Assembly (NCBI GenBank): GCA_022844275.1
Contig: JALHMB010000008.1
Span: 186,001-250,000 of the forward strand
Direction: 5' to 3'
Source: Hyphomicrobiaceae bacterium
Lineage (GTDB): Bacteria; Pseudomonadota; Alphaproteobacteria; Rhizobiales; Hyphomicrobiaceae
Length of the DNA stretch: 64,000 nt
Both the position numbers and the translations under genes were made by a program. Below, one piece after another: positions 1 to 64,000 of the stretch (the first letter of the stretch is position 1; the number at the start of each line of letters is the position of its first letter). The notes beneath the pieces are model-generated. The model was not told the DNA's origin, ran no database searches, and saw only the letters and a list, made by a program, of their open reading frames with translations.

Positions 1-269
1 TTGTCAGCGATCGCAAGGCCATCATCGATATGGTCGACGCCGAGCGCGATGTGATGCACGCCGGGACGTGTCTCGCCACCGACAGCCGGATGACCCTGCG
101 GAAATAGCGCCAGCGTACTCTCGCCAATCGCAAAGACCGGCACGCGCTGCCCTGCACCATCGTCGATATCGTTGCGCTTGAGGCCGAGATGCTGGCCGAG
201 CACGCCCGCCGTGGCATCGCTGTCGTTCACCACCAGCGCAACGTATGCGAGATCTCGTCCCAAAGTCAT
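1..269 (-). CDS. VOC family (glyoxalase/bleomycin-resistance fold) protein, partial
   Basis: Minus-strand gene whose 3' part lies beyond the left edge; the first 89 codons are visible. The start ATG at 269 has a good ribosome site (GGGGAGG, about 7 nt upstream). The translation has the VOC beta-alpha-beta-beta-beta pattern: an opening strand (DLAYVALVVND), a helix with LGQHLGL, a strand ending FAIGESTLALF, and PGVHHIALGVD, which carries a histidine of the kind that ligates the metal in methylmalonyl-CoA epimerase and dioxygenase-like members. Substrate cannot be told from this fragment. It is followed on the same strand's upstream side by a TetR gene, 39 bp away, which may share its transcript. 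Confidence 0.8.
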   Translation of the reverse strand, partial: MTLGRDLAYVALVVNDSDATAGVLGQHLGLKRNDIDDGAGQRVPVFAIGESTLALFPQGHPAVGGETRPGVHHIALGVDHIDDGLAIAD

Positions 270-308
270 GTCGTCGCCTCCCCTGTCTGGATGATGGCCG
301 GGCCGCTC

Positions 309-944
309 TCAGCGCCTGCGATACGCAGCAAGAAACGCGCGCACGGCCATGCCGACGACGTGAGCGACGCGCTCGTCGGACGGCGGGCCGGCATGGTTGA
401 ATAGCATCGGCTTGAAGGTCGTCGATACACAGGCGTCGATGAACTGCGCTGCGGCGACCTCGCAGTCATGCGGCTCGAGCGTGCCGTCGGCGACCTTGTC
501 CTCGAGATACTTCCGCAAGCTCTCGATGCCAAGCGCGGGGCCTGCCAGGAAAAATCTGACACCCAGCTCCGGCATCCGGTCCGCGATTGCTATGACGGTT
601 CTTAGCTCGGAAACGCCGCCCGGCCGCGACATGAACTTCGAGAATGCGCGGCCCAACCGGCTTAGCTCGCTTTCGATGTCGGCATCGCGGTCGAGGTTGA
701 AGATCTGCTGGCCCTGCTCCCGGCTCTGCGCCTCGACGATGGCCTCGAACAGCTCTTCCTTGCTCTTGAAGTATACGTAGAGAGTTCCCTTGGAGACCCC
801 GGCCTCCCGAGCGATCTCGTTCATGCTCGCCGCATCGAATCCGTTGGCAAGGAACGTCCGACGGGCCCCTTCGAGGATTTGCCGCCGCTTGGCACTGTCT
901 TCGGGTGCTTCTTGGGCAGGCTTTACCTGCAACGGCATCGACAT
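309..944 (-). CDS. TetR/AcrR transcriptional regulator of the adjacent efflux pair
   Basis: A 211-residue TetR-family repressor. The DNA-binding domain is at residues 19-66, with the helix-turn-helix around MNEIAREAGVSKGTLYVYF (41-59). The rest is the helical ligand-binding and dimer domain, of the AefR/TetR_C_7 kind. The start ATG at 944 follows GGAGAGG by about 6 nt; a second ATG two codons later is possible. It is divergent from the EmrA/EmrB-like genes, and two almost identical 19-bp palindromes (988-1006 and 1046-1064) lie in the shared promoter region. The likely role, by inference, is repression of the pump and of itself, relieved by a toxic compound or substrate of the pump. Confidence 0.9.
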   Translation of the reverse strand: MSMPLQVKPAQEAPEDSAKRRQILEGARRTFLANGFDAASMNEIAREAGVSKGTLYVYFKSKEELFEAIVEAQSREQGQQIFNLDRDADIESELSRLGRAFSKFMSRPGGVSELRTVIAIADRMPELGVRFFLAGPALGIESLRKYLEDKVADGTLEPHDCEVAAAQFIDACVSTTFKPMLFNHAGPPSDERVAHVVGMAVRAFLAAYRRR

Positions 945-987
945 GGTGTCCTCTCCGCTTGTCCCGGCTTCCAGATCACAAGATCTT

Positions 988-1006
988 TAACCGAACCGTT
1001 CGGTCA
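988..1006. promoter_or_regulatory. TetR operator, copy 1
   Basis: TAACCGAACCGTTCGGTCA, an odd-length palindrome with one mismatched outer base pair around ACCGAAC-C-GTTCGGT. It lies 43 bp upstream of the TetR start at 944 and repeats copy 2, 58 bp away. Both sit between divergent tetR and emrA, the classical place for an autoregulated operator. Binding by this regulator is inferred. Confidence 0.8.
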
Positions 1007-1045
1007 TTGACATAAGCCTCGTTCCCGCCTACGTCAAGCACGCCA

Positions 1046-1064
1046 TGACCGAACCGTTCGGTCA
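1046..1064. promoter_or_regulatory. TetR operator, copy 2
   Basis: TGACCGAACCGTTCGGTCA, a perfect 9+1+9 palindrome, 36 bp upstream of the chosen emrA start at 1101. It differs from copy 1 only at one outer base. The centre-to-centre distance of 58 bp suggests one site for each of the two divergent promoters. Confidence 0.85.
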
Positions 1065-1100
1065 ATTTCAACGGCGATCGTGCTTTGGGAGAAACGGGTT

Positions 1101-2333
1101 ATGTCTGAAGATCAACAGCTTACAGAGGGCAGGGGAAAGCCTGAAGCCATTGAGGGCAGCCAGATTGGAGCGTCGTCCCCGATCGGAGCCAAGCTGGCCA
1201 ACCCTCAAAAGCCGGGTGAGACGACACCTCCCGCGGCGCACCGTGGCAGGCCCCTCGTCCGCGGCTTGGCTGCCTTGGGTCTCTTGGCGGCCATCGGCGG
1301 CGGCGCCTACTATGGCCACTACTGGTGGACGGCCGGTCGCTATCTCGTCAGCACCGACGACGCCTATGTCGGCGCCAAGAGCGCGACCCTGTCACCGAAA
1401 GTCTCCGGCTACGTCTCCGACATCATCGTGGCGGATAACACCCGCGTTGCCTCCGGCGACGTGATCGCGCGCATCGACGACGGCGATTACCAGCTCGCGG
1501 TCCAGACCGCGCGCGACCAGATCGCCGTGCAGCACGCGACGATCGAGCGCCTCGGCCAGCAGACGGCAGCACAGGAGGCTGCGGTCGATCAAGCCAAGGC
1601 GCAGCTCGCCTCGGCAAAGGCTGGCGCGACCCGGGCCGACCTCGAACTCAAGCGTCAGCAGGATCTGGCGGCGCGCCAGGTCAGCAGCCAGCAGTTGCTG
1701 GAGCAGGCGCGGGCTGGCTACGACCAGGCCGTCGCTTCCGTGAAAGCGTCGGAGGCAGCGATCGAAGCGGCAACGGCAAATGTCGGCGTCCTCAAGTCGC
1801 AGCAGGAAGAGGCGCGGCGGACGCTGAAGCAGTTCGAGACCTCGCTCGCCAAGGCGGAGCGCGATCTTTCCTTCACGTTGATCCGTGCGCCGTTCGACGG
1901 CGTCATCGGCAATCGCGCAGTTCAGGTCGGCGACTACGTTCAGCCGACGCAGAGGCTTGCGAGCCTCGTGCCGCTCGATGCGGTTTACATCGACGCCAAC
2001 TTTAAGGAGACGCAGCTCGCGAAGGTGCATCCCGGCCAGCCGGTCAGCATCTCAGTTGACGCGTTCCCCGATCGCAAGATCGAGGGTCGGGTGGCAAGCG
2101 TTGCGCCAGCATCGGGTTCAGTGTTCTCGCTGCTGCCGCCGGATAACGCGACGGGCAACTTCACGAAAATCGTGCAGCGGCTTCCCGTTCGCATTCTGGT
2201 GCCTGCGGCCGTCGCCGAGCAGTCCCTTCTGCGGCCAGGCATGTCGGTCGTGGTGAGCGTGAACACTAAGCCTGGTGCACCCGTTACCGAGCAGAAGTTG
2301 TCGAGCGCCAGCGTGCGGCCCAACGCCAACTGA
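1101..2333 (+). CDS. emrA: HlyD/EmrA-type membrane fusion protein of an MFS efflux pump
   Basis: Periplasmic adaptor that couples an inner-membrane MFS pump to an outer-membrane channel. From the ATG at 1101 it has 410 residues: a charged cytoplasmic tail, one membrane segment at about 52-72, a biotinyl-lipoyl half (STDDAYVGAKSATLSPKVSG), a long coiled-coil hairpin rich in Ala/Gln/Glu, the second lipoyl half (TLIRAPFDGVIGNRAVQVGD) and a beta-barrel with IDANFKETQLAKVHPGQPV, all typical of EmrA. The start at 1101 is preferred over an in-frame GTG at 1080 because GGGAGA sits 8 nt before it. Spaced 24 bp from the MFS gene, so one operon. The palindrome at 1046-1064 probably controls it. Confidence 0.92.
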   Translation: MSEDQQLTEGRGKPEAIEGSQIGASSPIGAKLANPQKPGETTPPAAHRGRPLVRGLAALGLLAAIGGGAYYGHYWWTAGRYLVSTDDAYVGAKSATLSPKVSGYVSDIIVADNTRVASGDVIARIDDGDYQLAVQTARDQIAVQHATIERLGQQTAAQEAAVDQAKAQLASAKAGATRADLELKRQQDLAARQVSSQQLLEQARAGYDQAVASVKASEAAIEAATANVGVLKSQQEEARRTLKQFETSLAKAERDLSFTLIRAPFDGVIGNRAVQVGDYVQPTQRLASLVPLDAVYIDANFKETQLAKVHPGQPVSISVDAFPDRKIEGRVASVAPASGSVFSLLPPDNATGNFTKIVQRLPVRILVPAAVAEQSLLRPGMSVVVSVNTKPGAPVTEQKLSSASVRPNAN

Positions 2334-2357
2334 TCGCGAGCCGAGGAGTACGTCGCC

Positions 2358-3959
2358 ATGGCCGACAGTCCCACCGCCGCGGCAACGCCGTTCCAGTCAT
2401 CGACGCCCCGCGCGGCGGCTGAGGATCGCATCGATCCGCGCCGTCTCCTTGCCTTCCTGGCCATGACGTTCGGCATGTTCATGGCGATCCTGGACATCCA
2501 GATCGTCTCGGCCTCACTGACCGAGATCCAGGCCGGCCTCTCGGCCTCGGCGAACGAGATCACGTGGGTGCAGACCTCGTATCTCATCGCCGAAGTGGTG
2601 ATGATCCCGCTCTCCGGATTTCTGTCACGGGCACTCGGCACGCGGATCCTGTTTGCGGCTTCAGCCGGCGGCTTCACGGCTGCGAGCTTGATGTGCGGCC
2701 TCTCCACCGGCATCAACGAGATGATCTTCTGGCGCGCCGTTCAGGGCTTCATTGGCGGCGGCATGATCCCGACCGTCTTCGCCACTGCCTACCTGATTTT
2801 CCCGCGCTCGAAGATGGTCATGGTCGGCCCCATGATCGGTCTCGTAGCGACGCTCGCCCCGACCATAGGCCCGACGGTTGGCGGCTATCTGACCGACGCC
2901 CTGTCATGGCATTGGCTGTTCTTCGTCAACATCATTCCCGGCATTGCCGTCACGGCAGCTGCTCTGATCCTCATCGATTTCGACACGCCGGACTGGTCGC
3001 TGCTCCGCAACTTCGACTTGGTCGGTCTGTTGGCGATGGCAGGGTTCCTCGGCGCGCTCGAGTATGTCCTGGAAGAGGGACCGCGCAACGACTGGTTCGG
3101 CGACGATAGCGTGCTGCTCATGGCCTGGGTGTCGGGGCTTTCGGCAATCGCCTTCTTCACACGCGTGCTGACCGCCAAACATCCGATCGTCGATCTGCGT
3201 GCCTTTACGGATCGCAATTTCGCGCTCGGGAGTCTCTTCTCTTTCGTGCTCGGCATCGGCCTCTATGGCCTGACCTATCTCTATCCGCTTTTTCTCGGTC
3301 AGGTGCGTGGCTACGACGCGCTGATGATCGGTGAGACCGTATTCGTCTCGGGCGTCGCCATGTTTCTCACGGCACCCTTGGCCGGCCGCCTCTCGGCCAG
3401 GGTCGATCCGCGCTACATGCTGATCACCGGCTTCCTGCTCTTCGCGCTCGGCACCTTCTGGCTGACCTACCTGACCAAGGACTGGGATTTCTGGGAACTA
3501 TTCTGGCCGCAGGTCTTCCGCGGCATGGGCCTGATGCTGGCGATCGTGCCAATCAACAACATCGCGCTCGGTACGCTGCCTGCAGATCGGCTGAAGAACG
3601 CATCAGGTCTTTACAATCTGATGCGCAACCTCGGCGGCGCGGTGGGGCTGGCTGGCTTGACCACGATCCTCAATGACCGCACCGACCTGCATCTGGCTCG
3701 GCTGCACGAGGCCATCACCTGGTCGCGCCAGCCGGCTCTCGAGACGCTAAACAGCCTGACGCAGCGCTTCTCGTCCTTCGGCAGCGATGCCCAGGCCATG
3801 GCGTTGAAGCAGCTCAATCAAATCGTGCACCGTCAGGGCGTCGTTATGGGCTTCGCCGACGTCTTCCTGCTGCTGACGTTCCTGTTCATGGGACTGGCCG
3901 TGCTGGCGCTGGTTATGAGGCGTCCTCCCCCAGTTGGCGGCGCATCCGGCGGCCACTAG
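2358..3959 (+). CDS. emrB: DHA2-family MFS drug transporter (EmrB-type)
   Basis: Proton-driven multidrug exporter of 533 residues, the usual size for 14-helix DHA2 pumps. The first helix contains LAFLAMTFGMFMAILDIQIV, where the Asp in helix 1 is a family hallmark, and the loop NEITWVQTSYLIAEVVMIPL follows as in EmrB. GGGMIPT and the GPTVGGYL motif C are present. The start ATG at 2358 has GAGGAG about 9 nt upstream. It works with the upstream EmrA-like adaptor to move substrates across both membranes; the outer-membrane partner is not in the window. Substrate unknown. Confidence 0.92.
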   Translation: MADSPTAAATPFQSSTPRAAAEDRIDPRRLLAFLAMTFGMFMAILDIQIVSASLTEIQAGLSASANEITWVQTSYLIAEVVMIPLSGFLSRALGTRILFAASAGGFTAASLMCGLSTGINEMIFWRAVQGFIGGGMIPTVFATAYLIFPRSKMVMVGPMIGLVATLAPTIGPTVGGYLTDALSWHWLFFVNIIPGIAVTAAALILIDFDTPDWSLLRNFDLVGLLAMAGFLGALEYVLEEGPRNDWFGDDSVLLMAWVSGLSAIAFFTRVLTAKHPIVDLRAFTDRNFALGSLFSFVLGIGLYGLTYLYPLFLGQVRGYDALMIGETVFVSGVAMFLTAPLAGRLSARVDPRYMLITGFLLFALGTFWLTYLTKDWDFWELFWPQVFRGMGLMLAIVPINNIALGTLPADRLKNASGLYNLMRNLGGAVGLAGLTTILNDRTDLHLARLHEAITWSRQPALETLNSLTQRFSSFGSDAQAMALKQLNQIVHRQGVVMGFADVFLLLTFLFMGLAVLALVMRRPPPVGGASGGH

Positions 3960-4050
3960 AGCATCATCGGACCGCACGGAATCGCTTCGTGTTTCAGCGG
4001 TCCGATAAGGATACTCTAGGATCGAGAGCGATCGGATGGAAGTGCTCTAG
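3956..4050. repeat. 95-bp palindromic intergenic repeat unit
   Basis: The unit is bounded by perfect 8-bp inverted ends, CTAGAGCA (3956-3963) and TGCTCTAG (4043-4050). Inside is a perfect 10-bp stem, ATCGGACCGC (3966-3975) with GCGGTCCGAT (3997-4006). It overlaps the emrB stop codon, which lies in the left end. The shape resembles the GAGCAT-type dispersed palindromic elements of rhizobial genomes. It could also end the emrAB transcript or stabilise its 3' end, though no T run follows. Other copies cannot be checked here. Confidence 0.6.
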
Positions 4051-4101
4051 TGCTCCGCATTTTGCAGCTGCCGCGAACCAAATCAGAGATGGAGATCGTC
4101 G

Positions 4102-4728
4102 ATGCGGAATGAATACCTGGGCGGCTTGGCCGGAAACCGGCTCGTCAGCCCTTCTGCTGAACGCAACAAGGAGCCCATCGCCCAACTGCTCAAGGAGCTA
4201 TTGCCTGAGCATGGCGTCGTGCTCGAGGTTAGCAGCGGTACGGGGCAACATGCTGTCCATTTCGCCCAACGCATGCCCTATCTCACGTGGCAGCCAAGCG
4301 AGCGCGACGAAGGTTGCCTGCTATCGATCGCGCGTTGGGTGAAGGACCAGGGCCTCACGAACGTTCGAGCACCTCTGCACCTCAATGTGATGGATCGGCC
4401 GTGGCCAATCAGATCAGCCGTAGCCGTCGTGTGCCTCAACATGATCCACATCGCCCCTTGGCCGGCGGCGGAGGGGCTCGTCAGCGGGGCGAGCGAAATC
4501 CTCAATCCGGGCGGGCTGCTTTACCTCTACGGCCCATTCCGCCGCGACGGCCACCACACCGCCGCGAGCAATGAAGCATTTGATCGTCAGCTCCGCACGC
4601 AGAACCCGGAGTGGGGCGTGCGCAATCTGGAAGACGTTGCCAACTACGCACGTTCTCATGGCTTCGGGACGCCCGAGGTCCACGAGATGCCGGCAAACAA
4701 CCTATCAGTCGTCCTTCGCAGGCAGTAA
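4102..4728 (+). CDS. DUF938 family SAM-dependent methyltransferase-like protein
   Basis: A 208-residue protein that matches DUF938 over its full length. It has RNKEPI near residue 21, then the SAM-binding glycine motif VLEVSSGTGQHAVHFA (40-55), then PSERDEG, an aspartate-containing turn typical after motif II (LHLNVMDRPWP), and HIAPWPA with a C-terminal NNLSVVLRR, all signatures of this family. Members are predicted class I methyltransferases of unknown substrate. GGAG lies before the ATG at 4102. It stands alone between the palindromic repeat and the aldolase gene, so context gives no function. Confidence 0.85.
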   Translation: MRNEYLGGLAGNRLVSPSAERNKEPIAQLLKELLPEHGVVLEVSSGTGQHAVHFAQRMPYLTWQPSERDEGCLLSIARWVKDQGLTNVRAPLHLNVMDRPWPIRSAVAVVCLNMIHIAPWPAAEGLVSGASEILNPGGLLYLYGPFRRDGHHTAASNEAFDRQLRTQNPEWGVRNLEDVANYARSHGFGTPEVHEMPANNLSVVLRRQ

Positions 4729-4920
4729 GCCCCTACCCGTCGCCGCTCCCCCACTACGATCACGCTATTGGGCGGCCGCTGGCGGAGGCGGTGCATTAAT
4801 AGGTTCGACTACACCCTCCAAAAAAGCAACGCTCAATGAACCGCCGCTCGGATATACGGATGCCGTGCGGAGCACCAGCGAGTCCGCTGCAGAACGAACG
4901 AATACGGGAGGTGTGAGACG

Positions 4921-5688
4921 ATGCGACCCAACAAGATCAAGCAGATGTGGCGGGACGGCAAATACGTGACTCTGGGCTGGCTCTCCGTGTCCCACGGGTT
5001 CACGGCCGAGGTCATGGCGCGTCAGGGCTTCGATGCCCTCTGCGTCGACTTGCAGCACGGCACCTCCGAGATGAATGACGTTGGGCCGTTGTTGCAAGCG
5101 ATCTCGCAGACCGACACGGCCCCAGTCGTTCGCGTCGCATGGAACGAGCCGGCGACCATCATGAAGGCCTTGGACCTCGGCGCCTATGGCATCATCGTGC
5201 CGCTGGTCAATACGGCGCAGGAAGCGGCGAAGGCGGTGGCTGCGTGCCGCTATCCGCCGGTCGGCATTCGCTCATCAGGGCCCGTGCGCGCCATCCACTA
5301 CGGCGGCGCCGACTACGTCGCCAAGGCCAACGACGAGATCGTCGTCATGGCCATGATCGAGACGAAGGAGGGGCTCGAAAACCTCGACGCCATCTGCGCC
5401 ACGCCCGGTCTCGACGCCGTCTACATCGGGCCGGCTGACCTGTCGTTCGCATTGGGCCTGACGCCGCGTGGCGATAATCCCGATCCGCTTCACCTCGCGA
5501 CTTGCGACAAGATCCTGAAGTCCGCGCACAAGCACGGGATTAAATGCGTCATGCATTGTGCCAGCGCCGCGTTTGCGGCAGGTGCCGTCAAGCGCGGCTT
5601 CGACATGGTGATGCTGACCTCCGACCTCTCCTGCATGATCGCCGGCGCGCGCCAGCAGCTCGACGAGCTCAAGGCCAAGACGTCCTGA
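4921..5688 (+). CDS. HpcH/HpaI family class II pyruvate aldolase
   Basis: A metal-dependent aldolase of 255 residues, related to 4-hydroxy-2-oxoheptanedioate and 2-dehydro-3-deoxyglucarate aldolases, which split 2-keto-4-hydroxy acids into pyruvate and an aldehyde. The family motifs are visible: CVDLQHG (residues 41-47, with the catalytic His), RSSGPVRA near 119, the metal Glu in AMIETKEGLENL, and YIGPADLS with the metal Asp. GGGAGGTG precedes the ATG at 4921 by about 6 nt. It lies just upstream of the RutR-type regulon but on the far side of its first operator, so there is no sequence evidence that it belongs to it. The exact substrate is not predictable. Confidence 0.88.
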   Translation: MRPNKIKQMWRDGKYVTLGWLSVSHGFTAEVMARQGFDALCVDLQHGTSEMNDVGPLLQAISQTDTAPVVRVAWNEPATIMKALDLGAYGIIVPLVNTAQEAAKAVAACRYPPVGIRSSGPVRAIHYGGADYVAKANDEIVVMAMIETKEGLENLDAICATPGLDAVYIGPADLSFALGLTPRGDNPDPLHLATCDKILKSAHKHGIKCVMHCASAAFAAGAVKRGFDMVMLTSDLSCMIAGARQQLDELKAKTS

Positions 5689-5762
5689 GTGCGATGGGCG
5701 CACTGAGCTCCTTCTGCGCTGCAAGCCGCGCAGAAGGCAGCGCCGGCAATGCCTCAACAATA

Positions 5763-5778
5763 TTGACCATTTGGTCAG
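5763..5778. promoter_or_regulatory. RutR-type operator O1
   Basis: TTGACCATTTGGTCAG matches the known RutR consensus TTGACCA-N2-TGGTCAA at all but the last base. It lies upstream of the flavoprotein gene and, through it, of the regulator gene at 7273. The left half TTGACC could serve as a -35 element, but the -10 opposite it is weak. Two further copies occur at 7965 and 14219. Confidence 0.8.
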
Positions 5779-5898
5779 ATTTTGATGAACTGCCACTCGT
5801 TGCCAGAACGAGGCGCAGGCCTAATCGCTTGCGCTGTTGGCAAGACAGGGCGGGCGGCTGCGAGAGCCGACAGGACTGGCTATCAGGCACGATCCGCA

Positions 5899-7197
5899 AT
5901 GGGACGAGTGATCATCGTGGGCGGCGGGGCAGCGGGCGTGTGGCTCGCGGCGCTCCTCGCGGATCGCGGCATCTCGGAAATCGACATCATCGAACCGAGC
6001 ATGCTTCTAGGACGCGGCGCGGCCTACGCGACGAACAATCCCGATCATCTCCTCAATGTGACCCCGGACAAGTTGGACCCACACCCAGTAAACGGATACG
6101 AAACTTTCTCTTCCTGGCTCGCGCGGCACCGGCCGGAACTCGTCTCAGGCTATTGTCCGCGCGGTGTTTTCGGCGCGTACATGGACGACGTCGTGCGCGA
6201 GCTTCGCTCTCGCGCCGCCATACGGCATCACTGCTCCACCGCCACGGAGATTTCTGCCCAACCGAGCGGACTCGCCGTCATTCTGGAAGACGGCACATCG
6301 CTGGTCGCTGATCATGTCGTCCTGGCCATCGGGAATCTGCCACCGCGCCGGATCGCGCCGCAGCTCAAGCATCGGCGCGTCATCGAAGATCCCTGGCGAC
6401 TGGATGCCGAGACGATCAAGGGCGCGCACAAAGTCGTCATCGCCGGAAGTGGCCTAACTGCCGCGGATGTCGCGATCTCAGTCAACGAAGCCGCGCCTGA
6501 TGCAGAGATTGTATTGTCGGCCAATCGCCCCTTCATGCCCCCTGCCGATGCCACGGTCGTCAATTGGACAGGGGCCGGCGACATACCCGCCGCGCGGCCA
6601 TCGCGCGTTTGGCAGTATGTCGTGCGCGAGATCCGATCAGGCGATGCCACGGATCACTGGATCTCGGTCATCGAGGCCACCAAGTCGCACGCACCGCGTC
6701 TCTGGGAGGCGTGGATCCCGCGAGATAGAGCGACATTCGCGCGGCATGGACTTCGGCACTGGCTGCATCATCGCCACCGGATGCCGGCGCCGTCATTCGC
6801 CCTCATGCAAAAGCTGATCGCGACAGGCCGGCTCAGCATCGCGCGCGGCCGCGTCGGCGATGTCGAGATTGCCGGAGATGAAGTCCACCTCACGATCGGC
6901 GGGCGGCCGGTCACCGCCGATGTGCTCATAAATGCGACTGGGCCGAGCGTGGACATCATCGATGAGCCACTTCTCAAGGCGGCAGCAGATCGCGGACTGA
7001 TTTCACCGGATGCCTATGGCTTGGGGCTTGCTGCTAGCCAATCAGGTCAGGCTCTCGGCCCCGATGGGCGCCGAACGCGAGGTCTGTGGATCCTGGGCGC
7101 CTGGACACGCGGCACGCACTTCGAGGTCGTCGCCGTCCCGCTGCTGCGAAAGCACGCCGGCTTGATCGTCGATGCCATTACCGCTGATCTCAACTGA
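5899..7197 (+). CDS. FAD/NAD(P)-binding flavoprotein (NAD_binding_9 type)
   Basis: A 432-residue flavoprotein. The dinucleotide fold begins at once: RVIIVGGGAAG (3-13), followed by the acidic strand end DIIEPS, then GRGAAYATNNPDHLLNVTPD, a signature of the FAD-NAD(P)-binding group that also holds YdhS-like proteins. A second Rossmann element is KVVIAGSGLTAADVA. Near the C terminus are DVLINATGPSVD and GLWILGAWTRGTHFEVVAVP. The start at 5899 is chosen because the fold begins there; an upstream in-frame stretch to 5782 has no protein-like character, though no strong ribosome site marks 5899. It is first behind RutR-type operator O1 and probably co-transcribed with the regulator. A role in pyrimidine degradation, for instance an oxidation step, is inference from this context only. 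Confidence 0.82.
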   Translation: MGRVIIVGGGAAGVWLAALLADRGISEIDIIEPSMLLGRGAAYATNNPDHLLNVTPDKLDPHPVNGYETFSSWLARHRPELVSGYCPRGVFGAYMDDVVRELRSRAAIRHHCSTATEISAQPSGLAVILEDGTSLVADHVVLAIGNLPPRRIAPQLKHRRVIEDPWRLDAETIKGAHKVVIAGSGLTAADVAISVNEAAPDAEIVLSANRPFMPPADATVVNWTGAGDIPAARPSRVWQYVVREIRSGDATDHWISVIEATKSHAPRLWEAWIPRDRATFARHGLRHWLHHRHRMPAPSFALMQKLIATGRLSIARGRVGDVEIAGDEVHLTIGGRPVTADVLINATGPSVDIIDEPLLKAAADRGLISPDAYGLGLAASQSGQALGPDGRRTRGLWILGAWTRGTHFEVVAVPLLRKHAGLIVDAITADLN

Positions 7198-7272
7198 ACT
7201 GCGCTTTCTTGTTCAGCGCGCGCATCTGACGTACACAGACCGGAGGTGCAACCGGGAAAACTGGAGCCGACG

Positions 7273-7968
7273 GTGACCAAACACGCCCGGGTGAGCGAGA
7301 CTAGTCGGCATGGCGACGCCCACAGCGTCAGAATGCGAAACAATATCAAGATCCTGAGCGCCGCGGAGGAGGTCTTCGCCGAAAAGGGGTTCGATGGCGC
7401 GACGACACAGGAGATTGCGGATCGCGCGGGCCTGCCGAAAGCCAACGTGCACTACTACTTCCGCACCAAGAAGGACATTTACCTCGCGGTTATGAGCTCC
7501 ATCATGGCGCCATGGCTCGAGGCATTCCAAGCCATCAGCGCCGAAGACGATCCGACGGAAGCGCTCGGCAATTACATCCGCCGGAAGGTAATGCTCTCCA
7601 AGGAGCGGCCACTCGCATCCCGGATCTTCGCCAATGAAATGATCCGCGGTGCCCCAGTCCTTTCGGAGTTTCTCAACAGCGATCTCAACGATTGGGTCGA
7701 CGAGAAGGTGGGCATCCTCAGGCAGTGGGCCAAGCGCGGAAAAATGGATCCCATCCCGCCGCATCACCTCTTCTTCGTCATCTGGGCGGCAACCCAGACT
7801 TACGCCGACTTCGAGGTGCAGGTGTGCAGCATTCTTCGGCGCGATCGCCTCACGAGCGGCGACTTCGATACCGCCGCTGACTTCATCACTACACTCGTTC
7901 TCAAGGGCTGCGGCGTGCGCCCATCTGATCAGAAAACAGGCAGGCGGAGTGCGAAGCGCACTACTTGA
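7273..7968 (+). CDS. rutR: RutR-like TetR regulator of pyrimidine degradation
   Basis: A 231-residue TetR regulator that resembles Escherichia coli RutR along its length: the helix-turn-helix (TTQEIADRAGLPKANVHYYF, 44-63), ASRIFANEMIRGAPVL, WAKRGKMDPI, and HHLFFVIWAATQTYADFEVQV, which parallels the RutR ligand-domain stretch ending WASTQHYADF. RutR binds uracil or thymine and releases DNA. The start is the GTG at 7273, with GGAG 6 nt upstream; a GTG at 7246 has its only ribosome-like sequence too close. Three copies of the RutR operator sequence surround the gene, one of them overlapping its own stop codon (7965-7980). This makes an autoregulated uracil-sensing repressor very likely; ligand identity is inferred. 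Confidence 0.9.
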   Translation: MTKHARVSETSRHGDAHSVRMRNNIKILSAAEEVFAEKGFDGATTQEIADRAGLPKANVHYYFRTKKDIYLAVMSSIMAPWLEAFQAISAEDDPTEALGNYIRRKVMLSKERPLASRIFANEMIRGAPVLSEFLNSDLNDWVDEKVGILRQWAKRGKMDPIPPHHLFFVIWAATQTYADFEVQVCSILRRDRLTSGDFDTAADFITTLVLKGCGVRPSDQKTGRRSAKRTT

Positions 7969-7980
7969 CCACTTGGTCAA
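7965..7980. promoter_or_regulatory. RutR-type operator O2
   Basis: TTGACCACTTGGTCAA is a perfect match to TTGACCA-N2-TGGTCAA; the symmetry extends by one pair (7964-7981). It overlaps the rutR stop codon (7966-7968) and lies 235 bp upstream of the ABC importer. Its left half can act as a -35 (TTGACC, 7965-7970) with TACGAT at 7988-7993 as -10, spacer 17 nt, so bound repressor would cover the promoter. Confidence 0.88.
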
Positions 7981-8050
7981 GTCACCATACGATCCTCGCG
8001 TTCTCACAGCAGACTTGTGCGTTGGGGAAGTACGCCTGCTGCTTCCGGAA

Positions 8051-8089
8051 TGTCACGTCGAGTGCGCGGACGACGCGTGCGACGTGACA
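8051..8089 (+). promoter_or_regulatory. Perfect 10-bp hairpin in the leader of the ABC importer operon
   Basis: TGTCACGTCG (8051-8060) and CGACGTGACA (8080-8089) are exact inverted repeats with a 19-nt loop, inside which CGCG (8065-8068) can pair with CGCG (8074-8077). It lies between operator O2 and the ATG at 8215. It may be an mRNA structure or a site for a second DNA-binding protein; no T run follows, so it is not a standard terminator. Function unknown. Confidence 0.55.
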
Positions 8090-8214
8090 CTTTCGAGCAA
8101 GCAGCCTGCACCGCCCGGGTGGTCCTTGCAGTGGGGGCGTCCTAAGAAACTTCAATCACGACGTGTTCGGGAGAACGTCAACCCAGAGGAGCTTCAAACG
8201 AGGGAGCTCTCACC

Positions 8215-9237
8215 ATGTCGGATCACAGCCTAGACCGCCGCAGATTTCTTGGTACCGCCGCTTCGGGCGCGATGCTCGCTGCGCTGCCGTTTCGATCGGC
8301 AATTGCAGCAAGCGAGAACGTCAAGATCGCCTACGGCAGCGACGGTTATACATGGTCGGTGCCGTACGTCGCCGATGGTATCGAGTCCTGGAAGAAGCAC
8401 GGCCTCAATCCCTCGATGGCAACTTTCCCTTCCGGCCGCGAGTCGCTCGAATCCGCTCTCACGAAGGACTCGGATTTCGGTACGACGACGGATTCGCCGT
8501 ATCTGTTTGCGGCGATGCGCGGCTTGAAGCCGGTCATCTTTGCGAACTATCAGCGCTACTCGAACGATATGAAGATCGTTGCGCGGACCGGCCGGGGTAT
8601 CAGCGGAAACGATCCTGCATCCCTCAAGGGCAAGCGCGTCGCAACGCGCATCGGCACCAGCGGTCACTACGCGCTCCATCGCTATCTCGAGATGGCGAAG
8701 CTCAAGAAGTCGGACGTGACGATCGTCAACATGACTCCCGGCGATGCGATCAACGCCATGGTGCGCGGTGACGTGGATGGTCTGTCCTGGACGAGCCGTG
8801 CGGCTTTCGTCGTCCAGAACGCGCTCAAGGAAGAAGCTTTCATCATGACCCAGGAGGGTTATTCCAAGTTCTTCGCCAGCCATCAGCTCATGTGCACGAA
8901 CGAGACTGTCGTGGCCGAGCGGCCGGGCATCCTGAAGGCGGGCGTCCAGGCGCTCATGGACGCCGAGGCCTTCATAGCGAAGGACAAGTCGTGGATGGAT
9001 ATCGTCGCCAAGCGCACGAAGACAACGCCTGACGCTGTCGCAAAGGAAACCGCGGATTTCGAATTCCAGCTTCGTTTCGATGACCGGTTCGTGCAGGATC
9101 TGATCGAAGCTGCAGAATGGGCGATCGACGAAAAGCTGGCCAAGCGTCCCGACGGGGATATGCGCAAACTCTTCGTTAGCACGATCTACACGAAAGCGCT
9201 CACCGAGATCGCGCCCGACCGCGTGAAGCTCAGCTAG
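8215..9237 (+). CDS. ABC transporter substrate-binding protein, SsuA/NMT1-like, Tat-exported
   Basis: Periplasmic binding protein of 340 residues. The N terminus has a twin-arginine signal (DRRRFLG at 7-13, then a hydrophobic stretch and a cleavage region near AIAAS, about residue 33), suggesting export in folded form. The mature part has the NMT1/SsuA pattern: VKIAYGSDGYTWSVPYVADGI, GRESLESALTKDSDFGTTTDSP, and LKGKRVATRIGTSGHYALHR, as in taurine, sulfonate and pyrimidine-precursor importers. It heads an operon with ATPase and permease behind operator O2, so its ligand is probably a pyrimidine or a related ring compound, by inference. A 234-nt leader with a perfect hairpin precedes it. Confidence 0.88.
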   Translation: MSDHSLDRRRFLGTAASGAMLAALPFRSAIAASENVKIAYGSDGYTWSVPYVADGIESWKKHGLNPSMATFPSGRESLESALTKDSDFGTTTDSPYLFAAMRGLKPVIFANYQRYSNDMKIVARTGRGISGNDPASLKGKRVATRIGTSGHYALHRYLEMAKLKKSDVTIVNMTPGDAINAMVRGDVDGLSWTSRAAFVVQNALKEEAFIMTQEGYSKFFASHQLMCTNETVVAERPGILKAGVQALMDAEAFIAKDKSWMDIVAKRTKTTPDAVAKETADFEFQLRFDDRFVQDLIEAAEWAIDEKLAKRPDGDMRKLFVSTIYTKALTEIAPDRVKLS

Positions 9238-9254
9238 GGTTGAGCCGAGCATCC

Positions 9255-10004
9255 ATGAGTGCCCTGATCGATATTCAGAACGTCTCGAAGATTTATGCGA
9301 GCGCAGACGACAGTACGGCATGGGCGCTACAGGACGTCTCGGTTCAGCTTCACAAAGGAGAGTTCGTGTGTGCCATAGGCCCCTCGGGCTGTGGCAAAAC
9401 AACTCTCCTCAATATCATCGGCGGCTTCACGCAACCGACAGAGGGCAAGGCATTGCAGGACGGTGAGCCGATCACCGCACCAGGCCCCGATCGCGGCGTC
9501 GTGTTCCAGGAGTACGCTCTCTTTTCCTGGTTGACGTCGCGCGAGAATATCGAGTTCAGCCTTCGCGTGAAGGGCGTACCCAAGAAGGAGCGCCGTGAGC
9601 GCGCCGAGCACTATCTCGATCTGATCGGGCTGCGGCGCGCGGCGGATCGCTATCCCGGCGAGCTGTCCGGCGGCATGCGTCAGCGCGTTGCCGTCGCACG
9701 CGCGCTCATCAATGAACCCGAAATACTGCTGATGGACGAGCCGTTCGCGGCCGTCGACGCCATGACGCGCGCGACGCTCCAGGAGGAACTGCTGCGCTTG
9801 TGGCAGACGCTCGGCCTCAGCATTCTCTTCATCACGCACAACATCGAAGAAGCTGCGTTTCTTGCGAGTCGCATCATTATCATGTCGCCGCATCCGGGAC
9901 GCATCAAGGATATCGTCAGCGTGGATCTGCCTTATCCGCGCGATCGCGGATCGCCGGAATTCGCTGCTGTATACGGGCGCGTGGATAGGGCATTCCACAC
10001 ATGA
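9255..10004 (+). CDS. ABC transporter ATP-binding protein (SsuB/TauB type)
   Basis: ATPase subunit of the importer, 249 residues from the ATG at 9255. Walker A is GPSGCGKTT (42-50), the Q-loop lies in VFQEYALFSW, the signature is LSGGMRQRV, Walker B is ILLMDEPFAAVD and the switch His is in ITHNIEEAAF. These closely follow nitrate/sulfonate/taurine-type ATPases. A TTG at 9240 is also in frame but sits directly on the end of the previous gene's stop and its AGGG. Its stop codon overlaps the start of the permease by 4 nt, so the two are translationally coupled. Confidence 0.92.
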   Translation: MSALIDIQNVSKIYASADDSTAWALQDVSVQLHKGEFVCAIGPSGCGKTTLLNIIGGFTQPTEGKALQDGEPITAPGPDRGVVFQEYALFSWLTSRENIEFSLRVKGVPKKERRERAEHYLDLIGLRRAADRYPGELSGGMRQRVAVARALINEPEILLMDEPFAAVDAMTRATLQEELLRLWQTLGLSILFITHNIEEAAFLASRIIIMSPHPGRIKDIVSVDLPYPRDRGSPEFAAVYGRVDRAFHT

Positions 10005-10888
10005 GCCAGTCACCCCAAAGCAACGGCGCGAGCGCGGATACAGCAGCTCAGTCTGAATCGCGTGACGCTCATCTGCGCGTCAGGGAAGAGCAGTTTCTGC
10101 GCGATCTGAAGGCCGATCGACGGCGCCAATCCATTCGCCAACTCTCCCTCAACATTCTTGGCATCGTCCTGTTTCTCGCGGCCTGGGAAGCGACGCCCCA
10201 CGTCATCCCCTGGATGAACCGCCTGCTGTTTCCGCCGCCTTCCGATGTCGTTGGGACATTGCGGGAGCTCATCGAATCCGGCGAGCTCATCGAGAACATC
10301 AGGGTCAGCCTCCTACGCGTGCTCAATGGCTTCATCATCGCGACCATTCTCGGCACGCTCGCCGGTTTGCTGACCGGGCGCCTTCAGCTTCTTCAGTTCC
10401 TGAGCGACCCCATTCTTCATGGCATGCGCTCCATTCCGGCCATTGCGCTCGTGCCTCTGTCGCTGCTGTGGTTCGGCATCGGCGAGCCGTCGAAAGTCGC
10501 GCTGATAGCCTGGGGAGCGTTCTTCCCGATCTGGCTCAACACCTACACCGGCGTGCGCGATGTGCCGCCCGTGCTTCTTCGCTCGGCGATGAGCCTTGGC
10601 GCGGGGCGCGTGCAGACGATGTTCCTCGTCATTCTTCCCGCGGCACTCCCCTTCATCCTGGTCGGCCTCAGGCAAGGGATCGGCATCGCGCTCATCGTGC
10701 TTGTAGCGGCTGAACTCGCCGGTGCCAGTTCGGGTATCGGCTACATGATCGCCACCTCACATCAGCTCTTCCGCGTGGACATCATGTTCATCGGGATCGC
10801 GACGCTCGGCTTCCTTGGCTATGTGGTCGATCGTCTGTTCACCCTGCTCCAGAGTTACCTGTTTCCCTGGTACTCCTCTGGAAAGTGA
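10001..10888 (+). CDS. ABC transporter permease (SsuC/TauC type)
   Basis: Inner-membrane permease of 295 residues with about six helices after a polar N-terminal tail of some 45 residues. The helices include LNILGIVLFLAAWEATP and FIIATILGTLAGLLTG; the EAA-type loop that docks to the ATPase is in AMSLGAGRVQTMFLVILPAALPFIL, the usual position and wording for this family. The start overlaps the ATPase stop (ATGA). Together with the two upstream genes it forms a complete importer under operator O2; by context it may carry a pyrimidine-related ring compound. Confidence 0.92.
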   Translation: MSQSPQSNGASADTAAQSESRDAHLRVREEQFLRDLKADRRRQSIRQLSLNILGIVLFLAAWEATPHVIPWMNRLLFPPPSDVVGTLRELIESGELIENIRVSLLRVLNGFIIATILGTLAGLLTGRLQLLQFLSDPILHGMRSIPAIALVPLSLLWFGIGEPSKVALIAWGAFFPIWLNTYTGVRDVPPVLLRSAMSLGAGRVQTMFLVILPAALPFILVGLRQGIGIALIVLVAAELAGASSGIGYMIATSHQLFRVDIMFIGIATLGFLGYVVDRLFTLLQSYLFPWYSSGK

Positions 10889-10912
10889 TCTCAACCGCGT
10901 GGGGGATGTCTA

Positions 10913-12595
10913 GTGCCGCTCGATGTGTATGGCAGCGCCGACTTCATCCTCACAGGCGGGCGCGTGCGGACTTTCGATCCTGACCACAGTGAGTGTGAAG
11001 CCATTGCGATCTCGGGAAACCGCATTCTCGCAATCGGCAGCGCCGCGGACATCCGCGGTCTAGCTGGCCCCCACACCGAATTGATCGATATTGCTGGCGC
11101 CACGGTCATCCCCGGTTTCAACGACACACACGCTCACTTGGATCGTGAAGGGCTGAAACTGCGCCGCCTTTCGCTTGCCGGCGCACGAAGTATCGCCGAG
11201 GTTCTCACACGTATCTCCACCGCTGCCGCGATGACACCCGCCGGACGCTGGATCGTGACCATGCCAGTTGGCGAGCCGCCATACTACTTCGGCGGCCCCG
11301 CCTATCTTGCCGAAGGAAGGATGCCCACGCGCGACGAGCTGGATCGCGCAGCCCCGGATAATCCGGTGTGCATCTCAGCGGCATTCGGCAACTGGGGAAA
11401 ACCGCCCTGCTTCACTGCGCTCAACACGGCGGCACTCCATCTCAACGGCATTGACCGTCATTCCAGTCCTGCCTGTGCGGGCGTCGAGATCATGAAGGAT
11501 GAGGCAGGCGAGCCGACGGGCGTGATCATCGAGCACAATCCGCGCCCCACGATCGACAATGACCTCCTCACGGCCGTACCGCGCTTCTCGTTCGAGGATC
11601 GTCGCGATTCGCTCGTCGATGCCATGCGGCTCTACAATGCAGTCGGCACGACGAGCATTTATGAAGGCCATGGCTTCGCGCCGCGCACCATCGCCGCATT
11701 TCGCGAGTTGTGGGAGAAGGGGAAGCTCACGACGCGCGTCGGCCTCGTAATGAGCCCGACGTGGAAGAGCATTGCGGAAGCCCGCGCTGAGATCGATGAC
11801 TGGAAAGCCACGGCCCAGGGGCGCGGCCTCGAAGATCCATGGTTCAAGATCTGCGGCCTGCATGTGGCATTCGGCGGTGATCCCAAGACGGCAGCGCTCT
11901 CCCGACGCTCTTTGCCCGATACTGGATGGGCCGGCTTTGTGGAGCAGGCGAATGACGAAGCGACCTTCCTCGAATACGCGATGCTTTGTGCGGAGTTCGA
12001 CATTCGCCTCAATACGATCGTCGCCGACAACTTGCATCGCGTCGTGCCGTTGCTTCAGAAGGTCGCCGCAAACTACGATCTCACGGGCCGCCGCTGGGTC
12101 ATCCAGCATATCGCGCGCTGCCGCGGCGAAGATCTCACTGCGCTCAAGCGGCTCGGCGTGCTCGTAACGACAATACCTGTCTACTATCTATGGAAGGGCG
12201 GCGCGGCTTATCTCTCTGACGCCGACGGCGGCGAAAGCGTCGTGCCGCATCGTGCGATGCTGGGCGCCGGTATTCCCGTCTCGTCGGGAACAGACAATAT
12301 TCCCTACGATCCGGCGTTCACGCTCTGGACGATGATGTGTCGCCAGGAACGCACGACCGGGCGCGTACTTGGTAGATCGCAATGCCTCACCGGTGAAGAC
12401 GCCCTGCGCCTGCTCACCGTGAACGGCGCCCATCTCACGTTCGATGAAAGCGACAAAGGACCACTGAGCCGCGGCTTTCTGGCGGATCTGACTGTGTTGG
12501 ATGGAGATCCGACCACGCTTGCTGCCGAGCACGTGCGGAAGCTGAAGTGCCTGCTGACAATGGTCGACGGAAAGATCGTCCATCGCGCGCTCTGA
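10913..12595 (+). CDS. Amidohydrolase family 3 (YtcJ-like) metal-dependent hydrolase
   Basis: A 560-residue amidohydrolase of the YtcJ-like group. It starts at GTG 10913 with GGGGGA about 6 nt upstream. The N-terminal beta domain leads to the metal motif GFNDTHAHLD, and VSSGTDNIPYDPAFTLW carries the Asp near the end of the barrel; WVIQHIARC supplies the usual metal histidine. The C-terminal DLTVLDGDPTTL is standard for the superfamily. Enzymes of this group cleave amide or N-acyl bonds, but specificities differ widely. It follows the ABC permease by 24 bp, hence likely the last gene of the O2 operon. Here it might cleave a ring-opened or ureido intermediate, by inference. Its stop is only 5 bp from that of the convergent amidohydrolase. 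Confidence 0.85.
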   Translation: MPLDVYGSADFILTGGRVRTFDPDHSECEAIAISGNRILAIGSAADIRGLAGPHTELIDIAGATVIPGFNDTHAHLDREGLKLRRLSLAGARSIAEVLTRISTAAAMTPAGRWIVTMPVGEPPYYFGGPAYLAEGRMPTRDELDRAAPDNPVCISAAFGNWGKPPCFTALNTAALHLNGIDRHSSPACAGVEIMKDEAGEPTGVIIEHNPRPTIDNDLLTAVPRFSFEDRRDSLVDAMRLYNAVGTTSIYEGHGFAPRTIAAFRELWEKGKLTTRVGLVMSPTWKSIAEARAEIDDWKATAQGRGLEDPWFKICGLHVAFGGDPKTAALSRRSLPDTGWAGFVEQANDEATFLEYAMLCAEFDIRLNTIVADNLHRVVPLLQKVAANYDLTGRRWVIQHIARCRGEDLTALKRLGVLVTTIPVYYLWKGGAAYLSDADGGESVVPHRAMLGAGIPVSSGTDNIPYDPAFTLWTMMCRQERTTGRVLGRSQCLTGEDALRLLTVNGAHLTFDESDKGPLSRGFLADLTVLDGDPTTLAAEHVRKLKCLLTMVDGKIVHRAL

Positions 12596-12600
12596 CCGGC

Positions 12601-14142
12601 TCAACTCCCAACTATGGGATAGGATGGCGGGTTCATTTGATCGGCTGTGCGGTTGAGCGGATCCCAATCCTGCAGCGACGCCCAGACACCATCGGCCATC
12701 TTCTGCGCCGATGCCCGGAGAGCGGACACATCGACGCCGGTGACTGCGCGATCCTGCATTCTCATTACACCATCGACCATCACGGAGCGAACATCGTCAG
12801 CCGTTCCGCACTCGATAAGGCTCCGGATTGGATCGCGGACGGGGCCGATTCTCAATCCCGTACCACCCTTGAGATCTATGAGGCTGATGTCCGCCTTGGA
12901 GCCGACACTTATGCGCCCGATGTCCTCCCGGCCGAGTGATTTCGCAGGACCGAGGGTTGCGGCATCGAACATCTCGGACGCGGTCGCAGAGTGGAGATCA
13001 CGCGCGAGCACCTTTCCAAAATAGGAAGCCGTACGCATCTGCATCATCATATCGCGCGGATAGGTGTCAGTTCCGAGGGCCATATTTACGCCGGCGGCAC
13101 GATATCGCTTCCAGTTGTCCAGGCTTCGTGCGCGGCGCACGAGATTGACGGGACAATGAGAGACCGTGCAGCCATGATGGCCGATCAAGCCGATGTCATT
13201 CCCGCCGGAGAAGTGCAGCGGCGCAGCCTCGCCGACAAAGTTGCAGTGACCGAGATTGAGCAGCGGCCCGAGATCCAGCAGGCCCTGTGCCGCGGCAAAG
13301 GCAATGGGCGTCATGCCTTCCCGCGTGACGATCTGATAGAATTCGTGGACATTGTAAGCCGTATGCATCGCGACGGGCACGCCGCTTTTGCGGGCGACGC
13401 CGAGGCACGCGCGAAGGAGTTCGCGACTGCATGTCTCGCTGAAGCGCGGCACGATCGCACCACGGATACGATCCTCGGCGGTCCCCGAGACCTGCTCCAG
13501 GAACGCAAGGCCAGCATCGAGCTCGGCAATACCAGCAGCCTCGTCCCAATTGAAGATCGGCCGGCCCGCAACATCACACGACCAGTGGCCGGACTCGCAG
13601 CCGGCAGCAAGATAAGCCCGCGCGCCAATGCGCTCGGTCGCGCGAGCAAGCGCCTGCTGCATGGGAAGTTTGGCGCCGAACTCCAGGAACGTCGTGATCC
13701 CGCTCTGCATCAGCTCGACAACAGTGAAATCCGCTTCGAGCTGCGCACGCTCCGCCGCAGACATGCCAGTGCGGCTATCCACATTAGGACCGCCAGAATG
13801 CATGGTACCGGGACGCGCGATGGCCACTTCGAGAAAGGGCTGTCCAAACAGGTCTGGACGGCCGCTGTCGGAGAAAAGGCGATGCAGTGCCCGGCTTCCC
13901 GCGTGAACGTGCACGTCAATAAAGCCGGGCGCTACGAGCATTCCGGTGCCGTCGATCGAATGTTCTACCGTCCCGTCATATGATCGGCCGACATGAACGA
14001 CGCGGCTTCCTTCGACCACCACTACGCCATCGGGAATGAGGACATGCCCGCGGCCATCGTAAGCCACCACCCAATCGCCGCGAAGCAATGTCGCCACTAT
14101 TTCCGCCCCTTTCGTCCAATCAATCGGCACAGAAGCCGACAT
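12601..14142 (-). CDS. TrzA/ATZ-type amidohydrolase (chlorohydrolase/deaminase family)
   Basis: Metal-dependent hydrolase of 513 residues from the ATG at 14142, related to guanine/cytosine/triazine deaminases. Visible features are the N-terminal LLRGDWVVAYDGRGHVLIPDGVVVVEG, the metal pair HVHAG, MHTAYNVHEF, LNLGHCNFVG, HHGCTVSHCPVN and the Asp in ALGTDTYPRDMMMQM. The order matches ATZ/TRZ hydrolases that remove amino or other groups from nitrogen rings. An upstream in-frame ATG at 14226 would add 28 residues that look like a signal peptide, but it lies inside operator O3, so the internal start is preferred. It is divergent from the URC1-like operon and shares O3 with it, suggesting a role in the same pathway, for example deaminating a pyrimidine. 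Confidence 0.85.
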   Translation of the reverse strand: MSASVPIDWTKGAEIVATLLRGDWVVAYDGRGHVLIPDGVVVVEGSRVVHVGRSYDGTVEHSIDGTGMLVAPGFIDVHVHAGSRALHRLFSDSGRPDLFGQPFLEVAIARPGTMHSGGPNVDSRTGMSAAERAQLEADFTVVELMQSGITTFLEFGAKLPMQQALARATERIGARAYLAAGCESGHWSCDVAGRPIFNWDEAAGIAELDAGLAFLEQVSGTAEDRIRGAIVPRFSETCSRELLRACLGVARKSGVPVAMHTAYNVHEFYQIVTREGMTPIAFAAAQGLLDLGPLLNLGHCNFVGEAAPLHFSGGNDIGLIGHHGCTVSHCPVNLVRRARSLDNWKRYRAAGVNMALGTDTYPRDMMMQMRTASYFGKVLARDLHSATASEMFDAATLGPAKSLGREDIGRISVGSKADISLIDLKGGTGLRIGPVRDPIRSLIECGTADDVRSVMVDGVMRMQDRAVTGVDVSALRASAQKMADGVWASLQDWDPLNRTADQMNPPSYPIVGS

Positions 14143-14218
14143 TGCCGAGGCTACACTACGATCCAACCAGCCCGTGAGACAGCCGATCGCTGTCCAGGCA
14201 ACTATTGCGGAACTGAAT

Positions 14219-14248
14219 TTGACCATTTGGTCAACTTTTGTCTATACT
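14219..14248 (+). promoter_or_regulatory. RutR-type operator O3 and overlapping promoter of the URC operon
   Basis: TTGACCATTTGGTCAA (14219-14234) is a perfect RutR-consensus palindrome. Its first six bases, TTGACC, make a -35 element, with TATACT at 14243-14248 as a good -10, spacer 18 nt. Repressor bound here would block polymerase directly. The site is shared with the divergent amidohydrolase at 14142 and lies 69 bp upstream of the URC1-like start. Confidence 0.88.
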
Positions 14249-14302
14249 TGAGTTCTCACAGAGCTGACTTTCGGTTCCCTCACCTCAACAGAGGAACACC
14301 CG

Positions 14303-15547
14303 ATGTCGCGGTCACGTCACATCGTACTGACATCGCACGCTCCACGTGGTCCGAATTGGCGCCCGCCAATCCAGTGGGGCGAACCTGATCCTCTCAAGCG
14401 CGGACCGATCATTGGTACGGTAACGAATCCGATGGCGCGCAACGCCATCGGCACGCATTCGGGAAGCTATTCCGTTTATTTGGCTGTGTCGGTCGCTATC
14501 GGGCGACTGGCCAATGGCCACGTGCCTGACCTGACCAACACGGCTCCCTTGCTTCCGATCGGCCCGTTTCCTCAGTGGAGCGATCCAGCCAGGATCGTCT
14601 CTCTGGATCCATGGGGCCATCTCGTCACCGAGGTCTTCAAGGATCAGATCGCGCAGGGCATCGATATACGCCCCACGATTGCGGTCACGCAGGCTCGTAT
14701 GAGTGTTCCAGAAGTACGCTCGGCGATTGAAGCAGGCCGGCTCCGGCCCGACGGTAAAATACTCCTCGCCAACGGCGACATACAGGCGACGAAAATCGCG
14801 ATTGATCCGGTCTGGCATTTGCCGGGCATCGCGAAGAGATTCGGTGTCGAAGAAGGACCGTTCCGTCACGCGCTCTTCCAGCAGACTGGCGGCATGTACC
14901 CCGAGCTGGTCACGCGCACCGACCTTGAAGTGTTTCTTCCGCCAATAGGCGGCACCACCGTCTACATCTTCGGAGATCTTCGGGATCTTGCAGACCGTTC
15001 CAAGCCGCTCGCTTGCCGTGTCCATGACGAATGCAATGGCTCTGACGTGTTCGGCTCGGATATCTGCACCTGCCGACCCTATCTCACGCATGGCATCGAG
15101 GTCTGTGTGAAAATGGCGCAAGAGGGCGGCAGCGGCCTTGTCGTGTACAATCGCAAGGAAGGGCGCGCACTCGGCGAAGTGACGAAATTCCTCGTCTATA
15201 ACGCGCGGAAGCGGCAGCTCGGCGGAGACACCGCGGCAAACTACTTCATCCGCACGGAGTGTGTTGCCGGCGTGCAGGACGCGCGCTTTCAGGAACTCAT
15301 GCCGGATGTCCTGAATTGGCTTGGCATCACGCGCATCGATCGCCTGGCATCCATGAGCAACATGAAGCACGACGCGCTGGTCGCGCATGGCATCGAGATC
15401 GTCGAGCGGATCGATATTCCGCCCGAGCTCATACCCGACGATGCGATGGTCGAGATCGAGGCGAAGAAGGCCGCAGGTTATTTCACGACTAAGGATGTCC
15501 TCGATGCCGAGGCTCTCATGGACGTCAAGGGACGCGATATTACGTGA
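14303..15547 (+). CDS. URC1-type GTP cyclohydrolase II homologue of uracil catabolism
   Basis: A 414-residue protein, twice the size of RibA, with the GTP cyclohydrolase II domain in its second half. Zinc ligands are C244, C255 and C257 (DECNGSDVFGSDICTC), with the same 11 and 2 spacing as RibA. RKEGRALGEVTKF corresponds to the RibA loop RQEGRGIGL, but GIGL is replaced by ALGE. The N-terminal half (GPIIGTVTNPMARNAIG) is not in RibA. The ribosome site AGAGGAA precedes the ATG at 14303. Next door are DUF1688 (URC4) and uracil phosphoribosyltransferase, the set known as URC1, URC4 and URC6 in yeast, so it probably opens the pyrimidine ring of a uracil nucleotide rather than making riboflavin. 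Controlled by O3. Confidence 0.88.
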   Translation: MSRSRHIVLTSHAPRGPNWRPPIQWGEPDPLKRGPIIGTVTNPMARNAIGTHSGSYSVYLAVSVAIGRLANGHVPDLTNTAPLLPIGPFPQWSDPARIVSLDPWGHLVTEVFKDQIAQGIDIRPTIAVTQARMSVPEVRSAIEAGRLRPDGKILLANGDIQATKIAIDPVWHLPGIAKRFGVEEGPFRHALFQQTGGMYPELVTRTDLEVFLPPIGGTTVYIFGDLRDLADRSKPLACRVHDECNGSDVFGSDICTCRPYLTHGIEVCVKMAQEGGSGLVVYNRKEGRALGEVTKFLVYNARKRQLGGDTAANYFIRTECVAGVQDARFQELMPDVLNWLGITRIDRLASMSNMKHDALVAHGIEIVERIDIPPELIPDDAMVEIEAKKAAGYFTTKDVLDAEALMDVKGRDIT

Positions 15548-16785
15548 GAACACATGCTGATCCCGCAGCAGCGCTGCTCACGCCGGAGGCTGTGCGCGAG
15601 CGGTGCGGAAAGGTCTTCGATCTTGCACTGTCCGGCCGGACAAAGCATTTCGATGTCGACCTTGCTCGGCTCGACGTCGCCGCCGGACTGGTCGTCTCGG
15701 AGATCCGTCGCAACTACCCAAGAGGCAATGTACCGTTGCACAGTCGGTGGCGGCACTTCGAGCTGAATGGTCGTGACCTGTGGGCCGAAATTCTGGCACA
15801 CCATCAACCAATGGCCCCGGACGCTCTCGCAAGAGCGCGCATAGATCTCGCCGTCATATCCGTTCTTCTGGATGCCGGAGCCGGTGCGGACTGGCACTAT
15901 AACGACGCACCAACCGAGCTGGCCATCGGTAGATCAGAGGGTCTTGCGCTCGCCAGCCTTCGTATGTTCGAAGCCGGCTTGCTGAGCAGTACGCCCAATG
16001 AAGACCCGCTCCGTGTCGATCAAGAGAAGCTCGAAAATCTGAAGCCCGAGGCCCTGGCGCACGCCTTCCAGGCGACACCTCAGAACGCTCTGCCCGGCAT
16101 CGATCTCCGCACGCGACTTCTCAATAACCTCGGGCGCGCGTTGGCCGCTGCTCCATCCGTATTCGCCGGCAACGGTTCTGTGCGACCGGGCCATATCTAC
16201 GACTATCTGAAATCGCGCTCGGATGCGGGTGGCACTGTTCCCGCGCGGCTCATCCTCATCACCCTGCTCGAGCACTTAGGAGCGGCGTGGCCCGGCGCGC
16301 GGCGTTTCGGCGATGTGGTGATCGCGGATGCAGGTGACTTCCCCCTGCTCGAGCTGGCGGGCGCTGCTGATGGCATCGTTCCGTTTCACAAGCTTTCGCA
16401 GTGGCTTTCGTATTCGCTGATCGAGCCACTTCAAGAAGCCGGCCTGACGATCAGCAATCTGGACGACCTGACAGGCCTCGCCGAATATCGGAATGGCGGG
16501 CTCTTCATCGACACACGCGTGCTCGTTCTCAAGGATCGGTCAGCACTCGATCGCGCCCACGATGCCACGAGTGAGCTCATCGTCGAGTGGCGCGCACTCA
16601 CTGTTGCGCTGCTGGATCGTCTCGCAGTCCGGGTGCGCGAAATGACGGGCACCGATGCGACTTCACTTCCACTCGGTGCCGTTCTTCAAGGTGGCACGTG
16701 GTCAGCAGGCCGCCGCATTGCTGCAGACCTGCGCCCTGGCGGTCCCCCGCCGCTGACCATTACCACCGACGGTACTCTCTTCTAG
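15544..16785 (+). CDS. URC4/urg3 family protein (DUF1688)
   Basis: A 413-residue DUF1688 protein, the usual size for the family. It begins at GTG 15544, overlapping the URC1-like stop by 4 nt. Typical stretches are [10 protein letters not shown] near the N terminus, [42 protein letters not shown], and near the end [16 protein letters not shown] and [12 protein letters not shown]. In Lachancea kluyveri URC4 is needed to use uracil as a nitrogen source and in Aspergillus its relative urg3 is uracil-regulated; the reaction is thought to follow the URC1 step, but I know of no firm active-site assignment. The strict order URC1-URC4-UPRT with overlaps argues for a dedicated pathway. Confidence 0.9.
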
Positions 16786-16802
16786 TGATGGAGCAGAACT
16801 CT

Positions 16803-17438
16803 ATGCCGGCATCCAATGTCACTGTCGTCACCCATCCGCTGGTACAGCACAAACTGACACTTATGCGGGACGCCGGCACGGCATCATCCAAGTTCAGAAT
16901 TCTTCTGCGCGAGATCGGCCTGCTGCTCACGTACGAGATCTGCCGCGATCTCGAAACAGAACTGGTCGAAATAACCACGCCACTCGAGACCTACATGGCA
17001 CCGCGGCTCGAGGGCAAGAAACTCTGCTTCATCTCCATTCTTCGCGCCGGAAACGGCCTGGTCGATGGAATGCTCGATCTCGTGCCCTCTGCCCGCGTGG
17101 GGCATATCGGCCTCTACCGCGATCCGCGCTCGCTGGTGCCTATCGAGTACTACATGAAGCTGCCCGATCAGATCGAGGAGCGGCTGTGCATCTGCGTGGA
17201 CCCGATGCTTGCAACGGGCAACTCCGCCGTCGCTGCAGTACATCGCCTGAAGGACGCAGGAGCCAAGCGCATCAAGTTCGTCTGTCTGCTTGCAGCACCC
17301 GCTGGCATCGAGAACTTCTCGGCAGCCCATCCGGATGTGCCGATCCTCACGGCCTCTATCGACCGCGGGCTCAACGATCATGCCTACATCGTCCCTGGGC
17401 TCGGCGACGCCGGCGATCGAATGTACGGCACGAAATAA
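16803..17438 (+). CDS. upp: Uracil phosphoribosyltransferase
   Basis: Converts uracil and PRPP to UMP. From the ATG at 16803, with GGAG (16790-16793) 9 nt upstream, it has 211 residues, close to the 208 of the E. coli enzyme. The N-terminal [14 protein letters not shown] is the standard opening. PRPP binding is by [11 protein letters not shown], and near the C terminus [16 protein letters not shown] forms the uracil-binding tail. An ATG at 16788 is also possible. It is third in the O3 operon, 17 bp after the DUF1688 gene. In the yeast URC pathway the UPRT (URC6) is a catabolic step that primes uracil for ring opening, so this copy may serve degradation more than salvage. Confidence 0.95.
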
Positions 17439-17660
17439 GGGGCGGCGGCAATTCAGGCATCTGCGCGTGTCAGTGGCATCCGACTCATATAAAGTCTGGA
17501 GCGTACAATCGGCCCGCGCCTTGCAATGGCGGCTTTTTTCCCTAAGCGAGCCGTTTCTGCGCCAAGCGCTGATAGTTCATCAATCCGTGATTGAAGGTCC
17601 GGCTTGCGCTTTGCATGGTACAATTCCTGATCAATCGATCATCCGAGACACTGCCTCGCC

Positions 17661-19091
17661 ATGAAGGACGTATTTCAAGCCCTTATCGATAGTCTCCAGT
17701 CACTCGCATTACTGAAGCCGCGACCGGATGCCTTCTCGGTTCCCTTGACGACGCACGTAACCATCTACGGGATTTACATCCTGTCATTGGCAGGCCTCGA
17801 GCGTGCGTGGACCGAGGGACCTCGTACATTTGATGCCAGCGGCATTGCGTCAGCCCTGGCAGCGCTCTGTATATCTCTGGCGCTGTTGTCTCTGCTGCCG
17901 CTGAGAAGTCGCGGCGCGGCACCCGAGCGGATCGTGCTTGGCTCGGTCGCGGTAAGCATCCCCATGCTCGCGCTCGCGGCCGTCTACGGCTACCTGCTCC
18001 GACGTTTGGCCGGCATTAGCCCGGCGAACATCGACATTGAAGACTCCCTATTGCCACTAGCCGCCTTCCTGGTCCTGGTGGTGTGGGGATGTCTCGTGCT
18101 ATTCCGGCTCATCTACGGCATGGTGAGCCGGCAGCGGGCGCTGCTCGCTTTCGCCGGTATGTTCCTGGTGCTCATATCGCCGTTCATCCTGCCCAATACC
18201 GGCATCATCAAGGGACGGGACGACGAAGATACACAGTTCTCGCTGCTGCAGGTGGTAGTGGATGCGCTTCGGCGCGCGCCCGAGGTATCAGTTGCTTCGC
18301 AGGCGCCCGCGGGCCCACCCATCGACGGCGAGGCTCTGATGATGCGACAGCACGCGCTCGTCGCGAAGTCGATTTCGGACTTGCAGCCGGCGCGCCAAGG
18401 CCAGGCAGAACTCTACTTCGTGGGGTTCGCGTCCTACAGTCAGCAGGACGTCTTCAGGCGCGAAGTCGCCGCCGTCAAAGAACTCTTCGACGAGCGATTT
18501 GGAACTTCCGGCCGCTCGATCATTCTGCAGAATCATCGCGAAAGCATCGACGATGTACCGCTCGCCAGCGTCTCGAATCTGGAAACGGTGCTCCGCGAGA
18601 TCGGTGGCCGAATGAATGTCGAGCGCGATGTCCTGGTGCTGTTCGTGACCTCCCACGGCTTCGGGGACGTCATCTCGGTATCCATGGAGGGTGTGCGCCT
18701 CAACAACCTTACGCCGCCCCGGCTCGTCAATGCGCTCGCGCAGTCCGGCATCAAGAACCGCGTGCTCGTGCTCTCGGCCTGCTACTCCGGCAGCTTCGTT
18801 TCTGACTTGAGCGATGACAACACGCTGATCCTCACTGCGGCCCGCTCGGATCGAACCTCGTTCGGATGTAGCAACGAGCGCGAATGGACGTTCTTCGGTG
18901 ATGCCTACTTCAATCATGCACTGCGGAAAGAGCGCTCGTTCATAAGGGCCTATGAGCGCGCACGCGTATTGATCGAGTCTTGGGAAAAGGCGCAAGGGCT
19001 GACCGCCTCGGAACCGCAGATGTTTGTCGGGGCGGCCATCCGCGACAAGATCGACGCAATTCTTGCGGCGCGCGTTACGACCGTAAATTGA
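17661..19091 (+). CDS. Membrane-anchored C13 (legumain/caspase-like) peptidase family protein
   Basis: A 476-residue protein in two parts. The first 190 residues hold about five membrane helices (ASALAALCISLALLSLLPL, GSVAVSIPMLALAAVYGYLL, FLVLVVWGCLVLF, LLAFAGMFLVLISPFIL). The rest is a soluble domain with the C13 fold: ELYFVGFASYSQQDVF, LVLFVTSHGFGD with catalytic H332, and VLVLSACYSGSF with catalytic C374, then LTAARSDRTSFGCSNEREWTFFGDAYFN, a stretch conserved in bacterial C13 proteins. The soluble domain probably faces the periplasm. It lies 222 bp after upp on the same strand with no visible operator, so a link to pyrimidine use is not shown. No clear ribosome site at the ATG. Confidence 0.85.
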   Translation: MKDVFQALIDSLQSLALLKPRPDAFSVPLTTHVTIYGIYILSLAGLERAWTEGPRTFDASGIASALAALCISLALLSLLPLRSRGAAPERIVLGSVAVSIPMLALAAVYGYLLRRLAGISPANIDIEDSLLPLAAFLVLVVWGCLVLFRLIYGMVSRQRALLAFAGMFLVLISPFILPNTGIIKGRDDEDTQFSLLQVVVDALRRAPEVSVASQAPAGPPIDGEALMMRQHALVAKSISDLQPARQGQAELYFVGFASYSQQDVFRREVAAVKELFDERFGTSGRSIILQNHRESIDDVPLASVSNLETVLREIGGRMNVERDVLVLFVTSHGFGDVISVSMEGVRLNNLTPPRLVNALAQSGIKNRVLVLSACYSGSFVSDLSDDNTLILTAARSDRTSFGCSNEREWTFFGDAYFNHALRKERSFIRAYERARVLIESWEKAQGLTASEPQMFVGAAIRDKIDAILAARVTTVN

Positions 19092-19135
19092 CTACGCCCC
19101 AAGCCTAACCTGGATCAGCGCCGCACACCGCGGCC

Positions 19136-20128
19136 TCAAGAGTGCCTTGCCATAAGCCGCAGCGCATTGCCGGACCGAATCTTCTCACGATCGGCAATCG
19201 GGAGAGTGTCCAGCATCGGCAGCGCGAGCGAACCTTCCGCATCGCCGATCTCATAGGGAAAGTCCGTGCCGAAGAGCACGTGATCGGCACCGTACGTCTT
19301 GATGATGAGCGCGAGGACGTCGGGGCTGGCGACGACCGTGTCGTAGTAGAGGCTCTTGAGATAGGTGCTGGGAGGGCGCGTGATATTCGCTCTGCAGGCT
19401 ACGTTCGCCTCGTACTGTGGTGCGCTCCAGCCGAGATCGAGCCGACCGGCGAGGTTCGCCAATGTCCCGCCACCATGAGAAAGAACGAGCTTCAGGCGCG
19501 GATGACGCTCGAAAGTTCCGGCGAATATGAGACGCGTCACGGCGATCGCCGTCTCTGTCGGCCAGGCGACGAGCGTCCGCAAGGTATACTCCGTCTGCGT
19601 GGCGCTCAGCGCCGACGAGGTCGAGTGCATGAAGACCATGAGATCGAGCTTCTCGATGGCCGCAAACAGCGGCGCGAACACCGGATGGTCGAGAGGGCGC
19701 GGCCCTGCGGATGTGCTGAGGACCACCCCCACGAGCCCATGCTGCTCAACGCTCCGGCGAAGTTCGTCGGCGGCAATGGTGGGATCGCCCAGTGCCGGCA
19801 CTGCAAGTCCGGCAATGCGGCCTTCACCGTTCGCGACCATCCATGCCGTGGATGCATTCAGCTGCCGCGTCTCCTCGAGGCTGACGACCTTTGGGCCGTT
19901 CGAGATGATGCTCGGTGAAGGAGAGATGAGCTGCAGTGTCACGCCTCTGCGCTTCAAGCTCTCCAGCCGGGCATCGAGATCGTAGAGAAGCGGATCGAAC
20001 GTGCCGTAGCCGGGGAGATGATAGCTGCGCGGCCCCGTCGCCTGCAGCGGAAACCCGAGGCCCGGCGTATCGGCCATCCGACGCACGAACTCTTCGCTGA
20101 ACCCGTGCGCGTGGACATCAACCAGCAT
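19136..20128 (-). CDS. Amidohydrolase family 2 (ACMSD-like) hydrolase/decarboxylase
   Basis: A 330-residue metal-dependent barrel enzyme of the ACMSD-like group. It begins MLVDVHAHGF, with the HxH metal motif at residues 6-8. LDLMVFMHSTS supplies a further His, KLVLSHGGGTL the next, and HVLFGTDFPYEIG the terminal Asp. Members are decarboxylases or hydrolases of aromatic and related acids. GGAGG lies about 9 nt before the ATG at 20128. It is divergent from the SDR and molybdenum-hydroxylase genes, with a 160-bp shared upstream region in which I see no clear operator. By context it may act in the same ring-degradation route; the substrate is unknown. Confidence 0.88.
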   Translation of the reverse strand: MLVDVHAHGFSEEFVRRMADTPGLGFPLQATGPRSYHLPGYGTFDPLLYDLDARLESLKRRGVTLQLISPSPSIISNGPKVVSLEETRQLNASTAWMVANGEGRIAGLAVPALGDPTIAADELRRSVEQHGLVGVVLSTSAGPRPLDHPVFAPLFAAIEKLDLMVFMHSTSSALSATQTEYTLRTLVAWPTETAIAVTRLIFAGTFERHPRLKLVLSHGGGTLANLAGRLDLGWSAPQYEANVACRANITRPPSTYLKSLYYDTVVASPDVLALIIKTYGADHVLFGTDFPYEIGDAEGSLALPMLDTLPIADREKIRSGNALRLMARHS

Positions 20129-20287
20129 TCCTGCGACCTCCCCGAGCCATCTCCGACGCGAGCTTATTCCCGCTCCCGGCCGCTTTCACCGCCCGACGAT
20201 CGATCACCGCCATGCAGATTTCAAGCATTGCCGGTACTGGCCTCGGGCCCGACCATGCCCTACTCTCCCTCGCGCACTCCAGGGGGC

Positions 20288-21070
20288 ATGGCACTGCAGA
20301 TGAAGCAACTTCCCACTTTCCGGCTCGACGGCCGCACAGCGCTGGTGACCGGCGCGGGCCGTGGCCTCGGCGCCGGTATGGCGCACGGCTTGGCACAGGC
20401 TGGCGCGCACGTCGTACTCGCAGCGCGGACATCCGCCGAGATCGAGCGCGTCGCCGGCGAGATCGTCGCCGATGGCGGGAACGCGACCACGATAACACTG
20501 GATGTAACCAATGAAGCCGAGGTGCGCCGGACGTTCGCCGAGCTGCCGTCCCTGGACATCCTCGTCAACAACGCGGGTACCAACATCCCGCAGCCCTTCG
20601 TCGACGTCGAAACGCGCGCCCTCGACACGCTGCTCGGCTTGAACGTGCGGGCTGCCTTCATCGTGGCGCAGGCCGCCGTCCAGCGCATGCGAGCCGACAA
20701 GGATCGCCGCGAGCGCGGCGGCGCAGTCGTCAACATCACCTCGCAACTCGGCCGCGTCGCCATGAAGGGACGCAGCGTCTACACCATGACGAAGCACGCG
20801 CTCGAGGGCCTCACCAAGGCCATGGCCATCGAGCTTGCCGCCGACAATATCCGCGTCAATGCTGTCGGACCGACCTGGGTCGACACGCCCATGACGCGTC
20901 CTGCACTTGCCGATCCGGCACTGCGCAATGACGTGCTTGGCAGCATTCCCATGGGGCACATGGCACAGATCGAGGATGTGGTCGGTGCCGTGGTGTTTCT
21001 GGCATCGCCGGCAGCTGGCATGATCACCGGCGCGAGCCTCGTCGTCGACGGCGGCTGGACAGCACGGTGA
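20288..21070 (+). CDS. SDR family NAD(P)-dependent oxidoreductase
   Basis: Short-chain dehydrogenase of 260 residues from the ATG at 20288. The cofactor motif TGAGRGLGAG follows LDGRTALV, then ILVNNAGTN, the catalytic Ser in VVNITSQLGRVA, and YTMTK with Tyr and Lys. The C-terminal LASPAAGMITGASLVVDGGWT is normal for the family. The start is uncertain: ATG 20288 has AGGGGG almost touching it, and ATG 20300 has the same element 13 nt away; both fit the fold, while the frame open back to 20018 does not. It is 4 bp upstream of the FAD subunit gene of the molybdenum hydroxylase and likely in one operon with it. Confidence 0.9.
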   Translation: MALQMKQLPTFRLDGRTALVTGAGRGLGAGMAHGLAQAGAHVVLAARTSAEIERVAGEIVADGGNATTITLDVTNEAEVRRTFAELPSLDILVNNAGTNIPQPFVDVETRALDTLLGLNVRAAFIVAQAAVQRMRADKDRRERGGAVVNITSQLGRVAMKGRSVYTMTKHALEGLTKAMAIELAADNIRVNAVGPTWVDTPMTRPALADPALRNDVLGSIPMGHMAQIEDVVGAVVFLASPAAGMITGASLVVDGGWTAR

Positions 21071-21074
21071 TCGC

Positions 21075-21944
21075 ATGAAGGCGCCGGACTTTCGCTATCT
21101 TAAGCCCAAGACGCTGCCCGAATGCCTCTCGCTGCTCGCCGAGCACGGCGATCTCGCTCAGGTGCTCGCCGGTGGCCAAAGCCTCATGCCGCTCCTGAAC
21201 CTGCGGCTTGCGGCGCCAGCAGTGCTGATCGACATCAACGGGCTTTCCGAGCTGAGCGGCATCCGCGAGGCCGATGGCAGCATCACCATCGGAGCCCTGG
21301 AGCGGCACGAGGAGATCGCGCAATCGGCGATCGTCCGTCAGCGTCTCCCGCTCCTAGCCGATGCGGCACCGCATATTGCGCACATCGCGATCCGCGCGCG
21401 CGGCACGATCGGCGGCAGCGTCGCGCTCGCCGACCCGGCCGCGGAGTGGCCCGCCTGCTGCCTCGCGCTTGGCGCCGAGATCGAGCTCGCGAGCACGCGC
21501 GGCCGTCGCCGAGTTGCCGCCGCAGACTATTTCCAAGGGCTCTACACAACCGCGCGTCAGGCCGATGAGCTCGTGGCCGCGATCCACTTCCCGCCGGCCG
21601 CACCCAATGCCGTTCATGCCTTCCGCGAGATATCGCGGCGGCGCGGTGATTTCGCAATAGCGGGGCTCGCGCTTGCCGCGCTGCGAACGGGCGAGACCTT
21701 GCACAATGTCCGCCTCGCTTTCTTCGGCGTTTCCGATCGGCCTATTCTCGCATCGAACGCCATGGCGGCACTCGAAGGCAGGCCGCTCGGCGCGAGCATG
21801 ATCGAGGCCGCCTGCAAAGCACTCGGCGCGGAGCTGTCGCCGCCCGAGGATCCTGCCTATCCCGCAGCCTACAAGCGCCAGGTCGCGACTACCTTGCTGG
21901 CGCGCATTCTCGGTGATCTCCAAGCGGAACTTCTCGATGCTTGA
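21075..21944 (+). CDS. Molybdenum hydroxylase FAD-binding subunit (CoxM/XdhB type)
   Basis: Medium subunit of 289 residues that passes electrons to or from FAD. The start KAPDFRYLKPKTLPECLSLL and the FAD motif LAGGQSLMPLLNLR are typical, as is the second FAD motif IRARGTIGGSVALADPAAEWPA, where GTIGGS and the DP lie against the flavin. The C-terminal domain with YKRQVATTLLARIL closes the family pattern. It overlaps the 2Fe-2S subunit gene by 8 nt. Three subunits in the order M-S-L form one enzyme that hydroxylates a substrate ring or aldehyde with water as oxygen source. Confidence 0.93.
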   Translation: MKAPDFRYLKPKTLPECLSLLAEHGDLAQVLAGGQSLMPLLNLRLAAPAVLIDINGLSELSGIREADGSITIGALERHEEIAQSAIVRQRLPLLADAAPHIAHIAIRARGTIGGSVALADPAAEWPACCLALGAEIELASTRGRRRVAAADYFQGLYTTARQADELVAAIHFPPAAPNAVHAFREISRRRGDFAIAGLALAALRTGETLHNVRLAFFGVSDRPILASNAMAALEGRPLGASMIEAACKALGAELSPPEDPAYPAAYKRQVATTLLARILGDLQAELLDA

Positions 21945-22407
21945 TGACAACAACACGCGCATCGCGCTCACCGTGAATGGCGAGACGGTCACGGCGAACG
22001 TGCCGGCGCGGCTGAACCTCGCGGACTTCTTTCGTCACGATCTTGGCCTCACGGGCACGCATGTCGGCTGCGAGCATGGTGTATGTGGCGCCTGCACGGT
22101 GCTCGTCGACGGCAAGCTCGCGCGGAGCTGCCTCATGCTGGCGGTCCAATCCGATGGTGCGCGCGTCGAGACGATCGAAGGCGCCGACGCAAGCGGACGC
22201 ATCACGAAGCTCCAGCAGGCCTTTCATCGCCGCAACGCCTTGCAATGCGGCTTCTGCACGCCCGCCATGCTCCTCACAGTAGGCGAGCTGCTGCGCGTCA
22301 ATCCCAAGCCGAGCCGCGACGAGGTGCGCGACTGGATCTCCGGCAATCTCTGCCGCTGCACGGGCTACCAGGCCATTGTCGATGCGGTCATGGAGGTCTC
22401 TGCTTGA
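21937..22407 (+). CDS. Molybdenum hydroxylase 2Fe-2S subunit (CoxS/XdhC type)
   Basis: Small iron-sulfur subunit of 156 residues from the ATG at 21937. The N-terminal ferredoxin-like cluster is bound by [15 protein letters not shown] plus a following Cys in ARSCLM. The second cluster is in the helical domain with CGFCTPAML and CRCTGYQ. Length and all eight cysteines agree with the family. A GTG at 21913 is in frame, but would lie deeper inside the upstream gene. Its own stop overlaps the TTG start of the large subunit. Confidence 0.94.
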
Positions 22408-24773
22408 GCACCGATCTCAAAGAACCTATCGGCGCCGAGGTTCCGCGCGATCGCGCCAAGCGCCTGCTTGCCGGACGTGGCCGCTTCGTCGACGACATCA
22501 GCCTGCCGCGCATGGTGCATATGGCGTTCCTGCGCTCGCCCTATCCTCACGCACGCATCCGCGGCATCGACACATCCGCCGCTGCGGACATGCCCGGCGT
22601 CGTGCGCGTCGTCACCGCGGCCGATCTCGCCGATGTCGTGTCCACGTGGCGGCCGCTGCACAACCGCTTTCCGACCATGGCCGCCCCAGAGCAAGGCGTG
22701 CTCGCAACCGATACAGCCCGCTTTCAGGGCGAGGCGGTTGCCGCCGTCCTTGCCGCGACGCGAGCACAGGCGGAAGATGCTTGCGAAGCCATTGTCATCG
22801 ACTGGCAGGCGCTCGCGCAGGTCGGCGATGTCGCGACCGCGCTAACGCCCGGCGCCCCGCGCATTCATGAGGAAATGTCGAGCAATCTCGCTTTCGAGGC
22901 CGAGGTCGTCGCCGGGGATGCCGAGGCCGCGCTCGCGAACGCGGATCACGTCGTCGAACGGACGTTCCGCTTTCATCGCCATACGGGCGTGAGCCTGGAG
23001 ACGCGCGGCATCCTCGCCGAATACGATCCGACCGAGCGTCGCCTCACGGTGTATCAGTCCCATCAGACCCCGCACCAACAGCAAGACCTCTACGCGCGGC
23101 TGCTTGGGCTGCCCGAGCACAAAGTCCGTGTCATCTGCCCAGATGTCGGCGGCGCATTCGGGGTCAAGCACCACCTCTATCCTGATGAGCTGGCCGCCTG
23201 TGCCGCTGCCGTGCTGCTTGGCCGACCGGTGAAGTTCATCGCCGATCGCGTCGAGTCTTTCATGACGGACGTGCACTGCCGTGACCACGAAGTGCACGCG
23301 CGCATGGGCTTTGCGGCGGACGGCCAGATCGTTGGACTTGCCATCGAGGATCGCTTCAATGCAGGCGCCTATGGCCAGCATCCGCGATCGAGCGTCGCCG
23401 AAGGCAATCAGATCACGCGGCTCACAGGCGCGCCTTATCGACTGGAGAACTATGCTGCCAAACTCAAGATGGCCTTTCTCAATCGCGGCATTCTCGGGCA
23501 TATCCGCGCGGTCGGTCATCCCATTGCCGCCGCCGTCTCAGAAGCGCTGATCGAGCTCGGCGCAAAGGAGCTCGGTCGCGATGCGCTGGATCTGCGCCGT
23601 CAGAACTACCTTAGGGATAGCGACTTCCCGTTGACGTCAGCCGGCGGCGTCGCCTTCGAGCGACTGTCCTTCACGCAGTGCCTCGACAAGGCGCTGAGCC
23701 TCGCCGATGTCGGAGCCTTTCGGCAGGAGCAGGCAGCGCTGCGCGCGAAAGGCATTCATCGCGGCATTGGCTTCAACACGTTCGTCGAGCTGACCGCGAT
23801 CGGACCCGAGTATTACGGCGAGGGCGGCCAGCACATCAGCGCGCAAGAAACGTGCCTTCTGCGCATGGAGGCTTCAGGTCAGGTCCGCATTCACATCGGC
23901 ACCACCGACCAGGGCCAGGGCATCGATACGGGCATTCAGCAGGTTGTCGCGGGCGTGCTCGGCATTCCGCTCGACGATATTGAAGTGATCAGCGGCGACA
24001 GTGCGCTTTCGCCGATGGGGGGCGGCTCCTGGGGTTCGCGCGGTGCGGCGCTCGGCGGTGAGGTCGCCATGCGCGCCGCCCGCACGCTGCGCTTGAACCT
24101 GCTGTCGATGGCCGGCTTCCTGTTGCAGAAGAGCGCGGATGATCTCGATCTTGTCGACGGCATTGTCGTCGACAGGCAGCACGGCACGGCACACATGAGC
24201 ACCGCCGACCTCGCGAAGATCGGGCACTTCAGGCCTTACACCCTGCCGTCGGATCTACCCTCTGACCTCACTGTGACGGCACGCTACGCGAGCCGCGACC
24301 GCATGTTCATTGCGGGTAACGGCATTCAGGTCGCCATCGTCGAGGTCGATACGGGGACCGGCCTCGTTCGGCCGCTGCGTCATCTCGTCGTGCACGACTG
24401 CGGGCGCGTGCTCAATCCGCTGCTCGTGCGCGAGCAGATCCGCGGCGGTGTCGTGCAGGGGCTCGGCTCGGCGCTCTACGAGGAGTTCCGCTATGCCGAG
24501 AACGGCGCCCTGCTGAACGCGAGCTTCGCGGATTACCTGGTGCCCATGGCGGCCGAGATGCCAGACATCGAAGTCGCACACGTCACGACGCCGACTGAGA
24601 CGTCGGAGCTTGGCGCCAAGGGAGCGGGTGAAGCCGGCCTCGCCGGCGCTGTAGGCGCCATTCTCAACGCGGTGAACGATGCGATCTCGCCGACCGGCGC
24701 GTTCCTCACCGAGGTGCCGCTGACGCCGCCGCGCATTCTCGAGGCCATCAACCGCGTCGCTCAAATTGAATAG
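22404..24773 (+). CDS. Molybdenum hydroxylase large subunit (xanthine dehydrogenase family)
   Basis: Catalytic molybdopterin subunit of 789 residues. It starts at a TTG (22404) that overlaps the previous stop and has an excellent GGAGGT 6 nt upstream. AKRLLAGRGRFVDDI opens the protein; VCPDVGGAFGVKHHLYPDE and HIGTTDQGQGIDTGIQQVVA contact the cofactor; LGAKGAGEAGLAGAVGAI near the end carries the catalytic Glu of xanthine-dehydrogenase-type enzymes. The AYRCSFR loop of CO dehydrogenases is not present, so it is not a CO enzyme. Substrate may be an N-heterocycle or aldehyde; nothing in the sequence decides. An in-frame extension back to 22083 overlaps the small subunit and is not coding. Confidence 0.92.
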   Translation: MSTDLKEPIGAEVPRDRAKRLLAGRGRFVDDISLPRMVHMAFLRSPYPHARIRGIDTSAAADMPGVVRVVTAADLADVVSTWRPLHNRFPTMAAPEQGVLATDTARFQGEAVAAVLAATRAQAEDACEAIVIDWQALAQVGDVATALTPGAPRIHEEMSSNLAFEAEVVAGDAEAALANADHVVERTFRFHRHTGVSLETRGILAEYDPTERRLTVYQSHQTPHQQQDLYARLLGLPEHKVRVICPDVGGAFGVKHHLYPDELAACAAAVLLGRPVKFIADRVESFMTDVHCRDHEVHARMGFAADGQIVGLAIEDRFNAGAYGQHPRSSVAEGNQITRLTGAPYRLENYAAKLKMAFLNRGILGHIRAVGHPIAAAVSEALIELGAKELGRDALDLRRQNYLRDSDFPLTSAGGVAFERLSFTQCLDKALSLADVGAFRQEQAALRAKGIHRGIGFNTFVELTAIGPEYYGEGGQHISAQETCLLRMEASGQVRIHIGTTDQGQGIDTGIQQVVAGVLGIPLDDIEVISGDSALSPMGGGSWGSRGAALGGEVAMRAARTLRLNLLSMAGFLLQKSADDLDLVDGIVVDRQHGTAHMSTADLAKIGHFRPYTLPSDLPSDLTVTARYASRDRMFIAGNGIQVAIVEVDTGTGLVRPLRHLVVHDCGRVLNPLLVREQIRGGVVQGLGSALYEEFRYAENGALLNASFADYLVPMAAEMPDIEVAHVTTPTETSELGAKGAGEAGLAGAVGAILNAVNDAISPTGAFLTEVPLTPPRILEAINRVAQIE

Positions 24774-24823
24774 CCCGTGCACCTCAGAAGGTCGCACGGG
24801 CCAATCCCGACCTTCGTGTTTCT
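24774..24823. terminator. Paired hairpins between convergent genes, possible terminator
   Basis: Two alternative stems overlap: CCCGTGC (24774-24780) with GCACGGG (24794-24800), and GAAGGTCG (24787-24794) with CGACCTTC (24808-24815), the second followed by GTGTTTCTT. They lie between the convergent large-subunit and PsiF-like genes. A weak intrinsic terminator for the plus-strand operon is plausible. Confidence 0.4.
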
Positions 24824-25074
24824 TACTTGCCGACCGCGTCGGAGACGCACTTCTTCGCGAAGCTCGTCTTGGCGGCACCGGCGAGCTTCTTGTCGGCGGC
24901 GGACTTATCGCAGCTCGCCGACGCATCCTTCTCGCACTTGGTCATGAACGACTTCAGTGCCGCACCGGCCAGCTTCTTCGACGTGGCTTGTGCCTGACAC
25001 GATGGCGCCATGCCCTGCGCATGGGCGATGGACGCGCCGGTAACGAGAACAAGAGCGACGACAAGAGTCCTCAT
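24823..25074 (-). CDS. psiF: PsiF repeat family secreted protein
   Basis: An 83-residue protein with a clear signal peptide (MRTLVVALVLVTGASIAHAQ, cleaved after AHA). The mature part has two PsiF-type repeats with the pattern KKLAGAALKSFMTKC and KKLAGAAKTSFAKKC, and four cysteines. PsiF in E. coli is phosphate-starvation induced with unknown function. GGGAG lies 6 nt before the ATG. It follows the Liv operon on the same strand after 121 bp, and is probably unrelated to it. Confidence 0.88.
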   Translation of the reverse strand: MRTLVVALVLVTGASIAHAQGMAPSCQAQATSKKLAGAALKSFMTKCEKDASASCDKSAADKKLAGAAKTSFAKKCVSDAVGK

Positions 25075-25195
25075 GGGACACTCCCTAGGCTGTTGAGGCG
25101 CGCATTCATGGCTAGTCGCGATGAACGCCGCGTGAATCCCTCAACGCGCATCTCGGTCCGTCGTTCACTTTCCGCTCCTGAACAAAATTCAGCTG

Positions 25196-26263
25196 TTATC
25201 GCCCGCGCACCATCTCACGCAGCTTGCCGACGATGCCATTCGGGAAGAAGTAGACGCTGAGAATGAAGAGCACGCCGAGCCAGAGCAGCCAGCGATCGGG
25301 ATGCAGCAGGTGCGGGATGAGCGGCAGCGCCGATGTCGCCTCGCTGGCGACGCCCATAAGCTTCTGCAGGTAGTTCTGGGCGAGAATGAAGAGCGTCGCA
25401 CCGATCACGGCGCCGTAGAGCGTGCCCATACCGCCGATCACCACCATGAGCAGGATGTCGAGCATGATCGCGAACGAGAGCGTCGTGTCTGGCCCCGTGT
25501 AGCGCACCCATATGGCGCTCATCGCACCTGCGAGCATGGCCATGCCGGCAGCAAGGCAGTTCGCGACCGTACGGTAGTACACAACATTGTAGCCGAGAGA
25601 CTCGGCGCGGAAGTCGTTCTCGCGGATGGCCTGCAGCACACGGCCGAAGGGCGAATTCACGATGCGGAATGCGGCGAGCAGCAATAGCAATGCCGAGACG
25701 AACACGAGGTAGTAGCTGAGTACGCGCCCGTCGACGCGCAATCCGATCGCGGGGATGTCGAAGAGTACAGAGCCGGGCCTCAGCAGAGGCGGTACACGGA
25801 ACGAGCGCCCATCCTCGCCGCCCGTGTACTCGGAGAGCTGGCTCGCGAGGATCGCGAACGCCGACGCGACTGCGAGCGTGATCATGGCATAGAAGATCGC
25901 GCGCACGCGCAGCGACAGGAGCCCGATCACGAAGGCGAGCACGGTGCCGACGACGAGAGCAATGACAAGGCCAAGTCCCGCTGATGTCCACGTCGGCCCC
26001 CAGCCGTAGAGTGCGAGGCCGACGCCATAGCCGCCGATGCCGAAGAACATGGTGTGCGCGAACGAGACGATGCCCGTATAGCCGAGCAGCAGGTCGTAGC
26101 TCGCTACGAGCACGATGAAGATGCAGATCTTGGCCGCCGTGTTGATCGGCTGCGAGCCGCTGAAGAGAAAGGGCGTGAAGGCGAGCACGAGGAATATCGC
26201 GGCCAGCAGAAAGCTCAGGACGCGGCTGCGCGGCAGATCGCCTGAAAGCGCGGACTGGATCAT
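25196..26263 (-). CDS. livM: Branched-chain amino acid-type ABC permease, LivM
   Basis: Second permease of a Liv-type importer, 355 residues from the ATG at 26263. The first helices (VLSFLLAAIFLVLAFTPFLF) are followed by AAKICIFIVLVASYDLLLGYTGIVSFAH, the LivM signature, and by RAIRENDFRAESLGYNV, the cytoplasmic loop that contacts the ATPases. The open frame continues upstream into the LivH gene, but the membrane protein clearly begins at 26263, 4 bp after the livH stop. Forms the channel with LivH. Confidence 0.93.
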   Translation of the reverse strand: MIQSALSGDLPRSRVLSFLLAAIFLVLAFTPFLFSGSQPINTAAKICIFIVLVASYDLLLGYTGIVSFAHTMFFGIGGYGVGLALYGWGPTWTSAGLGLVIALVVGTVLAFVIGLLSLRVRAIFYAMITLAVASAFAILASQLSEYTGGEDGRSFRVPPLLRPGSVLFDIPAIGLRVDGRVLSYYLVFVSALLLLLAAFRIVNSPFGRVLQAIRENDFRAESLGYNVVYYRTVANCLAAGMAMLAGAMSAIWVRYTGPDTTLSFAIMLDILLMVVIGGMGTLYGAVIGATLFILAQNYLQKLMGVASEATSALPLIPHLLHPDRWLLWLGVLFILSVYFFPNGIVGKLREMVRGR

Positions 26264-26267
26264 GGGG

Positions 26268-27287
26268 CTAGCGCCTCGCAACCGGATAAAGGCCCTGCGG
26301 TCGCCACATGAGGATTGCGACCATGAGCAGGATGTTCGAGGCAACGGCGATCTTCGGCACGAGATAGCCGGTGTAGTTCGCCATGAGCGCGACGAGAATG
26401 GCACCGAGGAAGCAGCCGCCGACCGAGCCGAGCCCGCCAATAATGATAACAATGAAGACGAGCACCATGACATCGCCGCCGATCGCGGCTGTGAGCGTCT
26501 CACGATAGAGCGCCCACATCGTGCCGCCGAGGCCCGCGAGCGCCGATCCCACGACGAACACACCGACGAAGAGCTGGCGGATGCGATAGCCGAGCGCCTC
26601 CACCATCTCGCGGTTCTCGACACCGGCGCGGATGAGCAGGCCGACCTTCGTGCGGTTCAGCACGAGTTGCATGGCAATGAAGACCGTGAGACCGACGGCT
26701 ACCGCGAGCAGGCGAAACTTCTCAAGCGCGAAATCGCCGATCGTGATCGCGCCGCGTAGCCCGCCCGGCAGCGGCATGGGCTTCTGATCGCCGCCCCAGA
26801 CGACGTGGATGAGCTGCTCGGCGACGATGAGCCCACCCATGGTGATGAGGATCTGCTTGAGGTGCTGGCCATACACGGGGCGCACGATGACACGCTCGAA
26901 TGCCCAGCCGAGAACACCTGTGCCGATCATAGCTGCGAGGACGGCAAGAAACAGCGCAGCAAGATTGAGCGTCAGCGCATCCGACTGCACCCAGCCCGAG
27001 AGCGGCGCGAGCACCGTCATGGCCATGTAGGCGCCGATCGCGATGAAGGCACCATGGCCGAAGTTGAGCACGTCCATGAGGCCAAAGATCAGCGTGAGCC
27101 CGCTCGCGATGACAAAGATCATCATACCCATGGCGAGCGCCGCGACGGTCAGCGTCACCCAGGTCGTCGGACTCCCGACAAGCGGCAGCGCGGCGAGCGC
27201 GATGATCGGCGCGATGAAGACCGGCAGCAGATCGCGCGGTGTCTTCGGCAGATCGTCGGAGGCGGGGCGGGATGTCGTCGTCGCCAT
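26268..27287 (-). CDS. livH: Branched-chain amino acid-type ABC permease, LivH
   Basis: First permease subunit, 339 residues, a little longer than E. coli LivH because of a polar N-terminal tail (about 30 residues). LTLIFGLMDVLNFGHGAFIAIGAY is the family signature, and RAGVENREMVEALGYRI is the ATPase-contact loop. GGAAG precedes the ATG at 27287. It is 9 bp downstream of livF in the order livK-like, livG, livF, livH, livM. Such importers carry branched-chain amino acids but also amides, urea and aromatic acids, so the name does not fix the substrate. Confidence 0.93.
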   Translation of the reverse strand: MATTTSRPASDDLPKTPRDLLPVFIAPIIALAALPLVGSPTTWVTLTVAALAMGMMIFVIASGLTLIFGLMDVLNFGHGAFIAIGAYMAMTVLAPLSGWVQSDALTLNLAALFLAVLAAMIGTGVLGWAFERVIVRPVYGQHLKQILITMGGLIVAEQLIHVVWGGDQKPMPLPGGLRGAITIGDFALEKFRLLAVAVGLTVFIAMQLVLNRTKVGLLIRAGVENREMVEALGYRIRQLFVGVFVVGSALAGLGGTMWALYRETLTAAIGGDVMVLVFIVIIIGGLGSVGGCFLGAILVALMANYTGYLVPKIAVASNILLMVAILMWRPQGLYPVARR

Positions 27288-27296
27288 GGATACTTC

Positions 27297-28022
27297 CTAC
27301 TGGTGCGCCGCGAGCGAGAGGCCGAGCAGGCGCGTCTGCAGATCGGCGTCGCCGGCAAGCTCCTGCATGGTGCCGCGATGGACGATGCGACCGTCGTCCA
27401 TGACGGCGACGCTGTCGCCGAGACTCGCGGCAAAGCGGAAGTTCTGCTCGACGAGGAGAATGGTCGTCTCGGCGCGCTTTAGTTCCTTGAAGGCCGCGAT
27501 CATGCCCTCGATGATGGCGGGCGCGATGCCCTTCGTCGGCTCGTCGATGAGAATGAGTGCCTTGGGCTCGACGATCGCGCGCGCAATCGACAGCATCTGC
27601 TTCTGCCCTCCGCTCAGCAGCCCCGCAGGCAACTGCCAGAAGCGCTTCAGCGCCGGAAAGAGGCCGAAGATCCAGTCGAGCCGCGCTGTATCTGGTGCCC
27701 CAAGGCGCGCGGCGAGACGCATGTTCTCTGCGACGGTCAGATCGGCGAAAACGCCCATGCTCTCGGGCACGTAGCCGATACCCAGGCGCGCGATATCCGG
27801 CGTCGCGCGCCCACCGATGGATTGGCCGTCGAACGTAATGACGCCGTTACTCGGCGGCCAGAGACCCATGATCGTGCGCAACGTCGTCGTCTTGCCGGCG
27901 CCGTTGCGGCCGAGCAGCACCGTCAGCTCGCCGCGCGGCACGACGAGATCCACACCCTGCAGAATGTGATACTGGCCAATGTGCGTGTGGACGCCTTCGA
28001 GCTTCAGCAGCGGTTCGCTCAT
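27297..28022 (-). CDS. livF: Liv-type ABC ATP-binding protein, LivF
   Basis: ATPase of 241 residues with Walker A GRNGAGKTTT, the Q-loop region IGYVPESMGVF, the signature LSGGQKQMLSIARAI, Walker B LILIDEPTKGIAP and the switch His replaced in the usual LivF way by LVEQNF. It begins with an ATG that overlaps the livG stop by 4 nt. Pairs with LivG to drive the importer. Confidence 0.94.
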   Translation of the reverse strand: MSEPLLKLEGVHTHIGQYHILQGVDLVVPRGELTVLLGRNGAGKTTTLRTIMGLWPPSNGVITFDGQSIGGRATPDIARLGIGYVPESMGVFADLTVAENMRLAARLGAPDTARLDWIFGLFPALKRFWQLPAGLLSGGQKQMLSIARAIVEPKALILIDEPTKGIAPAIIEGMIAAFKELKRAETTILLVEQNFRFAASLGDSVAVMDDGRIVHRGTMQELAGDADLQTRLLGLSLAAHQ

Positions 28023-28804
28023 GACACGGCCGCTCCTTTGCTCTCCGCAGCCGGCATCGAGCCGAGATAGGCCTCCTGCACGATCGGCGAGGCAATAACC
28101 GTCTCGGGATCGCCGTCGGCGACGAGCTGGCCGTTGTGGAGCACGACGATACGATCGGCGAGCGAGCGCACGACGTCCATCTTGTGCTCGACGAGCAGGA
28201 TGGTCTTGTCGCCCGCCGCCTTCAGCCGCTTAATGAGATCGAGCACCACGGGCACCTCGTCGACGGACATGCCCGCCGTCGGCTCGTCGAACATGTAGAC
28301 GTGCGGCTCGAGCGCCATCATGAGCGCCACTTCAAGTTTACGTTTGTCGCCGTGCGGCAGCGCGGCAGCGGCAGAGGCGCGCTTGTCCTGCAGGTTCACT
28401 TCCTCGAGGAAATGCTCCGCCCGCTTGATCCACTCGACGTGATGATCCCAGCGGCTCCAGAGGCTCGCTGCCGCCCGCGCCTTGGCCTGCACGGCGAGTC
28501 GGACGTTCTCGGCAACAGTGAGGTTCGGGAAGAGGTTGGTGATCTGAAACGCGCGCCCGATGCCGCGTTTCGCCCGCTCGGCGGCGCTGAGGCGCGTGAC
28601 GTCCTCGCCGTCGAGTTGGACGCTGCCCGAAGTCGCGGGAAGCTGGCCCGACATGAGATTGAAGTACGTCGTCTTGCCCGCGCCGTTCGGGCCGACGATC
28701 GCCGTGAGGCTGCCCGCATGAAAGGCGCAGCTCACATTGTCGACGGCCGCATGGCCACCGAAGCGGATCGTCAGGCCCTGGGTTTCGAGAACGGGTCGAG
28801 ACAT
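28019..28804 (-). CDS. livG: Liv-type ABC ATP-binding protein, LivG
   Basis: ATPase of 261 residues. Walker A is GPNGAGKTTYFN, the signature region is LPHGDKRKLEVALMMAL, a known LivG variant of LSGG, Walker B is VYMFDEPTAGMS, and the switch His lies in LLVEHKMDVV. The C terminus GDPETVIASPIVQEAYLG is diagnostic of LivG. Located 69 bp after the binding-protein gene, in the same operon. Confidence 0.94.
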   Translation of the reverse strand: MSRPVLETQGLTIRFGGHAAVDNVSCAFHAGSLTAIVGPNGAGKTTYFNLMSGQLPATSGSVQLDGEDVTRLSAAERAKRGIGRAFQITNLFPNLTVAENVRLAVQAKARAAASLWSRWDHHVEWIKRAEHFLEEVNLQDKRASAAAALPHGDKRKLEVALMMALEPHVYMFDEPTAGMSVDEVPVVLDLIKRLKAAGDKTILLVEHKMDVVRSLADRIVVLHNGQLVADGDPETVIASPIVQEAYLGSMPAAESKGAAVS

Positions 28805-28873
28805 GCGGCCTCAAGAACGCCGAAGCCAGCGGGCGCTCACGAGGCGCCCGCCAGCATCAGTCGTTGCAGCTTC

Positions 28874-30094
28874 TCACTTCGGAACGGTGACCGGTAGCGG
28901 CATCTTGCTTGCAGGAATGGTCGCCACAAGCTCCAGGACGTCGTTGTCCTTGGCGTCCTTCTTGATGCGGAAGTGATACATGTCCTGCATGGCCTGATGA
29001 TCCTCCTTGCGAAAGGTCATCGTGCCTTTGGGCGTCTCGAAGGTCAGGCCCTCCATGGCGGCGATCAGCTTCTCCGCATCCGTCGAGCCCGCCTTCGTCA
29101 GGCCGGCAACGACAGCCGCCGCAGCCGAGAAGCCACCGGCAACGAAGAAGTCCGGCGGCGCGTTGTAGCGCTTCGTGTACTCGGCCTTGAGCCAGTCGTT
29201 CTGCGGGTTCTTCGGGAAGTCGTAGTAGTAGTAAATGCCGCCCTCGGTGCCGGCGAACTGCTTCCACGCATTCATCACGGGCAGGATGTTGCCGCCCGGC
29301 GCGAGCGCGATGTTGAAGCGCTCCGGCTTCATGTCGGCGAATTTCGCGAGCGGATGCGGGCCGGCCCAGATGAACCCGATGATGCGCTTGCCGGGCTGGT
29401 CCTTCAGCGCATTGAAGAGCCGCTCGGCGAAGGGCGCGAAGTCGGCGGTGTTGCCCGCCGCATATTCCTCAGCGACGATCTTCGCGCGCGGGCGCAGTGA
29501 GGTGAGCGCTTCCTTGTACGCCTTCACGCCGTCACGTCCGAAGGCCGTATCGAGGCCGAGCATGCCGATGGCGACATCCTCGTTCTCCGGGACGGTCGCG
29601 GCGTTCGCGAGCGCATCCTGATACGACGAGCGGCCCGTGCGGAAGATGTAGCGGTTCCACTTGACGCCGGTAATCGAGTCGGCAACGGCCGGCTCGACGA
29701 TCAGCACCTTCTTCAGCTCCTCGGCGACCGGCAACATGGCAAGCGCCACCGGCGAGCCCGTCGTGCCGACGGCGATGTCGACCTTGTCGTCTCCATAGCA
29801 TTCCTCGAGCAGCGTCTTGCCGCGATCGGGCTTCAGCTGGTCGTCCTTGACGATGACCGACAGCTTGTCGGCGCCGACCTGCATCGTGCCTTTGGTCAGA
29901 TACTCGAGGCCCATCATGAAGCCGGCCTCGGTCTGCTTGGCATAGGCCTCGAGCGGACCCGTCTTGCCCGCAATGAGGCAGATCTTGATGTCCTTGGCCA
30001 CGGCCGCCGGCGCCGTCAGCGCGAGCGCGGGAACAGCCAGCAGCGCCGCCAGACCACTCCCCATCCGCCACGACTTGTTTGTCGTCCTCAGCAT
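28874..30094 (-). CDS. Liv-type ABC substrate-binding protein (Peripla_BP_6)
   Basis: Periplasmic binding protein of 406 residues. The ATG at 30094 has GGGAGGAG directly upstream; an in-frame start at 30124 lacks one. The signal peptide (LAALLAVPALALTAPAAVA) ends near residue 34, then DIKICLIAGKTGPLEAYAKQTEAGFMMGL is the normal opening of the mature domain. VGTTGSPVALAMLPVAEE and AFGRDGVKAYKEAL follow the family. It heads the operon and fixes the importer's ligand, which cannot be read from sequence. A divergent TetR gene and an inverted repeat lie upstream. Confidence 0.92.
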   Translation of the reverse strand: MLRTTNKSWRMGSGLAALLAVPALALTAPAAVAKDIKICLIAGKTGPLEAYAKQTEAGFMMGLEYLTKGTMQVGADKLSVIVKDDQLKPDRGKTLLEECYGDDKVDIAVGTTGSPVALAMLPVAEELKKVLIVEPAVADSITGVKWNRYIFRTGRSSYQDALANAATVPENEDVAIGMLGLDTAFGRDGVKAYKEALTSLRPRAKIVAEEYAAGNTADFAPFAERLFNALKDQPGKRIIGFIWAGPHPLAKFADMKPERFNIALAPGGNILPVMNAWKQFAGTEGGIYYYYDFPKNPQNDWLKAEYTKRYNAPPDFFVAGGFSAAAAVVAGLTKAGSTDAEKLIAAMEGLTFETPKGTMTFRKEDHQAMQDMYHFRIKKDAKDNDVLELVATIPASKMPLPVTVPK

Positions 30095-30114
30095 GATCTC
30101 CTCCCTTACGTCCG

Positions 30115-30143
30115 AACATGACACTTGAGTCAGGTCTCATGTT
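30115..30143. promoter_or_regulatory. Inverted repeat between divergent liv operon and tetR
   Basis: AACATGA (30115-30121) and TCATGTT (30137-30143) are perfect inverted arms around 15 nt that include TGAC-N6-GTCA (30119-30132). The site is 21 bp upstream of the binding-protein start and 73 bp upstream of the TetR start. It is a candidate operator for the TetR regulator at 30216; this is inference from position and symmetry. Confidence 0.5.
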
Positions 30144-30215
30144 ACGCTAGCTATCCCTGGGTAAGCCGTCAAGACACGTCGGTGCCTACCTCGTCACGAG
30201 ATCACCAAGCCGCTG

Positions 30216-30836
30216 ATGTCAGAGCCCGATCAATCCCCGACACTGCCCGCACCCAAGACAAAGCGCGGCGAGCGCACGCGCGAGCGCATTCTCGATGCGG
30301 CGGAGATCGAGATCGGGGGGCGCGGCTTTGCCGAAGCCTCGATAAGCACGATCACGGCGCAAGCCAAGGTCGGGCAAGGCACGTTCTACCTCTACTTCCG
30401 CACGAAAGAGGACGTGATGCGCGAGTTGGTCCTGCGCATGGGCCGGCGACTTAGGCGCCATCTCACGCTCTCGATCGCCGATGCGCCCGACCGGCTCGAG
30501 GCCGAGCGCCGCGGCATACGCGCATTCCTCGAGTTCGTGCGCGCCAATCCGAACCTCTATCGCGTCGTGGCTGAAGCTCAGTTCGTCGATCCCGAAGTCT
30601 ACCGCCGCTACTATGACGAGTTCGCGAAAAGCTACAGCAGTGCACTCAAATCGGCGGTGCGGCGTGGCGAGATCTCGAAGGGCGATGCGGAGGTACGTGC
30701 CTGGGCGCTCATGGGTCTCAGCGACATGGTCGGAATGCGCTATGCGCTCTGGGACAGCAAAGTTAAACTCGACCAGGTGTCCGCCGCCGCATTCGAGCTC
30801 ATCGCAAAGGGCCTCGAGCCGCGCCGGCGGGTGTGA
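30216..30836 (+). CDS. TetR/AcrR regulator, divergent from the Liv importer
   Basis: A 206-residue TetR regulator. The DNA-binding part is KRGERTRERILDAAEIEIGGRGF, then ASISTITAQAKVGQGTFYLYF with the helix-turn-helix around residues 47-65. The helical ligand domain has FLEFVRANPNLYRVVAEAQFVDPEVYRRYY, a pattern found in regulators of acyl-CoA and fatty-acid pathways. It is divergent from the Liv operon and 42 bp upstream of an acyl-CoA synthetase gene, so it may sense an acyl-CoA and control both. The inverted repeat at 30115-30143 is a plausible target. Confidence 0.88.
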   Translation: MSEPDQSPTLPAPKTKRGERTRERILDAAEIEIGGRGFAEASISTITAQAKVGQGTFYLYFRTKEDVMRELVLRMGRRLRRHLTLSIADAPDRLEAERRGIRAFLEFVRANPNLYRVVAEAQFVDPEVYRRYYDEFAKSYSSALKSAVRRGEISKGDAEVRAWALMGLSDMVGMRYALWDSKVKLDQVSAAAFELIAKGLEPRRRV

Positions 30837-30878
30837 GACGCGCGCTTTTTTTTGCGTGGCGCACTGGCGGAGACGATG

Positions 30879-32375
30879 ATGCGCACGATCCCCGATTTCG
30901 CACGCCAGCGCGCGCTGCTGACGCCGGGCGCTACAGCCTTCCGCGAAGTCGCGAGCGGTCGCACGTGGACATTCGAGGATGTGGATCAATTTGCCGAACG
31001 ACTTGCCGCAACGCTCGAAGCCCGCGGGATCGCGGAAGGCGAGCGCGTCGCCGTGCTCTGCCACAACACGCCGATGTTCTTCGCGCTCCTCTTCGCGTGC
31101 GCCAAGGCGAGGATCATTCTCGTACCACTCAACTGGCGTCAGACGGCGAGCGAGTTGAGGCCGGTCCTTGCGGACTGCGGCGCACAGCTCCTGCTGCACG
31201 ACAACGCAACGTCATCACTTGCCGCGATCCTTGCGAGCGAGACAGGGATCGAGCGCCTCACCTTGGATGAATGCGAGACGCTCACCGCCCGCGTCAGCCC
31301 GCGCACGGACCGCGAGACGACATGGCCGAGCGATCGTGTCTGGTACTTGCTGTACACATCAGGCACTACGGGCAAGCCGAAGGCCGTGGTCCAGACGCCC
31401 GGCATGGCACTCGCGAACTACATCAATGTCCGGCAAGCGACAGGGATCAGCCCCGAGGACGGCACGATCAACTACCTGCCGCTCTTCCACACGGCCGGCA
31501 TCAATCTGCACGCACTTCCAGTGTTCATTGCGGGCGGCACGAGCCACGTGATCGAAAGATTCGATATCGATGCCGTCATCCAGCTTATCGAAGCCGACGC
31601 GATCAGCGCCTTCTTCGGCGTGCCGGCGATCTATCAGGCCATCAGCCTGCATCCGCGTTTCGCCTCGCTGGACCTCGGCCGCATCCGCCATTGGGGTTCG
31701 GGCGGCGCCGCGCTTCCGGACAATCTCATCCGGGCATTCCTCGCGAAGGGCGCCGTCATCTGCAATGGCATGGGCATGACCGAGACGGGACCGTGCGCTT
31801 TTCTCATGGACCGCGCCCGTGCGAGCGAGAAGATTGGCTCGATCGGCAAACCGCAGGTCATGACCGAAGTCCGCCTCGTCGATGCCTCGGGCAAGATCGT
31901 GGCCGATGGCGCACCCGGTGAGATCCAATTCCGCGGGGCCAATATCACGCCCGGCTACTTCAACAACCCACAGGCGACCGCTGCTGCCTTCGACGGCGAC
32001 TGGCTCAAATCCGGCGATGTCGGTCGGCGCGATGCGGACGGCTACTACTACATCGTCGATCGCATCAAGGACATGTACATATCAGGCGGCGAAAACGTCT
32101 ATCCGGCCGAGGTAGAGGCTGTGCTGCACGCGCATCCGGCCATTCTTGAAGCGGCCGTCATCGGCGTGAGCGACGCGAAATGGGGCGAAGTGGGTCACGC
32201 GCACATTCTGATGCGGCCCGATCACGCGCTCGATGAGGCGGAGGTGCGCGCCTGGGCACGCGCCCGGCTGGCCGCATACAAGGTTCCGCAGCACGTCAGT
32301 TTCGTCGGCGAGTTCCCGCGCACGGCTGCCGGCAAGATCCAGAAGCATGTGCTGAGGCGCACGACTACAGCGTAG
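30879..32375 (+). CDS. AMP-dependent acyl-CoA synthetase/ligase
   Basis: Activates a carboxylic acid to its CoA thioester through an acyl-adenylate; 498 residues from the ATG at 30879, which has GGAG 6 nt upstream. The phosphate loop is YTSGTTGKPKAV, the adenine motif is MGMTETGPC, the hinge region is SGDVGRRDADGYYYIVDRIKDMYISGGENVYP, and the catalytic Lys is in RTAAGKIQK. The size and motifs fit medium/long-chain or aromatic-acid ligases. Adjacent TetR, importer and amidase-type genes suggest it activates an acid freed from an imported amide; the acid is not identifiable. Confidence 0.92.
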   Translation: MRTIPDFARQRALLTPGATAFREVASGRTWTFEDVDQFAERLAATLEARGIAEGERVAVLCHNTPMFFALLFACAKARIILVPLNWRQTASELRPVLADCGAQLLLHDNATSSLAAILASETGIERLTLDECETLTARVSPRTDRETTWPSDRVWYLLYTSGTTGKPKAVVQTPGMALANYINVRQATGISPEDGTINYLPLFHTAGINLHALPVFIAGGTSHVIERFDIDAVIQLIEADAISAFFGVPAIYQAISLHPRFASLDLGRIRHWGSGGAALPDNLIRAFLAKGAVICNGMGMTETGPCAFLMDRARASEKIGSIGKPQVMTEVRLVDASGKIVADGAPGEIQFRGANITPGYFNNPQATAAAFDGDWLKSGDVGRRDADGYYYIVDRIKDMYISGGENVYPAEVEAVLHAHPAILEAAVIGVSDAKWGEVGHAHILMRPDHALDEAEVRAWARARLAAYKVPQHVSFVGEFPRTAAGKIQKHVLRRTTTA

Positions 32376-32390
32376 TGCAGACGGCCGCAG

Positions 32391-34832
32391 CTACGACTGC
32401 GGTGCGATCGTCAGAACGTGCTCCGCCTTGCCGGGCAGGAACGGCGTCGGCGACCCCTTCACCCAGGCATCGTGCCCGGCGCGCCAGAACGGCGAGAGGA
32501 AATGGCCGCTCTGGCCGGCGGGCTGATGAATGAAGCCATCCTTCTCGTAGCCCGGCGATACGGCCATGCGTTGCGAAGCACCGAAGGCCGGACGCTGCAC
32601 GCGCGGCATGTCGTCGTCGCCGGGAAGCGGCTCGTCCGGCATACACAAGATGCGCTTTGCTGCATCGGGCAGTGCGCGTGCCAGTGGATGGCAGATCGAC
32701 GATCCACGATTGAAATCGCCCCATGAACCGAAGGTGCCGTTCGCCCTGACGATCGCAGGATCGCGAGCGACATCACGCGCAGCCGCAGCGAGCAACTCAT
32801 CCCAAGAGTTATGACCTGCAGTCAGCAGATGCGCGGGTTTCGTCGTGACGAGCGACCAGAGCCAGCCATCGGTCTGACCAAGTCGAATCTGTCCGGCGCC
32901 ATGTGCAGTCGCCTCGGGGAATACGCTGAGCAGCATCGAAGTCACGCGACGCTCGACGGTATCGCGGAACCGGCGCGTTGCGAAAAAGCTGACGGAATCG
33001 ACGGACGCGCGCCCTTCCCATTTCTGCGTCGCCGTCTCGAGCCGCGCGAGAAGCGGATCCCCACCCGTTCCCGCGAGCACCGTGCGCAAAAGCTTCCACC
33101 AGCGCTCGAGATAGATCGCGCGGTCGTCGAGTTCGATCGCAAGAATGTCACTCTCGGTGAATTGCTGGCGCGCCATGAGCGCATCACGGATCTGCTGCGC
33201 CCGCGCGCTTTGATCGCGGCCGATATAGCCGAAGCTAAGTCCTCGCGGGCTTGCATCCACGCGGTTGTTGGCCGTCCACATGCGCCCCGACTGCGGATCG
33301 CGCAACTCAGGCAGGCCCGCTGTCTTCAGCGGCCAGGGCGGACATGCGCCTGCGGGAACGACCACGCGCTCGATGCCTTCACGATTGCACGGCGCCTGCC
33401 AGTCCGGCAGCGAGCCGAGCAGACGCCAGCCGATGCGGCCGGCGCTGTCCCCACCGACGAGGTTCTGCACCGGCGTACCCGCGCGATCGGCGATTGAGAA
33501 AAGTTCATCGAGATTGCACGCCCATCCGAATTCCGCAAGGCCGCTGCCGATGGCCCCCGAAAGGTGCGCTGCCCACCGCAGTGCCAGCAAGCTTCCATCC
33601 GGCTGCTGGCGCAGAATTGGTCCCCAGTCTGTCTCTCGGACGACGAGCACCTCGGGCGCCGCGCCCGCGACTTCGATCGTCTCGCGGTGTTCGGTGATCC
33701 CGCACTGCGTCGGCGCGCCGGTACATGGAGGCATGAGTGCCCACTGCGAGGCATCGGCATAGCCGTTGGTTACGGCCCAGGCCACGTGGCCCGTACTGCC
33801 TGCGATTACGCCGGGAATGCCGGGAAAGGTGAAGCCCGTCACGTCGATCCGCCCGCCAGGCGCGCGCTCGTCGCGATAGATCAGCCGCGCGCGGAACCAG
33901 ACGCCGGGTGAACGGAGCCCGAGGTGCATGTCACCGCCGACAATGGCTCGGCCGTCCTTGGTCAGCGCGCCGGCCACAGCGAGGTTGTTGCTGCCAGGTG
34001 CGCTTTCATTTGCTGTGACTGCACCTGATTTGTTGATGGGTGGCAGACGGCTGAGATCGATCGCATCCGCACCGGGCAGAGGCGCATCGCCGAGGCCTTC
34101 GCCGACGAGAGGGGCATCCCACGACGTGCCGCCATGATTCAGCATGGCGAAGAGCGGCGCCGGCAATGACAGACTGAGCCGCCACAAGGCCAAGCGCGCA
34201 AACGGATGATACCCCTGCAAATCGAAGTAGAGCGCGTGGGCAGCAAGCACCGTATCCTCGGCTGTCCATTCCGCGGGCCGCTTGCGCAGGAGCAGATAGG
34301 GCCAGGGCCGCACCGACAGTGCATTCAGCCCGGCATTGGCACCAGCTGCGTAAGCCTCCAGTAGCGGGCGCCGCCTGCCGAGCAGGTCGGCCTCGCTGGT
34401 GTGCTTCGAGACGCGGGCGCGCATCCGGTGCACGCGGCGCTCGCGATCCATGGGAAGTGCTGCGGGCCCGAGGAGCGCCGACATCTCGCCGGCAGAGCTG
34501 CGCCGGGCAAGGTCCATTTCGAAGTAGCGCTCCTGCGCATGAACGAAGCCGAGTGCGCGCACGGCATCGGCTTCGGTTCCCGCCTCGATGGTGACGACGC
34601 CGAGCGCGTCACGCGAGATCGTCACGGGGTAATTGTAGTCCGGCAGCTTCACCTCGCCGTCGAGCTGAGCAAGGCTGCCGCGCAAGCCTTGCCAGACCGA
34701 CAGAGCGCCGATCAGCGCGAGCGCGACGAGCCCCAGCACAGCACGTTTCAGCCACTTCGCCCATCGTCGCGGCGCTGGCCGTACGGGCACATGCAGGTCG
34801 GGACCGGGACGCGGTGGGCTGTCGGACGTCAT
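32391..34832 (-). CDS. Penicillin acylase family (Ntn) amidohydrolase
   Basis: An 813-residue precursor of the penicillin/acyl-homoserine-lactone acylase family. A membrane or signal segment lies at about 30-47 (RAVLGLVALALIGALSVW). The alpha part includes QERYFEMDLARR. The self-cleavage and catalytic nucleophile is the Ser of APGSNNLAVAG, near residue 281, which becomes the N terminus of the beta chain. TFPGIPGVIAGSTGHVAWAVTNGYAD and NRVDASPRG in the beta chain follow the family. It hydrolyses an amide bond outside the cytoplasm; N-acyl amino acids, acyl-homoserine lactones or beta-lactams are all possible. Convergent with the acyl-CoA ligase, stops 15 bp apart. Confidence 0.92.
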   Translation of the reverse strand: MTSDSPPRPGPDLHVPVRPAPRRWAKWLKRAVLGLVALALIGALSVWQGLRGSLAQLDGEVKLPDYNYPVTISRDALGVVTIEAGTEADAVRALGFVHAQERYFEMDLARRSSAGEMSALLGPAALPMDRERRVHRMRARVSKHTSEADLLGRRRPLLEAYAAGANAGLNALSVRPWPYLLLRKRPAEWTAEDTVLAAHALYFDLQGYHPFARLALWRLSLSLPAPLFAMLNHGGTSWDAPLVGEGLGDAPLPGADAIDLSRLPPINKSGAVTANESAPGSNNLAVAGALTKDGRAIVGGDMHLGLRSPGVWFRARLIYRDERAPGGRIDVTGFTFPGIPGVIAGSTGHVAWAVTNGYADASQWALMPPCTGAPTQCGITEHRETIEVAGAAPEVLVVRETDWGPILRQQPDGSLLALRWAAHLSGAIGSGLAEFGWACNLDELFSIADRAGTPVQNLVGGDSAGRIGWRLLGSLPDWQAPCNREGIERVVVPAGACPPWPLKTAGLPELRDPQSGRMWTANNRVDASPRGLSFGYIGRDQSARAQQIRDALMARQQFTESDILAIELDDRAIYLERWWKLLRTVLAGTGGDPLLARLETATQKWEGRASVDSVSFFATRRFRDTVERRVTSMLLSVFPEATAHGAGQIRLGQTDGWLWSLVTTKPAHLLTAGHNSWDELLAAAARDVARDPAIVRANGTFGSWGDFNRGSSICHPLARALPDAAKRILCMPDEPLPGDDDMPRVQRPAFGASQRMAVSPGYEKDGFIHQPAGQSGHFLSPFWRAGHDAWVKGSPTPFLPGKAEHVLTIAPQS

Positions 34833-34994
34833 TGGCGACGGGCTCGCTAGGGCGACTGCAGAGTGGGTCAGATAGGGCTCGTGTGCCTTCGATTCAGCCC
34901 TATGTCACGCGCCACCCCCTGGCCAATCGGGCTGACCCCTCAAATCCTTCGCAGAACGCATCTTTCTACCTTCTTCTATCACGGACTCGTGAAT

Positions 34995-35029
34995 ATTTCA
35001 TTCGGTTGACTAATTCAATCGAATGAAAT
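34995..35029. promoter_or_regulatory. CecR-type operator, 10+10 bp inverted repeat
   Basis: ATTTCATTCG (34995-35004) and CGAATGAAAT (35020-35029) are perfect inverted arms around a 15-nt AT-rich centre that is itself nearly symmetric (GTTGA-N5-TCAAT). It ends 11 bp before the first codon of the CecR-like regulator, so it must overlap the promoter or transcript start. Autoregulation is inferred. Confidence 0.75.
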
Positions 35030-35040
35030 AAGCCACCCAC

Positions 35041-35748
35041 ATGAAAGAACCGATCAAAACAGCTTCTGACCCCAACGCCTCCGCCGGCGAGCGCGGCGAT
35101 GCCACGCGCCAGAAGCTTCTGAACGCTGCGATCGACGTGTTCGGCCAATACGGCTTCGACGGTACGACAACGCGGGCTCTTGCCTCGGCAGCGGGCGTCA
35201 ACCTCCAGGCCATCCCGTACTATTTCGGCGGCAAGGAAGGCCTCTATCTAGCCGCGGCCGAGCATCTCGCGAGCCTGATTTCGAGTCACGTCGGCGCCCG
35301 GCGCCAGCAGGTCCAGGCCCGCCTCGCCGAGATCCAGAGCGAGGGGCGGCCCCCCACGCGCGATGAGGCTCGCGAACTGCTGACAACCCTCCTGCACACG
35401 CTCGCGGAGGTCATGGTCAGCGAGAGGTCGCGCCCCTGGGCCCGCTTTCTCATCCGCGAGCAGATGGAGCCGACCCAGGCCTTTGACAAAGTCTACGAGG
35501 CCGTCATGCGGCCCATGCTCGAGGCCGTCCGCCGGCTCGTCGGCGTACTTCTGGAAGACGCGCCGACATCCGAGCGCGTGCGTCTCAGATCTCTCTCGCT
35601 CATCGGCAGTTTGATGATCTTCCGCGTCGCGAATGCGGCTGCGCTCCGTCAGCTCGAATGGAACGAGATGGGGCCCAGGGAACTCGATGCCATCCGTGGG
35701 AACATCACTGACATCGTGCGCTCGCTCCATGGTGGAGGCGTAAAATGA
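35041..35748 (+). CDS. cecR: CecR-type TetR regulator (DUF1956 C-terminal domain)
   Basis: A 235-residue TetR regulator. The DNA-binding part is [47 protein letters not shown] in shortened outline, with [12 protein letters not shown] the hallmark of the CecR/YbiH group; the C-terminal domain with [20 protein letters not shown] is DUF1956. In E. coli CecR controls the ybhGFSR exporter, and the same gene order follows here. No ribosome site precedes the ATG at 35041 and only 11 nt separate it from the inverted repeat, so the mRNA may be leaderless. The stop overlaps the next start. Confidence 0.92.
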
Positions 35749-36761
35749 ACAGGAAGGCCTTACCGATTGTCGCGCTCGCGCTCGCAGCCGTTGGCGCCAT
35801 CGCATGGTGGAGCGGTCTCCTCGGCTCCGGCGGCCGCGATCGCGGGGCCAATCTCACGCTCTACGGCAATGTCGACATCCGACAGGTGCAGCTCGGCTTC
35901 CGTGTCAGCGGCCGGCTAGGGGCGGCTCTTGTCGATGAGGGCGATGCGATCAAGGCCGGCGATCGGCTCGCGAGCCTCGACGCCCAGCCCTACCAGGACC
36001 AGATCCGCTTCGCCGAAGCACAACTTGCCTCCGCACACGCCACACTGCAGAAGCTCGAAGCCGGGCCGCGCGAAGCGGAGATCGATCAGGCGCGCGCCGT
36101 ACACCAGGAACGCGTTGCCGATCAGCAGAACGCCCAGCTCGTCTACGAACGCTCTGCGCGGCTGAGGCCCACCGGCGCGGTATCAGAGGCAGCTCTCGAC
36201 CAAGCCAAGGCCACGCGAGATATGGCGGTGGCGCGCACACAATCGTCTCTCGAAGCACTGCGTCTTCTCGAGCAGGGCACACGGGCCGAGGACATCGCCG
36301 CTGCACGCGCCAACGTCCAGGCGGCCGAAGCAAGCCTCGCTTCGGCACAAACATCGCTTCGGGATGCGGTTTTGATCGCACCCGCGGACGGCGTGATCCT
36401 ATCGCGCGTGCGCGAGCCCGGCGCCATCGTCTCGCCGAGCGATATCGTCTATGTGTTGTCACTATCCAAGCCGGTCTGGGTACGCGCCTACATCGCTGAA
36501 CCGAACCTCAGCCGCATTCACACCGGCATGAAGGTTGACGTTTTCTCCGACAGCTCGCCGGGTAAGCCCTACAGCGGCACGATCGGCTTCATTTCGCCCG
36601 TCGCCGAATTCACGCCGAAGTCCGTCGAGACGCCGGAGCTGCGAACCGACCTCGTCTATCGCCTGCGCGTCGTCGTTGATCCCGGCAGCAACGGCCTGCG
36701 CCAGGGCATGCCGGTGACCGTGCGGGTCCCCCTGGCCAAGGACAGCGCAGGTGGATCATGA
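35745..36761 (+). CDS. ybhG: HlyD-family membrane fusion protein of YbhFSR exporter
   Basis: Periplasmic adaptor of 338 residues. An N-terminal signal anchor ([21 protein letters not shown]) is followed by [23 protein letters not shown], the typical YbhG opening, then a lipoyl half, an Ala/Gln-rich coiled-coil hairpin ([21 protein letters not shown]), the second lipoyl half with [18 protein letters not shown] and a beta-barrel domain. It overlaps cecR and the ATPase gene by 4 nt each. Links the inner-membrane exporter to an outer-membrane channel. Confidence 0.92.
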
Positions 36762-38515
36762 CAATCGCATCCGAAAGCGGTGCGGCGAAGCCTGACGCCA
36801 TCCGCATCGCCGGCATCACCAAGGCATTTGGCGACGCGACGCCAGCACTGGACGGCATCACCGCGAATATCCGCGCGGGCGAGATCACAGGCCTCGTCGG
36901 TCCGGACGGCGCCGGCAAGACCACCCTCATCCGGCTCATGACAGGCCTCATGCTGCCCGATGCAGGAACCATCGAGGTGCTCGGCTACGACACGCGCACC
37001 GATGCCGCGCGCATTCATTCAGCCATCGGCTACATGCCGCAACGATTCGGCCTCTACGAGGATCTCTCGGTGCAGGAGAACCTCGATCTCTATGCCGATC
37101 TGCGCGGCCTCCCGAAGTCGGAGCGCCCGGCCGTATTCGACGAGCTGCTGACCTTCACCGATCTCAAGCGCTTCACGACGCGGCTTTCCGGCAAGCTATC
37201 CGGCGGCATGAAACAGAAGCTCGGCCTCGCCTGTGCGCTGCTCAGGAAGCCGCGCGTGTTGCTGCTCGACGAGCCGGGCGTCGGTGTCGACCCGATCTCG
37301 CGGCGCGATCTGTGGAAGATGGTCGAGGCCTTGACGCAAGAAGGCATCGGCGTGCTCTGGTCGACGGCCTATCTCGACGAGGCGGAAGCCTGCGATCGCG
37401 TGCTTCTGCTCAACCAGGGCAAGCTCCTGTTCGTCGGTCCCCCTTCCGAGCTTACGTCGCGTGTCGAGGGCCGCACATTCAAGCTGTCGGGTGTTGCTGG
37501 ACGACGGCGCGCCGTGCTCGCGCGCGCGCTCGAGGATGATAGCGTCGTCGATGGCGTCATTCAGGGCGAGGCGATCCGCCTAGTCGTCGAGAACGCAGGC
37601 GATCCTCTCACGCAAGTCCTCGAGCAAGCAGGTCCGGACGCGCACATTGCGCCAACGCCTCCCCGCTTCGAGGATGCTTTCGTGGACATGCTCGGCGGCG
37701 GCCCCGGCGGCCGCTCCAAACTCGCCGAGGAGACACGCGCGCGCCCTGCCGATAGCGATCGCCCCGTCATCGTGGCCAAGGGCCTCACCAAGCAGTTCGG
37801 AGACTTCACAGCCGCCTCGAACATCACCTTCGATGTGCCGCGTGGTGAGATCTTCGGTCTGCTCGGGCCTAACGGCGCCGGCAAGTCGACCACCTTCAAG
37901 ATGCTGTGCGGCCTCCTGAAGCCCACCGCTGGTGAGGGCCGCGTCGCGGGCTTCGACCTCCGGCGCGACGGCGCCGAAGCGCGCAATCGGCTCGGTTACA
38001 TGGCGCAGAAGTTCTCGCTCTACGGCGATCTCAGTGTCGCCCAGAACCTCGATTTCTTCGCCGGCGTCTACGGTCTCTCCGGAGCGCGCAAGCGTGAACG
38101 CGTCGCGCTGATGACCGAGATATTCGACTTCGGACCGCACACAGCTCTCAATTCCAAGGATCTGCCGCTCGGTCTCAAGCAGCGCCTCGCACTCGCCTGC
38201 GCCGTGTTGCATGAGCCGGAAGCCCTCTTCCTCGACGAACCGACCTCCGGCGTCGATCCGATCACGCGGCGCGAGTTCTGGACGCACATCAATGGCCTCG
38301 TCGAGAAGGGCGTGACCGTACTCGTCACCACGCATTTCATGGACGAAGCCGAGTACTGCGACCGCATCACGCTGATCAATCGCGGCCAGGCGATTGCGCT
38401 CGGCACGCCCGACGAGCTCAAAGCGCGTGTCGCGACGCCCGAGATGCCCGATCCGACCATGGAAGATGCCTTCATCGCGCTCGTGCAGGGCTCGGCCGAA
38501 AGAGCTGCAGCATGA
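36758..38515 (+). CDS. ybhF: Duplicated ABC ATPase of YbhFSR exporter
   Basis: A 585-residue protein with two ABC ATPase domains in tandem. Domain 1 has Walker [17 protein letters not shown], signature [12 protein letters not shown] and Walker [21 protein letters not shown]. Domain 2 starts near residue 330 with [16 protein letters not shown], a degenerate signature [12 protein letters not shown], and [19 protein letters not shown]. In domain 1 the switch His is replaced ([12 protein letters not shown]), while domain 2 keeps [13 protein letters not shown]; this asymmetry is known in YbhF-type proteins. It powers the two permeases encoded next. Confidence 0.94.
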
Positions 38516-39666
38516 CGGACACGGCACACGGAGCCGCCGAGGCAGCACACAGCGGCACAGTCCGGCGTCTTGCATCGCTCGTGCGTAAGGAGAGCCTCCA
38601 GATTCTGCGCGACCCGAGCAGCATCCTGATCGCCTTCGTGCTTCCCGCCGTTCTGCTCTTCCTGTTCGGCTATGGTGTTTCGCTCGATATCCAGCGCACG
38701 CGCGTCGGCCTCGCCGTCGAAGTACAGACGCCGCTGACGCAGGATCTCGCCGCGAGCTTCCAGGCCTCGCGCTACTTCGATGTGTCGACGGGCCGCGACC
38801 GGCGCGCTTTCGAGGAGGATCTCGTCCTCGGTCGCATCCGCGGCATCATCGTCATCCCGGCGACCTTCACGTCCGATTTCGCGGCGCATACGAAGCCGAC
38901 GGTTCAGGTGATCGTCGACGGCTCCGAGCCCAATACTGCGAACTTCGTCCAGAATTACACCCAGGGCGTCGTTGCCAATTGGGCAGCTCTGCGCAGCGCC
39001 GAGACTATGGCGCAGCAGCCGGCCATCATCCCGGAGCCACGCTACTGGTTCAACGCTGAGCTCGAGAGCCGCAACTTCCTCGTGCCTGGATCGATCGCCA
39101 TCGTCATGGCGCTCGTTGGCACGCTGCTGACCTCGCTCGTTGTCGCCCGTGAATGGGAGCGGGGCACCATGGAGGCGATCATGGCGACGCCGGTGACCGC
39201 TGCCGAACTCGTTGCCGGCAAAATCCTCCCCTACTTCGTGCTTGGACTCGTCTCGATGACGCTCTGCGTCGCGGTCGCGGTTTTCCTGTTCGGCGTACCC
39301 TTCCGCGGCTCTCTGCTCGCTCTCTATGCTTTGAGCGCCAGCTTTCTCGTACCGGCGCTCGGACAGGGGCTTCTCATCTCCGCCGCGACAAAGAATCAGT
39401 TCCTCGCTTCACAGGTCGCACTGCTCTCGGCCTTCATGCCGGCCTTTCTGCTCTCCGGCTTCCTCTTCGAGATCAATTCCATGCCGACTGTGATCCAGTG
39501 GATCACGATCATCGTGCCCGCGCGCTACCTGATCCCGAGCCTGCAGACCGTATTTCTCGCCGGCGACATCTGGCCGATGTTCCTCGAAGCCATCGCGGTC
39601 ATGCTGGCAATGGGCGCGATCATGTTCCTTCTCGCGGCGCGCAGCACCAGGAAGAGGATCGCGTGA
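38512..39666 (+). CDS. ybhS: ABC-2 type permease YbhS
   Basis: Permease of 384 residues. The N terminus RLASLVRKESLQILRDPSSILIAFVLPAVLLFLFGYGVSLD is the ABC-2 opening, with one helix, then a large periplasmic domain, then five helices including IAIVMALVGTLLTSLVVAREWERGTMEAIMATPV, a loop and helix diagnostic of the family. It overlaps the ATPase gene by 4 nt. Pairs with YbhR; substrates of E. coli YbhFSR include drugs and cations, but those of this pump are unknown. Confidence 0.93.
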   Translation: MTDTAHGAAEAAHSGTVRRLASLVRKESLQILRDPSSILIAFVLPAVLLFLFGYGVSLDIQRTRVGLAVEVQTPLTQDLAASFQASRYFDVSTGRDRRAFEEDLVLGRIRGIIVIPATFTSDFAAHTKPTVQVIVDGSEPNTANFVQNYTQGVVANWAALRSAETMAQQPAIIPEPRYWFNAELESRNFLVPGSIAIVMALVGTLLTSLVVAREWERGTMEAIMATPVTAAELVAGKILPYFVLGLVSMTLCVAVAVFLFGVPFRGSLLALYALSASFLVPALGQGLLISAATKNQFLASQVALLSAFMPAFLLSGFLFEINSMPTVIQWITIIVPARYLIPSLQTVFLAGDIWPMFLEAIAVMLAMGAIMFLLAARSTRKRIA

Positions 39667-39667
39667 C

Positions 39668-40777
39668 ATGTGGATCCGGCTCAAAGCCCTGATCATCAAG
39701 GAGCTGCTGGCGATTCTGCGCGACCCCAGAAGCCGCATGATCCTGATAGGTCCACCGATCGTCCAGCTTCTCGTGTTCTCCTACGCGGCGACGCTCGAAG
39801 TGCGCAATGTCGACGTCATCGTGCTGAACCGCGACTCCGGCCGCTGGGGTCACGAGCTCGTCCAGCGGATCGATGGCGCACCGACCTTCCGCCGCATCTT
39901 CCATGCGCAGTTGCCTGCAGCATTGCAGGACTCGATCGATCTTCAGAGCGCCATCGCCGCCATCCACATCGGCCCGACCTTCTCGCGCGATATCGAGGCC
40001 GGTCGCTCGGCGGACGTGCAGATCATCCTCGATGGACGCCGCTCGAACGCCTCGCAGATTGTCGGCGGCTATCTCAATCAGATCGTCGCTAGCCTTGCCG
40101 CCGACACGCCGGCGGGCCGTCGAGTAACCGATGCCGGCGTCAACGTCGTGCCGCGCAACTGGTTCAACCCGAACCTCATCTTCCAATGGTTCATGGTGCC
40201 TAATCTGATCGCGAGCATCGCCCTGATCATCGGGCTTGTCGTGACCGCGCTGTCGATTGCGCGCGAGCGCGAGCTTGGCACATTCGACCAGCTCATGGTC
40301 TCGCCCCTCCGTACGCACGAGATCCTGATCGGCAAACTGACACCTCCGATGATCATCGGGGTCTTCCACATCACGATCTATATTCTGGCGGCGATTTTCG
40401 TCTTCGGCATCCCACTGCGCGGATCTCTCGTGCTGCTCTATGGCAGCGCGATATTCTATCTCGCCTCGGTCGTCGGGCTCGGCCTCTTCATTTCCGCTCT
40501 CTCGATGACACAGCAGCAGGCCATTCTCGGCGCCTTCCTGGTCATGGTACCGGCGATGCTGCTCTCGGGCTTCGCGACGCCAATCGAAAATATGCCCGGG
40601 TGGCTGCAGCACGTGACGATCGTCAATCCGCTGCGCTATTTCCTCGTCGTCGTGAAGGGCGTATTTCTCAAGGACATCCCCCTGAGCGAAGTCGCGCGCA
40701 ATACGCTACCGTTGGCAATCATCGCGCTATTTACGCTGAGTGCCGCCGCTTGGCTCTTCCGCCGCCGACTTGAATAG
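39668..40777 (+). CDS. ybhR: ABC-2 type permease YbhR
   Basis: Second permease, 369 residues, with the same layout as YbhS: IKELLAILRDPRSRMILIGPPIVQLLVFSYAATLEV, a periplasmic domain (about 60-170) and five helices, among them MVPNLIASIALIIGLVVTALSIARERELGTFDQLMVSPL. It starts 2 nt after the ybhS stop. Last gene of the cecR-ybhGFSR operon; the next gene is convergent with only 20 bp between. Confidence 0.93.
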   Translation: MWIRLKALIIKELLAILRDPRSRMILIGPPIVQLLVFSYAATLEVRNVDVIVLNRDSGRWGHELVQRIDGAPTFRRIFHAQLPAALQDSIDLQSAIAAIHIGPTFSRDIEAGRSADVQIILDGRRSNASQIVGGYLNQIVASLAADTPAGRRVTDAGVNVVPRNWFNPNLIFQWFMVPNLIASIALIIGLVVTALSIARERELGTFDQLMVSPLRTHEILIGKLTPPMIIGVFHITIYILAAIFVFGIPLRGSLVLLYGSAIFYLASVVGLGLFISALSMTQQQAILGAFLVMVPAMLLSGFATPIENMPGWLQHVTIVNPLRYFLVVVKGVFLKDIPLSEVARNTLPLAIIALFTLSAAAWLFRRRLE

Positions 40778-40797
40778 TGCTTCTCGGGGTCGCAAGG

Positions 40798-41097
40798 TCA
40801 GACGTCGTCTTCGCCCGGATGGCCGCCCTCGCCCTCCCACTTGCCGAGCGCGCGCACCTCGCGGCTGTTGAACCTCAACCGCACACCAACGCCGCCGCCA
40901 TTCTCAGGGATGAATACGGCGCCACCCTCCTCCATCGCCGCCTGCAGCTTGTGCAGCACGTCATCGGCTGGGATCTCGCGGCCGATCTCTAGAGCGGCGA
41001 TCGTCGCGACGCTGACCCCGCTATCCCTCGCCAGTTCCTCGCGCGACCACTGGATCAACGCGCGGGCGGCGCGGCATAGCGGACCGGTTAAAGGCAT
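40798..41097 (-). CDS. Small XRE-type helix-turn-helix protein
   Basis: A 99-residue regulator with a single XRE helix-turn-helix: ARALIQWSREELARDSGVSVATIAALEIG, about residues 11-39. The tail GAVFIPENGGGVGVRLRF is common in short XRE proteins of rhizobia. The ATG at 41097 has GGAGA 7 nt upstream and is preferred over a GTG at 41103. Target genes unknown. It faces the end of the ybh operon. Confidence 0.85.
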   Translation of the reverse strand: MPLTGPLCRAARALIQWSREELARDSGVSVATIAALEIGREIPADDVLHKLQAAMEEGGAVFIPENGGGVGVRLRFNSREVRALGKWEGEGGHPGEDDV

Positions 41098-41171
41098 CCT
41101 CACGTCTCCGGCTCAGGCAACTGCCGGCAAGCATAACCCGAGGCGCTCAGGCTCGACACTATACGACAGGA

Positions 41172-41336
41172 TTACTCAGGGAATGGGTATACGAGCGCGT
41201 ATAGCGCCGCGAGAAGAACGATGGCGATGAGCAGGGAGATTAGCAACACGCGCAGATTCATCCGCCGCTGGTCACCCTGCCGCGCTTCCACCGTCGTTTT
41301 CACTTTCGGCCGTTCTATCGTTTCGTGTTTTTCCAT
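41172..41336 (-). CDS. Small single-helix membrane protein, EARQG type
   Basis: A 54-residue protein, start ATG at 41336 with AGGAGG 6 nt upstream. A polar N-terminal part ending TTVEARQGDQRR is followed by one membrane helix, LLISLLIAIVLLAALYALV. Short proteins with an EARQG motif ahead of a single helix are frequent in Hyphomicrobiales and have no assigned function. It may share a transcript with the XRE gene 74 bp downstream. Confidence 0.7.
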   Translation of the reverse strand: MEKHETIERPKVKTTVEARQGDQRRMNLRVLLISLLIAIVLLAALYALVYPFPE

Positions 41337-41529
41337 GGCAGCCTCCTGCATCTGTCTGTAACGCGGGCGCACACGTCAGGTTCCGGCACCACGGGGTCCG
41401 GCAGGCCTCACATGCGGGGGAAGAGGTTGACGGGGGCCAGGGTTCACCCGCAATGTTGCGACCGCGAACATCAATCTCCGATACGGAAGTCGTCCGCTGC
41501 CGCTCGAGCGTGCAATGGCGCGGAATCCG

Positions 41530-42489
41530 ATGCCCGACCAAGGACAGCGCAGTCCCATGGAAAGCTCGCCGAACAGTACCCTGCAGTCCCCCGGCCCGAC
41601 GTCGCGCGTGTTCTTCTCGCAGCGCCTGCGTCTGCACTATGTGGACTGGGGTAACAGCTCGGCGCCGCCGCTCATTCTGCTGCACGGCGGGCGCGATCAC
41701 TGCCGCAATTGGGACTGGGTGGCCGAGCGCCTGCGCCGCGACTGGCATGTCATCGCCCCGGATCTGCGCGGGCATGGTGACAGTGAATGGTCGCGCACCG
41801 GCACGTACAGCATGATCGGCTACATCTACGATCTCGCGCAGCTCATTCATCAGCTCAAGCTGGCGCCGGTGACGGTCGTCGCGCATTCGCTCGGCGGCAA
41901 CATCGCGATCCGTTACGCCGGCATATATCCCGAAAACACCGCGCGACTCGTCGCCATCGAGGGGCTCGGCCCCTCGCCAAAGAAGCACGCCGAGCGCTAC
42001 GGCAAGCCGATCGACCAGCGCATGGCCAGCTGGATCGAGGACCAGCGCAAGCTCGCCGGCCGTCTGCCGCGCCGCTACCCGACCATCGAGGACGCCTATG
42101 CCCGCATGCATGAAGAGAACAAGCACCTTTCGCCCGAGCAGGCGCGCCATCTGACGGTGCACGGCATCAACCAGAACGAGGACGGCACCTATAGCTGGAA
42201 GTTCGACAACTACGTGCGCTCGTGGCCGCCCGATGACATCGATATGACGGATCTCGAGCGCCTGTGGTCGCGCATCACCTGCCCGACGCTCCTCGTCTAC
42301 GGCAAGGAGAGCTGGGCATCCGACCCGCGCGAGGACGGCCGCATCCAGCATTTCAAGAGCGCGACGGTCGCCCGCTTCGAGCACGCCGGCCACTGGGTCC
42401 ACCACGACCGCCTCAGCGACTTCATGACCCTCATCGAGCCCTTCATCAAAGGCAAACCGCTGCCACAGGGCATCGCAGGCGTGACCTGA
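41530..42489 (+). CDS. Alpha/beta hydrolase
   Basis: Alpha/beta-fold hydrolase of 319 residues. The oxyanion region is LILLHGGRDHCRNWD, the nucleophile elbow is VVAHSLGGNIAIRYAG with the catalytic Ser, and the terminal His lies in FEHAGHWVHHDR; the acid is probably the Asp near TCPTLLVYGKESWASD. The start is uncertain among ATG 41515, 41530 and 41557. It is 38 bp upstream of a second alpha/beta hydrolase of different sequence. The substrate, likely an ester or C-C bonded ring-cleavage product, is unknown. Confidence 0.85.
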   Translation: MPDQGQRSPMESSPNSTLQSPGPTSRVFFSQRLRLHYVDWGNSSAPPLILLHGGRDHCRNWDWVAERLRRDWHVIAPDLRGHGDSEWSRTGTYSMIGYIYDLAQLIHQLKLAPVTVVAHSLGGNIAIRYAGIYPENTARLVAIEGLGPSPKKHAERYGKPIDQRMASWIEDQRKLAGRLPRRYPTIEDAYARMHEENKHLSPEQARHLTVHGINQNEDGTYSWKFDNYVRSWPPDDIDMTDLERLWSRITCPTLLVYGKESWASDPREDGRIQHFKSATVARFEHAGHWVHHDRLSDFMTLIEPFIKGKPLPQGIAGVT

Positions 42490-42527
42490 TCCGACAAACG
42501 AACAAGCACAACGCCAACCGGAGCCTC

Positions 42528-43439
42528 ATGAGCACGACCGAATCCGCAACCGAGCGCACTTCGCCCCTCGACGACCCGATTGCCACGCTTGCCCGCAGCG
42601 GCAAGGATCCAGCCGACATCGTCGCAGCCATCGCCGCTGATGCGGAGGTCACCACCACGCCCTGCGGTGATGGACAGCTCGTCTGGCGCCGCTGGGGGCG
42701 CGGCCGTCCCGTCGTGCTCGCGCATGGCGGCTCAGGCTCATGGACGCACTGGATCAAGCAGATTCCCGTGCTCAAGAGGCACTACGAAGTGTGGGCCATC
42801 GACCTGCCGGGCCTTGGCGATAGCGCCATGCCTCATGCGCCCCACACGCCCGAGAGTAGCGGCGCGGCCGTTGCCGACGGGCTCAAGTCTCTCATTCCTC
42901 GCGAGCGGCGCGCGCATGTGGTCGCCTTCTCCTTCGGCGCGCATGTGTCCACACACGCCATGGTGCGCCTCGGCGATTGGGTCTCGGACTTCACGATCAC
43001 GGGCTGCGCGGCACTCGGATTTCCGCAGGGCCCCGGCATCGAATTCCCGAAAGAGCGGGTCGACATGAGCGAGCAGGAGCGCATGGGCGTCCATCGCCAG
43101 CTCCTCGAGATCCTCATGTTCAAGGAGAACGACCGCATCGATCCGCTGGCCGTCTACCTGCAGTCGGAGAACATCCGCCGAGCCCGTTTCCGCTCGCGCC
43201 CCTTCGCGCGCACGGACGAAATCCGCGTAAAGCTGCGGGAGGTGGTGGTGCCCGTCCGCGCCATCTGGGGGGCCGACGATCAGACGGCATGGCCATCGGT
43301 CGATGCTCGTTATGATGCGCTCCGGGAAAGCCATCCTGAGCTGGTTACACGCACGATCCCGGATGCCGGCCACTGGGTCATGTACGAACAGCCGGCGGCC
43401 TACACAGCGGCCCTGCTCGAGGTACTGGACCTCGATTGA
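42528..43439 (+). CDS. Alpha/beta hydrolase
   Basis: A 303-residue alpha/beta hydrolase starting at ATG 42528 (GGAG just upstream). The oxyanion region is VVLAHGGSGSWTHWIKQIP; the nucleophile elbow is VVAFSFGAHVSTH with Ser in GFS-like context FSFGA; the acid region is VRAIWGADDQTAW and the terminal His is in PDAGHWVMYEQPA. About 50 extra N-terminal residues precede the fold. It is likely co-transcribed with the preceding hydrolase, with which it shares fold but little sequence. Confidence 0.85.
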   Translation: MSTTESATERTSPLDDPIATLARSGKDPADIVAAIAADAEVTTTPCGDGQLVWRRWGRGRPVVLAHGGSGSWTHWIKQIPVLKRHYEVWAIDLPGLGDSAMPHAPHTPESSGAAVADGLKSLIPRERRAHVVAFSFGAHVSTHAMVRLGDWVSDFTITGCAALGFPQGPGIEFPKERVDMSEQERMGVHRQLLEILMFKENDRIDPLAVYLQSENIRRARFRSRPFARTDEIRVKLREVVVPVRAIWGADDQTAWPSVDARYDALRESHPELVTRTIPDAGHWVMYEQPAAYTAALLEVLDLD

Positions 43440-43571
43440 GAACGGGCACTTTGCGGCCCACGGCGTCCGGGACTTGCAAACCCTGGGGCGGTCTGATACC
43501 CACCTGCGGCGAACGAGGAGGGTGACCGCCGCGCGAGAGCCGGGCCGGCCATTTTTATCCGTAGTTCCTGT

Positions 43572-43657
43572 GCGGTCGTGGCGGAATTGGTAGACGCACT
43601 ACCTTGAGGTGGTAGCGCTCACAAGGCGTGGAGGTTCGAGTCCTCTCGACCGCACCA
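43572..43657 (+). tRNA. tRNA-Leu (anticodon GAG)
   Basis: An 86-nt class II tRNA including encoded CCA. The acceptor arms GCGGTCG and CGACCGC pair perfectly, followed by A-CCA. The anticodon stem CTACC/GGTAG encloses the loop TTGAGGT, giving anticodon GAG, which reads CUC and CUU leucine codons. The long variable arm (CGCTCACAAGGCGT) and T arm GAGGTTCGAGTCCTC are as expected. The polysaccharide island begins directly downstream. Confidence 0.97.
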
Positions 43658-43941
43658 TTTCTGAATTCTCTGAAGAATAGAGTTTCAGAGGGAGGCGCCG
43701 ATGTTGCCGCACCGCCCGGTACGTCACGTCCGTGTCTCAACCGCGCTCGCATGGATGTTCAGCGCCTGCAAATGGCGGTTGCAGTTGGCCGAAGTCAGCA
43801 CCTCTGGGCTGTTCATGGCCAATAGTTCTCTTTTGAAAGCTATGCTCTGCGATCCAGTAAATTGTCTGGTGATCAGCGGACAGATGACCTTGACCATAGT
43901 GGCCTAGCGGCTAGTGTTGCGACTCGGAATGCTGGCATGGG

Positions 43942-45087
43942 GTGGACCAGATGCGACTGCGATCAGCACTCGAAGGGGGAGTGGTGCAAGGCCGCTTTGA
44001 TAAACGGCTACATCTTTTCGGCACCGAGAGAAGAAGAGCGAAGCGAACATTTTCTACCCGACTCAAAGGTTCCGTGCGCAAGCGAATAAATGCGCTTCGT
44101 GAGCTGGCAAGGCACCTGTTGAGAAGGGATACGCCCACGGGCAGCCTCATCTTAAGGGGGAAAGCTTCCTCAGTTCACAGCACAGGTCTCCCGACGGCTC
44201 TTGATCAGCAACTCCGAGAAATCAGATCAATTGCACTTACGAGCGTCGATATCGCACAGCGAGCATTGGACAGATCAGAATTCGCTCTTCGTGCGCGTGT
44301 TGTTCCGCTGGGTGAGCGGGTCCTTTGTCGGACCTCCGACGGCTGGTTGTTGGCTCCCTCAGAAGATTTGCGCCTTATTGCCGCAATGGCGGAGACAGGC
44401 GGTCCCCTCGAACCTGGTACTTCCCTCTTATGTCGGGCGATACTTGCCCCCGGCGATGCCGCAGTGGATGTCGGAGCACATATAGGCACATTGACGCTGA
44501 CGATGGGCCGCGCAGTCGGGGCAGAAGGCAAGGTATGGGCGTTTGAACCCACTCCTCGAACAGCTCAGCTCCTGCGGACCAGCATGACGTTTAATGGCCT
44601 CGACGGGATCGTCTCGGTAGTTGAGAGTGCTGTAGCCGAGCAGGCGGGCACCGCAGAGCTTCGCATTGGCCTGACTTCGGGCCACAATAGCATCCTGGCG
44701 CTCGACGAGGCCACCGAGATGGTGTCGGTAAATCAATCCACTTTAGATGAACTCCTTCCATCAAGCGTCTTTCCTAAACTTATCAAACTGGATGTTGAAG
44801 GCGCCGAGCTCAACGCCTTGTCCGGCATGCGGCGCGTGCTCGACAGATCGTCGGATGTGTCCATGATCGTCGAGTTTGCGCCATCGCATCTGGCCCGAAC
44901 AAACATCAGCGTCGATGAATGGCTAGGGAAATTTTCGTCGCATGGCTTCACGCCCTGGCTCATCGGTGAGGCGGATGGAAGCATCCGTGCTGTAACGAGA
45001 CACGACTTAGCAAGTGTGTTCTCGGTGAACTTGCTTTTTCTCAAGCATCATCCGGGACGCTGGCCCAAGTTGGTAGTTCGAAACTGA
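43942..45087 (+). CDS. FkbM family methyltransferase
   Basis: SAM-dependent O-methyltransferase, 381 residues. An N-terminal basic and helical region of about 150 residues precedes the FkbM core: AVDVGAHIGTLTLTMGRAVG is the SAM motif, VWAFEPTPRTAQLLR the next strand, and KLIKLDVEGAELNALSGM the diagnostic FkbM motif. Such enzymes methylate sugars or lipids in surface polysaccharides. The start is unsure: GTG 43942 and ATG 43951 are both open and neither has a good ribosome site. It leads a run of seven plus-strand genes with short overlaps. The 284 bp between the tRNA and this gene show no convincing gene. Confidence 0.85.
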   Translation: MDQMRLRSALEGGVVQGRFDKRLHLFGTERRRAKRTFSTRLKGSVRKRINALRELARHLLRRDTPTGSLILRGKASSVHSTGLPTALDQQLREIRSIALTSVDIAQRALDRSEFALRARVVPLGERVLCRTSDGWLLAPSEDLRLIAAMAETGGPLEPGTSLLCRAILAPGDAAVDVGAHIGTLTLTMGRAVGAEGKVWAFEPTPRTAQLLRTSMTFNGLDGIVSVVESAVAEQAGTAELRIGLTSGHNSILALDEATEMVSVNQSTLDELLPSSVFPKLIKLDVEGAELNALSGMRRVLDRSSDVSMIVEFAPSHLARTNISVDEWLGKFSSHGFTPWLIGEADGSIRAVTRHDLASVFSVNLLFLKHHPGRWPKLVVRN

Positions 45088-45100
45088 CGGACATCGTTCT

Positions 45101-45739
45101 ATGACGCCCATTGTAGTTCTAGGGGCCGGCGGACACGGTCGCGTCGTACAGGAGCTCATTCGAGCTCTTGGCACTTTCGAGATCATCGGCTTTCTGGATC
45201 AAACTGCTCATGCCCCCCATGGGGATCTCGTGGCTCCCATTTTAGGGACCGATCAACTGCTACCCGAACTTCGCAAATCGGGTCTTCAGCACGCCTTTGC
45301 TGCAATAGGATCTAATCGAGTGCGAGAGCTGCTCGGGGGCAAGTTGCGCGAGCTGGAGTTCATCCAGCCTCCTCTCGTGCATCCTTCAGCTTTTCTTGCG
45401 CCAAGCGCAAAGGTGCAAGAGGGTGCCTTGGTCATGGCCCGGGGCATTGTGGGAACTAATGTATTGCTCAAGGCGCATGCCATACTGAATACGTCAGCTG
45501 TAATCGACCATGATGGGGTCCTTGAGAGTGCCAGTCACGTAGCGCCTGGTTGTGCGCTTGCCGGTGATGTCGTTGTCGGCCCCAGGACGCTTGTCGGGGT
45601 CGGGACGTCGATCAGACCGGGCATTCGTATCGGCGCCGATGTCATCGTCGGCGCTGGCTCTGCTGTCGTCGACGACATCGAAGATGGGGCTTGCGTAGGG
45701 GGAGCTCCGGCAAGACATTTGCGAACAAAGAATGGCTAA
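45101..45739 (+). CDS. NeuD/PerB-type sugar O/N-acetyltransferase
   Basis: A 212-residue acetyltransferase. The N terminus IVVLGAGGHGRVVQELIRALG is the nucleotide-sugar-binding half of NeuD/PglD enzymes, and the C-terminal half is a left-handed beta helix of hexapeptide repeats (VQEGALVMARGIVGTNVLLKAHAIL, then IDHDGVLESASHVAPGCALAGDV), with the catalytic His in IDHD. Beside a perosamine-synthase-like aminotransferase and GMD it is a good candidate for the GDP-perosamine N-acetyltransferase; O-acetylation of another sugar is the alternative. Confidence 0.87.
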   Translation: MTPIVVLGAGGHGRVVQELIRALGTFEIIGFLDQTAHAPHGDLVAPILGTDQLLPELRKSGLQHAFAAIGSNRVRELLGGKLRELEFIQPPLVHPSAFLAPSAKVQEGALVMARGIVGTNVLLKAHAILNTSAVIDHDGVLESASHVAPGCALAGDVVVGPRTLVGVGTSIRPGIRIGADVIVGAGSAVVDDIEDGACVGGAPARHLRTKNG

Positions 45740-46787
45740 TAAACCTGAGCAAATAGGCTTGATCTCGTCGGCAGTACCTCTCGTTTTTGGAGGAGCTCGC
45801 TTCATTGTCGATTGGCTCGCGCAAAAACTTAGAGCGCAAGGCCATGAAGTTGATGTGATCTATTTGCCTTCGTCTGATGAACCCGACGAACTGCTCGAGC
45901 AAATGCTCGCATTTCAATTGATAGACTTTGATAGTCGGTTCGATCGAATTATCACATTTCGCCCGCCTGCTCATATGGCCCGGCATCGCCGAAAAGTGTG
46001 CTGGTTCATCCATCACGTACGCTCTTTCTACGACCTCTGGGACAACCCAGAATTTAGCGGGATTCCGAGAAATGCCCACTATTCAGCTTTACGTGATGCC
46101 GTACACCGCGCAGATACGATCGCCCTATCGGAAAGTCATCGACTGTTCACGAACAGCAAGATCGTCTCGCACAGGCTGGCGGAATTCAATGGCCTAGACA
46201 GCGAGGTTCTGTATCCGCCGATTGCAGATCCTGAACGGTTTATCAGCGGCGACCTAGGTGACGAAGTGGTCTGCATCTGTCGCATGGAGCCACATAAGCG
46301 ACAGCATCTGCTTGTTGAAGCAATGCGCTACACCCGCTCTCGGGTACGCCTAAGACTTTGCGGACTGAGCAGCAGCGAGAAGTACGTCAGATCTCTGCAG
46401 GAAGTGGTGCGCCGACACGATCTGCAAGGAAAAGTCACGCTTGAGTATCGCTGGATTAGCGAGGAGGAAAAGGCTGCCTTCCTGGCTGGCTGCTTAGCCG
46501 CGGCATACGTGCCGTTCGACGAAGACTCCTACGGATATCCGACGCTTGAGGCTGCGCACGCTCAACGCTGTACGCTCACGCTCGATGACAGCGGTGGCGT
46601 ATCTGAACTAGTCGAGCATCAATATACGGGACTGGTCGCATCGGCGTCACCTCAGGCGGTAGCAGAGTCACTCGATAAGCTCTTCGATGATCGGGTAGCC
46701 ACGGCAACGATGGGCAAAGCCGCAAGGGCCCGGATTGAGACACTGGGCATCAGTTGGAATAGAGTCATTGATCGGCTTCTGTCATGA
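45732..46787 (+). CDS. Glycosyltransferase family 4 (paralogue 1)
   Basis: Cytoplasmic GT-B glycosyltransferase, 351 residues, overlapping the acetyltransferase gene by 8 nt. Typical GT4 parts are GGARFIVDWLAQKLRAQGHEV, the donor-side VCICRMEPHKRQHLLVEAM and the EX7E-like stretch FDEDSYGYPTLEAAHAQR. KVCWFIHHVRSFYDLWD matches equivalent stretches in the next gene and in the gene at 50308, so the three are paralogues. It adds a sugar, perhaps the perosamine derivative or mannose, to a growing chain. Confidence 0.9.
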   Translation: MANKPEQIGLISSAVPLVFGGARFIVDWLAQKLRAQGHEVDVIYLPSSDEPDELLEQMLAFQLIDFDSRFDRIITFRPPAHMARHRRKVCWFIHHVRSFYDLWDNPEFSGIPRNAHYSALRDAVHRADTIALSESHRLFTNSKIVSHRLAEFNGLDSEVLYPPIADPERFISGDLGDEVVCICRMEPHKRQHLLVEAMRYTRSRVRLRLCGLSSSEKYVRSLQEVVRRHDLQGKVTLEYRWISEEEKAAFLAGCLAAAYVPFDEDSYGYPTLEAAHAQRCTLTLDDSGGVSELVEHQYTGLVASASPQAVAESLDKLFDDRVATATMGKAARARIETLGISWNRVIDRLLS

Positions 46788-47815
46788 AAGTACTCGTCCT
46801 CAACAATCACGTACCTTTCGTTAGCGGAGGCGCGGAAGAGCTTTCGAGGCAACTAGTGCGCCAGCTCCGTATTGCTGGACATGAAGCGGAGGAAATGGGC
46901 ATCCCTTTCTCATGGAGCCCTCCCGAGCGCCTAATCGATGAGATCGTGATAGGCCGCAGTCTGCGCGTAGTAAATGTAGATCGGATCATCGCACTTAAAT
47001 TTCCAGCATACCTTGTCGAGCATGAGAGAAAAGTTATTTGGCTTCTTCATCAGTTTCGGCAGGCATATGATTTGTTCGACGCGGGGATGACAGAGATAAC
47101 CAGCGATGAGAGCGGCGACCGACTGCGATCAGCCCTTCGATCAGCTGACGAAGCAGCATTTAGAGGAGCTTATAAGCTTTTTGCGATCCCCGGAGCGGCC
47201 AGCAGACTCTCCCGCTATCACCGCATAACATCCGAGGTGCTATCTTCCCCATTGAATGATCCAGAACTGTTTTTTAATGCAGGCGCTGGCGATTACATAT
47301 TTGCCGGAGGCCGAGTTAACAGCGCAAAGCGCCAGGCCTTATTAATCGAAGCGTTGAAATTCGCCCCCGACGTGAAGCTCATCGTAGCTGGACCCGCGGA
47401 ATCTGAGGGAACCGAAGCCGAGTTGAGAGCACTCGCCATAAGACACGGAGTGGCCGACCGAGTAAAACTCGATATCAGATTTCTGCCCCGCAGCGAGGTT
47501 GCTTCTCTTGTGAACCACTGCAAGGCCGCAGCCTATCTCCCATTCGATGAGGATAGCGTTGGATATGTCACTATGGAGGCATTTCAAGCTTCCAAACCTG
47601 TGATATCCACCACGGACGCTGGCGGGGTACTCGATATCGTGAGCAACGGTGTTACAGGACTAGTAACGTCACCCACCCCTAAGGCTCTCGGAGACGCAAT
47701 GACCACTCTATGGTCTAACCCAGAGCTCACCCTCAAAATGGGAGAGGCAGCACGACAGCGGCTTGACGATTTGGACTTGAGCTGGCCGAAGACGCTCAAG
47801 AAGCTGTTGGCATGA
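46784..47815 (+). CDS. Glycosyltransferase family 4 (paralogue 2)
   Basis: A 343-residue GT4 enzyme, in tandem with and similar to the previous one. The N terminus is VLNNHVPFVSGGAEELSRQL; KVIWLLHQFRQAYDLFD aligns with the paralogue; YIFAGGRVNSAKRQALLIEAL and FDEDSVGYVTMEAFQASKPV form the donor site with the EX7E-like pattern. Its start overlaps the previous stop (ATGA). Probably adds the next residue of the repeat unit. Confidence 0.9.
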   Translation: MKVLVLNNHVPFVSGGAEELSRQLVRQLRIAGHEAEEMGIPFSWSPPERLIDEIVIGRSLRVVNVDRIIALKFPAYLVEHERKVIWLLHQFRQAYDLFDAGMTEITSDESGDRLRSALRSADEAAFRGAYKLFAIPGAASRLSRYHRITSEVLSSPLNDPELFFNAGAGDYIFAGGRVNSAKRQALLIEALKFAPDVKLIVAGPAESEGTEAELRALAIRHGVADRVKLDIRFLPRSEVASLVNHCKAAAYLPFDEDSVGYVTMEAFQASKPVISTTDAGGVLDIVSNGVTGLVTSPTPKALGDAMTTLWSNPELTLKMGEAARQRLDDLDLSWPKTLKKLLA

Positions 47816-49104
47816 TTAGGAAGATTGCCTGGCTCACCCCTTGGAATGATCAATCCGCGATCGCTAAATTCAGCGACTACATAATTCGCGAATTACAAAG
47901 CCGTGAGCTCGATGTGAAGGTGTTCCGCACGGAAACCGGCCCCGCCCTCGCATCTTCTAATCTGTCCGACGCGGTTCCGGTTTCGTGTTTGAAGGGCACC
48001 CAGCCTAAGAAGCTCGTTATGGAATTCGATGCTATCGTGGCCAATATTGGTGACCATTATCCCTTTCACGGCGCGCTTCCGCGTCTTTTGGATGCGGTGC
48101 CAAGCTTTGGTATTTTTCATGACGGATTTCTTGTAAATCTTGCAGCACCGTGGGCAGACGCGGAGGCAAACGGAAGCAATGGCTCAGTATCGCTGACCGA
48201 GGCGCTATATGGTGCTAATTTTGAGCGCACCACTAATTCGTTGGCCGAATTGGCCACGACGTATCCAATGCTCGAATGGCTCGCGCCTAAGGTCTCCGGT
48301 GCCATATTGCATTCTCACCATTGGGCAGATCGTCTGAAAACATCGTGCTCGGGCAACGTCACAGTACAGCCGCTCGCGATGCCGGATGAGGCTGTCCCCG
48401 ATCCTCCTCAGAACGCTTCGTCAAACATTGTTGTGGCGACAATAGGAGACGTTAACCGGAATAAGCAACCAGATCAGGTTTTACGGGCGATCGCCAGCCA
48501 GCCAGTTCTCCGCGAGCGCTGTTCTTATAAGCTAATCGGGCGCGTCGATCCGGTCGAAAGAAAGTGGCTTGAGGAGTTGGCGAGTAATCTTGATATCCCG
48601 GCGCCGACGTTCACCGGCTGGGTGACGGACAAACAGCTTATCGCCGAGCTCTCGAGTGTCGATGTTATTAGCTGCCTACGGTACCCGATCTTGGAGGGCG
48701 GTTCGGCGTCTCTCATAACTGCAATGCGATCCCATCGTCCTGTGATGGTGTCTCACCACGGTGTTTACGCCGAAGTGCCCTCAGATCTTGTGCTGCGTTG
48801 CACTCCGGGAGCCGAGGCAGAGGACATCGCATCGCACCTAAGCGCGCTTATTGCGGATCGGTCTGCGGCAGGCCGAATGGCACAAAGAGCGCGAACCTAC
48901 GCCTTAGATGCGTTCTCATCGTCCCGTTATGTTGATGGTCTTCTACCCGCGCTAAGTGAGGCTGTACGTCAGTCGCCAGCCATCGAGCTTGCAAAGCGCA
49001 CAGGCTATTTGCTCGGCAGCCTTGGTGTTTGTCGGAACTCCGCTGTTGGCCAACGGTTGGCAGACCACATCTGGCACAATTTTGGAGAGGGAGGGTACAA
49101 ATGA
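47812..49104 (+). CDS. Glycosyltransferase, GT4-like
   Basis: A 430-residue GT-B-like glycosyltransferase, start overlapping the previous gene (ATGA). WLTPWNDQSAIAKFSDYII is a common opening in polysaccharide GTs; VATIGDVNRNKQPDQVLRAI is the donor-side strand and loop; SCLRYPILEGGSASLITAMRS takes the place of the EX7E motif, with Glu replaced in part, so the catalytic details differ from the tandem pair. The C terminus adds about 60 residues. Confidence 0.82.
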   Translation: MIRKIAWLTPWNDQSAIAKFSDYIIRELQSRELDVKVFRTETGPALASSNLSDAVPVSCLKGTQPKKLVMEFDAIVANIGDHYPFHGALPRLLDAVPSFGIFHDGFLVNLAAPWADAEANGSNGSVSLTEALYGANFERTTNSLAELATTYPMLEWLAPKVSGAILHSHHWADRLKTSCSGNVTVQPLAMPDEAVPDPPQNASSNIVVATIGDVNRNKQPDQVLRAIASQPVLRERCSYKLIGRVDPVERKWLEELASNLDIPAPTFTGWVTDKQLIAELSSVDVISCLRYPILEGGSASLITAMRSHRPVMVSHHGVYAEVPSDLVLRCTPGAEAEDIASHLSALIADRSAAGRMAQRARTYALDAFSSSRYVDGLLPALSEAVRQSPAIELAKRTGYLLGSLGVCRNSAVGQRLADHIWHNFGEGGYK

Positions 49105-50258
49105 AGACGCACGACCCTTCGCGCAGAAAGGTAATCCCGGTCTACGAGCCAGACTTGTCCGGCAATGAGAAATCATACGTCATGGACTGCCTCGATAGCT
49201 CGTGGATCTCTTCAATCGGCTCCTACATCGACCGATTTGAGCGATCACTCGCTTCCGTCGTGGGCGTCCCGCACGCAATAAGTGTTAGCAACGGTACCGT
49301 GGCTCTCCATTTAGCGCTCCACTGCCTCGATATTGGCCCCGGTGACGAGGTTATTGTCCCCTCGTTTACATATATCGCTTCAGTCAATGCCATCGCTCAA
49401 ACTGGAGCTCGCCCCGTATTCGCAGACAGCCAGCTTCATGATTGGCAACTCGATCCGCATGCTATTGAGCCTCTTATCACCTCTCGTACGCGAGCAATTT
49501 TACCCGTCCATCTCTACGGCGCAGTTTGTGATATGCCCGCAATCATGCAATTCGCGAGGCGACACAACCTGTATGTAGTCGAGGATTGTGCAGAATGCCT
49601 CGGAGCCTCGCGCGGCGGTATACATCCAGGCGCATTTGGCGATATCGGTACGTTCTCATTTTTCGGGAACAAGACGATTACGACGGGAGAAGGTGGCGCT
49701 GTTGTAGCACGAGACAATGATCTAGCTCGCCGGTTGAGACGCGTGAAGGGACAGGGGCAGAGCCTTACACGTCGGTATTGGCATGAAGAGCTCGGTTTTA
49801 ATTATCGAATGACCAACGTTGCGGCTGCCATTGGGCTGGCGCAATTAGAGCGTCTGGAAGACATTCTGCGCCGGAAGAGGGCGATCGCTCAGGCATACCG
49901 CCGGCTCCTCTCCAAGATCCCAGTAGATTTTCAGCTGCCTGACAGCTCGGTGAATAGCACGAATTGGCTGGTTTCGATCCTATTGCCCCGTGAATGCGAT
50001 AGAGCAAGGATTATGGCTGAAATGATGGAGGACGGCGTAGAGACGCGCCCCGTATTTTATGGCGCACATCAAATGCCTATGTACGCGAACTTACCTCGGG
50101 GCGACTTAAAAAGGGCCAGCGAAATATCTGCCCGTGGCATGTCACTACCTTCGTTTCCCACATTGTCGCCTTTGGAAATAGATCAGGTCGTGGCCAGTCT
50201 CTGCTCTGCACTGGCGCGCCAAGGCATTGCTTCAATTGGCGAAAAGAAAACCGGATAG
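49101..50258 (+). CDS. DegT/DnrJ/EryC1/StrS aminotransferase, perosamine-synthase-like
   Basis: PLP-dependent sugar aminotransferase of 385 residues; ATG 49101 overlaps the previous stop and has GAGGGAGGG upstream. GNEKSYVMDCLDSSWISSIGSYIDRFE is wording seen in GDP-perosamine synthases (RfbE/PerA); PLP is held by VEDCAECLGA and by the Lys in SFFGNKTITTGEGG, a stretch also typical of PerA. GMD in the same island would supply its substrate GDP-4-keto-6-deoxymannose. The product is therefore probably GDP-perosamine (4-amino-4,6-dideoxymannose); other 4-amino sugars are less likely. Confidence 0.88.
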   Translation: MKTHDPSRRKVIPVYEPDLSGNEKSYVMDCLDSSWISSIGSYIDRFERSLASVVGVPHAISVSNGTVALHLALHCLDIGPGDEVIVPSFTYIASVNAIAQTGARPVFADSQLHDWQLDPHAIEPLITSRTRAILPVHLYGAVCDMPAIMQFARRHNLYVVEDCAECLGASRGGIHPGAFGDIGTFSFFGNKTITTGEGGAVVARDNDLARRLRRVKGQGQSLTRRYWHEELGFNYRMTNVAAAIGLAQLERLEDILRRKRAIAQAYRRLLSKIPVDFQLPDSSVNSTNWLVSILLPRECDRARIMAEMMEDGVETRPVFYGAHQMPMYANLPRGDLKRASEISARGMSLPSFPTLSPLEIDQVVASLCSALARQGIASIGEKKTG

Positions 50259-50307
50259 ATGTTCTCTTGCGCGCTCGACGGGCAAGTCCGCTTAAGACCG
50301 CAACAAC

Positions 50308-51417
50308 TTATGCCTTCTCAACCAGTGCCCCCCGCGCAATACTCTCCTCACCGCGCGGGGCCCCTGCTCCACCCACCTGAGAAGCAAATCCCAACGCCAT
50401 ACTGAGTTCCTTGGCGACGCTGTGCCAAGTGAGGTTGACAATGCTTGCCCTACCGGCGGCTCCCATACGACCGGCAAGCGACACGTCACCTGCCAGCCGC
50501 AGCACATATTCGGCCATAGAGTGTGCGTTCGGCGCGGCAACGAAACCCGATATCCCATGCTGTACAATGCGGGCGGGCTCTCCACTATCTATACACGTAA
50601 TCACGGGCTTTCCAGCTAGGAACGCCTCGAAAGTGATGAGACCCAAGTCTTCAGATAGTGGGGGAAATACTACAGCCGAGGCATTAGCATATAGGTCGAG
50701 CAGACGGCCTTCGCTTACCCTTCCCACAAAATCGATGCGGGCATCGCCTTTTGCACGGCGACGCAAGTAGTCCTCATCTTCACCCTCGCCCGCAATCACG
50801 AGGCGTAACGGCAGATCTGTGGACTGTATTGCATCTATGGCAAGATGAACGCGCTTCCAGCGGTGAAGCCTGCCGGGAATGAAAATGTAGTCGAACGAGC
50901 CCTCTCGCAGGCCCGTAAGCGTCGTTGGGCAGCGCAAAAAAGGAGCATAGCGGTCATTGTAGACCCTCAGCCGCTCGGATACTTCAGCGCCAATCGAGAG
51001 TAAGGCCTTAAGTCGCTTCGGGGAAAGTAGTCTCGAATCCAGCTGCTGAACAAATCGGCGCTGAAGTAGCTGCTCTTCGGATGGACGCAAACGCTCCCAG
51101 TCAAACATATCATAGAATATGCGCATTGTGTGCACTAGGTAGCAAACATGATTGCGGTGGCGTACAGCATACGTTGGTGCCTTCGTGCTTATCACGCCAT
51201 CGAAATCGTCCAAGTTGAGGTCGTGGAACGTAAGGTAGGAGCGAAGTACCTGGTTGAAATCTCCACTCCCGATTGGTCGGCTCACCACTTCGCTCGCGAA
51301 ACCAAAATCCGTAAGCGCTTTACACACTCCTGCGAACAAGCGTTCTGCACCTCCTGTTTCTCCTGAAGGCGACGACGGCGCGACGATTGCGATTCTTGGC
51401 ACACTCCGCTGTGACAC
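50308..51417 (-). CDS. Glycosyltransferase family 4 (paralogue 3)
   Basis: A 369-residue GT4 enzyme on the minus strand, convergent with the aminotransferase. The GTG at 51417 has GGAG 8 nt upstream and is preferred over a TTG at 51444 that would run into the neighbouring gene. PSGETGGAERLFAGVCKAL opens the fold; VCYLVHTMRIFYDMFD relates it to the two tandem GTs upstream; YIFIPGRLHRWKRVHLAIDAI and PPLSEDLGLITFEAFLAGKPV form the donor site with the EX7E motif. Probably assembles the same repeat unit. Confidence 0.88.
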   Translation of the reverse strand: MSQRSVPRIAIVAPSSPSGETGGAERLFAGVCKALTDFGFASEVVSRPIGSGDFNQVLRSYLTFHDLNLDDFDGVISTKAPTYAVRHRNHVCYLVHTMRIFYDMFDWERLRPSEEQLLQRRFVQQLDSRLLSPKRLKALLSIGAEVSERLRVYNDRYAPFLRCPTTLTGLREGSFDYIFIPGRLHRWKRVHLAIDAIQSTDLPLRLVIAGEGEDEDYLRRRAKGDARIDFVGRVSEGRLLDLYANASAVVFPPLSEDLGLITFEAFLAGKPVITCIDSGEPARIVQHGISGFVAAPNAHSMAEYVLRLAGDVSLAGRMGAAGRASIVNLTWHSVAKELSMALGFASQVGGAGAPRGEESIARGALVEKA

Positions 51418-51421
51418 GCGC

Positions 51422-52003
51422 TTAACTCCGCTTTGAGGGTCCAAGCTCCGCGCGGATCTGTTCCATCAACTGCTGAACGTCCGCGTCGCCACACGCATCC
51501 ACATTGATCTGAGCGTGCCAAACCGGGCGGGCCCGCTGATCTTGCTCCGCGCGCCACCCATTGGTCACTTCGACAGCTCCTTGCAACGCCAGATAGTCCG
51601 GACTGCTCATCCATTGGCGAAAAGCCGTGCGAGGACGTCCATAAGTGTCTAGGACCATGCCGTGAAAGAGTGATCTTGGTCTACCGCCGTCGCCAAACAG
51701 CACGCGCCGGAGCAACTTCACTGGTCGTCCGTCGGATCGGAAAAGAAGCTGCTGCCATATTGAGCGCTTCGTTAGGTAAGCGAATTGGCGGACTAGTTCG
51801 TCACGACTTGCCGTGACCTGACGCAGTGCGGCCTCAGCTGTGGCCAACGTAGCAAGAGCGTCGCGAAGCGTAGTTTCACTGCTACTCGGCTCCAGCTGAT
51901 TCCTGGCGAGTTTGAGCTGGTAACAATCACGATCGATTGGCGCTTCGTGGGGCATGTCTCTCAGTTTGCGTGTAGGATTGGATGCCAGATAGCTTCGAGT
52001 CAT
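51422..52003 (-). CDS. Uncharacterised protein of the polysaccharide island
   Basis: A 193-residue protein I do not recognise. The N-terminal third is polar and helix-forming, with a likely coiled coil (TLRDALATLATAEAALRQVTASRDELVRQ in outline, residues 44-72). It is followed by a basic segment RPVKLLRRVLFGDGGRPRSLF and a region with WMSSPDYLALQ near 130. Similar small segments flank glycosyltransferase domains in some rhizobial proteins, so it may be an accessory of the GT encoded 4 bp downstream on the same strand. No signal peptide or membrane helix. Start uncertain; an ATG at 51955 is also possible. The 213 bp to gmd hold no gene. Confidence 0.6.
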   Translation of the reverse strand: MTRSYLASNPTRKLRDMPHEAPIDRDCYQLKLARNQLEPSSSETTLRDALATLATAEAALRQVTASRDELVRQFAYLTKRSIWQQLLFRSDGRPVKLLRRVLFGDGGRPRSLFHGMVLDTYGRPRTAFRQWMSSPDYLALQGAVEVTNGWRAEQDQRARPVWHAQINVDACGDADVQQLMEQIRAELGPSKRS

Positions 52004-52174
52004 GCATGAATCGACGAACTCCTCAACAATGAAGGAGGATCAGGCGAAGTTCTCTGAACTCTTGACGTGCACGCATGTCGCTGAGGATCGAATTGGAAGT
52101 CGCGCAACGCGCGGGCGCATGTCGCTAGCTTAGAGGCCCGTGCTGAGCATCCAGGCCTACCGTGAGTTGATTAA

Positions 52175-53191
<1,017 letters not shown>

Positions 53192-53255
53192 CGCTGACTT
53201 TGTCGTCAAATTGAGGCGGGAGCGGCTTGGAAAGTGCGTCGTCGCGCATCGTTGG

Positions 53256-54500
53256 CTATTGCGTCAACCTCAAGTCGCCTAGCAGCTCGCTCATCGATTT
53301 TTGGAATGCGTGGAAGCTGAACAACGAGCGATACAGCTGTCTGCTTGCTTCCTGAAATGGCACCGGGTCTTCGAGAGCTGACAGAGCGGCCTGGGCAAAT
53401 GCCTTTGGCTCGTCATATGCGCTGAGGCCTGCAGCTTCGACTTCCTCCCTGGGAAGGCCGCGGTACGCAAAGGATGTTCCCACGATGGGCAGCCCAAATG
53501 CACACGCCTCGATCGTCTTGATCGAGACGCCGCGCCCAGTGACCATGGGGGCCAGGACACATCGCGAGCCCCGATAGCATTGCGAAACATCCGGCACGCT
53601 ACCAGTGAAGATCTCATCGAACTTGGCATGGAGCGCCGGGTTCCGCCTATGAACGAGGTCCGTCACTGACCCCACGATCTTCATCGTCCGTGCTTGATCC
53701 ATCAAAGGCCAGACATCGTCGAGCAGCCACTTCACAGCGTGATAGTTCGCAATGTGCCGGGCGCCGACAAAAATGAAGTCGGAGAAGAAGTCCCTTTCAC
53801 TATGCTCGTTCCCCTCAAAGCGGTTATCGATCGTGGGGAGCACAAGCTTGTGGGGTACGCTGGGCAGACGGTCGCGAAAGAACTGTTCGTCATCTTGCGA
53901 TACATGGACCACGTAGTCGGCGCCGGCGAGAGCCTGCAACTCGGTCTCCAACAGCACCTCGATGGTATCCGACTTCCCGGTGAACGGATTGATCTCCAAG
54001 TTGTCGAGTAAGACGTGGCTCTGGATATCGTGCGTCACGAGCGCAATGGGCACTGCGCTGGACAAGCTTGCGCGCAACTTTTGGGCCACCGGCAACGTAT
54101 AAATGTGGTTCGCGAGAATGAATCTGACATCGAATTCTCTCGAGCGAACGAGCTTCAGAATGCCTTCAGGAAGTTTGGCCGCGTGGCCGGGCTCGAGAGC
54201 CCAATGCATGGCATTCTGCCCTCGCCAGTGGCCACGTAGCTTGCGCACTATGCTTGGCTTTGAGACGCGCCGCCTGAAGGAAGCTATTTCAGTGAAATCT
54301 GCATTGAGATCGACCTTCTCTTCGTCGAACCGCTTCCAGATCTTCCGAGAATAGGCATCAGTCCGCTTGAAGGGGCAGGCAACGAATATAGTCGCCCAAC
54401 CTAACGATCTGAAATAATTTATCTGGGCCTGCATGACTTTGCCCGTCCCGCTCCGTATCCATGGCAGGCCGGTGATGAGTACTGCAGGCCGACTATTCAT
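53256..54500 (-). CDS. Glycosyltransferase, GT4-like
   Basis: A 414-residue glycosyltransferase, convergent with gmd. LITGLPWIRSGTGKVMQAQINYF is the acceptor-side glycine loop; FIFVGARHIANYHAVKWLLDDVWPLM marks the start of the donor domain, as in Glyco_trans_1_4 proteins; APMVTGRGVSIKTIEACAFGLPIV includes the KTIEA pattern that contacts the donor. Likely part of the same repeat-unit assembly. Codon use is more like the chromosome than in the 45-51 kb genes. Confidence 0.85.
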   Translation of the reverse strand: MNSRPAVLITGLPWIRSGTGKVMQAQINYFRSLGWATIFVACPFKRTDAYSRKIWKRFDEEKVDLNADFTEIASFRRRVSKPSIVRKLRGHWRGQNAMHWALEPGHAAKLPEGILKLVRSREFDVRFILANHIYTLPVAQKLRASLSSAVPIALVTHDIQSHVLLDNLEINPFTGKSDTIEVLLETELQALAGADYVVHVSQDDEQFFRDRLPSVPHKLVLPTIDNRFEGNEHSERDFFSDFIFVGARHIANYHAVKWLLDDVWPLMDQARTMKIVGSVTDLVHRRNPALHAKFDEIFTGSVPDVSQCYRGSRCVLAPMVTGRGVSIKTIEACAFGLPIVGTSFAYRGLPREEVEAAGLSAYDEPKAFAQAALSALEDPVPFQEASRQLYRSLFSFHAFQKSMSELLGDLRLTQ

Positions 54501-54622
54501 ATGATGATGCCTGCCCGGGGCGTCGCGATGTCAGTATTCCCGGCGGACCAGAGTGAAACTCGGGTATCAAACAAAATCGAGACAAACATCTCCGCCCCCT
54601 CGGAAACGACACGCCGCGAAGA

Positions 54623-56383
54623 TCATGAGTGAGCGGCCATGTCCCCGAACTGCAAGCGGTGCAATTTCGCATAGAGACCATCGCGCCGCAGCAACTCTGC
54701 TTGCGTGCCGCTTTCAACCATACTGCCGTGGCTCAATACGTGAATCACGTCGGCCTTAGCTACTGTGGCCAAGCGATGCGCGATGACAATTGTCGTGCGC
54801 CCGCCTGTCAGCGACTGAAGCGCAGCTTGGATGATCTGCTCGGCCTCGCTGTCCAGAGCTGATGTTGGCTCATCCAGCAATATGATGGGAGCATCCTTCA
54901 GAAAGGCCCGGGCGATTGACAAACGTTGCCGCTGGCCTCCGGACAGGCGCCCGCCAAGTTCGCCGACCGGCGTGTCGTAGCCGTGAGGAAGAGACCTGAT
55001 GAACTCATCGGCGTGCGCGGCCCGCGCCGCGGCGATGATGGCATCCTCCGAGTGGTCCTTGCGGCCGCCCACCAAATTCTCTCGAACCGTACCCTCGAAG
55101 AGAAAAACATCCTGGCTGACCAGAGCGACCTGACTACGAAGGGAAGCAAGGGAGACCTTGGCGATCATCTCCCCGTCAATCGTGATGGAGCCGCTCGAGG
55201 GCTCCCAGAGGCGCTGAATAAGATTGAAGACGGTCGTCTTCCCGCTTCCGGACAGACCTACAAGAGCCGTCGTCTTGCCAGGCGGTGCGGTGAAGCTCAA
55301 AGCTTTCAGCACCGGCACATTGTCCGCGTACGCAAACGAAACCTTGTCGAATCGGAGTTCGCCCCGCCTCACGACAAGCGATGGCTTCGCCGGCACCTCT
55401 GTCTCCGGCGAGGGTGTATCGAGCAAGTCATAGAGCATCTTGACTTGCACGGCCGACGTAACGAGCTGCAGCTGAAGCCTCGACAAGCGGCGAAGCGGCT
55501 CTCCCGCCATGAGCAGCGCGGCAATAAAGGCGAAGAACTCGCCTGGCGTCTGCCCGTGCGATATCGTTCGCCAACCAGCGTATGCGACCGCGGCAGCGAT
55601 CGCGAGACCTGCTGCCGTCTCCAGAAGCGGATTAACGCGGGCCTTGACCGCCACCATTCTATTGTTGAGCCGTTGCACGGCCTCAATGGCGACACCCATT
55701 TGCTGCCGCATCTTGTCCTCGAGCTGAAAGGACTTGATGATGCGAATTCCCTGCGTCGTCTCGCGCATGTTGGAGACGACTTGCACCACTGAATGGACTT
55801 CGCTCCCCGCAACCTTCTTCACTCGTCTGCTCAGCTGCCTCATGCCATAGGCTGCACCTGGCCCAACGAGGATCAACACGCACGACAGCACGGGATCTTG
55901 AAGCACCATGACAAGCAAGAGGCTGCACACCGTCATCAGATCGCGGCCTAGTCCCACGGCGAGAAGATTCATCATCTCGCGAGCGGCCTGAGCATTCGTG
56001 GAAATGCGTGTAATCAGTTCTGCCGAGCTGTGGTCTTGGAAGAACTTCGCATCCATCCTCAGTATGTGATCGTAGAGCCGCCTCTGCATATGGGCGACTA
56101 TCTGGTTGCCGATCCGGCTCAGCAGGATTTCCTGGATATAAGCAGCAACGCCTTTCGCAACGAAAAGGGCAGTAATGACCAATGGAAGCCAGACGAGCGC
56201 CTGCTGATCCCGATTGACGAAAACGTCATTGATGACGTCGCGCATCAGCCATGCGGTAAGCGCCGTGGATCCGGCGACTATCGCCATGAATACAAAGGCG
56301 ACCGCATAGCGGGGGGCATATTCCCAGGCGTGCTCGCCGAACAGCCGCCTGACAATGGGCCAGATAGCTTCATTGCTTTTCAT
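54623..56383 (-). CDS. MsbA-like ABC exporter, fused permease and ATPase
   Basis: A 586-residue half-transporter that works as a homodimer. Six helices in residues 20-310 (YAVAFVFMAIVAGSTALTAWLM, LVWLPLVITALFVAKGVAAYI) form the type IV exporter domain; FFQDHSSAELITRISTNAQ is its conserved coupling region. The ATPase has GLSGSGKTTVFNLIQRL, the signature RLSGGQRQRLSIARAF, Walker B IILLDEPTSALDSEAE and the switch His in IAHRLATVAKAD. It resembles lipid A/lipid-linked oligosaccharide flippases. In this island it may flip a lipid-linked glycan; MsbA itself is usually encoded elsewhere. The 322 bp upstream, to the next gene, hold no gene or signal that I can recognise. Confidence 0.92.
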   Translation of the reverse strand: MKSNEAIWPIVRRLFGEHAWEYAPRYAVAFVFMAIVAGSTALTAWLMRDVINDVFVNRDQQALVWLPLVITALFVAKGVAAYIQEILLSRIGNQIVAHMQRRLYDHILRMDAKFFQDHSSAELITRISTNAQAAREMMNLLAVGLGRDLMTVCSLLLVMVLQDPVLSCVLILVGPGAAYGMRQLSRRVKKVAGSEVHSVVQVVSNMRETTQGIRIIKSFQLEDKMRQQMGVAIEAVQRLNNRMVAVKARVNPLLETAAGLAIAAAVAYAGWRTISHGQTPGEFFAFIAALLMAGEPLRRLSRLQLQLVTSAVQVKMLYDLLDTPSPETEVPAKPSLVVRRGELRFDKVSFAYADNVPVLKALSFTAPPGKTTALVGLSGSGKTTVFNLIQRLWEPSSGSITIDGEMIAKVSLASLRSQVALVSQDVFLFEGTVRENLVGGRKDHSEDAIIAAARAAHADEFIRSLPHGYDTPVGELGGRLSGGQRQRLSIARAFLKDAPIILLDEPTSALDSEAEQIIQAALQSLTGGRTTIVIAHRLATVAKADVIHVLSHGSMVESGTQAELLRRDGLYAKLHRLQFGDMAAHS

Positions 56384-56705
56384 CGTCGCTGGCTTCCAGA
56401 GTCGTCAAGCAGAATGAATCGCTCCATGCGAGAGCCAATCTCCTACCATACGCACTCGCCCTCAAGCCACCATGCGCAATGGTCGCGGTGTGCAGCACCA
56501 CTCTCTCCCGGGTTAGACGGCAATCAAAAAAGCGGCAGAAATACAACAATGGAGGAGGAGGGTGCGCGAGGGCGCGGTTTACTGTGGATGGTCCCTCCCT
56601 TTCCGTTGCAATGCCGCGTTCTTGCCTCGAATCAATCTCGCACCGCCAGCAGATTTAGTGAGCCTTACGATTGAGATTTGAGATTGACAATGTGTGGAGG
56701 CGGGT

Positions 56706-57716
56706 ATGATGCATGGGACTATGTGGAACGTGCCAGCTGCATCAATCGTGCGAACCGCTACGGTGGATAATCCGACCGTGAGCGTCGTCCTGCCGACGTA
56801 CAATCGCGGTGCGATTGTCCTGCAGTCCGTCCAGAGCGTGCTGGACCTCGAGGAACAGAATTTTGAGATCATTGCCGTCGATGACGGCTCCCAGGATGAC
56901 ACGGTAGGCATCCTCGCGAAGCTCGACCATCCGCGGCTGACAGTCATAAGCCTTGCGGGAAATCGCGGCGCAGGCTTTGCACGCAATGCCGGGATTACGT
57001 TATCCCGAGCTCCGTATGTCGCATTTCTCGACTCGGACGACCTGTGGCTTCCGGGCCGCTTGGAGCAACCGGTATCGGTGCTTAGACGCCACCCAAACGT
57101 CGGAGTTGTGCTCTCCGCATTCACTACCGAAAAGAAGAGAAAACTGACGCACCACCAGATGCCGAGCCGCCTGTATGAGGGGGACGAGTTCGAGCGCCTC
57201 GTCGCTCGTCACGTGCTCCAGCCCACGACCTCAGGGCTGACGGTTCGAAAAGACCTGCTTATGACCGTCGGCGGCTTCAATGCAGCCCTTCGATGGATGG
57301 AAGATCGTGATCTTGTCATGCGAACGGCCCGTCACGCTGGTGGCGCGACGATAGATAAGCCCCTGTGGCACAAGCGATGGCAGTCCGATAGCATCTCTTC
57401 CAACCACAACACCTACTTTCCCTCGCTGCTGACTTTCCTTTCCAACCACTTGATCTACAAGGATCAAGAGCTCGAATTCCGGAACTACCTCATTGCGAGG
57501 CATTTGGCGAAGACGACCTACCATTCGGGCATTCTGGCCGCGATGAGAGACTACAGCGAGGCGCGTGACCGGCTCTCCCCCCGTTTGCCGCCAGCGTCGA
57601 TTCTTTTGATGAAGTACTTCAGCGCCCGCAGGTCCCGACGCGCCCAGCAACAGGAGCTTCTCATGCAGGACGGCAAACGCCGGCACATCGTGGAGCCCTA
57701 CTCTGTGCTATCTTAG
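56706..57716 (+). CDS. Glycosyltransferase family 2
   Basis: GT-A glycosyltransferase of 336 residues from ATG 56706; GGAGGCGGG lies just upstream, and ATG 56709 or GTG 56694 are alternatives. VSVVLPTYNRGAIVLQSVQSVL is the GT2 opening, IIAVDDGSQDDTVGIL and YVAFLDSDDLWLPGRLE hold the nucleotide and metal aspartates. The C-terminal 100 residues are basic and helical (YFSARRSRRAQQQELL). Probably acts on the island's polysaccharide. Confidence 0.92.
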   Translation: MMHGTMWNVPAASIVRTATVDNPTVSVVLPTYNRGAIVLQSVQSVLDLEEQNFEIIAVDDGSQDDTVGILAKLDHPRLTVISLAGNRGAGFARNAGITLSRAPYVAFLDSDDLWLPGRLEQPVSVLRRHPNVGVVLSAFTTEKKRKLTHHQMPSRLYEGDEFERLVARHVLQPTTSGLTVRKDLLMTVGGFNAALRWMEDRDLVMRTARHAGGATIDKPLWHKRWQSDSISSNHNTYFPSLLTFLSNHLIYKDQELEFRNYLIARHLAKTTYHSGILAAMRDYSEARDRLSPRLPPASILLMKYFSARRSRRAQQQELLMQDGKRRHIVEPYSVLS

Positions 57717-57809
57717 TTGCAACGATCATCGCGAGCATTTTGTCGCAGCTCCAAGCTCCTCTCGTAGCTGCATGTCTGGATTGAGCTTTTACTTTCTGAG
57801 CACGCGCCC

Positions 57810-58748
57810 GTGAAGGTTGTAGTCGCGCTTTGCACTCGCAACCGACCGAATATGCTTCGCGACTGCCTGGCATCTCTCTTTGCGCAGGAGGTGCCAGCAG
57901 GCATCAAGCCGATCGCTCTGGTTGTCGAGAACAACCATGACCCCACCTGCAGCGCGCAGGTGGCAGCGGCCAGCGCGATTGCGCCACCCGATTGGCGTGT
58001 TCTCTACGTGCTCGAGCCTCAGTTGGGCATTTCAATGGCGCGCAATCGCGCCCTGGAAGCAGCGCTCGAGCTCGACCCGGACTGGATAGCCTTCATCGAC
58101 GATGACGAGGTAGCTGCGCCCAATTGGCTATCTGCTTTGCTCGCTTGCGCAGGCCGCTTCGATGCTGATGTGGTCCAAGGTCCCGTTCATTACGAGTACA
58201 CGTCCGCCGCACCGGCTTGGCTCTCTAAGCGGGCTGCCAAAAGCAGGAAATCTGGCACTCGACTGCTCACAGCCTTCACGAACAACGTCATGCTGCGTAC
58301 GGCGATCGTGCGGAGCGGCCTCAGATTCGATGAGGCCATGCGCTATTCTGGCGGCGAGGACTCCGATTTCTTCTATCGAGTGGCGGAGGCCGGCTGGACC
58401 ATATGCTGGGCTGACGATGCGGTTGTCCACGAGGCCGTCATTCCTGCGCGCCTGACTATGCGCTGGCAATTGGACCGGGCCATGCGCGTGGCCTCCAACG
58501 CGAGTGTCAGTCACGTCAAGCGCCGTGGCCTGCCATCCGCGGTGATGACGCACGGAAGTAAAGGCCTGCGGCGGATCGTGCGAGGTGCTGTCATCGCAGG
58601 AGCGGGGAGCATTGTCATCCCACTCGCTCCCAAGCGCGGCAAACCGCTCGCCTTCAGAGGCCTCCAAGACATCTGGTCCGGGTTCGGCAGCCTTTCGGCC
58701 TTTGTGCTGAAGCCACCGCAGCCCTACACAAAAGTCGATGGCGACTGA
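57810..58748 (+). CDS. Glycosyltransferase family 2
   Basis: A 312-residue GT2 enzyme starting at GTG 57810. VVVALCTRNRPNMLRDCLASLFAQE is the opening; PQLGISMARNRALEAAL and WIAFIDDDEVAAPNWLSALL contain the donor and metal sites; GGEDSDFFYRVAEAGW is the catalytic ED region. The C terminus has a hydrophobic stretch (IVRGAVIAGAGSIVIPLAP) that may dip into the membrane. It is 93 bp after the previous GT and likely co-transcribed. Confidence 0.92.
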   Translation: MKVVVALCTRNRPNMLRDCLASLFAQEVPAGIKPIALVVENNHDPTCSAQVAAASAIAPPDWRVLYVLEPQLGISMARNRALEAALELDPDWIAFIDDDEVAAPNWLSALLACAGRFDADVVQGPVHYEYTSAAPAWLSKRAAKSRKSGTRLLTAFTNNVMLRTAIVRSGLRFDEAMRYSGGEDSDFFYRVAEAGWTICWADDAVVHEAVIPARLTMRWQLDRAMRVASNASVSHVKRRGLPSAVMTHGSKGLRRIVRGAVIAGAGSIVIPLAPKRGKPLAFRGLQDIWSGFGSLSAFVLKPPQPYTKVDGD

Positions 58749-58999
58749 TATTGCAGTCTGTCTGACACACGCCCCACACGGCAACTTAAGCCACCTTCTG
58801 CGATGGCACCATAATTGACGTCCCCGCCTGACTGCGAACTTGACCAGGCGACGACACCATTCTTAAGGTAGTGATTGAGCTACAATCGTATGATTCGCGT
58901 GCGTCGCCACCGGTGAGGGACGGTTCGCAAATTTCAAGTTCTGAGACTCGAGCTAAGCAGAAGTCATATTCTACTAATCTTGTATAGGGGGCGTAGTTC

Positions 59000-59872
59000 G
59001 TGCTTCCGCGCATCGCCATCTGTGGGACGGCGCGCGACGCGAGCGAGAGTCTGATAGCGACTCTCGCCGCAATCGAGCGCCTGCAAGCAGCCTCGGAAAA
59101 GAGCTGCGTCGTCATCGTCACCAACGATAACTACGATGATACTGCACATGTGCTCGCGGCGTGGGCAGGTGAGCGACAGAACATAACTATTATCGTCTGC
59201 GATGGTCTCGAAGACGTTTATCCAGATAGGTACGACCGCCTTGCTGCCGCGCGAAATCTGTACCTCGCTGCACTGCGCGATCAGCGAGAAAGCTACGATC
59301 TCCTGGTCGCATTGGATATGGATGGCCCAAACATCGCGCTTACCCCGTTGAAGTTTGGTAGTGCTATTGCTGGTGCGCCCGATGGATGGGTGGGGCTATT
59401 CGCGAACCAGAAGATGGGATACTATGATATTACCGCGTTGAGGCATCCAACGTGGGCAAGCGAAGACGTTTGGGTTGAAGTAGAGGCAGCTTCCCGATGG
59501 CTCAACACGCCATTTTTTCAGTGCATTGACCGCGCGTCGAGCGGGGTGCTTGGTAGGCGGTTACGTCGGCAGATCGCGCAGAAGTATATTTATGAGCGGC
59601 AATACTACATCGATCCGGATGCCCCCCCAATAAGAGTTGTTAGTGCATTCGGCGGATTGGGTGTCTACCGCTATCAGACTGCCCTCGAGTGCCAATATGA
59701 CGCGCGAACTCCGGCAGGAAGGAGAGTTTGCGAGCACGTCGACTTCAACAGGCTAGCATCAACGCGCGGCGGAGGCCTCTACATCTGCCCCAGCCTATTG
59801 AATATAGCACCGCCACAATATCTTGGTCCTGGCAGCGGCGCACCCTTTCCGCAGCACCTGAGGCAATTGTAG
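59000..59872 (+). CDS. Glycosyltransferase-like protein of uncertain family
   Basis: A 290-residue protein starting at GTG 59000 with AGGGGG 8 nt upstream. PRIAICGTARDASESLIATLAAIERL, then YDRLAAARNLYLAAL and LLVALDMDGPNIALTPL look like a GT-A fold with a DMD metal motif. Further on are CEHVDFNRLASTRGGGLYICPSLLN, with a conserved-looking EHVDFN. The outline recalls the GT69/alpha-mannosyltransferase group of capsule synthesis, but I cannot prove this. The gene and the 251 bp before it are richer in AT than their surroundings. No signal peptide or membrane helix. Confidence 0.65.
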   Translation: MLPRIAICGTARDASESLIATLAAIERLQAASEKSCVVIVTNDNYDDTAHVLAAWAGERQNITIIVCDGLEDVYPDRYDRLAAARNLYLAALRDQRESYDLLVALDMDGPNIALTPLKFGSAIAGAPDGWVGLFANQKMGYYDITALRHPTWASEDVWVEVEAASRWLNTPFFQCIDRASSGVLGRRLRRQIAQKYIYERQYYIDPDAPPIRVVSAFGGLGVYRYQTALECQYDARTPAGRRVCEHVDFNRLASTRGGGLYICPSLLNIAPPQYLGPGSGAPFPQHLRQL

Positions 59873-60065
59873 TTCGCCAGTGGATCTGTGCCCTAACGAG
59901 CCGCCTCGCCGACCACCGCGAAAAAGATCGTTTGTGCGACGTCAGCGCGACGAGGCACCGCACCCGCCGACGTGCGTCACGAGAGCGGTCTACCGCAGAA
60001 ATAGGGCTCGACGAAATTGTGCAGCCGCACAATAATGCGGTCGGGCTCTGTCACGCGATGGCCAT

Positions 60066-60551
60066 ATGAGCAGCATTCTCGATAAGTGCGCCGGCCTCGC
60101 GGAGGTCGAGCTGGCGCCCGGCGCCGTCCTCCTCAGCGAGGGCGAAAAATCGGGCAAGCTCTACATACTCATCGACGGCGAGGTCGAGGTCGCGCACGGC
60201 GGCGTCCAGATCGCCAACATTTCCACTCCCGGCTCTCTGTTCGGCGAGATGTCCTTCCTGCTCGATGCCCCACACACCGCATCGGTGAAATCGATGCGTC
60301 CGACCCGCGCCTACCTGATCGAGAACGTCGGCACCTTCCTGCAGTCCAGACCCGATATGTTCCATCACATCGCGGCCCTCCTGGCCCTGCGGCTGCAATG
60401 CGTCACCGGCTATCTCGCCGACATGAAGCGTCAGTTCGCCGAGCACAACAACCACCTCTGCATGGTCGACGAGGTGCTGGGGACCCTGCTGCATCAGCAG
60501 CGGCAGGAGATCATTGTGGGACCTGAGACAGGATCCGATCCGCGGCTGTAA
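60066..60551 (+). CDS. Stand-alone cyclic-nucleotide-binding domain protein
   Basis: A 161-residue Crp-type effector domain without a DNA-binding domain. VELAPGAVLLSEGEKSGKLYILIDGEVEV is the beta roll, and GSLFGEMSFLLDAPHTASVKS is the phosphate-binding cassette with the Glu and the TAS in place of the cAMP-binding RTAS, one residue different (HTAS instead of RTAS). That substitution may alter ligand preference. The C-terminal helix is amphipathic. Its 3' end overlaps the convergent phosphoesterase gene by 41 bp. No ribosome site is obvious. Confidence 0.85.
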   Translation: MSSILDKCAGLAEVELAPGAVLLSEGEKSGKLYILIDGEVEVAHGGVQIANISTPGSLFGEMSFLLDAPHTASVKSMRPTRAYLIENVGTFLQSRPDMFHHIAALLALRLQCVTGYLADMKRQFAEHNNHLCMVDEVLGTLLHQQRQEIIVGPETGSDPRL

Positions 60552-61317
60552 ACCACGTCGGCACTTCGCTGATTTTCTCGACTTTGTGTGGCTCGAGCCC
60601 CGCGAGAGGCGCCGCCTGGAGGCTCGTTGCCGAGAACCAGAGTATGGCCTCTTCGTCGGTGTCGATGACGACATAGGCGGGGACGGGACCAAGCTGGTAT
60701 CCGGCATTGAAGACCGTCGTCGTGCCGATCCAGTCGATCCACGAGCCACCGGGACTCATGGGCGCATAGTGGACATGCCCGCAGAAGACCAGATCGGGCC
60801 TGTACGCCGAGATCCATTTCGTGAGTTCCTGATCTCCATAGGAGCGCTTCCCGTCCCAACTCGTCGGCGAGCCGGCAGGGGGTGCGTGATACACCCAGAT
60901 CCAGCGCTTCCTCCCCTTTGCCGCGTCGCGGGCGAGTTGCTCGGCGACCGCTCCCCTGGTCGCGGGTCCATCCCACCAGGGGCAGATCGTGAAGAGCGTG
61001 TCGTCTAGCGAGAACGAATCGCCATCCGCAGGAATGCCGAGGTTCCGGATTTCGGCAAACCAGCGCGCTGTCTTCTCGCCATCGGCGGTCAAGGCATCGA
61101 GATCGTGATTGCCGGAGCACGTCACGAGCCTGGTCAGGCTGGCGAGGCGCTGCAGATACTTGAGAACGACGACGATCTGTGCCGGCCTCGGAACATGGGA
61201 CGAGAGATCGAGAAGATCACCGGCTATGATGACAACGTCGAACTCAGGCGCGGCACGCAGCAGCCAGTCATATTGCTTGAGTGCATAATGAATATCGGCC
61301 ACGAGCAGGCACTTCAT
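60511..61317 (-). CDS. Calcineurin-like metallophosphoesterase
   Basis: Di-metal phosphoesterase of 268 residues; ATG 61317 has AAGGTGG 7 nt upstream and the fold starts there, so upstream in-frame codons are not used. The complete metal set is visible: DIHYA (DxH), GDLLDLSS (GDxxD), CSGNHDLDA (GNHD) and FCGHVHYAP (GHxH). Members include cyclic nucleotide phosphodiesterases and other phosphodiesterases. Tail-to-tail overlap with a cyclic-nucleotide-binding gene hints at, but does not show, a nucleotide-signalling link. Confidence 0.9.
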   Translation of the reverse strand: MKCLLVADIHYALKQYDWLLRAAPEFDVVIIAGDLLDLSSHVPRPAQIVVVLKYLQRLASLTRLVTCSGNHDLDALTADGEKTARWFAEIRNLGIPADGDSFSLDDTLFTICPWWDGPATRGAVAEQLARDAAKGRKRWIWVYHAPPAGSPTSWDGKRSYGDQELTKWISAYRPDLVFCGHVHYAPMSPGGSWIDWIGTTTVFNAGYQLGPVPAYVVIDTDEEAILWFSATSLQAAPLAGLEPHKVEKISEVPTWFTAADRILSQVPQ

Positions 61318-61456
61318 TGTCAATCCACCTTGGGCCGCCAGCGGGCAGCCACTGATCTGCAGGAATAGGTTACCGGGAGAATGCATGAAGCATTCGCAAT
61401 CTCGATGACTAACATTCTATCATGTTGGAAGCTCGGCCTGAGAACGGAGTGGCAGC

Positions 61457-62248
61457 TTGCTGACACAGAGGGACAACTGGGGCGCTGAGGCCCGCATCGG
61501 CATGTTCATCGTCGGCAATGAAGCCGTGCCCGAGGCCGAGTGGTGGGCCATGCTGCCGCCGAATGTGTCGGTACACGCCGCCCGCGTGATGGCACGCGCA
61601 CCGTGGGCACAATGGCGCGAGGGACGGGCAGGCGTCGCACTTGCGGACGATCTGGTGCGTGGGGCGCAGCAGTTCGGGGCCATGCGCCTTTCCGCGATCA
61701 CCATCGGGCACACATCGAGCAGCGTTCTCGGCGGCAAAGGGTGGGACGAGGCCGTCGTCGCGACATTGTCCGACGTGCTCGGATCGAGCGCTCACGTCAC
61801 GACCAATGGCCTCGACACCTTGGCTGCCCTCCGCGCGTCCGACATTCGCCGACCCTTCCTCGTCCTGCCGCCGTGGTTCGGCGATGGGACCGTCAGCGCC
61901 GGCGTGCGCTATTACGCCGATCAGGGATACGAGCCGGCGGCGCACATGCGGTACGATCCAGGCACGAAGTGGCGAGGCGTACCCCCAAATGAGATGTATC
62001 CGCGCGGCATGGGCTTCGAGCAGGAGATCGAACCGCTCTATGCGCAGATCAAGGCTGCTTGCCCGACTACCGCCGATGGCATCCTGATTGGTGGTACCGG
62101 CTTCCGCTGTGTCGCCATCATCGATGCGCTCGAGCGGGAGCTGAAGCGCCCGGTCCTTTCTGCGAACCAGATGAGCCTCTGGCACTGCCTGCGCCTGTCC
62201 GGCGTTCAAACGAAGATCTCGGGATACGGACGCCTGTTGAGCCTCTGA
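61457..62248 (+). CDS. Asp/Glu racemase superfamily protein, arylmalonate-decarboxylase/maleate-isomerase-like
   Basis: A 263-residue protein of the Asp/Glu/hydantoin racemase and arylmalonate decarboxylase superfamily. It starts at TTG 61457 with GGAG upstream; ATG 61502 is an alternative. IGMFIVGNEAVPEAEWWAMLP opens the first domain; ITIGHTSSSVLGG is the first active-site loop, where H85 stands in the place of the usual cysteine; GGTGFRCVAIIDALE carries the second active-site cysteine, C218. Having only the second cysteine is the arylmalonate decarboxylase pattern, so it may decarboxylate or isomerise rather than racemise. One base of overlap couples it to the carbamoylase gene. Confidence 0.82.
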   Translation: MLTQRDNWGAEARIGMFIVGNEAVPEAEWWAMLPPNVSVHAARVMARAPWAQWREGRAGVALADDLVRGAQQFGAMRLSAITIGHTSSSVLGGKGWDEAVVATLSDVLGSSAHVTTNGLDTLAALRASDIRRPFLVLPPWFGDGTVSAGVRYYADQGYEPAAHMRYDPGTKWRGVPPNEMYPRGMGFEQEIEPLYAQIKAACPTTADGILIGGTGFRCVAIIDALERELKRPVLSANQMSLWHCLRLSGVQTKISGYGRLLSL

Positions 62249-63537
62249 TGATGAACCTTTCTGCTGACGCCATCAAAGCTGCCGTCGCAGCCCAGCGGTC
62301 GCGCGCCGAGGGGCTGTTCGATGAACTGGCCCGTTGCAGCCAGCGTCCGCGCGGCATCACACGCGACACCTACGGCGCAGGGGAGAATGCGGCGCACGAG
62401 GTCTTCGGTGCTCAAGCCGCCAGTCTCGGCCTGGAAATCCGCCGCGATGCAGCTGCGAATACCTACGCGACGTGGCCCGGTGGCGATCGCAGCCTGCCGG
62501 CCATTGTCGCCGGCTCGCACCTCGACAGCGTTCCGCATGGGGGGAACTTCGACGGAGCCGCCGGCGTGATTGCCGGCCTCGTCGCGGTGGCCGCGCTGAA
62601 AGGTCTCGGCGTCATGCCGCGCCGTGACATCACCGTCATGGGCATCCGCGCCGAGGAGAGCGTGTGGTTCCAGGTGTCCTATATCGGCAGCAGATCAGCC
62701 CTCGGCACACTGCCGCCTGGGGCACTCGATGCAAGGCGCATCGATACCGGACGGACACTCGCAGAACATATGACGGCCAGCGGCGGCGATCCGGCAGCCA
62801 TTCGCGCAGGGCGAAATGAACTTGCAACCTCCGCGATCCACGCTTTTCTCGAGGTCCATATCGAACAGGCGCCGAGCCTCGTCGAGCTGGGCAAGCCGAT
62901 CGCCATCTGCACCGGCATTCCCGGCAACTTCCGCTATCCCGACGCACGGATCATTGGCCGTTACGACCACGTCGGTACGCCACGGCGCTTTCGTCACGAT
63001 GCCGCGACGGCCGCGGCCGACTTCGCGGTCGCGCTGGATAAGCTGTGGGAGGAGCACGAGGCCGCCGGCCTCCCCATGGCTGCCACGCTCGGCCGCTTCC
63101 ACACCGACGCCGCGGCGCATGGACTGACGAGCGTCGCGGGCGAGTTCCACTTCAGCCTCGACGTCAGAGCCTATGATGCGGACGTCCTCGCCAATCTGGA
63201 GGCCAGACTCAAGGGGATCGTCAGCGAAATCGAGGCCAGACGCGGCGTGCGCTTTGAACTCGGGCCGCGCGCCTCAGCCGCGGTCGGCATCGTCTCGCCG
63301 GTCATCCGCTCTGAATTGGAGCAAGCGGCCGTGTTGCTCAAAATTCCGGCAGCGACGATCGGTAGCCCCGCCTCGCACGACGCCGCAGCCTTTGCGGCGG
63401 CCGGCGTTCCCGCAGCCATGATCTTCGTGCGCAACGAGAACGGCAGCCACAATCCCGACGAAGCCATGAAGATCGACGATTTCCTACAAGCCTGCGGCGT
63501 GCTGACCGCGTGGATCGCCGCGAATTGCAGGGCCTAA
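62248..63537 (+). CDS. M20 family N-carbamoyl-amino-acid hydrolase/hydantoinase-type amidase
   Basis: Zinc-dependent amidase of 429 residues from the ATG at 62248 (ATG 62251 also possible). Metal residues are in GSHLDSVPHGGNFDGAAGV, GIRAEESVWF and the helix ending HIEQAPSLVELG, with a distal His in the C-terminal ASHDAAAFA. The pattern fits the hydantoinase/carbamoylase/allantoate amidohydrolase group; these cut N-carbamoyl or ureido groups to give ammonia and carbon dioxide, or act on similar amides. It is coupled to the racemase-superfamily gene and followed by a TAXI binding protein, a grouping that suggests uptake and hydrolysis of one compound. Confidence 0.88.
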   Translation: MMNLSADAIKAAVAAQRSRAEGLFDELARCSQRPRGITRDTYGAGENAAHEVFGAQAASLGLEIRRDAAANTYATWPGGDRSLPAIVAGSHLDSVPHGGNFDGAAGVIAGLVAVAALKGLGVMPRRDITVMGIRAEESVWFQVSYIGSRSALGTLPPGALDARRIDTGRTLAEHMTASGGDPAAIRAGRNELATSAIHAFLEVHIEQAPSLVELGKPIAICTGIPGNFRYPDARIIGRYDHVGTPRRFRHDAATAAADFAVALDKLWEEHEAAGLPMAATLGRFHTDAAAHGLTSVAGEFHFSLDVRAYDADVLANLEARLKGIVSEIEARRGVRFELGPRASAAVGIVSPVIRSELEQAAVLLKIPAATIGSPASHDAAAFAAAGVPAAMIFVRNENGSHNPDEAMKIDDFLQACGVLTAWIAANCRA

Positions 63538-63790
63538 ATCGACCGGTCGCGTTGAATGCGCATTCGTTTACCCCGCAGCCATACGCCTATTGAAGATCGC
63601 CCATCTTTGCATATTGCCCATCACGCGGCATTACACTGTTGCAACGGAGGCTGCATGTCTCCATAGAAGCGAACGAGCAGAAGCAAGACCCCACCCCGTG
63701 CAGCATTCCGTCCGCACGGACAAAGGCTTGGCCGCAAACGTGGCCCGCTGCCGGTTGGATGGAAACTCTAGTCCCCTGGGAGGATTAAGC

Positions 63791-64000
63791 ATGCGGTTTT
63801 CTCGCGCGGCTGCGGTCGCGATGATCTTCACATTTGGTTCCGGCACCGCTGCCTTTGCCGCGGAAGTCCGCTTGATGACGGGCCCGCAGGCCGGTTTCTG
63901 GGTGCCGCTCGGTGGACAGCTCAAAGATGCCTGGGAGAAGGCCGTCCCCGATCTGAAGATCCAGTCGCTGCCAGGCGCCGGCATCGCCAACATCCGCGCC
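63791..64000 (+). CDS. TAXI family TRAP transporter solute-binding protein, partial
   Basis: The first 70 codons of a gene that runs off the right edge. GGGAGG lies 7 nt before the ATG at 63791. A signal peptide (AAAVAMIFTFGSGTAAFAAE) ends after AFA. The mature start VRLMTGPQAGFWVPLGGQLKDAWEKAVPDLKIQSLPGAGIANIRA is the standard TAXI opening, binding an acid such as glutamate in known cases. The 253 bp upstream, after the carbamoylase gene, hold no gene that I can support. Confidence 0.87.
   Translation, partial: MRFSRAAAVAMIFTFGSGTAAFAAEVRLMTGPQAGFWVPLGGQLKDAWEKAVPDLKIQSLPGAGIANIRA

Follow-up and report, generated by a model that had tools for sequence, protein, structure and literature searches.

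A block spanning positions 5763–17438 of the window, as we call the whole 64,000-nt stretch of Hyphomicrobiaceae DNA analysed here, is rather probably a uracil-inducible regulon for pyrimidine uptake and URC-type degradation, in which a RutR-type repressor would act through three operators. An earlier note had described three near-perfect RutR operators, one before each transcription unit, and a gene content consisting of a RutR-like regulator, a flavoprotein, an ABC importer, two amidohydrolases, URC1, DUF1688 (URC4) and uracil phosphoribosyltransferase (UPRT); the profile scores agree with this content, and the operators proved to be the sole sites of their quality in the genome. The claim that a RutR-type sensor is wired to URC genes is likewise borne out by these unique sites, by the single RutR homolog detected in the genome at E ≤ 1e-20, by the conserved uracil contacts and by the recurrence of the arrangement in the SAR116 order. 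According to the available part of PMC7530994, URC is one of four known routes of uracil breakdown, its steps from uracil to ribosylurea are described as uncharacterized, and Lachancea kluyveri is reported to require URC1-6 in order to break uracil down. In Schizosaccharomyces pombe, urg1, urg2 and urg3, encoding a GTP-cyclohydrolase-II family protein, a UPRT and a DUF1688 protein, form a uracil-induced cluster (PMC2174524, in its accessible text).

Operators and Genes of the Block

Three copies of TTGACCANNTGGTCAA are present in the window, all of them unstranded: operator 1 (5763–5778, TTGACCATTTGGTCAG) with one mismatch, and operators 2 (7965–7980) and 3 (14219–14234), both perfect. The whole genome (6,075,391 bases in 24 contigs, 98.9% complete) holds no further site with fewer than two mismatches. 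From a first-order Markov model built on the window, 0.006 sites with no mismatch and 0.32 with one (0.33 together) would be expected per 6.08 Mb, and 7.6 with two. Two-mismatch sites occur 18 more times elsewhere in the genome, and the control pattern, read backwards, has 4 genome sites with at most two mismatches. One two-mismatch site lies about 7 kb from the urease alpha gene; with 7.6 such sites predicted per genome and 18 counted, it was taken as chance and control of urease by the RutR-type regulator was rejected.

Operator 1 precedes the unit formed by a FAD/NAD(P)-binding protein (PF13454; 5899–7197, plus strand; NAD_binding_9, 102 bits) and the RutR-type TetR regulator, a predicted uracil-sensing repressor (7273–7968, plus; TetR_C_3, 172 bits, cut-off 25), so that this unit is flanked by operators 1 and 2. 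Operator 2 precedes the importer unit, assigned by family matches and entirely on the plus strand, with an NMT1/SsuA-type substrate-binding protein (SBP; 8215–9237), an ATPase (9240–10004), a permease (10001–10888) and an Amidohydro_3-family hydrolase (AH3; 10913–12595). Operator 3 lies in the divergent intergenic region between an Amidohydro_1-family hydrolase on the minus strand (AH1; 12601–14142; above the cut-off of NF004801/PRK06151) and, on the plus strand, the GTP cyclohydrolase II-like URC1 (14303–15547; NF005536, 734.8 bits, cut-off 403), URC4 (15544–16785; PF07958, 440 bits, cut-off 25), here predicted to be an N-ribohydrolase of the Qng1 fold, and UPRT, in a URC6-type role (16803–17438; TIGR01091, 264.6 bits, cut-off 208.35). 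The starts at 5899, 7273, 14142 and 16803 are plausible ones picked from listed candidates; that of AH1 is probably truly the lower one, because the longest reading begins inside operator 3.

Promoter-like sequences coincide with operator 2 (TTGACC-17-TACGAT) and operator 3 (TTGACC-18-TATACT), and the left half-site is the candidate –35 hexamer at both of them and at five SAR116-order sites, where TTGACC is followed after 18 nt by a hexamer starting with TA in 5/5 cases, as in operator 3. The promoter scan, which gave no promoter-like match at operator 1, is weak alone because it returned 5 matches against 3.6 from shuffles.

The GC content of the block (0.59–0.64) is similar to that of the window (0.615), and there is no strong compositional signal of a foreign island; GC3 is somewhat low in URC4, AH1 and URC1. 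An HpcH/HpaI aldolase gene at 4921–5688 was rejected as part of the regulon because it lies upstream of operator 1; its homologs stand beside URC genes at three loci of one genus (L064, L066 and L070; E ≤ 1e-8), and one of these homologs exceeds 100 bits.

The Regulator and Its Pairing With the Operator

The residues named as uracil contacts of Escherichia coli RutR in the available portion of PMC10891134 (W77, Y97, W167, Q171 and Q179) are all conserved in the window regulator, as are the DNA-contacting K52 and K62. The protein scores below the RutR equivalog cut-offs (TIGR03613, 180.7 against 368 bits; NF011584, 163.9 against 230 bits), and a genome search at E ≤ 1e-20, in which 7 of the 24 first-look candidates were scored, yielded no other RutR homolog. 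Judging from these residues and the flanking operators, it is probably a RutR-type, uracil-sensing repressor subject to autoregulation. It resembles the E. coli RutR regulon (rutA-G and carAB) in having a TetR repressor, a 16-bp palindrome and identical uracil contacts, and differs from it in that the window regulator, besides falling under the equivalog cut-offs, would control URC instead of Rut, in a genome where no RutB exceeds its cut-off.

The pairing of RutR with this operator is general in the class. A site with at most two mismatches lies within 600 bp of RutR at 14 of 18 other RutR loci, chosen among the higher-scoring members of a set of 53 other genomes that encode a homolog, against 0/18 for the reversed pattern. 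The four remaining loci have no such site within that distance, and two site-less control loci, L302 and L304 (tree rows L262 and L264), are near the window RutR in the tree. The exact 16-mer of operator 1 is also found beside RutR at three other loci (L307, L308 and L316). At L308, an alphaproteobacterial RutR-Pyd locus, an NMT1-type ABC importer is encoded too, as in the window, whereas the neighbours are PreA/PydA and an amidase of the hydantoinase/carbamoylase family, with no URC genes. In the best tree, the window RutR stands apart from the SAR116 RutRs and the URC-linked RutRs do not form one clade; a single clade of them is not rejected (p-AU 0.325).

Distribution of the RutR-URC Arrangement

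DUF1688 is encoded by 38 of the 385 genomes sampled from the class. Bacterial URC is already known and is not new; it is its wiring to RutR that is unusual. The co-occurrence of operator and DUF1688, which the earlier note had proposed to look for, was found in a dedicated search of 136 genomes of the SAR116 order, where the order RutR-operator-URC1 occurs in 5/5 DUF1688-bearing genomes. Among 155 other DUF1688 loci, RutR and operator occur together at just 1, which belongs to a SAR116 genome. Elsewhere, the 89 genes directly upstream of URC1 (45 of the 46 chosen loci) include 3 LysR regulators and no family above that number that could represent a shared regulator, and no family was matched more than three times among the downstream genes (51 of the 90 listed genes scanned).

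The SAR116-order loci (L249-L252 and L247) share with the window RutR, the operator, URC1, URC4 and UPRT; in one genome, G679, whose locus is split over two contigs, the 16-mer between RutR and URC1 is identical to operator 1. They differ in having another importer and upstream PF01522, PF00383 and DUF1989 proteins, which take the place of the window's two amidohydrolases and flavoprotein. The window URC1 and URC4 are sister to those of the SAR116 order and apart from those of their own order, and horizontal transfer of these genes is therefore likely.

URC4 and Its Predicted Qng1 Fold

The structure model of URC4 (pLDDT 94.6) has 11 significant Foldseek matches in the PDB, all of them Qng1/DUF2419 proteins (E 2.4e-9 to 1.1e-7; best match with probability 1.00), and the next match has E 0.45. 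In sequence comparisons, weak matches to Pfam Q_salvage (PF10343), allowing E up to 10, were found in 16 of 42 DUF1688 members (best 2.3e-4), with the window URC4 at 16.0 bits, below the cut-off of 25, and the URC4/DUF1688 profile found no Qng1 among PDB sequences at E up to 10, matching only two ribosomal proteins (E about 0.5). Qng1 K199 and D231, the residues mutated by the depositors, align with URC4 K276 and E307 in a comparison that covers a 42-residue motif alone, for which the profile-profile match has a probability of 1.3% (E 0.04); both URC4 residues are invariant across the 42 DUF1688 proteins, with Glu in place of the Qng1 Asp.

Yeast URC4 converts ribosylurea to urea, the accessible text of PMC7530994 naming ribosylurea and not its phosphate; such a conversion implies N-glycosidic cleavage. 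Building on the modelled fold, we propose that URC4 is an N-ribohydrolase freeing urea from ribosylurea. It would be like Qng1, a queuosine-5'-phosphate hydrolase, in its predicted fold and in the tentatively aligned Lys and acid positions, and unlike it in Pfam family, in the Asp to Glu change and in the expected substrate. We lean, if only slightly, towards the broader reading that in both bacteria and yeasts URC4/DUF1688 would be a Qng1-superfamily N-ribohydrolase, URC1 converting UMP to phosphoribosylurea and URC4 releasing urea and ribose 5-phosphate, in a ribose-phosphate-recycling cycle that returns the sugar used by UPRT and is switched here by RutR. It is unlikely, though the least so among the alternatives, that URC4 is instead a lyase or an amidohydrolase acting on a ring-opened product, for example freeing a three-carbon piece, with the Qng1 fold as an inherited scaffold; an identity to Qng1 of just 13–18%, the Glu at the mutated Asp position and a length of 406 residues against 315–344 in the PDB chains would fit such a change of chemistry, but the invariance of the aligned Lys and acid and the placement of yeast URC4 at the step from ribosylurea to urea (PMC7530994, available part) speak for the N-ribohydrolase.

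Importer and Added Enzymes

The earlier note had suggested a bacterial version of URC with its own downstream steps. The URC genes are indeed present, but, besides URC being no novelty in bacteria, homologs of at least 100 bits were seen at none of the 155 other URC4 loci for the FAD protein and SBP, at 1 for AH3 and at 6 for AH1. In the available flanks of 10 other AH3 homologs (loci of 5.9–19.9 kb) RutR, URC genes and operators with at most one mismatch were all absent, and one ATPase/permease pair and one unlike importer were found. New downstream enzymes were set aside, since this rarity and the AH3 flanks lend them no support, and uptake and feeding appear to be the better reading of the added enzymes. 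Any substrate suggested for AH1, AH3 or the importer follows from family resemblance only: the importer is predicted to carry pyrimidines, and AH1 may be a nucleobase deaminase. No close solved relative of the FAD protein was found in the structure-database comparison.

The operator is common to two amidohydrolases and a flavoprotein whose substrates are not assigned, the nearest solved relatives of AH1 include unnamed amidohydrolases, 8-oxoguanine and guanine deaminases and triazine hydrolases, and in a SAR116 locus (L150) their place is taken by a deaminase (PF00383) and a hydrolase (PF01522); on these grounds the true inducer or target might, though improbably, be a different pyrimidine or a ureide (cytosine, thymine, hydantoin or barbiturate), with the URC trio as a branch of a wider pyrimidine regulon. 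This is more doubtful still than a different chemistry for URC4, in view of the conservation of every uracil contact named in the available portion of PMC10891134, which favours uracil as the ligand.

URC1, Urea and Other Uracil Routes

URC1 matches PDB 7eev/7ej3 with 610 bits, and its cysteines are spaced as in the zinc site of GTP cyclohydrolase II. NCBIfam and the PDB depositors in fact name it a GTP cyclohydrolase II, and an operon mainly salvaging uracil or making a flavin-like intermediate, with URC1 working as a GTP cyclohydrolase II and UPRT doing no more than recycle uracil, under a regulon that is itself real, is conceivable on that ground but very improbable, given the 734.8 bits that URC1 scores with its own NCBIfam model and the 61.7 that it scores with RibA, a uracil-sensing repressor above an importer and DUF1688, which fits degradation, the uracil induction of the same trio in fission yeast (PMC2174524, accessible text) and the need for URC1-6 in L. 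kluyveri (PMC7530994, available part).

Yeast URC3/URC5 is urea amidolyase. In this genome, the best match to urea carboxylase (TIGR02712) reaches 548 bits against a cut-off of 1303.85, with partial matches, and a urease alpha gene is present (195.1 bits, cut-off 23), so urea is probably handled by the urease. The window thus resembles yeast URC (L. kluyveri URC1, URC4 and URC6; S. pombe urg1-urg3, clustered and uracil-induced according to the accessible text of PMC2174524) in its URC1-type, DUF1688 and UPRT genes, and differs in its RutR-type control and in the urease gene that replaces the URC3/URC5 urea step. Outside the window, an orphan RutA exceeds its cut-off (565.3 bits) and could open the uracil ring via a different route; with RutB at best at 119.9 bits against a cut-off of 377.95, the RutA and RutB pair of the Rut pathway is not found above cut-off in the genome, where PreA/PydA reaches at best 31.4 bits against 335.

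Proposed Mechanism and Implications

Starting from the sites, the genes, their conservation, the fold prediction and the urease gene, we infer that the RutR-type repressor would bind the three operators and repress its own unit, the ABC importer-AH3 unit and the divergent AH1 and URC1-URC4-UPRT units, until uracil binding frees it from DNA. The importer and AH1, probably a nucleobase deaminase, would then feed the pathway, UPRT would form UMP from uracil and PRPP, URC1 would open the UMP pyrimidine ring by hydrolysis, URC4 would cut the N-glycosidic bond of (phospho)ribosylurea to give urea and ribose or ribose phosphate, and urease would release ammonia.

The predicted Qng1 fold gives URC4 a concrete reaction and two candidate residues, and the compactness of the bacterial operon, its familiar type of sensor and the solved structure of a close URC1 homolog (7eev) bring the route within reach of tests on purified proteins. 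RutR seems to serve as a uracil sensor that can be carried from one pathway to another, attached to Rut, Pyd or URC depending on the bacterium. URC genes linked to RutR have apparently passed between bacteria of the SAR116 type and another order.

Operators and regulator

Motif search, with gene families assigned by Pfam and NCBIfam, places the palindromes and genes named in the earlier note at 5.7–17.4 kb of the window. Operator 1 (5763), upstream of the flavoprotein–RutR unit, carries one mismatch to the 16-bp RutR-type palindrome and the other two carry none, operator 2 (7965) overlapping the end of the RutR gene upstream of the unit of ABC importer and Amidohydro_3-family gene (AH3, 10913–12595, plus strand), and operator 3 (14219) lying between the Amidohydro_1-family gene (AH1, 12601–14142, minus strand) and URC1 (14303–15547, plus strand). 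No other place in the 6.08-Mb genome comes within one mismatch of the palindrome, and 18 further places differ from it at two positions; a first-order Markov model predicts 0.33 sites of the former quality and 7.6 of the latter.

In a promoter scan, TTGACC-17-TACGAT turned up at operator 2, and TTGACC-18-TATACT at operator 3, beginning at its base one; the scan is weak alone (5 promoter-like matches over 13 kb, these two included, vs 3.6 in shuffles). A TA-starting hexamer stands at the 18-nt spacing of operator 3 in all five sites of the SAR116 order, another order. This arrangement suggests that the regulator would repress by covering the promoter.

The regulator is the sole RutR homolog found in its genome at E ≤ 1e-20 (seven of 24 first-look candidates scored). 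It aligns with residues 21–208 of E. coli RutR and falls below the NCBI RutR equivalog cut-offs. The residues that touch uracil in the RutR crystal structure (W77, Y97, W167, Q171, and Q179; PMC10891134) and the helix-turn-helix lysines K52 and K62 are all kept. The same holds for 34 further homologs in the comparison, which include five from the SAR116 order. As a motif control, 18 RutR loci were drawn from the 53 other Alphaproteobacteria genomes with a RutR homolog: 14 have a site with two mismatches or fewer within 600 bp of RutR, the exceptions being L302, L304, L305, and L306, and the reversed pattern gave 0/18. One control locus, L308, holds a reductive-pathway cluster that includes an NMT1-type importer.

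Distribution of the RutR–URC wiring

DUF1688, the URC4 family, occurs in 38 of 385 genomes of the class and in 80 of 297 genomes of the order Rhizobiales, sets that partly overlap. RutR was found in 54 of the 385, and the two together in three (G000, the window's genome, G087, and G303), about five being expected if they were independent. We examined 155 further DUF1688 loci, of which 150 are distinct. They comprise 35 of the class's 37 other matches, a choice of 40 from the order matches, and 80 named loci out of at least 573, and in 132 of the 155 the sequence reaches 4.5 kb or more upstream of URC4. URC1, URC4, and UPRT lie on the same strand within 3 kb in 111 of the 142 loci with enough flank.

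Among the 155 loci, L150, from a SAR116 cluster genome, is the sole one with a RutR homolog of at least 100 bits and also the sole one with an operator of one mismatch or none (L196 gave a weak TetR match, 28%). DUF1688 is present in five of 136 genomes of that order, and each of the five has RutR immediately upstream of URC1, with an operator in the gap. The operator is perfect in four genomes and has the single mismatch of operator 1 in G679; this last genome is split, with RutR, operator, and partial URC1 on one contig and URC4 and UPRT on another, the latter counted among the 155 as L078 and L153 and ending before URC1.

Titles and abstract openings in the open-licence literature searched gave no RutR–URC or DUF1688–Qng1 link; just two papers, both on fission yeast, combined two of the subjects, RutR and SAR116 not being among them. 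PMC5343134 reports RutR regulons for 68 genomes in 13 groups, and the wiring may already figure in its tables.

Evolutionary history

In a tree of URC1 and URC4 (51 chosen rows), the four SAR116-order loci that are not split form a group with the window (support 96/91), three SAR116-order rows being flagged for odd letter make-up, and 11 of the 14 other coded rows from its own order fall in a separate clade (100/100). The only row from its family, L110, likewise stands apart. This placement with SAR116, away from order and family, points to transfer of URC1 and URC4; base composition of the block reveals no clear island. L151 and L161, the next sisters, have neither RutR nor an operator in their vicinity, and their genomes contain zero and one sites with at most one mismatch. 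The RutR tree differs, the window's RutR falling among other RutRs of the class, and a single clade with the SAR116 RutRs was not rejected (p-AU 0.325). The wiring may have one origin or two. G189, a genome of the window's order, has URC4 DNA identical to that of Rhizobiales bacterium SYSU XM002 (L068, L165).

URC4 and the proposed chemistry

A relation of URC4 (15544–16785, plus strand) to Qng1 had been guessed ahead of the structure model. The AlphaFold2 model, built on a 42-sequence alignment (mean pLDDT 94.6), has 11 significant PDB matches, every one of them Qng1/DUF2419 (E from 2.4e-9 to 1.1e-7, TM 0.72–0.76 by target), the first other match being at E 0.45. At the sequence level support is weak: Pfam Q_salvage is matched by 16 of 42 DUF1688 members at E of 10 or less (best 2.3e-4), the window's URC4 scores 16.0 bits (cut-off 25), and its profile recovered no Qng1 chain from PDB sequences. 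K199 and D231 of Qng1, mutated by PDB depositors according to structure titles, align by motif with K276 and E307 of URC4, invariant in 42/42 DUF1688 proteins; profile–profile alignment of the 42-residue stretch places them in matching columns, a result that carries little weight statistically.

Qng1 cleavage removes the queuine base from queuosine and queuosine phosphate (PMC11130926). PMC7530994 has URC4 turning ribosylurea into urea and describes the steps from uracil to ribosylurea as not characterized. Taken together, the Qng1 likeness and this role lead us to propose that UPRT (16803–17438, plus strand) would make UMP, URC1 would open it, and URC4 would cleave the N-glycosidic bond of a ribosylurea-type intermediate, which may or may not keep its phosphate. 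URC1 has the C-x10-C-x-C spacing (CNGSDVFGSDICTC), which we take to be the GTP cyclohydrolase II zinc site.

Genome context and neighboring genes

Across the genome, urea carboxylase gives only partial matches, and urease alpha is encoded. The search turned up neither a complete Rut pathway nor a complete reductive one: RutB and PreA have no match over cut-off in the genome, but outside the window a lone RutA exceeds its equivalog cut-off (L297, G000:C2:778500-798400, 9236–10612, minus strand). This RutA adjoins DusA and NuoF; the scanned neighbors include no further recognisable rut gene, and the 20-kb locus contains no operator with two mismatches or fewer.

Directly downstream of UPRT, 17661–19091 (plus strand) encodes a 476-aa protein with a C-terminal C13 peptidase domain. 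At 20297–24773 (plus strand) an SDR dehydrogenase gene precedes those of a molybdenum hydroxylase, which has FAD, 2Fe-2S, and Mo subunits; the hydroxylase's best NCBIfam models, none of them reaching cut-off, are of the glyceraldehyde or CO dehydrogenase type, and no operator of at most three mismatches lies near. A branched-chain/urea-type ABC transporter (25196–30124, minus strand, BPD_transp_2), UrtB- and UrtD-like below cut-offs, lies some 8 kb from the URC operon and is a candidate importer of urea or another amide.

Accessory genes and URC partners

Four loci (L126–L129, from G666, G617, G651, and G634) carry a divergent DUF1688 (28–36% to the window's) adjoining UPRT, with URC1 undetected in the 20 kb covered, and possibly represent a variant pathway.

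AH1 passes NF004801, and its closest solved relatives are unnamed amidohydrolases, followed further down by 8-oxoguanine deaminase, triazine hydrolases, and guanine deaminase. The SAR116 locus L150 has a PF00383 deaminase unrelated to AH1, plus PF01522 and DUF1989 proteins, and each of these three has a homolog upstream in the other four SAR116-order loci. The presence of a deaminase in both settings suggests that these enzymes would feed amino-pyrimidines into uracil. In the window's order, L143 (4047–8600) and L148 (1–11300) have the SAR116-type deaminase and PF01522 hydrolase beside URC, L148 with the SAR116-type importer as well, and both lack RutR and any operator within one mismatch. This deaminase and this hydrolase are thus recurrent partners of URC.
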